From NCBI GenBank assembly GCA_913062845.1, contig CAJXVZ010000028.1, forward strand, positions 1-37,479: a stretch of DNA of 37,479 bases, read 5' to 3'. The position numbers and the translations under genes are program-made. The notes beneath the pieces were generated by a model that was not told the DNA's origin, did not search any database, and saw only the letters and a program-made list of their open reading frames with translations. The stretch is from an uncultured Psychroflexus sp. Its GTDB lineage: Bacteria; Bacteroidota; Bacteroidia; Flavobacteriales; Flavobacteriaceae. Below are positions 1 to 37,479 of the stretch, one piece after another (positions within the stretch are counted from its first letter, which is position 1; every line of letters starts with the position of its first letter).

Positions 1-99
1 ATCATGCCTAGCCAGGATTACTGGTTTAGAGTAGAGTTTATAGAACCTACAACCATGTCTCCCAGTATTTTTAAAGCGCATTTTACATTGAAACGATGA
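1..99 (+). CDS. 3' end of a T9SS type B cargo protein (partial)
   Basis: The window opens inside a gene. Frame 1 reads 32 codons to TGA and ends in ...YWFRVEF...FKAHFTLKR. This matches the last strand of the gliding-motility-associated C-terminal domain (CHU_C/T9SS type B sorting domain) and closely resembles the end of the next gene (...YWFKLER...FTGHFTLKR). Such proteins are exported by Sec and then carried across the outer membrane by T9SS. Everything upstream of the sorting signal is outside the window, so the function of the mature protein cannot be told. Confidence 0.8.
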   Translation: MMPSQDYWFRVEFIEPTTMSPSIFKAHFTLKR

Positions 100-169
100 T
101 TCGCAGGGCTTCTTCATAATTTAGAATTATTGTTAACTATCCTAATTTTTATTAACCAAATAATCCTCT

Positions 170-177
170 TATTTTTG
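170..177 (+). promoter_or_regulatory. possible -7 element upstream of the lectin T9SS gene
   Basis: TATTTTTG fits the Bacteroidota -7 consensus TAnnTTTG and lies about 50 bases before the start at 229. No TTG occurs at the expected spacing upstream, so the call is weak. Confidence 0.25.
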
Positions 178-228
178 AGAGTTTCAAATAGACCTATCTC
201 AATAGTCGGAAATGATGAATAAGACGCT

Positions 229-2655
229 ATGATTTTAAAGTTTTTAATCACACTTATATTTAGTTTAGCTCCTTTTGTTTTATTATCTCAAAATGTTCCG
301 CCAACCATAAGTATTTCTGAAACCCAAACCTTTTGCCCGGGAGTTGGAAATCCCATCGTATCTACAATAAACATCGATGATCCTGATGCCGGAGATACTT
401 CCTTAGAAGAAATATCAATTCAGATATCAGAAGGCTATCAAATTGGTTTTGACCTTTTGTCTTACAATGGTTCTAATCCCAACATAACTGCTGTATGGTC
501 TCAAAATCAGGGAAGCCTTACCTTGCAAGGCCCCGCAACATTTTCAGAATTTGAAAATGCTGTTTTAAATGTTGTTTTTTCAACAACACAAGAGGAATTC
601 GACAGCGATAGGAGTATATCTATAAATTTAGGTAATGCCAACTATCTGCCTTCTACCGGTCATTATTACTTTTATGTTGAAGGTGTAGGAATAACCTGGA
701 CTGAAGCCAAGGCCGCAGCAGAAGCACAAACTTATTTTGGTTTACAGGGTTACCTGGCCACTATAACATCAATTGAAGAAGCACAGTTGACCGGTGAGCA
801 AAGCACAGGAACCGGCTGGATTGGTGGATCAGACCAACAGCAGGAGGGCACCTGGATCTGGGAAACAGGTCCGGAGCAGGGAGATGTATTCTGGGTAGGT
901 CTTGCCAATGGTAATGCGCCAAATGGTGCATTTGCCTTTTGGAATACCAATGAACCTAATCAGGCGGGAGACGAAGACTATGCGCATATTACAGACCCTT
1001 CTATTGGAAATCCAGGTTCCTGGAATGATTTGTCTAATGAGGGCGATCCATCAGGTCCCTATCAGCCTCAGGGTTATATCGTGGAGTTTGGAGGTTTGCC
1101 AGGAGAACCGGAAGTAAGCTTGTCTGCTTCCCTTACTATGATAATGCCCCAAAATAACATTGATGATGTAGAAGCTTGTCAGGGAGATACCTTTACGGTT
1201 TCAGTAGATTCAAATGCAGATACACTGGAATGGTTCGCAACAGAATCCTCTACAGAAGTCCTGAATACCGGACAAAACTATACCACTCAGGTCAGTACAA
1301 CGACGACTTTTTGGGTTCAGCCAATTTATAATGACTGCCAAAATCTAATTGACAGGATTCCTGTCACCGTAAGTGTAAATTCAAACCCTATAGCTAATCC
1401 TATTACCATCACTGAATGTACTAATAACCAAAATCTGTTTACTGCAGATTTTAACCTTAATACTTATGTTGATCTGATTACAGATGGCAGTGGTACAGAA
1501 AATCAAATTGTAAATTTTTATGTAGATGAAAATCTGACTGAACAAATTACCGAGGAAGTTTATACCAATACTGAAAACTTTCAGACCATTTACGCTGAAG
1601 TTATCAACCCGGATACACAATGTCAAAATACGGCGCCACTCACTTTAGAGGTTGTGTTTGAGGATTTAGGAAGTACAGACATATCAGCCTGCGATACCGA
1701 TAATGATGATGGCATCACGCTTTTTGACCTTAGTGAAGCCGATGAGTTTTTTATTTTACAAGCTCAGGGAACACAAAATAATTCAGCTGTTTTTTATTAT
1801 GAAACTTTGGAAGATGCCCTTGCTCAGCAAAATCCATTACCAACCAACTATGAGAATACCAACCCGGACAATCAGCAAATTTTTGCCCGGGTCAATAACT
1901 TAAACGGATGCCTTGGATTAGGAACATTGAATTTATTAATCAATAATCCACCGGTTTCAGCCAGTGAAGAAACCATTTATTATTGCACTGATACCTTTCC
2001 TGACCTCATTACAATTGATGCTGGTGTAGAAGATACAAGCACAGAAGAATTCAATTACCTGTGGTCAACCGAAGAAACCACCCCAAGTATACAAATTAAC
2101 GAAATTGGCACATATACTGTTACAATCAGTAACCAGTTTGGATGTTCGACAGAACGCATCATAATCGTTGAGGCCTCTGAACAACCGATTATAAACGATG
2201 TCATGATAGAAGACTTTTCATCAAACAATTCAATAAGTATATCAGCCTCAAATTCAACAAATAGCCAATTAGAATATTCCCTTGATGGAGAAAACTATCA
2301 GGATTCTAATGTTTTTTCAAATCTTTCTGAATTTGAATACACGGTTTATGTCAGAGACAAAAATGGCTGTGGAATAGACTTGAAAAGGGTTTATTTACTG
2401 GATTACCCACAATTTTTTACTCCAAATGGCGATGGGATAAACGACACCTGGCAGATCATAAACAGCGAACAGGAAATTTTCAGCAAAATATACATCTTTA
2501 ACAGGTATGGAAAAATGGTTGCCGATATTAAGCCATTTGGTCCCGGATGGGACGGCACTTTTAATGGGAAAGCGATGCCATCCAATGATTATTGGTTTAA
2601 ACTGGAACGTGAGGACGGAAGAGTATTTACAGGACATTTTACCTTAAAGAGATAA
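229..2655 (+). CDS. T9SS type B sorting domain protein with C-type lectin domain
   Basis: The 808-residue exported protein has a Sec signal peptide (about residues 1-21, ending LLSQ). A C-type lectin-like domain spans about residues 145-287: it begins with a Y-Y-F-Y strand, continues through T-W-T-E-A-K, L-A-T-I and W-I-G-G, and closes with N-E-P-N and W-N-D-L. Cysteine-bearing Ig-like or adhesin-type repeats follow (about 310-720). The C-terminal sorting domain (726-808) starts FFTPNGDGIND and ends HFTLKR. It is probably secreted or surface-attached through T9SS and binds a carbohydrate or protein ligand; the ligand is unknown. It follows another T9SS cargo gene with the same kind of C-terminus, so the two may be a tandem pair. 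The ATG is the first after a stop-rich leader and gives a complete signal peptide. Confidence 0.9.
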   Translation: MILKFLITLIFSLAPFVLLSQNVPPTISISETQTFCPGVGNPIVSTINIDDPDAGDTSLEEISIQISEGYQIGFDLLSYNGSNPNITAVWSQNQGSLTLQGPATFSEFENAVLNVVFSTTQEEFDSDRSISINLGNANYLPSTGHYYFYVEGVGITWTEAKAAAEAQTYFGLQGYLATITSIEEAQLTGEQSTGTGWIGGSDQQQEGTWIWETGPEQGDVFWVGLANGNAPNGAFAFWNTNEPNQAGDEDYAHITDPSIGNPGSWNDLSNEGDPSGPYQPQGYIVEFGGLPGEPEVSLSASLTMIMPQNNIDDVEACQGDTFTVSVDSNADTLEWFATESSTEVLNTGQNYTTQVSTTTTFWVQPIYNDCQNLIDRIPVTVSVNSNPIANPITITECTNNQNLFTADFNLNTYVDLITDGSGTENQIVNFYVDENLTEQITEEVYTNTENFQTIYAEVINPDTQCQNTAPLTLEVVFEDLGSTDISACDTDNDDGITLFDLSEADEFFILQAQGTQNNSAVFYYETLEDALAQQNPLPTNYENTNPDNQQIFARVNNLNGCLGLGTLNLLINNPPVSASEETIYYCTDTFPDLITIDAGVEDTSTEEFNYLWSTEETTPSIQINEIGTYTVTISNQFGCSTERIIIVEASEQPIINDVMIEDFSSNNSISISASNSTNSQLEYSLDGENYQDSNVFSNLSEFEYTVYVRDKNGCGIDLKRVYLLDYPQFFTPNGDGINDTWQIINSEQEIFSKIYIFNRYGKMVADIKPFGPGWDGTFNGKAMPSNDYWFKLEREDGRVFTGHFTLKR

Positions 2656-2680
2656 TCTATTTCATTTAAAAGCTTTTTAG

Positions 2681-2688
2681 TAAATTTG
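2681..2688 (+). promoter_or_regulatory. possible -7 element for the comF-like gene
   Basis: TAAATTTG matches TAnnTTTG and lies 14 bases before the ATG at 2703. No clear TTG is found 17-23 bases upstream. Confidence 0.3.
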
Positions 2689-2702
2689 ATTAAATTGAAT
2701 TC

Positions 2703-3383
2703 ATGTTTCGGGGTTTAATAGATTTACTTTTTCCGGAAGTTTGTTCTTCCTGTGAATGTTCGCTTTTAGAAGGAGAAAAAGTCCTGTGCACCAGATGCCG
2801 GCACGACCTTCCGGTTTGTAACTGGAAAGACCATCAACAAAACTTTGTTTCAGATAAGCTGAAAGGTCGTGTAAAACTCAATTTTGCCGATGCCCTTTTA
2901 TACTTCGAAAAGGGCAATAAAACACAGTCTCTGCTACACGACCTGAAATATAAAGGGCAAGAAAATATCAGCAGATATTTAGGCCTGTGGCACGCAGAGA
3001 ATTTGAAGCAAATGGATTGGTCTAAGGATATAGACTATATCATTCCAGTACCCACTCACCCCAAAAGGCGAAGAGAACGTGGATATAATCAGGTTGAAGG
3101 TTATGCTAAAGCTATCCAACAAGTATTGGGTTGTGGTTATAGTGATGAGCTTTTACAGAGAAAAAATTTTTCTAAAACACAGGTTTTCAAAAACAGATTA
3201 TCAAGAACAGAGGTTATCGAACATAATTTTATTCTGAATCCGGCAGAAAAATACTTCGGAAAGCACATAGCTCTGACAGACGATTTGATAACCACTGGTG
3301 CAACAGCTGAGGCCTGTTTTATCCAACTATCCAAATTGAAAGATGTCAGACTAAGTTTGATTGTGATGGCTGTAGCAGCCTGA
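2703..3383 (+). CDS. ComF family phosphoribosyltransferase-like protein
   Basis: The protein has 226 residues, the usual ComF length. An N-terminal zinc-ribbon is marked by C14-x2-C17 and C29-x2-C32. A type I phosphoribosyltransferase domain follows, with the PRPP-binding loop ALTDDLITTGAT near residues 190-201. The P-V-P-T-H-P-K-R-R-R-E-R-G-Y-N-Q stretch near residue 117 is a ComF hallmark. ComF proteins are linked to natural transformation and DNA uptake in other bacteria; the reaction is not established. The gene ends only 3 bases before the end of the convergent DUF6909 gene, so the two 3' ends almost meet without a visible terminator. Confidence 0.92.
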   Translation: MFRGLIDLLFPEVCSSCECSLLEGEKVLCTRCRHDLPVCNWKDHQQNFVSDKLKGRVKLNFADALLYFEKGNKTQSLLHDLKYKGQENISRYLGLWHAENLKQMDWSKDIDYIIPVPTHPKRRRERGYNQVEGYAKAIQQVLGCGYSDELLQRKNFSKTQVFKNRLSRTEVIEHNFILNPAEKYFGKHIALTDDLITTGATAEACFIQLSKLKDVRLSLIVMAVAA

Positions 3384-3386
3384 AAA

Positions 3387-5039
3387 TTATTTCAAAATCT
3401 GGTCCAGAATTTTTTCTGTGATTAGATATGTTGGTTTTACCCCGGATGTGCCCAGTCCGCCAGAGGCCAGAGTACTTCCTGTTTCAAGAGGATTATCACT
3501 GGCATAGTATGCATATCTTACTTTGACATTGCTGCTGATATTACCACGGAGTTTTGCCGCTGCCTGAATGGCTTTTTGATAGTGCGCGCCTTCCATCTCC
3601 AGGCCTATCACATCCCAGGTTGAATCGTGAAAAAACTTCAGCAAATCCTTGTTTTGAAGAGATGTTCCCAGAACAGTAACCATGGTGCCATCAAAAACCC
3701 TGAGACCATTGTTTTCAAAATCTTTGATATTCAGCTCATTTTTAAATGGGTAGTTGTCCGCTGTTCCTTCAAAAAGGTGTGCCTTGGGAATCATAAGATC
3801 GCCTTTACCTCCTTCCAATATTCCAGCCTTACCCATTATAGAAATGGAATCAACATCTAAATAAATCCTTTCATTTGCTTCATCTGTAAATGGCTTTAAG
3901 AGTTCATCCATAGTCTCGTAGGCTTGTTCACCAAAAGCATAATCCATGACTATAATTACATCTTTACTTTCCGTTTTGGAATATTTGGCCAGATCAAAAA
4001 CCTGTACGTCTATATTGGTACCGCTTTTATCTTCAAAATATATCATTCCATTTTGCAGCGCATAGTCTGTTACCTGATTTCGTAATTTCTGATTATTACC
4101 ATCGCTAAGAGCTTCAAAGATTTGAAGGTCCGATTTGTTTTTGCAGTAGTCCTTTAGCGCATCTTTAGCGTAAAGTGTGTTCATCACAGAATGCATATTC
4201 GCACTGATGATGTGGATCTTTCTTTCCAGCAGCCCGTGTGTGCTTAAGCTGGTTTTTATGGTGTTTGCCCATAACTCACCGTGAATATGATGACCCAGTC
4301 TTTCACGAAGAATAGGACTAAAAATTATGATCCGCTTTTTATTGTTGTGAAACTCATCTATGGCCAGTTTACCAAGGTTGTAAATGATTTTAAGAAACCG
4401 GTGAGGGTCATTTACCGTTTCAAATTTGCTGTAGACTTTGTTGACTTCCTGAAAAGTTCTTCCCAGAATATTTGCCGTATGAGAAATAGCAATTTCTTTT
4501 TCTTTTTGGTCTAAGTCTGCCTTTTGGGTTGCAACTCTCAACTTCTCCCAATCTCTGGTCAGGTCCTTACCGCTGTCTATAACAACATTTTCCATGACCT
4601 TATGCGACTCGATGTAAAGAAATGTAAGATGGGTAAGGATATCATAAATATCACTTCTTCCGCGAGTGATCTCAATATTCATTTGCTCGCTGTCTATACG
4701 GTAGCAATTACGCCTTCTTTTTTGTGGAATTATGGCCTTAAAATGCGAATCTGCGTAACCTTCGTCGCTTGTAAGGTTTATATATCTGCATTCTTCAATA
4801 CCAAATGGAAGGCGTTCCATGACATAAAGCAGTCCGTCAAGCTCTACTTTTTGTTCAGCTATACTTCCATAAATTTCAGGCCGTAGGGTAAGCAGAGACT
4901 CGCGCAGTGTTTTCCCTGAAACACCCATAGGTTTGTAAAATCCACGGATAAAAAGATGCCTCATTGTTATATAAATGCGTTCAATAGCCGCTGTGCTTTC
5001 CTGTGCTCTGCTACGCTTATTTTCAAATGGTTTTTGCAT
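3387..5039 (-). CDS. DUF6909 family protein, C-terminus resembling nucleoside phosphorylases
   Basis: This 550-residue cytoplasmic protein has no signal peptide or membrane segment. I recognise it as the flavobacterial DUF6909 family from the N-terminal MRHLFIRGFYKP and the following conserved block; no function is established. Near the C-terminus it reads G-L-E-M-E-G-A-H followed about 30 residues later by Y-A-S-D-N-P. This arrangement resembles the ribose-binding E-M-E and catalytic S-D motifs of MTA/SAH nucleosidases and purine nucleoside phosphorylases. That link is my inference. It is the last gene of a minus-strand operon, starting 5 bases after the GH3 stop codon. Confidence 0.75.
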   Translation of the reverse strand: MQKPFENKRSRAQESTAAIERIYITMRHLFIRGFYKPMGVSGKTLRESLLTLRPEIYGSIAEQKVELDGLLYVMERLPFGIEECRYINLTSDEGYADSHFKAIIPQKRRRNCYRIDSEQMNIEITRGRSDIYDILTHLTFLYIESHKVMENVVIDSGKDLTRDWEKLRVATQKADLDQKEKEIAISHTANILGRTFQEVNKVYSKFETVNDPHRFLKIIYNLGKLAIDEFHNNKKRIIIFSPILRERLGHHIHGELWANTIKTSLSTHGLLERKIHIISANMHSVMNTLYAKDALKDYCKNKSDLQIFEALSDGNNQKLRNQVTDYALQNGMIYFEDKSGTNIDVQVFDLAKYSKTESKDVIIVMDYAFGEQAYETMDELLKPFTDEANERIYLDVDSISIMGKAGILEGGKGDLMIPKAHLFEGTADNYPFKNELNIKDFENNGLRVFDGTMVTVLGTSLQNKDLLKFFHDSTWDVIGLEMEGAHYQKAIQAAAKLRGNISSNVKVRYAYYASDNPLETGSTLASGGLGTSGVKPTYLITEKILDQILK

Positions 5040-5044
5040 ATTTT

Positions 5045-6538
5045 TTAATTTAAATATTCCATGAGCTTATCTGCAATATTTCTGTTGTCCGATAATCTCG
5101 GAATTTTGTTTTGTCCACCGAGTTTCCCGATGGACTTCATATAAAGATTAAAACAGTTCTCCGGTAAAGACCTGATAACAATCTCTCTTAGCATATTACC
5201 AGCCCTCAAGTCTTTATAATAGCTGTTTTGATGAATAAGCGAGTCATCTATTGTTTTGGCAAACGCCACTAATTCCTTTGGTGTTTTATTGAATTCGATC
5301 CACCATTCATGGTATGGCAAACCTTCCTCGGGATTCACCTGTGGTGCAACAGTAAACTCATTTATAGAGCAACTGTGTTTTGCACAAGCATCCATCATTG
5401 CTTTTTCAACTTCACTGCCAATTACGTGTTCTCCAAAAGCAGAAATAAAGTGTTTTAGTCTTCCGGAAACCCTTACTTTAAAGGGTTTTAAACTTGTAAA
5501 CTGAATTGTATCACCAATATTGTAGCGCCACAAGCCCGCTGAAGTTGAAATGATCAAAGCATAATTGACTCCTTTTTCGACCTCTTCCAGGCTGTAAACC
5601 TTTGGGTTTTCATCAAAGAACTCATCTGATTTAATAAACTCATAAAACATTCCGGAATTAAGCTGAAGTAACATGCCATTATCTTCCTGAGAATCCTGAA
5701 AAGCAAAAAAACCTTCTGATGCAGGATAGAGTTCAATGCTGTTTACCGGTCTTCCAATGAGCTGCTCAAACTTTGGTCTGTAAGGTTCGTAATTTAGACC
5801 GCCATAAATAAAAAGTTCCAGATTTTTAAAGAGTTTTCCAATAGGCTTTCCGGAGGCATCCACAAGTTTTTCGAAGTAGGTTTGCACCCAGGAAGGTATA
5901 CCGCTGATGATGGTCATGTCCTCTTTGATGGTTTCTTTGACAATTGCATTTACCTTGGTTTCCCAGTCATCAATGCAATTCACTTTCCAACTCGGTAAAC
6001 GGTTTTTTTGTAAATAGGAAGGAACAAAATGGGCAACAATTCCAGATAAACGCCCTAGCTTTATGCCATTTTTTTCAGTTAATTCCGGACTTCCCTGGAG
6101 AAAGATCATTTTACCATCAACAAAACGGCTTCTGCCCGTTTCGGCGATGTAGCACAAAATAGCATTACGTGCAGCTGCAATATGCATCGGCATGGATGCT
6201 TTGGTGAGAGGAATATATTTTGCGCCGCTCGTTGTTCCTGATGTTTTGGCAAAATAAAGCGGCTTGCCCGGCCATAATATATCTTTTTCACCCTGAACAG
6301 CTTTGTCAATATAAGGTTTTAATTCTTCATAATCCCTCACAGGAACTTTTTCTGCAAAATCCTGTGGTGTTGATATGCTTTCAAAATTATGGTCCTTCCC
6401 GAAGGCTGTTTCTTTTGCATGACTTATGAGCCATCTGAAAGCTTTCTGTTGAGTTTCAAAAGGCTTACCGGCCCATTTATCAATTTGACGTCTGGTCCAA
6501 TTGGCATAAATTTTTGCAGCAAAAGATTTTATAGACAT
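5045..6538 (-). CDS. GH3 family acyl-adenylate-forming enzyme
   Basis: The 497-residue protein matches the GH3 family, named for plant auxin/jasmonate amido synthetases, which activate a carboxylate with ATP and join it to an amino acid. Visible motifs: the ATP-binding loop K-T-S-G-T-T-S-G at residues 98-105, the Y-P-A-S-E-G adenylate motif in mid-protein, and R-Y-N-I-G-D before the C-terminal domain. Bacterial GH3 substrates are mostly unknown, so the acyl substrate cannot be named. Its ATG overlaps the stop codon of the upstream M23 gene by one base (TAATG), implying translational coupling. No signal peptide is visible, so it is probably cytoplasmic. Confidence 0.9.
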   Translation of the reverse strand: MSIKSFAAKIYANWTRRQIDKWAGKPFETQQKAFRWLISHAKETAFGKDHNFESISTPQDFAEKVPVRDYEELKPYIDKAVQGEKDILWPGKPLYFAKTSGTTSGAKYIPLTKASMPMHIAAARNAILCYIAETGRSRFVDGKMIFLQGSPELTEKNGIKLGRLSGIVAHFVPSYLQKNRLPSWKVNCIDDWETKVNAIVKETIKEDMTIISGIPSWVQTYFEKLVDASGKPIGKLFKNLELFIYGGLNYEPYRPKFEQLIGRPVNSIELYPASEGFFAFQDSQEDNGMLLQLNSGMFYEFIKSDEFFDENPKVYSLEEVEKGVNYALIISTSAGLWRYNIGDTIQFTSLKPFKVRVSGRLKHFISAFGEHVIGSEVEKAMMDACAKHSCSINEFTVAPQVNPEEGLPYHEWWIEFNKTPKELVAFAKTIDDSLIHQNSYYKDLRAGNMLREIVIRSLPENCFNLYMKSIGKLGGQNKIPRLSDNRNIADKLMEYLN

Positions 6539-7398
6539 TATTCAAATTTTATGAATTCCTGAGGGTCAATAGGGTTACCATCTACCCATAGCTCAAAATG
6601 TAGATGTGTTCCGGTAGATAATTCACCGGTATCGCCTGTCAGTGCTATTACTTCACCATAAGTAACAAAATCTCCCTGAGACTTCAAAAGAGAAGCATTG
6701 TGTTTGTAAACAGATATCAATGCAAACTGATGCTCAATGATGATAACAAAACCGGTTTCGGCTGTCCACTCTGCAAATATTACTCTGCCATCAGCAACAG
6801 ATTTTACAGATTGGTTTTTTTCTGTTGCAATATCCACTGCATAGTGCTTTGCTTCTGCATTAAATGGCTCTGAAACTATACCTTCAACTGGTTGAAATAA
6901 TGAAAAATCACCTTCAAAAATGGCGCTTTCAAAAACATTGAACCGATCTTCTTCTTCAACTTCTGCTCTTAAAATAGAATCCATTTTACCCGGCATGAGC
7001 TCTTCTCTGGTTAAACTTATGGGCTGACTGTTTATGACAGAGTCTTTATCAAATACGATTGTGTCAGTTTCTCCATTTAAGACTTTTCGGATACTTTCAA
7101 AGTATAGGTTCTGGGATAAAACTTTCTGTTCTAAAGAGTCAATTTTAAAGTTTAGATTGGTCGCATCTTTTTTGAAGTCTCTGTTGGTATAGCCAGGTAT
7201 GTAAGTTTTTAGAGGCGTATAAACAATTAGGGCTGAAGTAAGAGCAACTAATAAGAAAGAAAAGATGATGGTCAGAATGATAACAAAAAGTCTGTTGATT
7301 TTAAAAGAAATCCGCTCCTCAAAAGTGTCTTCATTGAGAATTACCAGCCTGTAGCGGTGTAATAACTTTTTTCCAAGATTTTTCTTTTCTTTAGCCAT
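6538..7398 (-). CDS. M23 family membrane-anchored peptidase
   Basis: The 286-residue protein has a short basic cytoplasmic N-terminus, one transmembrane segment (about 37-60), a short coiled-coil-like stretch (about 78-108) and a C-terminal M23/LytM domain. The zinc-binding set looks complete: H185-x3-D189, H233 and H265-x-H267 in GTHLHFELW. It should therefore be an active peptidoglycan endopeptidase facing the periplasm, unlike degenerate LytM activators. It is the first gene of the operon M23-GH3-DUF6909. A TAnnTTTG-like -7 element lies on the minus strand about 17-24 bases before the start. Confidence 0.92.
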   Translation of the reverse strand: MAKEKKNLGKKLLHRYRLVILNEDTFEERISFKINRLFVIILTIIFSFLLVALTSALIVYTPLKTYIPGYTNRDFKKDATNLNFKIDSLEQKVLSQNLYFESIRKVLNGETDTIVFDKDSVINSQPISLTREELMPGKMDSILRAEVEEEDRFNVFESAIFEGDFSLFQPVEGIVSEPFNAEAKHYAVDIATEKNQSVKSVADGRVIFAEWTAETGFVIIIEHQFALISVYKHNASLLKSQGDFVTYGEVIALTGDTGELSTGTHLHFELWVDGNPIDPQEFIKFE

Positions 7399-7414
7399 AC
7401 CAAATTATGCCTTA

Positions 7415-7422
7415 CAAATATA
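7415..7422 (-). promoter_or_regulatory. possible -7 element for the M23-GH3-DUF6909 operon
   Basis: On the minus strand the bases read TATATTTG, a match to TAnnTTTG. A TTG lies upstream at 7438-7440, but the spacer is only 15 bases, shorter than the usual 17-23. Confidence 0.35.
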
Positions 7423-7579
7423 AAATAAGTTTAGTGACAAGATGTAAGGTTTAATAATTTACCAGATAAGATTTTTGAAAGTTGATATAAATGACATTAA
7501 ACCCGGATTGTTTAAATAATATGAAATCATTTTCGCTTTTTTTTGGTTCAGGCAGGCTCTTTTTTGACATTCAAAACAC

Positions 7580-7608
7580 TTGTATATCAATTAAATAAAA
7601 TACTTTTG
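7580..7608 (+). promoter_or_regulatory. Bacteroidota-type promoter for the amidoligase operon
   Basis: TTG at 7580-7582 and TACTTTTG at 7601-7608 are separated by 18 bases, a full match to the TTG/TAnnTTTG consensus. Transcription would begin about 10-15 bases upstream of the TTG start codon at 7632, giving a very short leader. This supports the start of the first gene and the whole five-gene unit beginning here. Confidence 0.6.
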
Positions 7609-7631
7609 CAGAAGTTTATTAAACATTAGAA

Positions 7632-8336
7632 TTGAAAGAAGAATATTTTAAGTGGTACTCGCCAACATTGAGTCAGGACATTGAGATGTTGGTTTTTGGG
7701 CATCAGGGATATCCTGTAATTTTATTTCCTACTACAGGAGGACAATATTACGAATGTAAGGACAGAGGCTTGATAGAATCTGCCAGATGGTTTTTGGAGC
7801 AAGGCCTCATTCAGATCTACTGTCCGGACAGTATCAATAACATGAGTTGGTACAACAAAAGCCTGCATCCGGCGGATAAAGTCAAAAATCATATATGGTA
7901 CGATACATTTATCATGAACGAGCTGGTGAACAAGATCTGTCACGAGAAACACATGCAAAAAGTGGCTGTGGCAGGGCCAAGTTTTGGAGGTTATCAGGCG
8001 GCAAATTTTGCATTCAGACATCCCGATAGGGTTAGCCATATGTTTAGCATGAGTGGTGCTTTCGATATAAAGTCATTTATGGATGGCTATTATGATGATA
8101 ACGTTTACTTTAACAATCCTGTAGATTATATGCCAAATGCAGATCATCCTGATTTATGGCAAATGGATATTGTCTTAGGTGTTGGGGAATGGGACATATG
8201 TCTGGAGGCCAACCAAAAAATGGCCAGGATACTAAACGATAAAAATATAGCATTTTGGTGGGATGAGCACCGATGGGCTGAACACGACTGGCCCTTATGG
8301 CACAGAATGTTTCCCCACTATTTATCAAAAATTTAA
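7632..8336 (+). CDS. alpha/beta-hydrolase, esterase D-like family
   Basis: The 234-residue cytoplasmic protein has no signal peptide. The nucleophile elbow is G-P-S-F-G-G with Ser117; a likely acid is the Asp of the G-E-W-D-I-C stretch; the histidine is probably in E-H-D-W-P-L-W near the C-terminus. That order is typical of the putative-esterase (PF00756-like) branch. The start is TTG at 7632: no in-frame ATG lies upstream and the promoter ends just before it. As the first gene of a ligase operon it may hydrolyse or transfer an acyl or peptide group on the product; the substrate is unknown. It is 19 bases from the next gene. Confidence 0.85.
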   Translation: MKEEYFKWYSPTLSQDIEMLVFGHQGYPVILFPTTGGQYYECKDRGLIESARWFLEQGLIQIYCPDSINNMSWYNKSLHPADKVKNHIWYDTFIMNELVNKICHEKHMQKVAVAGPSFGGYQAANFAFRHPDRVSHMFSMSGAFDIKSFMDGYYDDNVYFNNPVDYMPNADHPDLWQMDIVLGVGEWDICLEANQKMARILNDKNIAFWWDEHRWAEHDWPLWHRMFPHYLSKI

Positions 8337-8355
8337 ACAACTAATCTAAATACAA

Positions 8356-9381
8356 ATGAAAAAAATAGGCATTTTATTTGGTAAGGAAGACACTTTTCCA
8401 TGGGCTTTTATTGATCGCGTAAATCAAAAAATAGAGGAGCAGGGTATCAAGAATATGATGGCAGAAGCTGTTTCTATTGATGCTGTAGAGCAAGGAAACT
8501 CAGACGAGTATGCGGTTATCATAGACCGTATTTCTCAGGATGTACCATTTTACAGAGCATTTCTTAAAAATGCCGCCATTACAGGCACTGTAGTCATTAA
8601 CAATCCGTTCTGGTGGAGTGCAGATGAGAAGTTCTTCAACAATGCACTGGCACAAAAAATAGGAGTACCTGTACCAAAAACATTTATTTTGCCAACTTCA
8701 AAACACCCTGAAAATACGGATGGAAACTCCTTTAGAAACCTAAAATACCCTTTCAACTGGGAAAGAATGTTTGAGACTATAGGCTTTCCTGCCTATATGA
8801 AACCACACGATGGCGGTAGCTGGAAAAGCGTTTACCGTGTAGAAAATCCGGATGATTTATGGGCTAAGCATGGTGAAACAGGAGACTTGGTCATGATGCT
8901 TCAGGAAGAAATTAAATTTGAATTATATTTCAGATGTTATGTTTTAGGTACAGACAATGTCCACATTATGCAGTATGAACCAAGAAATCCATTTCATGAA
9001 AGATATGTCAGGAATGGACCAGAGATTGACAAAAAGATTCTGGATCTGGTCGAAAAATATTGTATCAAACTCAATAAGGCCTTAGGTTATGACTTTAATA
9101 CTGTAGAATTTGCAGTAAGAGAAGGCGTTCCTTATGCGATAGATTTTTGTAATCCTGCTCCTGATGCTGATATCCATTCTGTTGGAAAAGACAATTATGA
9201 GTGGATTGTAGAAAATGCAGCAAATCTTGCCATAGCAAAAGCTAAAACCTATAAAAAAGGAAAAATGAACCTGACCTGGGGAACATTTGTTTCAGACCAG
9301 GTTAAAACGCCTGTGAAAAGAAAAGCACCGGCTAAAAAAAGTGCATTCAAGAAAACATCTAAAGCTAAAGCGAAAAAATAA
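8356..9381 (+). CDS. ATP-grasp ligase with a lysine-rich C-terminal tail
   Basis: The 341-residue protein has an ATP-grasp fold related to the RimK/D-Ala-D-Ala ligase group. An N-terminal G-I-L-F-G-K-E-D strand-loop is followed by Y-M-K-P-H-D-G-G-S-W-K (phosphate-binding loop), the M-L-Q-E-E linker and the Mg-binding end V-E-F...I-D-F-C-N-P-A-P-D. The usual E-x-N ligand pair appears here as D-x-x-N. Such enzymes join a carboxylate to an amine through an acyl phosphate. The last 25 or so residues are almost only K, A, P, S, T and R, like a histone H1 tail, which is unusual for this family. The gene lies between the hydrolase and the YbdK-like ligase, all in one direction. Confidence 0.85.
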   Translation: MKKIGILFGKEDTFPWAFIDRVNQKIEEQGIKNMMAEAVSIDAVEQGNSDEYAVIIDRISQDVPFYRAFLKNAAITGTVVINNPFWWSADEKFFNNALAQKIGVPVPKTFILPTSKHPENTDGNSFRNLKYPFNWERMFETIGFPAYMKPHDGGSWKSVYRVENPDDLWAKHGETGDLVMMLQEEIKFELYFRCYVLGTDNVHIMQYEPRNPFHERYVRNGPEIDKKILDLVEKYCIKLNKALGYDFNTVEFAVREGVPYAIDFCNPAPDADIHSVGKDNYEWIVENAANLAIAKAKTYKKGKMNLTWGTFVSDQVKTPVKRKAPAKKSAFKKTSKAKAKK

Positions 9382-9422
9382 TTGCTTAATTAAGCGAAGC
9401 ATTAGTCAATCAAGAAATAAAA

Positions 9423-10517
9423 ATGGAGTTTACTTTAGGTGTTGAGGAAGAATATCAGGTCATAGATCCACAAACCCGGGAATTAACGTCTCACGACCAG
9501 CAAATTGTAACGGAAGCATCGAAAGTTCTCGATGAAAGGGTAAAAGCAGAGATGCATCAGGCCGTGGTCGAGGTTGGCACACACATTTGTAAGGATATTC
9601 AGGATGCTAAGGAACAGATTACACTCCTACGGGGAACCATATCTGATATTGCAAATTCACTCGGCTTTGAAATAGCGGCCGCCGGAACGCATCCTTTCTC
9701 AGAATGGGAAAAGCAATTGCTTACACCAAATCCCAGGTATGATCAAATCATTAATGAGTTACAAGATACAGCTAGGTCAAATCTTATTTTTGGACTTCAT
9801 GTGCATGTTGGCGTAGAAGACAAGTCTCTGGCTATGCACCTGACTAACTCTTTAAGGTATTTTTTACCCCATTTTTACGCTCTTTCAACCAATTCGCCCT
9901 TTTGGGAAGGCAGGAATACGGGTTTTAAGTCATTTAGAACAAAAGTATTTGATAAATTTCCAAGAACAGGTATTCCCGGAACTTTTCAGACTTATTCTGA
10001 ATACCAACACTATCTTGATATTCTCATTAAGACCGGTTGTATAGATAACCCCAAGAAAATTTGGTGGGATGTAAGGATCCATCCATTTTATCCAACCATT
10101 GAAGTGAGGATTTGTGACGTTCCTCTCACCATTCAGGATACCGTCAGTATTACTGCATTAATACAGGCTACTGTTGCAAAACTCTTCAAATTAAGAGAAC
10201 AAAATCTCAACTTCATAAATTATCACCGTGCACTCATCAATGAGAACAAGTGGAGAGCTGCAAGATATGGCGTAGAGGGCAAGATGATAGATTTTGGAAA
10301 AGAGCAAGAAGTAAGCACAAGGTTTTTAATCAGAGAATTACTGGACTTTGTAGACGATGTTGTAGATGATCTGGGCTCTAGACACGAAATTGAAAAAATT
10401 GAGGATATTCTCGAAAAAGGTTCAGGAGCGGATAGACAAATAGAAGTATACCGAAAAAGTAAAGATTTGGTTGAAGTTGTAGACTACATTACGGCGCAAA
10501 CCATCTCAGGAGTTTAA
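9423..10517 (+). CDS. carboxylate-amine ligase, YbdK/GCS2 family
   Basis: The 364-residue protein is full length for the GCS2 (COG2170) family, weak relatives of glutamate-cysteine ligase with a glutamine-synthetase-like fold. Diagnostic motifs are G-V-E-E-E at residues 6-10, H126-V-H128-V-G, and E-V-R-I-C-D-V-P near residue 225, which supply metal- and ATP-binding residues. It should join an amino acid or other amine to a carboxylate using ATP; the true substrates are unknown. E. coli YbdK has only weak glutamate-cysteine ligase activity, so I do not assign glutathione synthesis. The stop codon overlaps the next ATG by one base (TAATG). Confidence 0.92.
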   Translation: MEFTLGVEEEYQVIDPQTRELTSHDQQIVTEASKVLDERVKAEMHQAVVEVGTHICKDIQDAKEQITLLRGTISDIANSLGFEIAAAGTHPFSEWEKQLLTPNPRYDQIINELQDTARSNLIFGLHVHVGVEDKSLAMHLTNSLRYFLPHFYALSTNSPFWEGRNTGFKSFRTKVFDKFPRTGIPGTFQTYSEYQHYLDILIKTGCIDNPKKIWWDVRIHPFYPTIEVRICDVPLTIQDTVSITALIQATVAKLFKLREQNLNFINYHRALINENKWRAARYGVEGKMIDFGKEQEVSTRFLIRELLDFVDDVVDDLGSRHEIEKIEDILEKGSGADRQIEVYRKSKDLVEVVDYITAQTISGV

Positions 10518-11335
10518 TGACAAAAATGAATAAAAGATTAGCTGTTTTAGATATGAATAACGATGCGCCTAATCAGGGATTAAGGTGTATTATTGAAATT
10601 GTTCAGAAATACGATTTTGTTATAGATTATCAGGTCTTTAATGTTAGAGGGAAAAACGAAATTCCCGATACAAGTTTCGATATTTATATTTCAAGTGGTG
10701 GCCCAGGTTCTCCATTAGAAGACGGAGAATGGAGGAAACCTTACCTGGAGCTTATGCAAAAATTATGGGATATCAATCGGTTTGGTTCCGATCAAAAAAA
10801 ACATGTCTTCTTTATATGTTATTCATTTCAGGTGATCTGTGATTATTTTGAATTAGGAACCATAAAGCCCAGGAGAAGTACATCTTTTGGAATTCTTAGA
10901 GTTCATAAGACCCAAAATGGTAAAAAAGATATTATTTTAAAAGGATTGCCGGACCCATACTATGCTGTAGATTCCAGAGACTTTCAATTGGTTCAGCCTA
11001 AGCTCAAGGTTTTTAAACAGCACGGCGCAAAAATATTGAGCCTTGAAAAAATAAGAACCCATGTTGAATTGGAACGTGCGATTATGGCCGTTCGCTTTTC
11101 AAACGAATTTGTTGGGACGCAATACCATCCTGAAGCTGAACCTGTAAGTATGGAAGCACATTTCATGAAGGAAGAAAACAAAAAGAAAGTCATTGAAAGT
11201 TTTGGGGATGAAAAGTACAATCAGATGATGTATAGAATGAACCATCCTGACAAATTAGATCTCACTTACAACACAATATTACCTCGCTTTATAAAAAATG
11301 CCCTCGAAGCAAAGTTGGTTGAGCAACAATTTTAA
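10517..11335 (+). CDS. class I glutamine amidotransferase-like protein
   Basis: The 272-residue protein has the class I (triad) GATase fold: S-S-G-G-P-G-S-P as the oxyanion-side loop near residue 56, the nucleophile Cys101 in F-I-C-Y-S-F-Q, and His204/Glu206 in Q-Y-H-P-E-A-E. The triad is intact, but the usual G-x-C-x-G-x-Q elbow has lost both glycines. It may therefore hydrolyse something other than free glutamine, for example a gamma-glutamyl bond, or supply ammonia to one of the neighbouring ligases. An alternative start is the Met at codon 4. It overlaps the YbdK-like gene by one base and is followed 9 bases later by the next gene. Confidence 0.85.
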   Translation: MTKMNKRLAVLDMNNDAPNQGLRCIIEIVQKYDFVIDYQVFNVRGKNEIPDTSFDIYISSGGPGSPLEDGEWRKPYLELMQKLWDINRFGSDQKKHVFFICYSFQVICDYFELGTIKPRRSTSFGILRVHKTQNGKKDIILKGLPDPYYAVDSRDFQLVQPKLKVFKQHGAKILSLEKIRTHVELERAIMAVRFSNEFVGTQYHPEAEPVSMEAHFMKEENKKKVIESFGDEKYNQMMYRMNHPDKLDLTYNTILPRFIKNALEAKLVEQQF

Positions 11336-11344
11336 AAATTCAAT

Positions 11345-12547
11345 ATGATAGATTCAATAAGAGAAGCTTATAATAATTATTTCACAGAGGAAAGATATAA
11401 TAATTTTCTCAGGGATATTGAAGAGACCTATCATTATACACCAAAATTCAGAATTGCTGAAACACCGGTTTTTATAGACAAAGTATTTAAAAATCAGCTT
11501 ATTGAAGCCTGTAATGACATCATAAAAGTCATTGAAAGACCTGATTTTAAATCCTTAACAGAAGGTGCATTTTTAGATCCTACTCATAAAATTCCTAAAG
11601 AGAATGATATTCCAAAATTTGTTCAATTTGATTTTGGGATTTGCGAAGATGAAAACGGTCATCTTTCACCTAAACTTATTGAATTACAAGGATTTCCAAC
11701 TTTATATGGATTTCAGATTTTTTTGAATAAGATGTTTAGAAAGCATTTTGGAGAAGTCATTCCTGAAAATTTTCATCAGCATGTTCGCGGTATGCCACAT
11801 ATGGAATATGTAGAAATGCTCAGAGAAGAAATAGTGGGCGATACAGACCCCAAACATGTTGTTTTACTGGAAATTGATCCTCATCATCAGACAACAGCGG
11901 TGGACTTTTATGTTACCCGTGATATTTTGGATATTGAAATTGTTTGTGTAAGGGATATCATCAAAAAAGGCAGATCGCTTTATTACAAAGCTGAAAATGG
12001 CGATGAAATTAAGATAGAAAAGATTTTTAATCGGGTAATTTTTGACGAATTATATCAACGCAAAGACTTAAAGATGTCCTTCAGTTTTCAGGATGATTTG
12101 GATATAGAATGGATTGGTCACCCCAACTGGTTTTTCAGGATCAGTAAGTATTTGTTGCCTTTATTGAAAGGCAAATATGTGCCCAAATCCTTCTTTTTGG
12201 ATAAGCTGGAAACCCTTCCGAAAGACCTGGAAAACTATGTGCTCAAACCCATGTTCTCATTTGCCGGAGCAGGTGTTCACATCAACCTGACACCAGAAAT
12301 TATCGATTCTATTGAAAATAAATCCAACTATATTTTACAGGAAAAAGTGAAGTACGCACCTGTTGTAAAAACCAAAGATACAGAAGCCAAAGTTGAAATA
12401 AGAATGATTATGATTCATAACTCAAAAACCAACAAAATTGAAATTGCAAGCAATCTTGTGAGGCTGAGTAAAGGAGAAATGGTTGGTGTGAGATACAATA
12501 GAGACAAGACTTGGGTTGGAGGATCTACAGCTTATTTTGAAATTTAA
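11345..12547 (+). CDS. uncharacterised ATP-grasp-like protein
   Basis: The 400-residue protein has no signal peptide and I do not recognise a named family. Its second half looks like an ATP-grasp core: Y-V-L-K-P-M-F-S-F-A-G-A-G-V-H-I (lysine followed by a glycine-rich loop, near 303), Y-I-L-Q-E-K-V (the linker where adenine binds, near 329), E-I-R-M-I-M-I, and a closing block V-R-L-S-K-G-E-M-V-G-V-R-Y. The first half contains L-I-E-L-Q-G-F-P-T-L-Y, reminiscent of glutathionylspermidine-synthase-like enzymes. It closes the operon and would give the pathway a third ligase. The ATP-grasp assignment is an inference from motifs. Confidence 0.65.
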   Translation: MIDSIREAYNNYFTEERYNNFLRDIEETYHYTPKFRIAETPVFIDKVFKNQLIEACNDIIKVIERPDFKSLTEGAFLDPTHKIPKENDIPKFVQFDFGICEDENGHLSPKLIELQGFPTLYGFQIFLNKMFRKHFGEVIPENFHQHVRGMPHMEYVEMLREEIVGDTDPKHVVLLEIDPHHQTTAVDFYVTRDILDIEIVCVRDIIKKGRSLYYKAENGDEIKIEKIFNRVIFDELYQRKDLKMSFSFQDDLDIEWIGHPNWFFRISKYLLPLLKGKYVPKSFFLDKLETLPKDLENYVLKPMFSFAGAGVHINLTPEIIDSIENKSNYILQEKVKYAPVVKTKDTEAKVEIRMIMIHNSKTNKIEIASNLVRLSKGEMVGVRYNRDKTWVGGSTAYFEI

Positions 12548-12675
12548 GGCTCTATAAATCATTTTTTGGCTTTTACATGATAGTTCACTGAAAAGTAGAA
12601 TTCGGTTTACATTAAACAAGCCTTAGTCTTATTTTTCGAACTATATTCCACAAGTCTCAAAAAAACTTAAATAGA

Positions 12676-12706
12676 TTGTCAATCATTCAAATATGGGTTA
12701 TATTTG
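12676..12706 (+). promoter_or_regulatory. promoter of the acyl-CoA dehydrogenase gene
   Basis: TTG at 12676-12678 and TATATTTG at 12699-12706 with a 20-base spacer fit the Bacteroidota consensus. An upstream in-frame ATG at 12704 lies inside the -7 box, so translation should start at 12743. Confidence 0.55.
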
Positions 12707-12742
12707 CCTTACTTTTTTGATGATATATTAAATAATTATTTT

Positions 12743-13885
12743 ATGGATTTTAAATTAACTGAAGAACACGAAATGATTCGCCAGGCGGCAAGAGATTTTG
12801 CAAAGACTGAATTATTGCCAGGCGTAATAGAACGTGACAACAAGCAAGAATTTCCGGCTGAGCAAATCAAAAAATTAGGAGAGCTTGGATTTATGGGAAT
12901 GATGGCTTCTCCGGAGTATGGTGGTGGAGGAATGGACACAATCTCTTATATATTGGCTATGGAAGAATTGTCCAAAATTGATGCTTCAGCCTCAGTTGTG
13001 GTTTCAGTTAATAATTCCTTGGTCTGTTGGGGATTAGATACCTATGGTACACCCGATCAAAAAGAAAAGTACCTATCAAAATTAACCACAGGTGAAGCTT
13101 TAGGTGCTTTTTGTTTAAGTGAACCAGAAGCCGGTAGTGATGCAACTTCACAGAAAACTACAGCTATAGACAAAGGCGATCATTACATTCTAAACGGTAC
13201 AAAAAACTGGATTACAAACGGTGGTAGCGCTGACTATTATTTGGTTATCGCTCAAACAGACAGGGAAAAAAAACACAGAGGTATCAATGCCTTTATCGTA
13301 GAAAAAGGCTGGGAAGGTTTTGAAGTAGGTCCCAAAGAAGATAAAATGGGAATCAGAGGAAGTGATACACATTCTCTTAATTTTAATGATGTAAAGGTCC
13401 CGAAAGAAAATCGCATAGGTGAGGATGGCTTTGGTTTTAAGTTTGCCATGAAGACCTTATCCGGTGGTAGAATAGGTATTGCAGCTCAAGCTTTGGGTAT
13501 TGCAGCAGGCGCTTATGAATTATCAAAAGAGTATTCTAAAACCCGTAAAGCCTTTGGTACAGAAATTATGAATCATCAGGCTATCGCTTTTAAACTTGCA
13601 GACATGCATACCCAAATAGAAGCTGCACGCCATTTGGTCATGAAAGCAGCTTGGGATAAGGATCAGGGAAACAATTATGACCTGTCAGGAGCTATGGCCA
13701 AATTATATGCTTCTCAGGTGGCCATGGATGTTTCTACGGAAGCTGTACAAGTACACGGTGGTAACGGCTATGTGAAGGAATACCACGTAGAAAGGTTAAT
13801 GAGAGACGCCAAAATCACCCAAATCTATGAAGGTACTTCTGAAATACAAAAGATTGTGATTTCCAGAAGTATTTTAAAGGGTTAA
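12743..13885 (+). CDS. acyl-CoA dehydrogenase
   Basis: The 380-residue protein is full length for short-chain acyl-CoA dehydrogenases. Visible features: the N-terminal MDFKLTEEHEMIRQAARDFA helix, the FAD-binding C-L-S-E-P-E-A-G-S-D signature near residue 125, W-I-T-N-G for the flavin ring, the R-x-x-F-G-T-x-I block, Q-V-H-G-G-N-G-Y, and the catalytic base Glu363 in Y-E-G-T-S-E-I-Q. It oxidises an acyl-CoA to the 2-enoyl-CoA in fatty-acid or branched-chain amino-acid breakdown, passing electrons to ETF. I chose the start at 12743 because an in-frame ATG 39 bases upstream falls within the promoter and would add 13 residues not typical of the family. Confidence 0.95.
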   Translation: MDFKLTEEHEMIRQAARDFAKTELLPGVIERDNKQEFPAEQIKKLGELGFMGMMASPEYGGGGMDTISYILAMEELSKIDASASVVVSVNNSLVCWGLDTYGTPDQKEKYLSKLTTGEALGAFCLSEPEAGSDATSQKTTAIDKGDHYILNGTKNWITNGGSADYYLVIAQTDREKKHRGINAFIVEKGWEGFEVGPKEDKMGIRGSDTHSLNFNDVKVPKENRIGEDGFGFKFAMKTLSGGRIGIAAQALGIAAGAYELSKEYSKTRKAFGTEIMNHQAIAFKLADMHTQIEAARHLVMKAAWDKDQGNNYDLSGAMAKLYASQVAMDVSTEAVQVHGGNGYVKEYHVERLMRDAKITQIYEGTSEIQKIVISRSILKG

Positions 13886-13903
13886 AACTCTTATTCATAA
13901 AAC

Positions 13904-13937
13904 AAACCCCGCTGTTTTATAAAACCAGCGGGGTTTT
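13904..13937. terminator. bidirectional intrinsic terminator
   Basis: AAACCCCGCTG (13904-13914) pairs with CAGCGGGGTTT (13926-13936) around an 11-base loop. The A- and T-rich ends allow it to serve both the acyl-CoA dehydrogenase and the convergent CBS gene. Confidence 0.85.
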
Positions 13938-13969
13938 AATTTAGGCCTAAGCCGTTTAATTACAACGCT

Positions 13970-14443
13970 TTACACACCATACTTCCAGCTACTTCCTTTG
14001 AGCATTAAAGCCGTTCTTAAAATATCTTTTTGACTGACTATGCCAATAATTTTTTTGTCTTCAACTACTGGAAATCGTCGTCGCTTTGATTTTAAAAAAA
14101 GATTAGCCGCATCAAAGAGGTTGATATCAGGAGAAATGGTATCAACATCTCTAGACATGTATTTTTCTATGGTCGTATCTTCCATAGGCATGTTGTAATA
14201 GCGACTTTCTGAAATTTGTTTGATACAATCGCCTTCAGAAATGACCCCAATGACATGATGATGTTCGTCTACAACCGGACCACCGGAAATACGGTGTTTG
14301 ATCAATTTTTCTACAACCTCTATGACACTTTGGTTTTTTGTAAACAATACCATGTTTTTTGACATACAGTCGCGAACTGTAATTTTCTCTGCTTTTTGAT
14401 TAACCTCACCTACGTGATTACCCTGAAAACTTTTAATGCCCAT
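13970..14443 (-). CDS. CBS domain pair protein
   Basis: The 157-residue protein consists almost only of two CBS domains (about residues 21-80 and 92-148), with repeated hallmarks such as V-x-x-x-M-S-x-x-V, G-G-P-V-V-D and G-I-V-S-Q-K-D. CBS pairs bind adenine nucleotides and usually sense energy state or regulate a partner. No catalytic domain is attached and no membrane segment is visible, so it is a stand-alone sensor of unknown partner. It is convergent with the acyl-CoA dehydrogenase and has its own upstream space, so it is probably monocistronic. Confidence 0.9.
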   Translation of the reverse strand: MGIKSFQGNHVGEVNQKAEKITVRDCMSKNMVLFTKNQSVIEVVEKLIKHRISGGPVVDEHHHVIGVISEGDCIKQISESRYYNMPMEDTTIEKYMSRDVDTISPDINLFDAANLFLKSKRRRFPVVEDKKIIGIVSQKDILRTALMLKGSSWKYGV

Positions 14444-14848
14444 AATATTAGAATTTTACAATAAAGTAACAAAAAAATTATCAATAACAGATAAAATCAA
14501 TTCATTTTTTTACACATTACTATTTAGTTTTTTTAATGCCAAGATCCTGTTATGCATCAAGGCAAATAAAAACAGATTCTACTATGACATATTCATTTAT
14601 TGACTTAGGCATATATTTAATAATTTTAAACGTCTGATATTGTGTGTTTTAACTATGTAATTTCTCTCTGTGTAGCTTTGTGTCTTCTCTGAGTTACTCT
14701 GTGTTATAGCTATACCACAGAGAAAACACTAAGAAAGCACAGTGTTTTACAGAGCTATATTCATTATTCTTAATTGGAAATTAAACTAATTTTATTACCT
14801 ATGTGCCTAAGTTAATTCATTCAATAAATCATTGCGGTCAAGCTATAT
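14444..14848. other. non-coding interval between CBS and DUF1080 genes
   Basis: These 405 AT-rich bases hold the upstream region of the CBS gene and a long imperfect inverted repeat at about 14666-14757. I see no credible gene. Confidence 0.6.
14666..14757. repeat. imperfect inverted repeat of CTCTGTG-type units
   Basis: Two arms of about 45 bases, one rich in CTCTGTGT/TTTGTGT and the other its imperfect complement rich in CACAGAGA/AAAGCACAG, meet at the palindromic centre TATAGCTATA (about 14705-14714). A transcript would fold into one long bulged hairpin. It may be a dispersed repeat of the genome; no transposase is attached. Confidence 0.55.
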
Positions 14849-15646
14849 TTATAGCTCTCTGACCCAAATATTGCGATAACTTACCCCACTTTGATCCTGA
14901 TGATCCTGAAGTTTGATCGGGGCTTTACCATGAGCTTCGTTTTTAGGCCAGCCGATATATTCGGTAGTGCCTTCGATTTCAAAATGGTCCTGGATCAAGA
15001 CCCCATTATGCAAAACCGTTATGGTCCCAGATTTGGTCTTTTTGCCGTTGTCATCAAATTCAGGTTCGTGGTAAATGATATCATAAGTATTCCAATCTCC
15101 GGTGGGCGAAGACGCCATAGCCAGAGGAATGGATTGTTTATAGATTGAACCCACTTGCCCGTTCACATAAGTGTCATTGTCGTTATTATCCAGAATTTGA
15201 ACTTCATATCGGTTTTGTAGAAATACCCCTGAGTTACTTTTATTTTGACCTGTTGCCGAGCTCTCAGGATTTGAACGCCATTCCAGATGAAGCTGTACAC
15301 TTCCAAAATTACGTTTAGTCTGTATATCGCCGGTCTTGTCTTTCACGGTCATACTGCCGTCTTCGTTTAGTGTCCATTTGACAGCAGTTGAATCCACAGA
15401 AGATATCCATTCATCAAAGCCAGAGCCATCAAAAAGCACAATAGCGTCTGAAGGAACACCTGTTTCAGGGTTTACATTCACTTTGGGCGGTTGCGGTTCC
15501 CAGACTTCGGTTTCTTCCGGGGTTGTTGGTTCTTGCTGGCCATTAAGGACTAACTCACCAACATCTATGCCCTCATTTTGTTTTGATGATGGCTGGCAAC
15601 CAAAAAATACAATTCCAAGTGATATCAGTAAAAAAGATTTCTTCAT
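14849..15646 (-). CDS. DUF1080 (3-keto-disaccharide hydrolase family) lipoprotein
   Basis: From ATG at 15646 this is a 265-residue lipoprotein with signal peptide and lipobox V-F-F-G-C (Cys17). A TTG two codons upstream would also be in frame but is less likely. The mature part is a DUF1080 jelly-roll: L-F-D-G-S-G-F-D-E-W near residue 70, the L-H-L-E-W-R strand, N-S-G-V-F-L-Q-N-R-Y-E-V-Q-I-L-D, and the closing I-K-L-Q-D-H-x-x-x-V-S-Y-R-N-I-W-V. The family is associated with cleavage of 3-keto-glycosides after oxidation of the sugar C3. Its position at the end of the minus-strand sugar operon fits. The spacer after the signal is rich in E, P and Q. Confidence 0.88.
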   Translation of the reverse strand: MKKSFLLISLGIVFFGCQPSSKQNEGIDVGELVLNGQQEPTTPEETEVWEPQPPKVNVNPETGVPSDAIVLFDGSGFDEWISSVDSTAVKWTLNEDGSMTVKDKTGDIQTKRNFGSVQLHLEWRSNPESSATGQNKSNSGVFLQNRYEVQILDNNDNDTYVNGQVGSIYKQSIPLAMASSPTGDWNTYDIIYHEPEFDDNGKKTKSGTITVLHNGVLIQDHFEIEGTTEYIGWPKNEAHGKAPIKLQDHQDQSGVSYRNIWVREL

Positions 15647-15656
15647 GATCAATCGG

Positions 15657-16712
15657 TTAAATTCCTAAAATTTTTCTCAAATAATTTTCATCCGTATCTC
15701 CACCACCGGCAAAATCGTCAAAAGCTTTTGTAGTGGCTTCAATGATATGTTGTTGGATAAAAGGTGCGCCTTCTCTAGCGCCTTGCTCGGGGCTCTTTAC
15801 AACACATTCCCATTCGAGAACGGCCCAGACATCGCAGCCGTATTCGGTAAGTTTAGAAAACACGCGTTTAAAATCGACCTGACCATCTCCGGGCGAGCGG
15901 TATCTTCCGGCACGGTCTTTCCAGTCGTTATAGCCACCAAAAGCCCCTTTCTTTCCGTTAGGTCTGAATTCTGAATCTTTAACGTGAAAGGCTTTGATAA
16001 ATTCATGGTAATGGTCAATGTATTTGATGTAGTCCAGCTGCTGCAGTACAAAATGCGAAGGATCATACAAAATATTTACACGTTTGTGGTTGCCGGTCGC
16101 TTCCAGAAAACGCTCGAAGGTATCGCCATCGTGTATGTCTTCCACAGGATGAACTTCATAACAAACATCAACACCAGAGTCTTCAAAGGCATTTAGTATC
16201 GGCGTCCAGCGGTCAGCCAGTTCTTTAAAGCCTAGATCGATTAGGCCTTTGGGTTGTTGCGGCCAGGGATGCATGACCGGCCAAAGCAAAGAGCCTGAAA
16301 ATGTAGCATGAGCTTTTAAACCCAGACGTTCACTTGCTTTGGCGGCGTATTTTACTTGTTGAATGGCCCATTCTGTTCTTGCTTTGGGCTTGCCTTTGAC
16401 TTCATCCGGCGCAAAGACATCAAACATCAGGTCATGTGCAGGATGCACTGCCACCAGTTGCCCTTGGATGTGCGTAGAAAGCTCTGTGATTTCCAATCCA
16501 TAGCTGTTTACTTTACCTTTCAACTCATCGGCATAGGTTTGGCTTTCTGCACATTTTTGTAAATCCATTAAACGGGTTTCGTTGCTCGGAATTTGAATGC
16601 CTTTATAGCCTAAATCACTCGCCCACTGACAAAGATTGTCAAGATTATTGAAGGGCGGTTTTTCATCCATAAACTGGGCTAAAAATATGGCCGGACCTTT
16701 TATGGTTTTCAT
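15657..16712 (-). CDS. sugar phosphate isomerase/epimerase family TIM-barrel protein
   Basis: The 351-residue cytoplasmic protein belongs to the xylose-isomerase-like TIM-barrel family (AP_endonuc_2). Likely metal ligands are the Glu of C-Y-E-V-H-P, the Asp/His of L-Y-D-P-S-H-F, the His of F-H-V-K-D and the Glu of V-L-E-W-E. The family isomerises, epimerises or dehydrates sugars and keto-sugars; the exact reaction is not visible. In this cluster it probably handles a 3-keto-sugar or its breakdown product. It lies 10 bases upstream of the DUF1080 start and 55 bases after the oxidoreductase gene. Confidence 0.9.
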   Translation of the reverse strand: MKTIKGPAIFLAQFMDEKPPFNNLDNLCQWASDLGYKGIQIPSNETRLMDLQKCAESQTYADELKGKVNSYGLEITELSTHIQGQLVAVHPAHDLMFDVFAPDEVKGKPKARTEWAIQQVKYAAKASERLGLKAHATFSGSLLWPVMHPWPQQPKGLIDLGFKELADRWTPILNAFEDSGVDVCYEVHPVEDIHDGDTFERFLEATGNHKRVNILYDPSHFVLQQLDYIKYIDHYHEFIKAFHVKDSEFRPNGKKGAFGGYNDWKDRAGRYRSPGDGQVDFKRVFSKLTEYGCDVWAVLEWECVVKSPEQGAREGAPFIQQHIIEATTKAFDDFAGGGDTDENYLRKILGI

Positions 16713-16741
16713 AAGTTATTCATTTTTAAATTAATTGATTC

Positions 16742-16767
16742 ACGCAAAGTCGCAAAATCGCAAAGAC
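16742..16767. repeat. short CGCAAA triplicate repeat
   Basis: Three successive 8-base units of the form (A/T)CGCAAA(G/A) fill the 55-base gap between two genes of the minus-strand operon. Confidence 0.4.
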
Positions 16768-17913
16768 TTATAAATTATCCTCAATCTCTACCCAAACATT
16801 GCCTTTATGATGGGATTCAACGGCTTTTTCTATAAAATTCATGCCTCTGGCGCCGTCTATAATCGTTGGAAATTCACCGTGATCGTAATCTTCTCCGTTT
16901 ACTGCTTTGGCGACGCCTTTGTAAATATTACCCATGGCATCGAAAATCCCCTCTGGATGTCCGGGAGGCAGTTTGGTGCCATCCAGAGATAAATCTGAAT
17001 TGTAAGCATGTCCGGGTTTTAAAATTTGCATGGCTTGACCTTCCTGTATATAATACAAGTAGTTGGGGTTTTCTTGCTCCCATTTTAGACCAGCTTTGTC
17101 GCCATAAATTTTGACGATAAAACTATTTTCTTCACCGGTAGCGATCTGACTGGTGCAAATCACGCCTTTAGCCTGATTGCTGAGTCTAAGCAAAACCGTG
17201 GCATCTACATCCATTTTATTATCGCTATAGACAAAATTCAGGTCAGATAAGACTGACTGAATTTTTAATCCGCTGACGTATTCCAGCATGTCGAACGCGT
17301 GCGTACCTATATCGCCCAGACAACAGCTGATACCGGATTTATCCGGGTCTAATCGCCAGGTTGATTGTCTTTGACTTTCATCATGGATGATGGGATTGAT
17401 CCAGCCTTGATAGTATTGCGCATCTACTTTTTGGATTTTGCCTAAAGCCCCGTTTTTTACCATTTCCCGCATTTGCCTCACCATCGGATAGCCGGTATAG
17501 GTGTAGGTTACTGCAAAAACTTTATTATTATCTTTTAAAGTATGATAAAGGATTTTAGCTTCTTCAAAAGTAGTGGTCATGGGTTTTTCACATATCACAT
17601 GAAAACCACTTTCCAGTAACTTTTTGGCCATGGGGAAGTGCAGAAAGTTAGGTGTAAGTACAGAGACCACTTGCATACGTTCTGCTTCGGGGAGCTTTTG
17701 CTCTTCTTCAACCAAAGTGTCTAAGTCTTTGTAAATCCGATTTAAAGGCATGCCGATTGATTTGGCAAACTCAAGACTTTGATTGACATCTTGATTAAAA
17801 ACGCCACCAACCAGCTCATATTTGTCATACATCGCAGAGGCAATGCGGTGTAAAACACCAATCAAAGAATCGCCGCCTCCGCCGAGAATTCCCAGTTTAA
17901 TTTTTTTAGACAT
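16768..17913 (-). CDS. Gfo/Idh/MocA family NAD(P)-dependent oxidoreductase
   Basis: The 381-residue protein has an N-terminal Rossmann fold (K-L-G-I-L-G-G-G-G-D-S-L-I-G), the signature V-I-C-E-K-P-M-T near residue 110 whose Lys acts in catalysis, and a C-terminal G-D-I-G-T-H-A-F-D-M substrate-domain motif. No export signal is seen, so it is cytoplasmic. Members oxidise or reduce a sugar hydroxyl/keto group; in 3-keto-sugar clusters they commonly interconvert the C3 hydroxyl and ketone. It is separated from the upstream MFS gene by two bases, a clear operon junction. Confidence 0.92.
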   Translation of the reverse strand: MSKKIKLGILGGGGDSLIGVLHRIASAMYDKYELVGGVFNQDVNQSLEFAKSIGMPLNRIYKDLDTLVEEEQKLPEAERMQVVSVLTPNFLHFPMAKKLLESGFHVICEKPMTTTFEEAKILYHTLKDNNKVFAVTYTYTGYPMVRQMREMVKNGALGKIQKVDAQYYQGWINPIIHDESQRQSTWRLDPDKSGISCCLGDIGTHAFDMLEYVSGLKIQSVLSDLNFVYSDNKMDVDATVLLRLSNQAKGVICTSQIATGEENSFIVKIYGDKAGLKWEQENPNYLYYIQEGQAMQILKPGHAYNSDLSLDGTKLPPGHPEGIFDAMGNIYKGVAKAVNGEDYDHGEFPTIIDGARGMNFIEKAVESHHKGNVWVEIEDNL

Positions 17914-17915
17914 AA

Positions 17916-19142
17916 CTAAGATTTATATTCAATGTTTTCATTTTTAAAAAAGAGTCCAAATAAGACCAAAACGCCTAAAGCAAAGAGCGCTGGGAAAATC
18001 CATATGTCTTTCCAGGCGTGAAGATCACCATCAATGAGATTAGCATCCACGACCTGACCGGCCACCCAAAAACCTATCAGCATTCCTACACCGTAAGTTG
18101 CAAGAGTAATGAGGCCTTGTGCGGCACTTTTAAACTTGTCTCCGGCTTTAGAATCTGTGTAAATCTGTCCGGAGACAAAGAAAAAGTCGTAACAAATCCC
18201 GTGAAGTGCAATACCTATTACCAGCATAAAAAACAAATCGCCGGCGTTGCCGTAAGCAAAAAGCGCATAACGTATCGCCCAGGCCAGCATACCAAAGATC
18301 AGTGTTTTTTTGAAACCATATTTGGTGAAAAATAAAGGTAATAAAAGCATGAACAGGACTTCAGAGACCTGTCCCAGAGATGCCCATGCCGTAGAATTTT
18401 CAACTTTGATTTCCGTAAGGAATGGACTGAGGTTTTGGTAGTAGAATGCCAATGGAATACATATTAAAACCGAAGACAGGAAAAACACTAAAAAATTTCT
18501 GTCTTTCAACAGTTTTAGGGCATCAAGACCTAAAATATCAGACAAACTCATTTTTTCACCTTTGTTTTGAGGTGGTGTTTTTGGCAACACAAAACTGAAA
18601 ACACCCAAAACCGCAGAAGCAATAGACACCATCAAAAAGGTTTTGGACAGCATGCCTTGAGCAATGTTTTCCTGTGAGTCCCACATGAACACAAAACTGA
18701 TAACCAGGCCTGAAACTATCCAGCCCAAAGTCCCAAAAACCCTCACATAAGGAAAGAATTTTGACGGGTCTTTCATTTGTCTGAAAGAAATAGAATTCAC
18801 CAAAGCCAAGGTTGGCATATAGGCGATCATGTAACCTAAGACATAAGGATAGAAATTTGAAAAATCTGTAGCATTGGCCATTTGGTACATCAATACCGCA
18901 CCAATAAGGTGAAGCACACCCAGAATACGTTCGGCATTAAAAAAACGATCAGCGATCAAACCAATAATAAAAGGTGCAATAACAGCACCCCAGGATTGTG
19001 TAGAAAATGCCATGGCTGTTTCAGCACCGGTAGCATCAAGATTGTTACCCATAAAAGTACCTAAAGTTACAAACCAGCCACCCCAGATGAAAAACTCTAA
19101 AAACATCATGACGGAAAGCTGCGTAAAGCGTAATGGATTCAT
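17916..19142 (-). CDS. MFS transporter, nucleoside/H+ symporter (NupG-like) family
   Basis: The 408-residue, very hydrophobic protein has about 12 predicted membrane helices. The N-terminal R-F-T-Q-L-S-V-M-M-F-L-E-F-F-I-W-G-G-W-F is typical of the Bacteroidota branch of the nucleoside:H+ symporter family. In this context it probably imports a sugar or a keto-sugar rather than a nucleoside; that is inference from neighbours. It lies between the TIM-barrel lipoprotein gene (12 bases upstream) and the oxidoreductase gene (2 bases downstream) in the minus-strand operon. Confidence 0.9.
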   Translation of the reverse strand: MNPLRFTQLSVMMFLEFFIWGGWFVTLGTFMGNNLDATGAETAMAFSTQSWGAVIAPFIIGLIADRFFNAERILGVLHLIGAVLMYQMANATDFSNFYPYVLGYMIAYMPTLALVNSISFRQMKDPSKFFPYVRVFGTLGWIVSGLVISFVFMWDSQENIAQGMLSKTFLMVSIASAVLGVFSFVLPKTPPQNKGEKMSLSDILGLDALKLLKDRNFLVFFLSSVLICIPLAFYYQNLSPFLTEIKVENSTAWASLGQVSEVLFMLLLPLFFTKYGFKKTLIFGMLAWAIRYALFAYGNAGDLFFMLVIGIALHGICYDFFFVSGQIYTDSKAGDKFKSAAQGLITLATYGVGMLIGFWVAGQVVDANLIDGDLHAWKDIWIFPALFALGVLVLFGLFFKNENIEYKS

Positions 19143-19154
19143 AGTAAAATGGTT

Positions 19155-20120
19155 TTAGTTGATGGTTTCAGCGGATTTTAAAAGCAATTGTTTTGTCGCC
19201 TCAATGCCTTCTTTTTCAGATAAGCGCTCACCTTCATATTCAACGCCGACAAAACCGGTATATCCAGAGTCTTTAACCATTTGCATGATTCTGAAATAAT
19301 CTAATGTGGTTTCATTACCTTTTTCATCAAAATCATAGGATTTGGCGCTGACGGCTTTAGCTTCTTTTAGCATCATTTCAATGCCTTTATACTTGTCTGA
19401 AAACTCTTCAACACATTCGCCCCATTTTTCTCCATCTTTGCGTTTCACACACCAGTTACCAAAATCGGGTAGTGTCCCGCAATTATCCATACCCACCATA
19501 CCAATTGCTTCCATGAGGAGAAATGCATCAGACGACAACCAGCCGTGGTTTTCGCAGAGTATATTTATGTTTTGAGTCGTGGCATAGGCTGATAATTTTT
19601 TCAGACCATCTACCACAGCAGGTAACCATTCTTTAGGATCATTGGTGCCAAAAGTATTAACTCGAATAGAGTGGCAGCCTAACTTTTTTGCGGCGTCTAT
19701 CCATTTTTTATGGTTTTCTACAGCTTGGTCTCTTTCAGCCTCATCCGGGCTAGCCAAATTACCTTCATTATCAACCATAATCAGTACATTTTGCATACTG
19801 TGCTTTTCGCTAAAAGTCTTCAATGAATCTATAACTGTGTCAAAGCCAAGGCTATCTATTTGTTTTGAATAAAGATGATTGACATACTCCAGTCCTTCAA
19901 ATCCCATGTCTTTGGAGATTTCAGCAAACTTGAAAGGACTTACGCCATCATCATTAAAGGTACGATGTAATGACCATTGTGCTAATGACAATTTAAAAAA
20001 AGGAGAACTGGCTTCAACCTCAGATTGTTCTTCAGAGGTTTTTTTCTGATCCTTTTTAATATCCTTACAGCTTACACTCATTAGCATAAGCATTAACATG
20101 AAAAAAACTGAAGGCTTCAT
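19155..20120 (-). CDS. exported sugar isomerase/epimerase-like TIM-barrel lipoprotein
   Basis: The 321-residue protein has a lipoprotein signal (M-L-M-S-V-S-C, Cys19), a short K/E-rich spacer and a xylose-isomerase-like TIM barrel with likely ligands in I-L-C-E-N-H-G, L-P-D-F-G-N and G-V-E-Y-E-G-E. It is distinct from the cytoplasmic TIM-barrel protein of the same operon, which suggests that part of the sugar conversion happens in the periplasm. It is the first gene of the minus-strand operon, divergent from the GMC dehydrogenase with 133 bases between starts, where the two promoters must lie. Confidence 0.88.
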   Translation of the reverse strand: MKPSVFFMLMLMLMSVSCKDIKKDQKKTSEEQSEVEASSPFFKLSLAQWSLHRTFNDDGVSPFKFAEISKDMGFEGLEYVNHLYSKQIDSLGFDTVIDSLKTFSEKHSMQNVLIMVDNEGNLASPDEAERDQAVENHKKWIDAAKKLGCHSIRVNTFGTNDPKEWLPAVVDGLKKLSAYATTQNINILCENHGWLSSDAFLLMEAIGMVGMDNCGTLPDFGNWCVKRKDGEKWGECVEEFSDKYKGIEMMLKEAKAVSAKSYDFDEKGNETTLDYFRIMQMVKDSGYTGFVGVEYEGERLSEKEGIEATKQLLLKSAETIN

Positions 20121-20253
20121 TTTGTGGAATTTATTATAAAGATATGCTCAAAAATGCTAAAAATTTATGGAATTGAAAAAATTCACCGGCAAAATAGTAA
20201 AATAAAAGTCAAAAGTGTATTTTTAAACCTCAATGTAAAAATTGAACTTAGAA

Positions 20254-21978
20254 ATGGACAGAAAAAAAATTGATACATCCGAAGAACAATATGATGCTAT
20301 TGTCGTTGGAACAGGAATTTCGGGAGGTTGGGCTGCCAAAGAGTTGTGTGAAAAAGGTTTAAAGACTCTGGTGCTTGAGCGAGGTCGAAATGTTGAACAC
20401 ATTACAGATTATAGAACAGCTCATATGGATCCGTGGGATTTTTCTAGTGGGGTGGCAGCTACAAAGAAAACAAAAGAACGTAAGTACAAACAGCACAGAA
20501 CGGGGTATGTGACCCGAGAGCCACATCAGCATTTTTTTGTCGATGATATCAAACATCCTTATAACGAAAAAAGACGTTTTGACTGGATCCGTGGTTATCA
20601 TGTTGGCGGTCGGTCCTTGATGTGGGGCAGACAAAGTTATCGTTTGAGCGAAATCGATTTCGAGGCCAACAAAAAAGACGGTCATGGGGTTGATTGGCCG
20701 GTTAGATATAAGGACATCGAGCCTTGGTATGACAAGGTTGAAGAGTTCATAGGCGTAAGTGGTGAAAATTATGGCTTAAAACAATTGCCTGATCAGAAAT
20801 TGCTCAAACCTATGAACCTGAATTGTGTTGAAGAGCACTTAAAAGAACAGATCAAAACAAATTTTGATGATGGCAGGATGCTAATGATTGGCAGAACCGC
20901 ACACATCACTGAAGGCACAAAACCCGGTGCAGGAAGAGCAACCTGCCAGTATAGAAACCGATGTATGCGAGGCTGTCCTTATGGGGCTTACTTTAGCAGT
21001 AACGCTTCGACATTACCCACAGCAGCAGCTACGGGTAATATGACTTTAAGACCGTATTCTATTGTGCATGAAGTTATTTATGATGAAAAAACTCAAAAAG
21101 CAACTGGCGTAAGAGTGATTGATGCCGAAACTAAAGAAAAGCTGGAGTTTAAAGCTAAAGTCGTTTTCTTGTGCGCATCCGCAATGGCCTCTAATTCCAT
21201 TTTATTACAATCAAAATCCCAGCGTTTTCCAAACGGATTGGGCAACGATTATGATCAGGTTGGCCGAAACCTGATGGATCATCATTTTTGGGTAGGCGCC
21301 TCTGCTGTGGCTGATGGTTTTGAAGACAAATATTATAAAGGTCGCCGGGCTAATGGTATTTATATTCCAAGATTCAGAAACCTTGGAGGAGATACAGATG
21401 CAGAGGACTTTGTAAGAGGATATGGTTATCAGGGCGGAGCAACAAGGTCAAGTCTTTCTGAGATGGTAGCTGAACTCAAATACGGTCCGGAGCTGAAGGA
21501 AGCCATTTTAAAACCGGGTCAGTGGAATGTCAATTTACTGGCTTTTGGGGAAACACTACCGGATAGCAGCAATCGCATGTATTTAAACTACGACAAACTG
21601 GATGAATGGGGATTGCCTACCATCACATTCGACGCTGACTTTGGAGAAAACGAACTGGCCATGCGAAGAGATATGAAGTTACAGGCAGAAAACATGTTGA
21701 AGGCTGCCGGATTTAAAAATGTTCGCGGTTATGATATCAAAGAAAAAAGAGCTATGGGGCTTGGCATCCATGAAATGGGCGGCGCCAGAATGGGAAGAGA
21801 CCCAAAAACGTCAGTGGTAAACAAATACAACCAGATACATGCCTGTAAAAACGTTTACGTGACCGATGGCGCCTTTATGACCTCTTCGGGTTGTCAAAAT
21901 CCATCACTGACCTATATGGCTTTCACCGCCAGGGCTGCCAATCATGCCGCAGAACAAATAAAAAATAATATAATTTAA
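20254..21978 (+). CDS. GMC family FAD-dependent sugar dehydrogenase, catalytic subunit
   Basis: The protein has 574 residues from the ATG at 20254; a TTG four codons upstream is also in frame. FAD binding: G-T-G-I-S-G-G-W-A-A-K with E-R-G after strand 2. A cysteine motif C231-x5-C237-x3-C241-P matches the 3Fe-4S-binding motif of FAD glucose dehydrogenase-type complexes. The catalytic pair is H506 (G-I-H-E-M-G-G) and N549 (C-Q-N-P-S-L). There is no signal peptide; the partner subunit has one, so co-export by a hitchhiker route is plausible. By family and context it probably oxidises a glycoside at C3 to the 3-keto form. The electron acceptor, often a cytochrome c, is not in the window. Confidence 0.92.
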   Translation: MDRKKIDTSEEQYDAIVVGTGISGGWAAKELCEKGLKTLVLERGRNVEHITDYRTAHMDPWDFSSGVAATKKTKERKYKQHRTGYVTREPHQHFFVDDIKHPYNEKRRFDWIRGYHVGGRSLMWGRQSYRLSEIDFEANKKDGHGVDWPVRYKDIEPWYDKVEEFIGVSGENYGLKQLPDQKLLKPMNLNCVEEHLKEQIKTNFDDGRMLMIGRTAHITEGTKPGAGRATCQYRNRCMRGCPYGAYFSSNASTLPTAAATGNMTLRPYSIVHEVIYDEKTQKATGVRVIDAETKEKLEFKAKVVFLCASAMASNSILLQSKSQRFPNGLGNDYDQVGRNLMDHHFWVGASAVADGFEDKYYKGRRANGIYIPRFRNLGGDTDAEDFVRGYGYQGGATRSSLSEMVAELKYGPELKEAILKPGQWNVNLLAFGETLPDSSNRMYLNYDKLDEWGLPTITFDADFGENELAMRRDMKLQAENMLKAAGFKNVRGYDIKEKRAMGLGIHEMGGARMGRDPKTSVVNKYNQIHACKNVYVTDGAFMTSSGCQNPSLTYMAFTARAANHAAEQIKNNII

Positions 21979-21989
21979 ACGATATTTTC

Positions 21990-22592
21990 ATGAAAAGAAG
22001 AGATGCCATAAAACGTTTAGGCTTGGCTTCAGGAGCTGTAGTGGCCACACCAGGCCTATTGGGTATGCTGAACAGTTGTTCATCTCCTGCCGAAGTATGG
22101 ACGCCTCAGTTCTTAACCGTACCTCAGGGAAAAATCCTGAAAGGTTTAGTGGATGTGTTTTTGCCGGAAACGCCCGAATTACCGTCAGCCAAAACATTGA
22201 ATGTCCCTGAATTTATAGACCGTTACATTGCAGAAGTATACGATGAAAAAGATCAGAAAAGATTCAAAGCTGCTTATGAAATAACCATGGCTGAATTGAA
22301 AACATTTACAAAAAAGGAATTAGAAGAGGTGGAAAAAGAAGACCTTAAAGTGTTTTTAGATGAGTATTTGAAAGTCAAAGGCGAAGTCGATACTGACAGA
22401 GAGAAAAATCCTGATTTTGACGGAATGACGACATCAGAATGTCTTGATAGCCTCAAGTGGATGACCGTTAATGCTTACCTGAACACCCAAAAGATAGGCG
22501 AAGAAGTTCTGGCTTACGATCCAGTTCCCGGGGCTTATTATTGCGGAGATCTCGATGAACTTACGGGCGGAAAACGATGGTCTTTGAGTTGA
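21990..22592 (+). CDS. gluconate 2-dehydrogenase subunit 3 family protein
   Basis: The 200-residue protein starts M-K-R-R-D-A-I-K-R-L-G-L, a twin-arginine-type signal, and has a possible lipobox at L-N-S-C (Cys30). The rest, with D-V-F-L-P-E-T-P and a C-terminal Y-Y-C-G-D-L, fits the small subunit of flavoprotein sugar dehydrogenases. It acts as the export and maturation partner of the GMC subunit, whose stop codon is 11 bases upstream. Together they would form a periplasmic, membrane-tethered sugar dehydrogenase. The downstream region carries GACCC...GGGTC palindromes that could end transcription. Confidence 0.9.
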   Translation: MKRRDAIKRLGLASGAVVATPGLLGMLNSCSSPAEVWTPQFLTVPQGKILKGLVDVFLPETPELPSAKTLNVPEFIDRYIAEVYDEKDQKRFKAAYEITMAELKTFTKKELEEVEKEDLKVFLDEYLKVKGEVDTDREKNPDFDGMTTSECLDSLKWMTVNAYLNTQKIGEEVLAYDPVPGAYYCGDLDELTGGKRWSLS

Positions 22593-22599
22593 TGACATT

Positions 22600-22788
22600 C
22601 GACCCCTTCAGGGTCGATAGATATGATTAGGGTATTTTTATAGATATTTAACCCTTTCTGGATCAGGGTGTCAATTTTATAGCGCTATTTTATATATCAT
22701 AAATTATTTATAAACATATTACGACCCGGAACGGGTCAAATACTTATGGAATAATACACATCCTTTTTTCACGACCCTGAAAGGGTCG
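22600..22788. repeat. REP-like palindromes upstream of the Y1 transposase
   Basis: Four imperfect palindromes of one type occur here: CGACCCCTTCAGGGTCG (22600-22616), a degenerate ACCCT...AGGGT copy (22651-22669), GACCCGGAACGGGTC (22723-22737) and CGACCCTGAAAGGGTCG (22772-22788, 7-bp stem with a GAA loop). They alternate in orientation and vary by compensating changes in the stem, as expected for REP sequences kept as hairpins. Confidence 0.8.
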
Positions 22789-22864
22789 AATGATTGTGGC
22801 TCAAATTGGTCTTGAATTTTTGGCATAAGAATAATAAATTTGATTTTGTATTAAACATCATGGC

Positions 22865-23329
22865 ATGGCTGGGACATATTCACAGATTTACATTCAGATT
22901 GTTTTTGCGGTTGGCCACAGAAGAAACTTAATCCATCCCAGTATTGAGGATGAAATTTATAAATACATCACAGGAGTTATTACGAATAAAGGGCAAAAAC
23001 TATTAGCAATAAATGGTATGCCGGATCATATTCATATTTTATTAGGCATGAAGCCTTCGTGTTGTTTATCCGATCTGGTAAGGGAAATCAAAAAATCTTC
23101 TAATGAGTTTATCAATACCAAATGGCCTTCAAAACATAAGTTTTATTGGCAGGGTGGTTTTGGTGCTTTTTCATATTCTTATTCTGCACTGGACAACGTC
23201 ATCCGATACATACAAAATCAAAAACAACACCACCGCAAGAAATTGTTTAAACAGGAATACAAAGAATTCCTGACGAATTATAAAGTTGAATATGATGAAA
23301 AATATTTATTTGAATGGTTAGACGATTAG
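22865..23329 (+). mobile_element. RAYT/IS200-like Y1 transposase
   Basis: The 154-residue protein is a single-domain HUH/Y1 transposase. The metal-binding motif is H55-I-H57 (in P-D-H-I-H-I-L) and the nucleophile is Tyr115 in V-I-R-Y-I-Q-N-Q. The length and the I-Q-I-V-F-A-V N-terminus fit IS200/IS605 TnpA and REP-associated tyrosine transposases. At least three palindromes precede and several follow the gene, with the nearest pair in opposite orientation (22772-22788 and 23352-23368). This favours a RAYT domesticated with its REPs over a single IS200 copy. All catalytic residues are present, so it may be active. It separates the dehydrogenase genes from the second DUF1080 gene. Confidence 0.85.
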
Positions 23330-24120
23330 TTTGACAAGGTGTTTTTATATTCGACCCCTTCAGGGTCGACTCAATTTTGCTTGATGTTTAAGCTTTAATA
23401 TGTGACCCCTTTGGGGTCGGGCTTTTGATATGTATCTCTATTATGGGGAATATTAATTCTAAATATGTCCGATAACTTGATTCTATAGTGGATGAAAATA
23501 TTTTAGTCGACATCTTATGGGGCGATTTAACTACGTGAGATATTTGGTTATAAACACATAACCTTTTAACCGCCATTTTTCATGGATTTTACTGATTCTG
23601 CTGTTTTTGGCGGTTAACCCGGATTTAGAAAAACTTAAATTTGAGGTATGAAAATTCTAGTTTTTCTTAGTCTGAACAAGACGAGAATTCTTTTATAATG
23701 AATTTTGCGGGTTAAGATTAATCTCTTTCTATTGAACCAGCAAGGTTAAGTATTATTCTTACATAGATCATATAACTTGAATGATTGTATGTTGAGAAAC
23801 AAATAGTCTTGTTATGCAAGCCTTTCAAGATCAGCACAACTTTGCTTGATCTTTGGGTTATAAAAAACTAATTCATAAGGGGTTAGTGCTTTTTTTATTA
23901 ATGTAATTCCACGAGGCTCTGCCTCGGGTGTTGATTAATCCTTGACCCTAAAAGAATCAAATACCCTTAGATAAAAGCATATATACCAACCAGGACCCTG
24001 AAGGGGCCGAATAAGTATTTCACATCAAATTATACATTGGAAGCTGATAAAATAGTATATTTAAATTTCTCAAAGAGGATTAAAAAGTTACACAGTTATA
24101 ACTATCACTAATCTTTCAAC
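23330..24120. other. gene-free interval with degenerate REP sequences
   Basis: This stretch of about 790 bases has no credible gene. It holds the palindromes listed separately, an imperfect inverted repeat AAGATCAGCA...TGCTTGATCTT (23827-23853), and the leader of the DUF1080 gene. It looks like accumulated debris of REP or IS activity. Confidence 0.6.
23351..24010. repeat. REP-like palindromes downstream of the Y1 transposase
   Basis: Copies seen: TCGACCCCTTCAGGGTCGA (23351-23369), GACCCCTTTGGGGTC (23404-23418), degenerate GACCCTAAAAGAATC (23944-23958) and GGACCCTGAAGGGGCC (23993-24008). A palindrome of different sequence, CGAGGCTCTGCCTCG (23912-23926), lies among them and may be a second REP class. 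Confidence 0.75.
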
Positions 24121-24909
24121 ATGACTACACAAAATACACTAATTTTTCTTCTGTTTTCAATATTTCTCGGATTTCAAAGTTGTAAAAAAACCGAACCGGA
24201 AACGAAAGAAGAATCAGGAGAAAATTGGCAATCGCTATTCGACGGTAAAACTCTTGAGGGCTGGACGCCAAAGATACGAGGAGAGGCTTTCGGAAAAGAC
24301 AGCCTGAATACCTTTCAGGTCAGAAATGGAGCTATTGTCGTCAATTATAAAAACTACGACAGTTTTAATAACCGTTTTGGTCATTTGTTTTATAAAACAC
24401 CCTTTTCAAGCTATCGATTGAAATTGCAATATCGTTTTATTGGAGAGCAGGCCAATGGAGGTGAAGGTTGGGGATACAAAAACTCAGGAATAATGTTGCA
24501 CTGTCAAGACTCCAAAACCATGGACATAGATCAACCTTTTCCAAATTCACTCGAAGCCCAATTTCTTGGAGGTATCTACGACTCTGTTCCCCGACCAACA
24601 GGTAATTTATGTACACCGGGAACACATGTACATATCAAAGGAAAACTTGAAAAAACACATTGCATCACTGCCAATGCGCCAACGATATACGGCGAAGAAT
24701 GGGTTGAGGTTGAAGTTGAGGTTTATGGCGATTCACTCATTCGCCATTACATTAATGGTAAGCCGGTTATAACTTACACTAAGCCAATACAAGATGTGCC
24801 GGATGACAGTTTGAATCATCTTAAACCACTAAAATCCGGATATATTTCGCTGCAAAGTGAGAGTCATCCGATTGAGTTTAAAGGGATATTGCTGCAAGAA
24901 TTAAAGTAA
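24121..24909 (+). CDS. second DUF1080 (3-keto-disaccharide hydrolase family) lipoprotein
   Basis: The 262-residue lipoprotein has signal and lipobox F-Q-S-C (Cys21). The DUF1080 domain shows S-L-F-D-G-K-T-L-E-G-W-T-P near residue 40, N-S-G-I-M-L-H-C-Q and S-L-E-A-Q-F-L-G-G in the centre, and a final Y-I-S-L-Q-S-E-S-H-P-I-E-F-K. It is a paralog of the family member at 14849-15646 but quite diverged in sequence, with a longer insert containing C-T-P-G-T-H-V-H. It probably cleaves 3-keto-glycosides in the periplasm. It may once have been joined to the GMC operon before the RAYT region came between them. Confidence 0.88.
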   Translation: MTTQNTLIFLLFSIFLGFQSCKKTEPETKEESGENWQSLFDGKTLEGWTPKIRGEAFGKDSLNTFQVRNGAIVVNYKNYDSFNNRFGHLFYKTPFSSYRLKLQYRFIGEQANGGEGWGYKNSGIMLHCQDSKTMDIDQPFPNSLEAQFLGGIYDSVPRPTGNLCTPGTHVHIKGKLEKTHCITANAPTIYGEEWVEVEVEVYGDSLIRHYINGKPVITYTKPIQDVPDDSLNHLKPLKSGYISLQSESHPIEFKGILLQELK

Positions 24910-24981
24910 ATAAATTTTTTGCTAGGGCTTTAACAATGTGTTAAGAATCAGTAATCATATTATTCATCTGCATTTTTTTGT

Positions 24982-24989
24982 TAGTTTTG
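24982..24989 (+). promoter_or_regulatory. possible -7 element for the TPR-LytTR gene
   Basis: TAGTTTTG matches TAnnTTTG, 45 bases before the start at 25035. No clear TTG at the right distance. Confidence 0.3.
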
Positions 24990-25034
24990 AAATATGAAAT
25001 GAATAACGCACTCAAGTGAGCTAAAAGGATTTTA

Positions 25035-26741
25035 ATGCCTGCTAAACACTTAAAATTATTTATCATATTACTTTTTTCAATTCAATTGAATGCACAAACC
25101 GGTATTGAATTAGTTAAAATATATAAACAACGTTGTCAGAAAAATTCCACTAACACTGATAGTCTTTTTTACTATTCCAAATTATTATTAAAAATAAATG
25201 ATTCCACAGCGCAATATGAAGGCTACTTTGCAAAAGCATATGCCTTTAGAAACAATATGGAAATAGACAGCGCTCTCGTCAATTTTCAAAAGGCTTTAGG
25301 CTTTGCCAATCAAACAAATCTCAAATCAAGAGCGATAAGAATGTCTTTGATTACCGCAGTTAACGCAGGAAAAAACGATATGGGGCTAGACTATGCTGAA
25401 CAAATGTTTGAATTGGCAAATAAAAATAACGACAGTTTATTATTGGCTCACGCTTTCAATCAAAGAGGTATAATTTATAAGGAAAAAGGAAATTTAGAAC
25501 TTGCTATTGATGATTATATTGAAGCCAGTCGTTTATACGAGTCTTTAAAAAATCCTGGATTAGTCAATGCCTACACAAATGTTGCTATTGCCTACGATAT
25601 TATCGGTCAAGATACAGTGTCTCTTGAGTGGTTTCAAAAAGCCTACAAAGATGCCCAGATTCACCAAATTGATCGGCTAAAAATTAGAACGACAAATAAT
25701 CTTGCTAATCATTATAAAACATTAAAACAGTACGATTCTAGTCAAGTTTACTATAACCAATTATTGTTGAGAGAAAACAAACTCAATACATTTTATAAAA
25801 CTTTACTTTACCAAAGTTTATCAGAGCTTTCAATACGTAATAAAGACTTTAATCAAGCTAGAAAATACCTTAACCTAGCAAAACCCTTGATTATTAACGG
25901 AACCAATGTTGAAAGAAAAATTCAAATCTATAGTGTGGCTTCAAAACTAGACAATGCTATAAAACAATACGATGAGAGTTTGGTGCAAATTGACTCTGCT
26001 ATTTTTCTAGCGCAACAATTTAAACTTCCCAATCGTTTATTTCCATTATATTTACGTAAAGCAGAGATTCTTAAATCCCTTGAAAAGTATCGTCCTGCTA
26101 CAAAATATTATGAACGCTATACTGCACTAAGAGACAGCCTTCAGAACGTCCAAGAAATTAAAGTTATCCAAGAAACTATTACAAAATATCAACTGGATAG
26201 TAGAGAACAGGAAATGAAAGCTTTTTTAGAAAGCAAACAACGCCTAGAAAATGATCTTATTATAATAGGTATCATTTCAATTGTTTTATTATTAGGGGCT
26301 TTTGTTTTTTATTGGCGTTACAGAGTAACAAAATCAAAGCATAAAGCCGCAGAAAAACTTGTTAAAACCAACACTAATCAACTTAAAAAACTTCAAAAGC
26401 AGCTTGAATCTCAGAATGTTCATACAAAAATTAAACTTAAGAACAATCATTTCATAGACACCAAAGACTTATTATATGTCGAGAGCGATGGGCATTATTT
26501 AAAATATCACATTGAAAATCGTCAAACACCCATTGTAGAGCGACAGAAGTTAATTACAGTATTAGAAAGTTTACAGGCCTATGGTTTTATAAGAGTGCAT
26601 CGGTCGTATATTATCAACACGCAAAAGGTAAAGGCCGTAAAATCAGACTGCATTGTATTAAAAAAGACCTTAGAAGTTCCCTTTTCCAGAACTTATAAGC
26701 AGAAGCTTAAAAAAATAAAACATCCTATTGTTTCAGGCTAG
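25035..26741 (+). CDS. membrane-anchored TPR protein with LytTR DNA-binding domain
   Basis: The 568-residue protein has a Sec signal (1-20, ending L-N-A-Q), an extracytoplasmic TPR region (about 45-360), a membrane helix (about 407-429), a short coiled coil, and a C-terminal LytTR domain (about 470-565) with Y-V-E-S-D-G-H-Y, F-I-R-V-H-R-S-Y-I-I-N and a basic tail. There is no receiver or kinase domain. The topology suggests that the TPR part senses something in the periplasm and the LytTR part binds DNA on the inner face of the membrane. The next gene, a lipoprotein 153 bases downstream, is a candidate target. Confidence 0.9.
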   Translation: MPAKHLKLFIILLFSIQLNAQTGIELVKIYKQRCQKNSTNTDSLFYYSKLLLKINDSTAQYEGYFAKAYAFRNNMEIDSALVNFQKALGFANQTNLKSRAIRMSLITAVNAGKNDMGLDYAEQMFELANKNNDSLLLAHAFNQRGIIYKEKGNLELAIDDYIEASRLYESLKNPGLVNAYTNVAIAYDIIGQDTVSLEWFQKAYKDAQIHQIDRLKIRTTNNLANHYKTLKQYDSSQVYYNQLLLRENKLNTFYKTLLYQSLSELSIRNKDFNQARKYLNLAKPLIINGTNVERKIQIYSVASKLDNAIKQYDESLVQIDSAIFLAQQFKLPNRLFPLYLRKAEILKSLEKYRPATKYYERYTALRDSLQNVQEIKVIQETITKYQLDSREQEMKAFLESKQRLENDLIIIGIISIVLLLGAFVFYWRYRVTKSKHKAAEKLVKTNTNQLKKLQKQLESQNVHTKIKLKNNHFIDTKDLLYVESDGHYLKYHIENRQTPIVERQKLITVLESLQAYGFIRVHRSYIINTQKVKAVKSDCIVLKKTLEVPFSRTYKQKLKKIKHPIVSG

Positions 26742-26854
26742 TCTTCATCGGTGTATTAAAACAGCATTTTTAAGCCTTAAGATTCAATAGTTGTCACTCA
26801 TGACGTTTTTAATGCAACTCAAGACATTTATTTCTAAACAAGCCGCTTAATCTC

Positions 26855-26862
26855 TATGTTTG
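26855..26862 (+). promoter_or_regulatory. possible -7 element for the 26895 lipoprotein gene
   Basis: TATGTTTG fits TAnnTTTG, 32 bases before the ATG. The -33 part is not evident. A LytTR-binding site may lie in the 26742-26854 gap, but I cannot identify one. Confidence 0.3.
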
Positions 26863-26894
26863 ACTCCAATCTTAACATTTAAAATTCTTTTATT

Positions 26895-27557
26895 ATGAAA
26901 AATCAAAAAGTTAAATTCAGTCAAACAGTGTTTAAGTTAAGTTACATTATTATGATATTAGTGTGTATATCTTGTGAGAGCGAAGATGATGATTCTACAA
27001 ATAATGAATTACAAGAAATAGAACAATTCTTAACACCAGAAACAGTTCAGGCATTAGAAGATATTGGTTTCAACGTTCACCCAGGAGATAACCCTCCAAA
27101 TATAGAAGGAATTTATTATGCCGAACATATATTAATAGCAACTACAGTACCAAATGACCCATTATCCCCAGGAGATACACTTTTGGATACTACAACAGCA
27201 TTCAGTGATCAATCAGGGTCAAGCATTTTTGTTGAACGGTTTGAGGAAGGAACTAATACTACTGGAGTAGGTTCTGGAGCATTGATTACTGGAGATTCTT
27301 CTGTTGGAGGCACTTCAAAATTTTCTGTATTTGTTAAATTAGATCAAGTAGATGGTACAGGTCATGAATATACTGTTCTTACAGCAATATCTGGTGATAT
27401 GCTTTTAGATTCTTCTGGAAATCCTGTTAGAATATTAGAATATCAAAGTGCTGGATTCATGTTAGATAATAATGGCAATCCAAATGAAAACCTTCTTCCT
27501 AATAATACAGGTAGACTTCTAGGTGATGAAGACAACAGTGCAGACAGAATAGATTAA
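26895..27557 (+). CDS. lipoprotein of unknown function
   Basis: The 220-residue protein has a lipoprotein signal ending V-C-I-S-C (Cys27) followed by an acidic E-S-E-D-D-D run, typical of surface-exported Bacteroidota lipoproteins. The rest is rich in D, G, S, T and N with beta-like strands and contains no motif I recognise. Its C-terminus, with repeated D-N-N-G-N-P/D-S-S-G-N-P turns, is acidic. It lies alone between the TPR-LytTR regulator and a strong terminator, so it may be a monocistronic unit under that regulator. Confidence 0.7.
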   Translation: MKNQKVKFSQTVFKLSYIIMILVCISCESEDDDSTNNELQEIEQFLTPETVQALEDIGFNVHPGDNPPNIEGIYYAEHILIATTVPNDPLSPGDTLLDTTTAFSDQSGSSIFVERFEEGTNTTGVGSGALITGDSSVGGTSKFSVFVKLDQVDGTGHEYTVLTAISGDMLLDSSGNPVRILEYQSAGFMLDNNGNPNENLLPNNTGRLLGDEDNSADRID

Positions 27558-27593
27558 ACACACACAACATTAATAATTAGTAATCATTTATAT

Positions 27594-27627
27594 ACAACCC
27601 AACCATTCTCGGTTGGGTTGTTGTTTT
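27594..27627 (+). terminator. intrinsic terminator after the 26895 lipoprotein gene
   Basis: ACAACCCAACC (27594-27604) pairs perfectly with GGTTGGGTTGT (27611-27621) around ATTCTC, followed by a T-rich stretch. Confidence 0.88.
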
Positions 27628-27927
27628 ACAAGATTTATAGACCTTGACATAAACTAGAACTAAGTATAAATTATCCTTTAAATGATTTAAATTTTGTATT
27701 AAAAATAGATGACAAAATTTAATCAATATGAATTAAAGCTACCTTAATTTCTAAATCCGCACTTTGGATTTAAGACGCAAAAATCCTTCTAGCAATTCAA
27801 CCAAATTAAATAAACTAAAGTGATAATGTTAGTCACGCCGTTTTTTATACCACTTATGACAAAATACGGCAACACTGGCATTAATAAATACTTTTACATA
27901 TATATTTGACTATCTAAAATATTTACA
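27628..27927. other. gene-free AT-rich leader before the exported cassette
   Basis: Three hundred bases with no credible ORF. The only signal I see is a -7 match, TATATTTG at 27901-27908, 19 bases before the ATG of the 942-residue protein, without a convincing TTG upstream. Confidence 0.5.
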
Positions 27928-30756
27928 ATGAAAGTATTAATTAATCAATCTATACTACTATTATTTATCCTTTTCACTTTAATAAGTCATTCCCAAGTAG
28001 TCTCTACAATTTATATCGCAAGAAATAATGGATTTGCAGGATCGGGAGCACCAGCTCACATGTTTGCCGATTATGAATATCTCGGTAAATTAAAAAACAA
28101 AAATTATATCATTTATAAAACCAATAAAGCAAAGCTTAAAATAGGACTGATGTCAAATTTTGGCTTAAAAAGATCAATTGAAGTAAACTTAAATCCAGGC
28201 TACCCAACTTACGTCAATGTCAATTTATCTAAAGTATATGTATTAAAAAACGTCAACAATGATGAAAAATTAAAGCGAAAGGTTATTGAAAGGGTTAATT
28301 CTGAAGAACTTTTAAATTCAACTTTGGAAGAAAAAAGAGAAAATTTATCAATATATAGAAAACGATTATCCAAAGTATATGAAGAAGACCTTGCAATATC
28401 GAATGATGAAATTATAAATCAAATTATCGCTCATAATGACAACGTAAAAGCATTACTTAATAATACCTCCGAAAGTAGCCTAGCGGAAAATACAGGACAG
28501 AAAAATGAAAGAGAAAAAATTGAGGATGCAGTTGAAATGGGAATTACTAAAGAAAAAGCCATTCAAAATGAAAACCTTACGGCATCAAATACTACTGATA
28601 CAGAAGAGCAAAATACAATAGACAGTATTAGTGTATCGGAAATTTATAAAAATCATTTGGCATACGTAGACCCAAATAACAAAATATCAAGCTTGGAAAG
28701 TTTAACCAGAATTGAATCAACAGCTTCGACTACATCTACGAGTGGAACAGAAATGAAAAATAATTACATCAACTTTAATCTTAAAACGCTTGATGGTAAA
28801 GTTGTTGGCATCATGAAAATGAACAGCATGAATTCTAAAACCGTGTTTGACGGTCAAGGTGGTTACACTGAGCTCAGCAATGGGTATAAAACAGAGCTTG
28901 TAGGGCCAACATTAGATGCCTTCAAGCAGAATAAGGTGATGTTCATTAGGGAGCAACTAATACCTGATAACGCTACAGTATCTGTAGAGCAAATTGATGG
29001 AAAAGACTATTATAAAGTTGAATACACACAACAGCAAGCCGGGCAAAATATGTTTAATGAAGATTACTATGACCAAGAGACTTTTAAAAAGGTAATTTCC
29101 AGAAGCAGATCTGAGATCAATGGCATGACGACCGTGAGTGAAATGGTATACAGCAATTATGTAGAATTTGATGGCATCAAGTTTCCAACTACCGTTTTAT
29201 CCAACCTTTCAAGTTCAGGTTCAAATATGGAAACTAGGATTAAAACTCAATCAACAGTCGATTACAAGTTTAACGAGCCTTTTGAAAAGTACGCAGATCA
29301 ACCTCTAGAAAGAGCAGCTTCAAATCTAGCTGCTATTCCTACAGATGAGGTCAGCATTGATGAGTCAATCTTTGGACAAGGAAGTTCTACATCATCAACG
29401 CCTGTAATAGAAATCACTGCTGAAAACGAAGAAGAACTCGTAAATTCAGACACCTATAAAAGATTAAACAAGCGAGAGCAAGCTTATCAGCTTATGTTAA
29501 TCAAACAAAAAGAAAATGGCACTTCTTCAACCTCAGGCTTTTCTACAAATACCGCTCCAACCGTAGAATCTAGTGGCGAAAGAGAACGCATTAGTAAAAT
29601 GGATGCAGCTAATGCTGGAAAACTAAAATATCGAAGGAGTTCACTTTATACGATGATGGTAGATGACAATACAAGGGAACATTACAACGTCATCAAAGAT
29701 GCTTTTGGCAACACAGAGTTGTCTGAAAAATTTAATAACCATAATATAGGACCTTATTTAATTCCGGCTCACGGTATGAGCGGAGAAAAAGATCAAACGC
29801 TATTGATAGAAGATTATCTCAATGCCAATGGTGTAGCAAGAAATCTTGTTGCCCGCTGGTTCAACAGAGATGAAAATGGGCATTTTGATATGAACCTCAT
29901 AGCCGAACGAGGTCAATATAACGCTTCTGAAATCGACCTGAGAGTTGCCCAATCCTCTATGCGAGGCAAAGCTTTACTTTCTGATGCTGGAAAAGAGCTC
30001 ATCAGTAACACATTTGTTATTGTCTATGATTATAAATATACCAACAAACAAGAGCAAGCCAAAAAAAGAAGAGGGTTTTTAAACGCAGTCACCACAGTAG
30101 CCTCTTTTGTGCCCGGAGCTGAAGATGTTGCCACCGTATCTAGTTTAGCTACAACAGCGTCTGATGTTGTTGGCAAAGGATATTTTGTAAGAACAACAAG
30201 CTATCTTTATCGGTTGGTTTGGAACGATGACATTGCCCAAGAATTTTATGAAAACCTATGGGTTGATGAGCAGTCTGATGATCCCGCCAAAAAAGAAGCT
30301 TTTGATAATTCAAACTTATTCAGATTAGAATATGTAGGTAGTGAATTGTCAAGAAACAATCTACAATCTACCATTTTTTCTTCAAAATCTAATGAACAGC
30401 TTATTGATATAGCGACTACTAAAGCTGTTGACAAAAACATAGGAAAGCTACAGCGAAGCTATGAACAATTTAGAGTGAAAACACCTTTGCTTTCAGCTGA
30501 TCCTATTGCAGCAAAAATTGGCTTAAAAGAAGGGATAGAAAAAGACGATAAATTTGAAGTTTTAGAGCAAGTTTTAAATGAAGATGGAACCACTTCTTAC
30601 GAACGCGTAACAACTATTAGAGTTGATAAGAGACACATTTGGGACAACACCTACCTTGCTGAAGAAGCTGGGTCAAATACTACTGAACCATATACCGTTT
30701 TTAAAGGAAATAGCAATAAAGTAGCTCCAGGAATGCTTATTAGACAATTAAAGTAA
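27928..30756 (+). CDS. large exported protein with DUF2846-like N-terminus and LolA-like middle
   Basis: The 942-residue protein has a Sec signal peptide (1-23, ending S-H-S-Q) and no lipobox. Residues about 25-105 (S-T-I-Y-I-A-R-N-N-G-F-A-G-S-G, then Y-L-G-K-L-K-N-K-N-Y) look like a DUF2846 domain. A charged, helix-rich stretch follows (110-210). Residues about 285-450 resemble the outer-membrane-lipoprotein-sorting (LolA-like) fold found in Bacteroidota M16 and similar proteins, ending Y-V-E-F-D-G-I-K-F-P-T-T-V. The remaining 490 residues are unfamiliar and close with a small beta domain. Both domain calls rest on motif resemblance. It is the first gene of a five-gene cassette, 11 bases before the next gene. 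Confidence 0.75.
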   Translation: MKVLINQSILLLFILFTLISHSQVVSTIYIARNNGFAGSGAPAHMFADYEYLGKLKNKNYIIYKTNKAKLKIGLMSNFGLKRSIEVNLNPGYPTYVNVNLSKVYVLKNVNNDEKLKRKVIERVNSEELLNSTLEEKRENLSIYRKRLSKVYEEDLAISNDEIINQIIAHNDNVKALLNNTSESSLAENTGQKNEREKIEDAVEMGITKEKAIQNENLTASNTTDTEEQNTIDSISVSEIYKNHLAYVDPNNKISSLESLTRIESTASTTSTSGTEMKNNYINFNLKTLDGKVVGIMKMNSMNSKTVFDGQGGYTELSNGYKTELVGPTLDAFKQNKVMFIREQLIPDNATVSVEQIDGKDYYKVEYTQQQAGQNMFNEDYYDQETFKKVISRSRSEINGMTTVSEMVYSNYVEFDGIKFPTTVLSNLSSSGSNMETRIKTQSTVDYKFNEPFEKYADQPLERAASNLAAIPTDEVSIDESIFGQGSSTSSTPVIEITAENEEELVNSDTYKRLNKREQAYQLMLIKQKENGTSSTSGFSTNTAPTVESSGERERISKMDAANAGKLKYRRSSLYTMMVDDNTREHYNVIKDAFGNTELSEKFNNHNIGPYLIPAHGMSGEKDQTLLIEDYLNANGVARNLVARWFNRDENGHFDMNLIAERGQYNASEIDLRVAQSSMRGKALLSDAGKELISNTFVIVYDYKYTNKQEQAKKRRGFLNAVTTVASFVPGAEDVATVSSLATTASDVVGKGYFVRTTSYLYRLVWNDDIAQEFYENLWVDEQSDDPAKKEAFDNSNLFRLEYVGSELSRNNLQSTIFSSKSNEQLIDIATTKAVDKNIGKLQRSYEQFRVKTPLLSADPIAAKIGLKEGIEKDDKFEVLEQVLNEDGTTSYERVTTIRVDKRHIWDNTYLAEEAGSNTTEPYTVFKGNSNKVAPGMLIRQLK

Positions 30757-30767
30757 ATTTTGATTAT

Positions 30768-31298
30768 ATGAAAAATTCAATACTTAAAATCACATTATTC
30801 ACGTTCATCATTCTCTTTACTGCAGATATCTATTCACAACGAAGAGCTAAAAAGAAAGCTGATGAAGACACCAAAAATTGGAGATATGAGATCCAGTGCC
30901 TTAATGTAGCTTCGGAAGGCTCATATATTGTTAAGATCTTCTCTTACTCCAAAAAGAAAAATGTGGCTGTTGAACAATCCAAAAAAAATGCCGTCCATGC
31001 GGTAATTTTTAGAGGTATCCCACAAAATGAAGTGGGTTGTGTCAGACAACCTCCTTTGGCAAGACACCCCAATTTACAGGAAAAAAACCGCGACTTTTTT
31101 GATAATTTTTTTTCAGACAATGGAGATTATCAAAAATTTGTAACACTCACTACAGACGGTGCCATAGCACCAGGCGACCGGCTTAAAGTTGGAAAAAGAG
31201 AATATAAAATTGGTTTAATAGTTTCTGTTGATATTGCAGGTTTAAGAAAAGAACTCGAAGCAGCAGGTATCATCAAAAGTTTATCCTCTGGATTTTAA
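30768..31298 (+). CDS. exported LPP20-like protein A
   Basis: The 176-residue protein has a Sec signal ending D-I-Y-S-Q and then a basic R-R-A-K-K-K-A segment. The core E-I-Q-C-L-N-V ... V-K-I-F-S-Y ... A-V-E-Q-S-K-K-N-A-V-H-A-V-I-F-R-G-I resembles the LPP20/FlgP-like fold, in which a beta strand pair is followed by an alanine-rich helix. It aligns along its whole length with the next protein (shared E-x-x-C, F-x-G-I, C-x-x-x-P, N-x-x-x-x-x-x-F-x-x-F and G-L-R-x-x-L/M), so they are paralogs. The function is unknown; an outer-membrane-associated structural role is inferred. Confidence 0.7.
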   Translation: MKNSILKITLFTFIILFTADIYSQRRAKKKADEDTKNWRYEIQCLNVASEGSYIVKIFSYSKKKNVAVEQSKKNAVHAVIFRGIPQNEVGCVRQPPLARHPNLQEKNRDFFDNFFSDNGDYQKFVTLTTDGAIAPGDRLKVGKREYKIGLIVSVDIAGLRKELEAAGIIKSLSSGF

Positions 31299-31308
31299 AA
31301 ATTTAAAT

Positions 31309-31797
31309 ATGAGAAAAATATTTTATTTAAGCATTTTTGTTTTTACAATGATAGTTGGCTCTTGTAAATCAAAAATCGAAACTGTTTCAGGTTATTTTGA
31401 CTATGAGACAGAATGTGTATCGGTAGACCGAAATGGTTTTCAAACGGTCAAAGCTTGGGGTATTGGCATGAACGAAAAAGAAGCTATTCTTAACGCACGC
31501 CGCAGAGCAATAGACGATATTCTGTTTAAAGGTATACGAGGTGGAAATTCATCTTGCGAGATTAGACCTATCATCTCAAACCCTAATAAAAGAAGAGATA
31601 ATATTAATTATTTCAATCGATTTTATGCACCTAAAGGCCTATTTGAACAATACGCAGGACTACCTGATGAAAATTGGTTGAGACGAAAACTCAAAATCAA
31701 TAAAAGAAACGATGGAAAATTAGCCTATGAGATCATTATAGAAGTTGATTTTATGGGACTTCGAGAGCAAATGAAAAGAGATAATTTAATTCAATAA
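31309..31797 (+). CDS. LPP20-like lipoprotein B, paralog of the preceding gene
   Basis: The 162-residue protein carries a lipoprotein signal with lipobox V-G-S-C (Cys19). After E-T-E-C-V-S-V it has G-M-N-E-K-E-A-I-L-N-A-R-R-R-A-I-D-D-I-L-F-K-G-I, the same arrangement as its upstream paralog. The alanine/arginine helix is LPP20-like. Unlike its paralog it should be lipid-anchored, so the pair may form one soluble and one anchored subunit. It is 10 bases from the upstream gene and 9 from the DUF6175 gene. Confidence 0.7.
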   Translation: MRKIFYLSIFVFTMIVGSCKSKIETVSGYFDYETECVSVDRNGFQTVKAWGIGMNEKEAILNARRRAIDDILFKGIRGGNSSCEIRPIISNPNKRRDNINYFNRFYAPKGLFEQYAGLPDENWLRRKLKINKRNDGKLAYEIIIEVDFMGLREQMKRDNLIQ

Positions 31798-31806
31798 TCA
31801 CATATT

Positions 31807-32763
31807 ATGAACAAACTTTATGTAATAGCATTAATATTTCCTTGGTTAATGTTTTCTCAGGCCAAGAAACCCACTTTGATGGTTGTTCCTAGTGACAATT
31901 GGTGTATCACTAACGGTTATACGCTAGAGTTTGACAATCAAGGTATCAAAGAAGTTATACCGGATTATAAAAGAGCCTTTCAAGAAAGTTCAGACTTACT
32001 TTTGGTTGTGAGTAAGATTAATGGAATGATGGCCGATAGAGGTTTCCCATTAAAAAACATGGAGTCTGAAATAAAAAGTATTTCTCAGGTCAGTGCACTA
32101 GATGCCATGCGCAGCTCAAAATCTTCTGGTGCCGAAGTTGCCGAAAGTCCTGTCGATCAGCTACTCAATCAAGCCAAAGCAGACATTATTATTCAAATGA
32201 CTTGGTCGGTCAACAAATCTGGTCCTAATCGATCAATTACATTTAACCTTCAAGGCCTTGATGCTTATTCAAACAAGCAAATTGCTACGGCAGCAGGGAC
32301 TGGTGCACCATCGTTTTCTGTTGAACTTCCTGTATTATTAGAAGAAGCCGTGATTTCTTATATGGGACCATTTACAAGCCGATTGCAGACGCATTTTGAT
32401 GATTTGTTCGAAAATGGTCGAGAAGTAAGTATTACAGTAAAACGTTGGGACGACTGGGATGGCGACTTAGAAAGTTACTACGGACCCGAGCAAGAAGAAC
32501 TCGGGTTTCTTATAGAAGATTGGATGGCAGAAAATTCAGTCAATGGTCGCTTTAATACCAAAGATGCCACGGAAAATATGATTGTATTTGAGCAAGTAAG
32601 AATCCCTTTATATTTTGAAAGAAGAGGCCGTCAACGCGCCATGGATACTAGGCGATTTGCTTCCATGTTAAGCCGTTTTTTAAGGGATTCTCCATTTAAT
32701 ATAGAAAATAAAATCACCACTAGAGGTTTAGGCGAGGCGACTATATATCTAGGCAGTAAATAA
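31807..32763 (+). CDS. DUF6175 family exported protein
   Basis: The 318-residue protein has a Sec signal (1-18, ending M-F-S-Q). I recognise DUF6175, a Bacteroidota family, from K-K-P-T-L-M-V-V-P-S-D-N-W-C-x-T-N-G-Y right after the signal, the middle K-A-D-I-I-I-Q-M-T-W and the G-T-G-A-P-S-F-S-V-E-L-P-V-L-L-E-E-A-V block. No biochemical function is established. The pattern of a nucleotide-free alpha/beta N-terminal half and a second half with V-K-R-W-D-D-W-D resembles CsgG/TolB-N-like assembly proteins, which is inference. It is spaced 4 bases from the next gene. Confidence 0.8.
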   Translation: MNKLYVIALIFPWLMFSQAKKPTLMVVPSDNWCITNGYTLEFDNQGIKEVIPDYKRAFQESSDLLLVVSKINGMMADRGFPLKNMESEIKSISQVSALDAMRSSKSSGAEVAESPVDQLLNQAKADIIIQMTWSVNKSGPNRSITFNLQGLDAYSNKQIATAAGTGAPSFSVELPVLLEEAVISYMGPFTSRLQTHFDDLFENGREVSITVKRWDDWDGDLESYYGPEQEELGFLIEDWMAENSVNGRFNTKDATENMIVFEQVRIPLYFERRGRQRAMDTRRFASMLSRFLRDSPFNIENKITTRGLGEATIYLGSK

Positions 32764-32767
32764 TATA

Positions 32768-33742
32768 ATGATGAAAAACATACTCATAATACTGGTCATT
32801 TGTGTTTTAAGTTTTAGTGTTTCTAAAGCTCAAAACAATCAAGAAAAAATTAATGATTTAGGACGTATTGCAATTGTACCTTACGTCGCCAATCAAGTTG
32901 AAAATATACCACTTTCAGCAAAGAATAACCTGCAAAGCAAAATGGCTCAAATACTTACAACCAATGGTATTGCAGGCTCCACAAATTATAATTCAAGATT
33001 TATTATTACACCAAATATCTCCGTGCTTTCAAAGGATGTCGTTGCGGGAGCGCCACCAAAGGTTGCTTTAGTCTTAGAAGTGGCATTCTATATAGGTGAT
33101 GGCGTAAGTGGAACTAAGTTTGGCAGCACTGCCATTACTGTAAAAGGTGTTGGTCGTAACGAAAACAAAGCCTATTTATCAGCCTTTAAAAATATCAGCT
33201 CCAGTAATTCCCAAGTTAAAAACTTAGTGGATAAAGCTAAAGAACGAATTTTGGCCTACTACAACGATGGTTGCGACTTTATTATTAAAGAAGCTGAAAG
33301 CCTTACGAAACAAAATAAATTTGATGAGGCCTTATTTTCTTTAACTTCAGTTCCCGTCGTTTCCAAAGATTGTTTTAACAAAGCTCAAGACATGGCAGCC
33401 GATGTGTATAAACAAAAAATCAATAGAGACTGTGATATTTTGCTCAATATGGCCAATAATGCCTGGAATAGTGGTCAAAATTACGAAGCTGCTAAAAAAG
33501 CCGGATTTTATCTCAATCAAATCGAGCCCGATTCTAAGTGCTATTCTAAAGTAAAAGGAATTGCCAATACTATTCAAAAAGGCGTTAAGAAAAATACAGA
33601 CAGAGAATGGAATTTCATTGAAAATCAACAAAAATTTAGCGCTGAAGTTGAAAAAAACCGTTTGCTAATTTCTAAGGAAATTGCTTTAGCCTATGCTAAT
33701 AATCAACCGGAAACTATATATAATATCAAAGGATGGTGGTAA
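32768..33742 (+). CDS. exported CsgG-like protein of unknown function
   Basis: The 324-residue protein has a Sec signal ending V-S-K-A-Q. The N-terminal half (L-G-R-I-A-I-V-P-Y-V, L-Q-S-K-M-A-Q-I-L-T-T-N-G-I, R-F-I-I-T-P-N-I) looks like the nucleotide-free alpha/beta fold of CsgG or TolB-N proteins, though no database name comes to mind. Residues about 165-260 look like two TPR-like helical pairs with conserved cysteines (D-C-F-N-K-A, R-D-C-D-I-L-L). A coiled-coil end finishes with K-G-W-W. Two starts (M1/M2) are equivalent. It closes the five-gene cassette. Confidence 0.7.
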   Translation: MMKNILIILVICVLSFSVSKAQNNQEKINDLGRIAIVPYVANQVENIPLSAKNNLQSKMAQILTTNGIAGSTNYNSRFIITPNISVLSKDVVAGAPPKVALVLEVAFYIGDGVSGTKFGSTAITVKGVGRNENKAYLSAFKNISSSNSQVKNLVDKAKERILAYYNDGCDFIIKEAESLTKQNKFDEALFSLTSVPVVSKDCFNKAQDMAADVYKQKINRDCDILLNMANNAWNSGQNYEAAKKAGFYLNQIEPDSKCYSKVKGIANTIQKGVKKNTDREWNFIENQQKFSAEVEKNRLLISKEIALAYANNQPETIYNIKGWW

Positions 33743-33782
33743 TTTTTATGGCTTTATATCAGTAAAATAATAATCTTTCATA

Positions 33783-34346
33783 ATGAAAAAACTTATATTT
33801 ATAAAACTTGGTCTATTGTTTTGCCTTTTAGTAACATCATGTGATTTGATTGAAGAAGATAGCGAAGAAGATTTAATCCAAGAGGATGTTGATGTAGAAA
33901 CCATTGTTGTTGTTAAACAATATTTCCAGACTACAGATAATTATGGGAGTACGGAGTACATTCCCGAAACAGCTTACTGGAATGGTACAAGCATAGTTTT
34001 TGAGAGCTTTACACCTAATAATTTTTTAAAAGAAATCGAAATTAAAAATATAAATCTATCGGGTGAAATCTTTATTGAGTTCGATGAAAATTCATCGATT
34101 ATAGGAGAATTTGTAACTCAGGAAAACGGATTTAATCGTTTGTATAAAACCAATATTACCCTTACTCAATGGGATGATTCGTTTCATGATCAAGGCGGAT
34201 ATATTCATATCACATCTTTCAATTCAAACCAGAATTTAGCCGATGGTGAAATTGAGTTTACTGGCTGGCGCTGGGATAACCAATTAAACAGAGAGGTTTC
34301 TTTTGGGTTTAATGTTCAATTTGAAAATTTAACTTTTATTAATTAA
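33783..34346 (+). CDS. acidic lipoprotein of unknown function
   Basis: The 187-residue protein has signal and lipobox V-T-S-C (Cys20) followed by the acidic stretch D-L-I-E-E-D-S-E-E-D, again the type seen in surface-exported lipoproteins. The body is predicted as beta strands, rich in N, T and aromatic residues, with no motif I recognise. It starts 40 bases after the CsgG-like gene and could belong to either the cassette or the following lipoprotein cluster. Confidence 0.7.
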   Translation: MKKLIFIKLGLLFCLLVTSCDLIEEDSEEDLIQEDVDVETIVVVKQYFQTTDNYGSTEYIPETAYWNGTSIVFESFTPNNFLKEIEIKNINLSGEIFIEFDENSSIIGEFVTQENGFNRLYKTNITLTQWDDSFHDQGGYIHITSFNSNQNLADGEIEFTGWRWDNQLNREVSFGFNVQFENLTFIN

Positions 34347-34356
34347 TCTATCAATT

Positions 34357-34409
34357 GTGAAAACTATTCAAAATTTATTGCCATTGTTTCTTTTTTTTTC
34401 ACAACGCTT
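34357..34409 (+). other. out-of-frame signal-peptide segment with a T9 tract
   Basis: A GTG at 34357 opens a reading frame M-K-T-I-Q-N-L-L-P-L-F-L-F-F that runs into nine T's at 34391-34399 and leaves the frame of the lipoprotein that follows. Adding one T would fuse it into M-K-T-I-Q...F-F-F-T-T-L-L-L-S-C, a perfect lipoprotein signal. The in-frame stretch upstream of 34410 is open back to TAA at 34344-34346 but has no ATG or GTG start. Confidence 0.65.
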
Positions 34410-34928
34410 TTGTTGTCATGCGAAGATGAAAGTAATAATGACATAGAAACTAACGCAGATGTTAATACTGTTTGGAATAATCAATTTTTATATGGTAATT
34501 TCTCGATTAATGGACAACCTGTTGTAACTAATGAAGTAGAGACAACAAGTGAATTTATAGAGGATGCTGTCTGTTACAGCAACTTGCCTTCATCTTCATT
34601 TATAAGCGTGAGTTTTTATGTATACATTCCAAGAAACGACCAAACTATTCCCGGTTTTGATGTGACCGATCTTGTTATTTTTTTTGCTAATACAAGCATT
34701 TTCACCCAAGAGAGTAATCGTCAACTTAGTGTCGTAGGCACTGACATAATAAATGGTGTATCCTATAGTATTTTTTTGGTAGAAGTTTTTCTTCCAAGCG
34801 ATTTAATTACACGAGACAACTTCCAACAACTCCGCTTTGATTTTGATATGCGCCACCTTGATGTAGATACTGAGCAAGAATTAAATAGAGATGACAAATT
34901 TATACAGATTAATATTAACCCATGCTAA
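34410..34928 (+). CDS. lipoprotein, signal peptide interrupted by a homopolymer frameshift
   Basis: From the TTG at 34410 the frame gives 172 residues starting at the lipobox L-L-S-C, so the signal peptide must be encoded upstream. The natural start is probably GTG at 34357, separated by a T9 tract that is one T short of the right frame. The mature part is paralogous to the truncated gene at 37148 (V-W-N-N-Q-F-L-Y-G versus I-W-D-N-Q-F-L-F-G, and a nearly identical stretch through G-F-D-V-T-D-L-V-I-F-F). It ends in N-I-N-P-C. Function unknown. It is either a slippage-switched gene, a young pseudogene, or affected by a sequencing error. Confidence 0.7.
   Translation: MLSCEDESNNDIETNADVNTVWNNQFLYGNFSINGQPVVTNEVETTSEFIEDAVCYSNLPSSSFISVSFYVYIPRNDQTIPGFDVTDLVIFFANTSIFTQESNRQLSVVGTDIINGVSYSIFLVEVFLPSDLITRDNFQQLRFDFDMRHLDVDTEQELNRDDKFIQININPC
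34531..34686 (+). repeat. direct repeat, copy 1 (156 bp, nearly identical to 37317-37472)
   Basis: Counted by eye there are 6 mismatches in 156 bases, none in the first 72. Both flanks diverge quickly: the 67 bases just upstream differ at about 15 positions. Confidence 0.9.
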
Positions 34929-34938
34929 AATTAAATAT

Positions 34939-35550
34939 ATGAAAACTTCTAGACTGATTTATTTACTTCTTTTAATTCCGTATATAGGAATATCTCAATC
35001 TGAGAACACCACAACTATTGGTGCTCAGACTTGGTCTATGAATCTCAATGCGACGAGCTTCAAAAACGGAGAACCGATTCCACAAGCTCAAAGCAACGCT
35101 GAGTGGGAAGCGGCCGCCAAAAACAAACAACCTGCCTGGTGTTATTACAATAACGACCCTTCAACGGCAGAAAAACATGGACTTTTATACAATTGGTTTG
35201 CTGTAGATGACCCTAGAGGTATTGCGCCTAAGGGCTGGAGAGTGGCCAGTAAACAAGACTGGGAAACGCTTTTATCTAATTATCAGCAAAACAGAGCAGA
35301 CGCACTAAAAACTAAAGAAGGCTGGAAAGTTTTTTATGGAAATAAATCATCAGGATTTTCAGCTTATCCAGTTGGCATTCGAGGCGTGCCAAATTTTTTT
35401 CAGAGAGGCGAAACTACAATCTACTGGACGAGTACAGAAGTAGATGAAGAAAATGCTTATGGATTTGCATTTACATCAAGTAAGATATTTGTATTTGGCT
35501 CACAACAATATAAAGTAATGGGCTATTCTGTAAGATTGGTTAAAAATTAG
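34939..35550 (+). CDS. exported FISUMP-domain protein
   Basis: From the ATG at 34939 it is a 203-residue protein with a Sec signal (M-K-T-S-R-L...G-I-S-Q). An upstream in-frame ATG at 34891 would put 16 residues before the signal and overlaps the previous gene, so I reject it. The body is a FISUMP domain (Fibrobacter succinogenes major paralogous domain): I-G-A-Q-T-W-S-M-N-L-N, G-L-L-Y-N-W-F-A-V, P-K-G-W-R-V-A-S-K-Q-D-W, Y-W-T-S-T-E and the final Y-S-V-R-L-V. The fold is thought to be related to C-type-lectin-like/formylglycine-type domains; the ligand is unknown. Confidence 0.85.
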   Translation: MKTSRLIYLLLLIPYIGISQSENTTTIGAQTWSMNLNATSFKNGEPIPQAQSNAEWEAAAKNKQPAWCYYNNDPSTAEKHGLLYNWFAVDDPRGIAPKGWRVASKQDWETLLSNYQQNRADALKTKEGWKVFYGNKSSGFSAYPVGIRGVPNFFQRGETTIYWTSTEVDEENAYGFAFTSSKIFVFGSQQYKVMGYSVRLVKN

Positions 35551-35756
35551 TGTCAATCAATACTCGTAAATATTGAATATAAAGGGTGAAATATTTGACC
35601 TGGCCAAGCCCCTAAATAAAGTTGGGCATAACCTTATAATTTGAATAATGTGAAAATTAAATTTTTAATTATTAAACCGATTATTATTTCCTTTAAAACT
35701 CTATTAGAGTTTATCTATTCAAATCAATTAATTAAAACCTATAAAATTTAAATGTT

Positions 35757-36197
35757 ATGAAAAAATCAAAATCTTTAATTTTTTTACTATTTCTAAGTGT
35801 CTTTTCTCTAATATCTTGTGAAGAAGAAGAAGATGATACATCATGGGATTGTGCCAATGGAACTTGTGTAGAAGTTTTTTCAAGCTTTGGTCTGTTTTCA
35901 TCACGTTCAAATTGTGAATCTGAATGTGGTGGTTCAAACAATACTTTAGGTAAAGTTTCTTTTTATACTCAATCAGATCTGGGATGTGGTAATATAACAG
36001 TGTTTTTACAAGGTGTTGGATCGGATGTAATTACTGGTTTTTATCCAAATGGTTTTTCAGGATGTGATCAAAATGCAAATGCAAACTTTAACGTGCCAAA
36101 AGGTAGTTATACTTATACAGCTGAATGCGATGGTTATACTTGGCCAGAAAGAACTATAACTGTAGGAAACTGTACAGGTGTGCAACTAACAAACTAA
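35757..36197 (+). CDS. small lipoprotein with a four-cysteine module
   Basis: The 146-residue protein has signal and lipobox L-I-S-C (Cys21), then an acidic E-E-E-E-D-D run. Next comes a short module W-D-C-x3-G-x-C-V-E-V...S-N-C-x3-C-G that reappears in the next gene. The rest is a beta domain of about 95 residues with three more cysteines (L-G-C-G-N, S-G-C-D-Q and A-E-C-D-G, G-N-C-T-G) and Y-T-Y-T-A-E-C-D-G-Y-x-W, resembling a carboxypeptidase-regulatory or PEGA-like strand pattern. The 206-base gap before it has no other feature that I can see. Confidence 0.75.
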   Translation: MKKSKSLIFLLFLSVFSLISCEEEEDDTSWDCANGTCVEVFSSFGLFSSRSNCESECGGSNNTLGKVSFYTQSDLGCGNITVFLQGVGSDVITGFYPNGFSGCDQNANANFNVPKGSYTYTAECDGYTWPERTITVGNCTGVQLTN

Positions 36198-36217
36198 TTA
36201 CTTAAATCTTAATTATC

Positions 36218-37087
36218 ATGAAATTAAATATTTTAAAAATTGGTTTAGTGGCTATTGTTTCGGTTTTACTATTTTCTTGTGAAGAAAGTGATGAAGATTT
36301 AGAAAGCGATGGTAATCAAAGTCGTTGGGATTGCCTAAGTGGCGAATGTAGCCAAGTAATAAACGGATCTTATTCTTCTCAACTTGATTGTAATCTTGAT
36401 TGTGGTAATGATGCCACTAATCTTTTGTATACTGAGGGTGATGGCGTAACAGATTATGAAGGCAATTTTTACCCTACGGTAATTATTAATGGCAGAGAGT
36501 GGATGGCAGAAAATCTTCGGCTTAGGAACGCACCACCTGTTAATGGCCCTGATTTAGTCTACAGTAATGATTTTGATAATTGGACATCAAGTGGTAATGC
36601 TTTTAATGGAATACGAGCGTATTGTTATCCTGATGATAACATTAATAATTATGAGGAGTATGGTGTTCTCTACACTTGGCATGCCGTGCGGTGGGTAGAT
36701 TTGTGCCCTCAGGGTTGGCACATCCCAAGCATTGATGAATGGTGGGATATGTTCGAGTCTCTCGACCAGAATCAATATGCTTATTCTACTGCAAGTGATG
36801 AATTACGTTCAATTGAAGGTTGGATTACTCCAGGTAATAATCTAAGTGGCATGAATATTAAATCAGCAGGTTCTACTTTAGGAGTAGTGCCACTCAGGCC
36901 TACATTTTTAGGATTTAGGGCAAGCTTTTGGACTTCGACTGAAATGGACTCAGAACATGCTGAATATATTGATATTTTTATTCCTAATGAATCCTATGGT
37001 ATTGGAGTAATTAAGTCTTTTCAGACCTCAGGTACACGTCGAAAAAAATGGAATGCAGCATCTTGTAGGTGCATCAAAGATCAATAG
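36218..37087 (+). CDS. FISUMP-domain lipoprotein with the same four-cysteine module
   Basis: The 289-residue lipoprotein has lipobox L-F-S-C (Cys21). The module W-D-C-x3-G-x-C-S-Q-V...L-D-C-x3-C-G follows the acidic linker, then a FISUMP domain (about 75-288): V-I-I-N-G-R-E-W-M-A-E-N-L-R, G-V-L-Y-T-W-H-A-V, C-P-Q-G-W-H-I-P-S-I-D-E-W, F-W-T-S-T-E and a closing S-C-R-C-I-K-D. It begins 20 bases after the previous gene. The shared module suggests these neighbours assemble together or bind the same partner. Confidence 0.88.
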   Translation: MKLNILKIGLVAIVSVLLFSCEESDEDLESDGNQSRWDCLSGECSQVINGSYSSQLDCNLDCGNDATNLLYTEGDGVTDYEGNFYPTVIINGREWMAENLRLRNAPPVNGPDLVYSNDFDNWTSSGNAFNGIRAYCYPDDNINNYEEYGVLYTWHAVRWVDLCPQGWHIPSIDEWWDMFESLDQNQYAYSTASDELRSIEGWITPGNNLSGMNIKSAGSTLGVVPLRPTFLGFRASFWTSTEMDSEHAEYIDIFIPNESYGIGVIKSFQTSGTRRKKWNAASCRCIKDQ

Positions 37088-37147
37088 TGAGGCTCACTAA
37101 AAATTACATTATATAAAGACATTTGACTAACTTAAAACTTAATACAA

Positions 37148-37479
37148 ATGATTTCAAACATTCTAAAAGTAAGCACCCTGTTATTTGTTTTCTTGATGCT
37201 CACATCCTGTGAAGAAGAAGATAATGACAATAATCCTAGTGCAAATATTGATGCTATTTGGGATAATCAGTTTCTTTTTGGTAATACTACCATTAATGGA
37301 CAATCTGTAATAACCAATGAAGTAGAGACAACAAGTGAATTTATAGAGGATGCTGTCTGTTACAGCAACTTGCCTTCATCTTCATTTACAAGCGTAAGTT
37401 TTTATGTTTACATTCCCAGAAATGACCAAACTATCCCCGGTTTTGATGTGACCGATCTTGTTATTTTTTTTGACGGCAC
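37148..37479 (+). CDS. lipoprotein paralog of the 34410 gene (partial, runs off the window)
   Basis: ATG at 37148 opens a frame with an intact lipoprotein signal, lipobox L-T-S-C (Cys21) and an E-E-E-D-N-D run, continuing to the window edge without a stop. The mature part is homologous to the protein at 34410-34928, with I-W-D-N-Q-F-L-F-G and an almost identical stretch from N-E-V-E-T-T-S through G-F-D-V-T-D-L-V-I-F-F. This copy has no T tract in its signal peptide and shows what the intact gene looks like. Confidence 0.85.
   Translation, partial: MISNILKVSTLLFVFLMLTSCEEEDNDNNPSANIDAIWDNQFLFGNTTINGQSVITNEVETTSEFIEDAVCYSNLPSSSFTSVSFYVYIPRNDQTIPGFDVTDLVIFFDG
37317..37472 (+). repeat. direct repeat, copy 2 (156 bp, nearly identical to 34531-34686)
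   Basis: Second copy, 2786 bases downstream and in the same orientation, inside the paralogous lipoprotein gene. The match ends after the T8 run at 37464-37471. Confidence 0.9.

Follow-up and report, generated by a model that had tools for sequence, protein, structure and literature searches.

Operons that unite several amide-bond-forming enzymes have been predicted before, and Iyer and colleagues reportedly described in 2009 multi-amidoligase operons that combine ATP-grasp ligases with ligases of the GCS2 type. The operon analyzed here resembles these predictions in that several unrelated amide-bond ligases and hydrolases share a single neighbourhood, and it is a phylum-wide variant of this already predicted kind. 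A description of the exact operon was not found in the literature searched; a prior description in the 2009 amidoligase survey is possible. We know of no product that has been assigned to it. In earlier reports, linked ligases are stated to often perform successive ligations (PMC4431377), and a ligase family similar in size to GCS2, found next to a GATase-like 'thiol peptidase', was interpreted as making glutathione or related peptides (PMC2588565). The fungal enzyme Cp1B couples epoxysuccinate to an amino acid, and Cp1D makes the second amide (PMC12568646). What is reported from the present analysis is the spread of the operon through the Bacteroidota, an eight-gene form and the substitution of individual genes, either by a circularly permuted ATP-grasp protein (CPg) or by an M29-type peptidase.

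Organization of the operon

All positions refer to the window, i.e. the whole stretch of 37,479 nt that was analyzed. Five open reading frames on the forward strand occupy positions 7632-12547 in the order H-A1-G-T-A2 (Table 1), with intergenic gaps of 19 nt (H/A1), 41 nt (A1/G), -1 nt (G/T) and 9 nt (T/A2). These coordinates confirm the five same-strand genes with gaps of -1 to 41 nt that a sequence-only reading had described, and its domain assignments were likewise borne out (PF00756 for H, a RimK-like A1, PF04107 for G, PF00117 for T and the fold of A2).

Table 1. Positions of the candidate promoter and the five genes in the window.
Feature	Position	Strand	Basis
Candidate Bacteroidota-type promoter	7580..7608	+	TTG 7580-7582, 18 nt, TACTTTTG 7601-7608
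H: alpha/beta-hydrolase (PF00756 Esterase), 234 aa, TTG start	7632..8336	+	ORF, Pfam
A1: RimK/LysX/D-Ala-D-Ala-ligase-like ATP-grasp ligase, 341 aa, lysine-rich tail	8356..9381	+	alignment, AlphaFold, Foldseek
G: YbdK-type GCS2 carboxylate-amine ligase, 364 aa	9423..10517	+	Pfam, NCBIfam, motif
T: class I glutamine-amidotransferase-like protein, 272 aa	10517..11335	+	Pfam, alignment
A2: glutathione-synthetase-fold (GSS/GspS/YgiC/Cp1B-like) ATP-grasp ligase, 400 aa	11345..12547	+	AlphaFold, Foldseek, alignment

TTG and TACTTTTG with their spacing fit the Bacteroidota -33/-7 promoter form. The window, however, holds 44 copies of the motif TAnnTTTG by itself against about 50 expected, one of them at 7601-7608, and a strict two-box pattern gave no match at 7580-7608, so that the promoter is only plausible. 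A box resembling this one (TATATTTG, 12699-12706) precedes the downstream acyl-CoA dehydrogenase gene. The transcription unit therefore probably ends at A2. No precursor peptide or NRPS module was found inside the operon, where even the widest gap of 41 nt is too short for an additional same-strand gene, and a repeat search of the operon returned short two-copy matches only. In a hydrophobicity scan, a strongly hydrophobic stretch was absent from all five proteins (highest 19-residue mean 1.19), consistent with the earlier remark that they lack export signals. PADLOC models matched none of the five proteins at E <= 0.001, and anti-phage defence was rejected as a function.

Three predicted ligases of different types

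A1 scores under every Pfam cut-off. Its similarity to RimK (TIGR00768, E 4e-8, 32.8 bits) does not reach the cut-off of 143.4, and neither do its scores of at most 19.8 bits against the D-Ala and D-Ser ligase models reach theirs. The AlphaFold model (pLDDT 85.3) was matched best by DdlA (3.9e-14) in Foldseek, with LysX/ArgX and graspetide ligases also among the matches. A1 thus shares its fold with LysX, RimK and D-Ala-D-Ala ligase at weak sequence similarity, but it differs from them in lying below all family cut-offs and forms a family of its own with conserved NNPFWW and DFxNPAPDA blocks. Its fold matches include LysX/ArgX with LysW and graspetide ligases, and a lysine-rich tail is found in about half of 25 aligned A1 proteins; A1 might accordingly tag a protein with an amino acid or peptide, or modify its own tail. 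We consider this improbable, as the operon holds no gene for a carrier protein or precursor peptide (largest gap 41 nt) and the tail is missing from many A1 orthologues.

G was assigned with the help of named families. It scores 218.8 bits against PF04107 (GCS2, cut-off 21) and exceeds two YbdK-type models, NF010039 (527.9, cut-off 371) and TIGR02050 (320.9, cut-off 176.4). GhExE is given as the motif in PMC2588565; G carries it as GVEEE at residues 6-10, and G6, E8, E9 and E10 are invariant in all 23 aligned proteins. Family score and motif together identify G as a YbdK-type GCS2 ligase. It belongs to the same GCS2 subfamily as YbdK of E. coli (TIGR02050), but differs from it in not reaching the YbdK equivalog (NF010040, 270.4 against a cut-off of 425). 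The cut-offs of the glutamate-cysteine ligase models were not reached either (NF010043, 357.4/409; NF010042, 276.1/427; TIGR02048, 70.9/249).

The AlphaFold model of A2 (pLDDT 92.7, pTM 0.91) is matched best by yeast glutathione synthase (1m0w, 1.1e-13, TM 0.64). In total 21 PDB entries matched at E <= 0.001 with 9-16% identity, comprising glutathione and homoglutathione synthetases, nematode effectors with the same fold, GspS-type proteins, YgiC and Cp1B; among them are 7uk8 (1.0e-11), 2io7 (1.0e-10) and Cp1B (9cjn, 2.5e-9). What had been called an ATP-grasp-like protein can therefore be specified: as judged from the predicted structure, A2 has the glutathione-synthetase/glutathionylspermidine-synthetase fold. 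By sequence, the score against PF03738 (GSP_synth) is sub-threshold (16.0 bits, cut-off 29.3), and YgiC was the sole, weak match in a profile search of the PDB (E 0.01). D96, E113 and Q115 are invariant in 26 of 26 aligned proteins, and mapping of motifs rather than superposition places E113-x-Q115 at the presumed metal site, with Q where E-x-N has N. A2 shares with eukaryotic-type glutathione synthetase, GspS and YgiC the fold and, at the presumed metal site, perhaps an E-x-(N/Q) motif, but it is set apart from them by low identity, the unmatched GSP_synth family and the E-x-Q variant; KPxFSFAG in A2 corresponds to KPIFSREG in YgiC. Cp1B of E-64 biosynthesis also has a glutathione-synthetase-like fold and works in a non-NRPS amide pathway, but the excerpt on that pathway names no GCS2 or GATase partner for Cp1B (PMC12568646).

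In one clade, CPg occurs in place of A2 as its presumed substitute. A profile comparison of the two gave no clear similarity (hhalign probability 2.15%, E 0.022), and on this result they were rejected as recent paralogues.

The sequence-only reading had named standard glutathione or peptidoglycan enzymes as the identities that would speak against it. None of the ligases scores above the NCBIfam equivalog cut-off of a glutamate-cysteine ligase, a glutathione synthetase or a peptidoglycan ligase, and both standard glutathione synthesis and peptidoglycan ligases were rejected on these grounds.

The amidotransferase-like protein and the hydrolase

T scores 41.6 bits against PF00117 (GATase, cut-off 22.8). 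C101, Q105, H204 and E206 are invariant in 18 of 18 aligned proteins and provide a complete Cys-His-Glu triad, which together with the family score identifies a class I GATase. H exceeds the PF00756 cut-off of 22 with 36.2 bits, and its TTG start is supported since several relatives share the same N-terminal residues. The alignment of H shows the nucleophile elbow GPSFGGY, an invariant D188 and a nearly invariant H218; the nucleophile serine is kept in 15 of 17 aligned proteins.

Conservation across the Bacteroidota

Whole-genome searches within the phylum covered a sample of 296 Bacteroidota genomes, and loci of named genomes were taken from the best 80 of 586 relatives. A1 was counted in 108 genomes, after 5 of 113 with best E values of 2e-6 to 7.5e-4 were dropped and the divergent cases G007, G087, G160 and G287 kept, A2 in 92, G in 103 and T in 70 (13 of 83 dropped, best E 2e-6 to 9e-4). 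For the M29-type peptidase, 31 of 37 genomes were dropped (about 85-130 bits) and six kept (>500 bits); for CPg, one of 16 was dropped (G137, 379 bits, a genome with A2).

A1 and A2 coincide in 89 of the 92 A2 genomes, and 84 have G as well. Five genomes with A1 and A2 lack G, and nine with G have neither A1 nor A2. The co-conservation is far above chance in co-occurrence tests uncorrected for shared descent. Flavobacterium, Dyadobacter, Algoriphagus and Chryseobacterium are among the best 80 of 586 relatives. Of these 80 loci, 70 preserve the order H-A1-G-T-A2, two of them with a gap >1000 nt; the adjacency across Bacteroidota genomes that had been suggested as a check is thus observed. A1, G and A2 are neighbours in 43 of 92 A2 loci of the sampled genomes, so that at least two different amide ligases are conserved side by side, as in a multi-amidoligase neighbourhood. 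The families f1, f16, f34 and f38 each contain carriers and non-carriers.

No partner is near A2 in 36 of the 92 loci, as might be expected if the genes were adjacent by chance or for regulation alone, with no common pathway. Of these 36 genomes, however, 34 carry A1 and 34 carry G at another place, so the genes stay together in genomes even if scattered, and with the fixed gene order this makes chance adjacency very improbable.

A tblastn search with A1 (E 1e-5) against 72,556 plasmid and 50,697 phage records found no match. Viral contigs scanned with a pattern yielded no confirmed relative, and A2 had no match in the plasmid records. Spread on mobile elements was set aside on these empty searches.

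Accessory genes

Another contig of the window's genome, C18, carries three further genes side by side, for a second esterase (EST2), an M17 aminopeptidase and an ATP-grasp ligase that is the fourth ligase of the set (AG4). In 24 of the 80 loci (best 80 of 586 relatives), EST2-M17-AG4 adjoins the operon or lies close to it, and among genomes chosen by hand AG4 is present in 34 of 55 carriers (absent from 21) compared with 0 of 25 non-carriers. The three genes seem to belong to the set as accessory genes, giving an eight-gene form in many species. The earlier count of three ligases is hence correct for the window but misses AG4.

Points that run against reading the set as one module are carriers in which T, G or AG4 is missing, the two of 17 H proteins without the serine, the dissimilarity of A2 and CPg, and the nine genomes with G but neither A1 nor A2.

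Possible roles of T

T could be a glutaminase subunit that passes ammonia to A2 or CPg, converting a carboxylate to a carboxamide and yielding a peptide amide or acid amide, comparable to carbamoyl-phosphate synthetase with its class I GATase and ATP-grasp parts. All 70 T genomes carry A2 or CPg, and in 53 of them T adjoins one of the two on the same strand within 500 nt (49 of 51 in a narrower count over a subset of retrieved loci). Four loci (L048, L054, L062, L071) hold T and A2 together with neither A1 nor G in the vicinity, and the motifs GGPGSP and CxSFQ of T, with its triad, are those of glutamine-using GATases. On the other hand, T is apart from A2/CPg in 17 of 70 genomes, mostly on another contig or far off, and 37 genomes have A2 or CPg but no T. 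In five loci of genomes lacking T, an M29-type peptidase gene sits between G and A2, which fits a hydrolase role better, and the nearest named models of T (PRK07567, PRK09065) are generic and far under cut-off. Supply of ammonia by T is a serious though less probable alternative to the main reading. Neither T nor a tight M29-type gene is found in 28 of the 84 genomes with A1, A2 and G. That T simply reverses G was rejected, since T persists in 12 genomes without G (G037, G064, G158 and G178, which have A2, and 8 of 15 with CPg).

A glutathione-like cycle has precedents in plants. GGP1 belongs to the class I GATases and S-formylglutathione hydrolase to PF00756. It is reported that GGP1 breaks down glutathione in plants (PMC10243980) and that a plant leucyl aminopeptidase has Cys-Gly dipeptidase activity (PMC7852106). 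By analogy, G and A2, with A1 and AG4, would build a gamma-glutamyl tri- or tetrapeptide, T would remove gamma-glutamate, M17 would split the dipeptide, and the PF00756 hydrolases would act on thioesters. The membership of G in the gamma-glutamyl ligase family and the fold of A2 agree with such a cycle, but the 12 genomes with T and without G do not. Moreover, the solved structures that H and EST2 resemble by sequence are those of feruloyl and other esterases, with no S-formylglutathione hydrolase listed under that name, and bacillithiol synthase (BshC) is present in carriers and non-carriers of the operon alike (47 of 48 and 31 of 32; 80 genomes chosen by hand). The cycle is thus rather doubtful. 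The BshC distribution also shows that the operon is no stand-in for bacillithiol, and this role was rejected; a thiol product is possible. It appears unlikely that the phylum makes a glutathione-like gamma-glutamyl peptide through a relay of G, A2/CPg, A1 and AG4, with recycling by T or the M29-type peptidase and then M17, and keeps it beside bacillithiol. If it did, the compound would have a role that bacillithiol does not fill.

A proposed peptide-like metabolite

As far as sequences indicate, three putative ligases of three types, T with its complete triad and H are conserved together across the phylum, with EST2, M17 and AG4 as accessory genes. We favour the reading that the operon is probably the core of a Bacteroidota multi-amidoligase module, in which a small peptide-like metabolite is made by successive ATP-dependent ligations and hydrolases serve trimming or turnover. 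G would couple an activated carboxylate, which is probably the gamma-carboxylate of glutamate, to an amine; A2 and A1 would lengthen the product at a carboxylate through an acyl phosphate, and AG4, where present, may attach a further unit. Amide bonds in intermediates or in the product may be the targets of T and M17, joined in some lineages by an M29-type peptidase or an amidohydrolase. The assembled peptide is perhaps gamma-glutamyl. The peptide metabolite of the sequence-only reading is partly supported. It gains from the co-conservation and the non-standard ligases; its number of ligases was too low for the genome as a whole.

With A1 in 108 of 296 genomes, a probable metabolite pathway of about one third of the Bacteroidota sampled provides a concrete target for metabolomics. 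The form with eight genes and the gene substitutions found in nature offer handles on the assignment of enzymes to steps.

Organization of the operon

The sequence-only reading had described five genes on one strand with gaps of -1 to 41 nt, and both the coordinates (see table) and the intergenic distances (19, 41, -1 and 9 nt, in order) agree with that description. Upstream of the hydrolase gene, genes for an M23 peptidase and a GH3-type enzyme are oriented in the opposite direction. On the downstream side, at least 156 nt separate A2 from the start of an acyl-CoA dehydrogenase gene; this gene is preceded by its own TAnnTTTG box, TATATTTG (window region 12699-12743), and its start is probably the ATG at 12743 rather than the TTG at 12704.

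Coordinates of the five operon genes in the window
Gene	Product	Position	Strand
H	PF00756 hydrolase	7632-8336	+
A1	ATP-grasp ligase	8356-9381	+
G	YbdK-type GCS2 ligase	9423-10517	+
T	class I GATase-like	10517-11335	+
A2	ATP-grasp ligase	11345-12547	+

The GH3-type enzyme (5045-6538) resembles the lyso-ornithine lipid synthetase OlsH at 387.8 bits, below the cut-off of 620. The window also encodes a large protein (229-2655) in which an Ig-like domain is combined with a C-terminal domain of the type IX secretion kind (CHU_C), and a sugar-catabolic gene group (14849-24909) that looks like a 3-keto-glycoside pathway, comprising two 3-keto-disaccharide hydrolases, xylose-isomerase-like barrels, a GFO/IDH/MocA oxidoreductase, a symporter, a GMC oxidoreductase and gluconate 2-dehydrogenase subunit 3.

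Conservation in Bacteroidota

The five genes are co-conserved in Bacteroidota. Among the named loci, which are the best 80 of 586 relatives and biased to close relatives, H-A1-G-T-A2 is complete and ordered in 70, found in Flavobacterium, Dyadobacter, Algoriphagus, Chryseobacterium, Polaribacter and Winogradskyella among others; an inner gap exceeds 1000 nt in two of these 70, and several of the remaining 10 are interrupted by contig ends. Presence was counted in one set of 296 sampled Bacteroidota genomes, which yielded A2 in 92, A1 in 108 (5 weak matches of 113 removed), G in 103 and T in 70 (13 weak matches of 83 removed). A1 and A2 occur together in 89 genomes and jointly with G in 84 (uncorrected for descent); nine genomes have G but neither A1 nor A2, and 176 lack all three. 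Carriers and non-carriers of the operon are both represented in families f1, f16, f34 and f38 (the non-carriers counted being the named ones), which offers a partial guard against shared descent in the co-occurrence tables. The whole set lies near A2 at 25 of the 92 A2 loci, and A1, G and A2 are grouped at 43. At 36 loci no other operon gene is nearby; A1 and G are each encoded elsewhere in 34 of these 36 genomes.

The five-gene finding as a whole is real, with support exceeding what could be known from the sequence-only reading, but its scope fell short of the full extent. A PF00756 esterase (EST2), a leucyl aminopeptidase (M17) and an ATP-grasp_4 ligase (AG4) adjoin the operon in L032, the nearest relative, as well as in Chryseobacterium, its relatives and further loci; this set is complete in 24 of the best 80 of 586 loci. 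AG4 lies upstream of H at 17 loci (gap at most 307 nt) and downstream of A2 at 11 (gap 11-4446 nt, with 10 of the 11 convergent). The window's own genome carries all three together on another contig, C18 (L272:2497-5915), probably another piece of the module. In 80 hand-picked, not randomly drawn, genomes AG4 was detected in 34 of 55 carriers versus none of 25 non-carriers.

Features of the encoded proteins

Family models class G as a YbdK-type GCS2 ligase. H, a hydrolase of family PF00756, has a GxSFGG elbow whose serine is absent from two of the 17 proteins aligned (L066, L079), and in T residues C101, H204 and E206 are invariant in all 18 aligned proteins. By sequence, A2 reached no family cut-off. 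Its AlphaFold model (26-row alignment, pLDDT 92.7) gave good structural matches of one kind only, 21 in all, led by the eukaryotic-type glutathione synthetase 1m0w (E 1.1e-13) and including GspS, YgiC and the fungal E-64 ligase Cp1B; the first match beyond these had E 0.15. D96 and E113-x-Q115 are invariant in 26/26 proteins and, judged by motif, may be the counterparts of Cp1B D141, E163 and N165, whose replacement by alanine is described as cutting or abolishing activity (PMC12568646). The A1 model (25-row alignment, pLDDT 85.3, tail low) resembles D-Ala-D-Ala ligases, LysX/ArgX, RimK and graspetide ligases, with TM scores of 0.5-0.6 when normalized to query length. The C-terminal tail of A1 (9300-9381) is lysine-rich and missing from many orthologues; in L032 the protein extends about 90 residues further.

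At L069 (6637-9237) a single open frame encodes a sodium:solute symporter domain (SSF) followed by an A2-type ligase, and at L057 a gene of similar appearance lies immediately upstream of A2; the association may hint at an imported substrate. An Amidohydro_3-type gene lies immediately upstream of A2 at 11 loci (L101, L103, L105, L108, L115, L117-L122) and upstream of T at L087, the Pfam check covering the L101 and L087 members.

Gene substitutions and proposed function

A circularly permuted ATP-grasp gene (CPg), the presumed A2 substitute, lies beside A1 in 15 of the 19 genomes with A1 and without A2, the usual arrangement being H-A1-CPg-T, often followed by another esterase gene. At that strength it occurs in none of the 89 genomes with both A1 and A2, one of which (G137) has a weaker relative. 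Profile comparison of A2 and CPg gave no clear similarity. Because the CPg loci group in one clade of the A1 tree, the swap may have been a single event.

T adjoins A2 or CPg in 53 of its 70 genomes, and this frequent adjacency to a glutathione-synthetase-like ligase favours ammonia supply by T instead of trimming. That role is nevertheless somewhat doubtful, given that T is unlinked in the other 17 genomes and that at five loci (L035, L043, L045, L096, L098) an M29-type peptidase gene follows G in the place of T, which is absent from those genomes. The M29-type gene scored above the PF02073 cut-off in the single member scored, and its tight form occurs in six genomes, none with T. Visual inspection of the A1 tree places L096 away from L035, L043 and L045; the computed count for that label was a comparison with the CPg rows only.

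A gamma-glutamyl, glutathione-like product is attractive since GCS2 and the glutathione-synthetase fold occur together in the operon and plants break down glutathione via gamma-glutamyl peptidases (PMC10243980), a plant leucyl aminopeptidase also having Cys-Gly dipeptidase activity (PMC7852106). Arguing against such a product, T is retained in 12 genomes without G and bacillithiol synthase (BshC) is present with or without the operon.

Small-peptide assembly and turnover is most likely how the operon works, because three or four different ligase types are combined with hydrolases of the peptidase and esterase kinds and the five window proteins carry no export signs. A small peptide would be built stepwise by the three or four ATP-dependent ligases and turned over with these hydrolases. 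Linked ligases performing successive ligations have been described in general terms (PMC4431377); a ligase family of GCS2 size whose neighbour is a GATase-like thiol peptidase has been read as making glutathione or related peptides (PMC2588565). The operon is a phylum-wide variant of a predicted kind already known.
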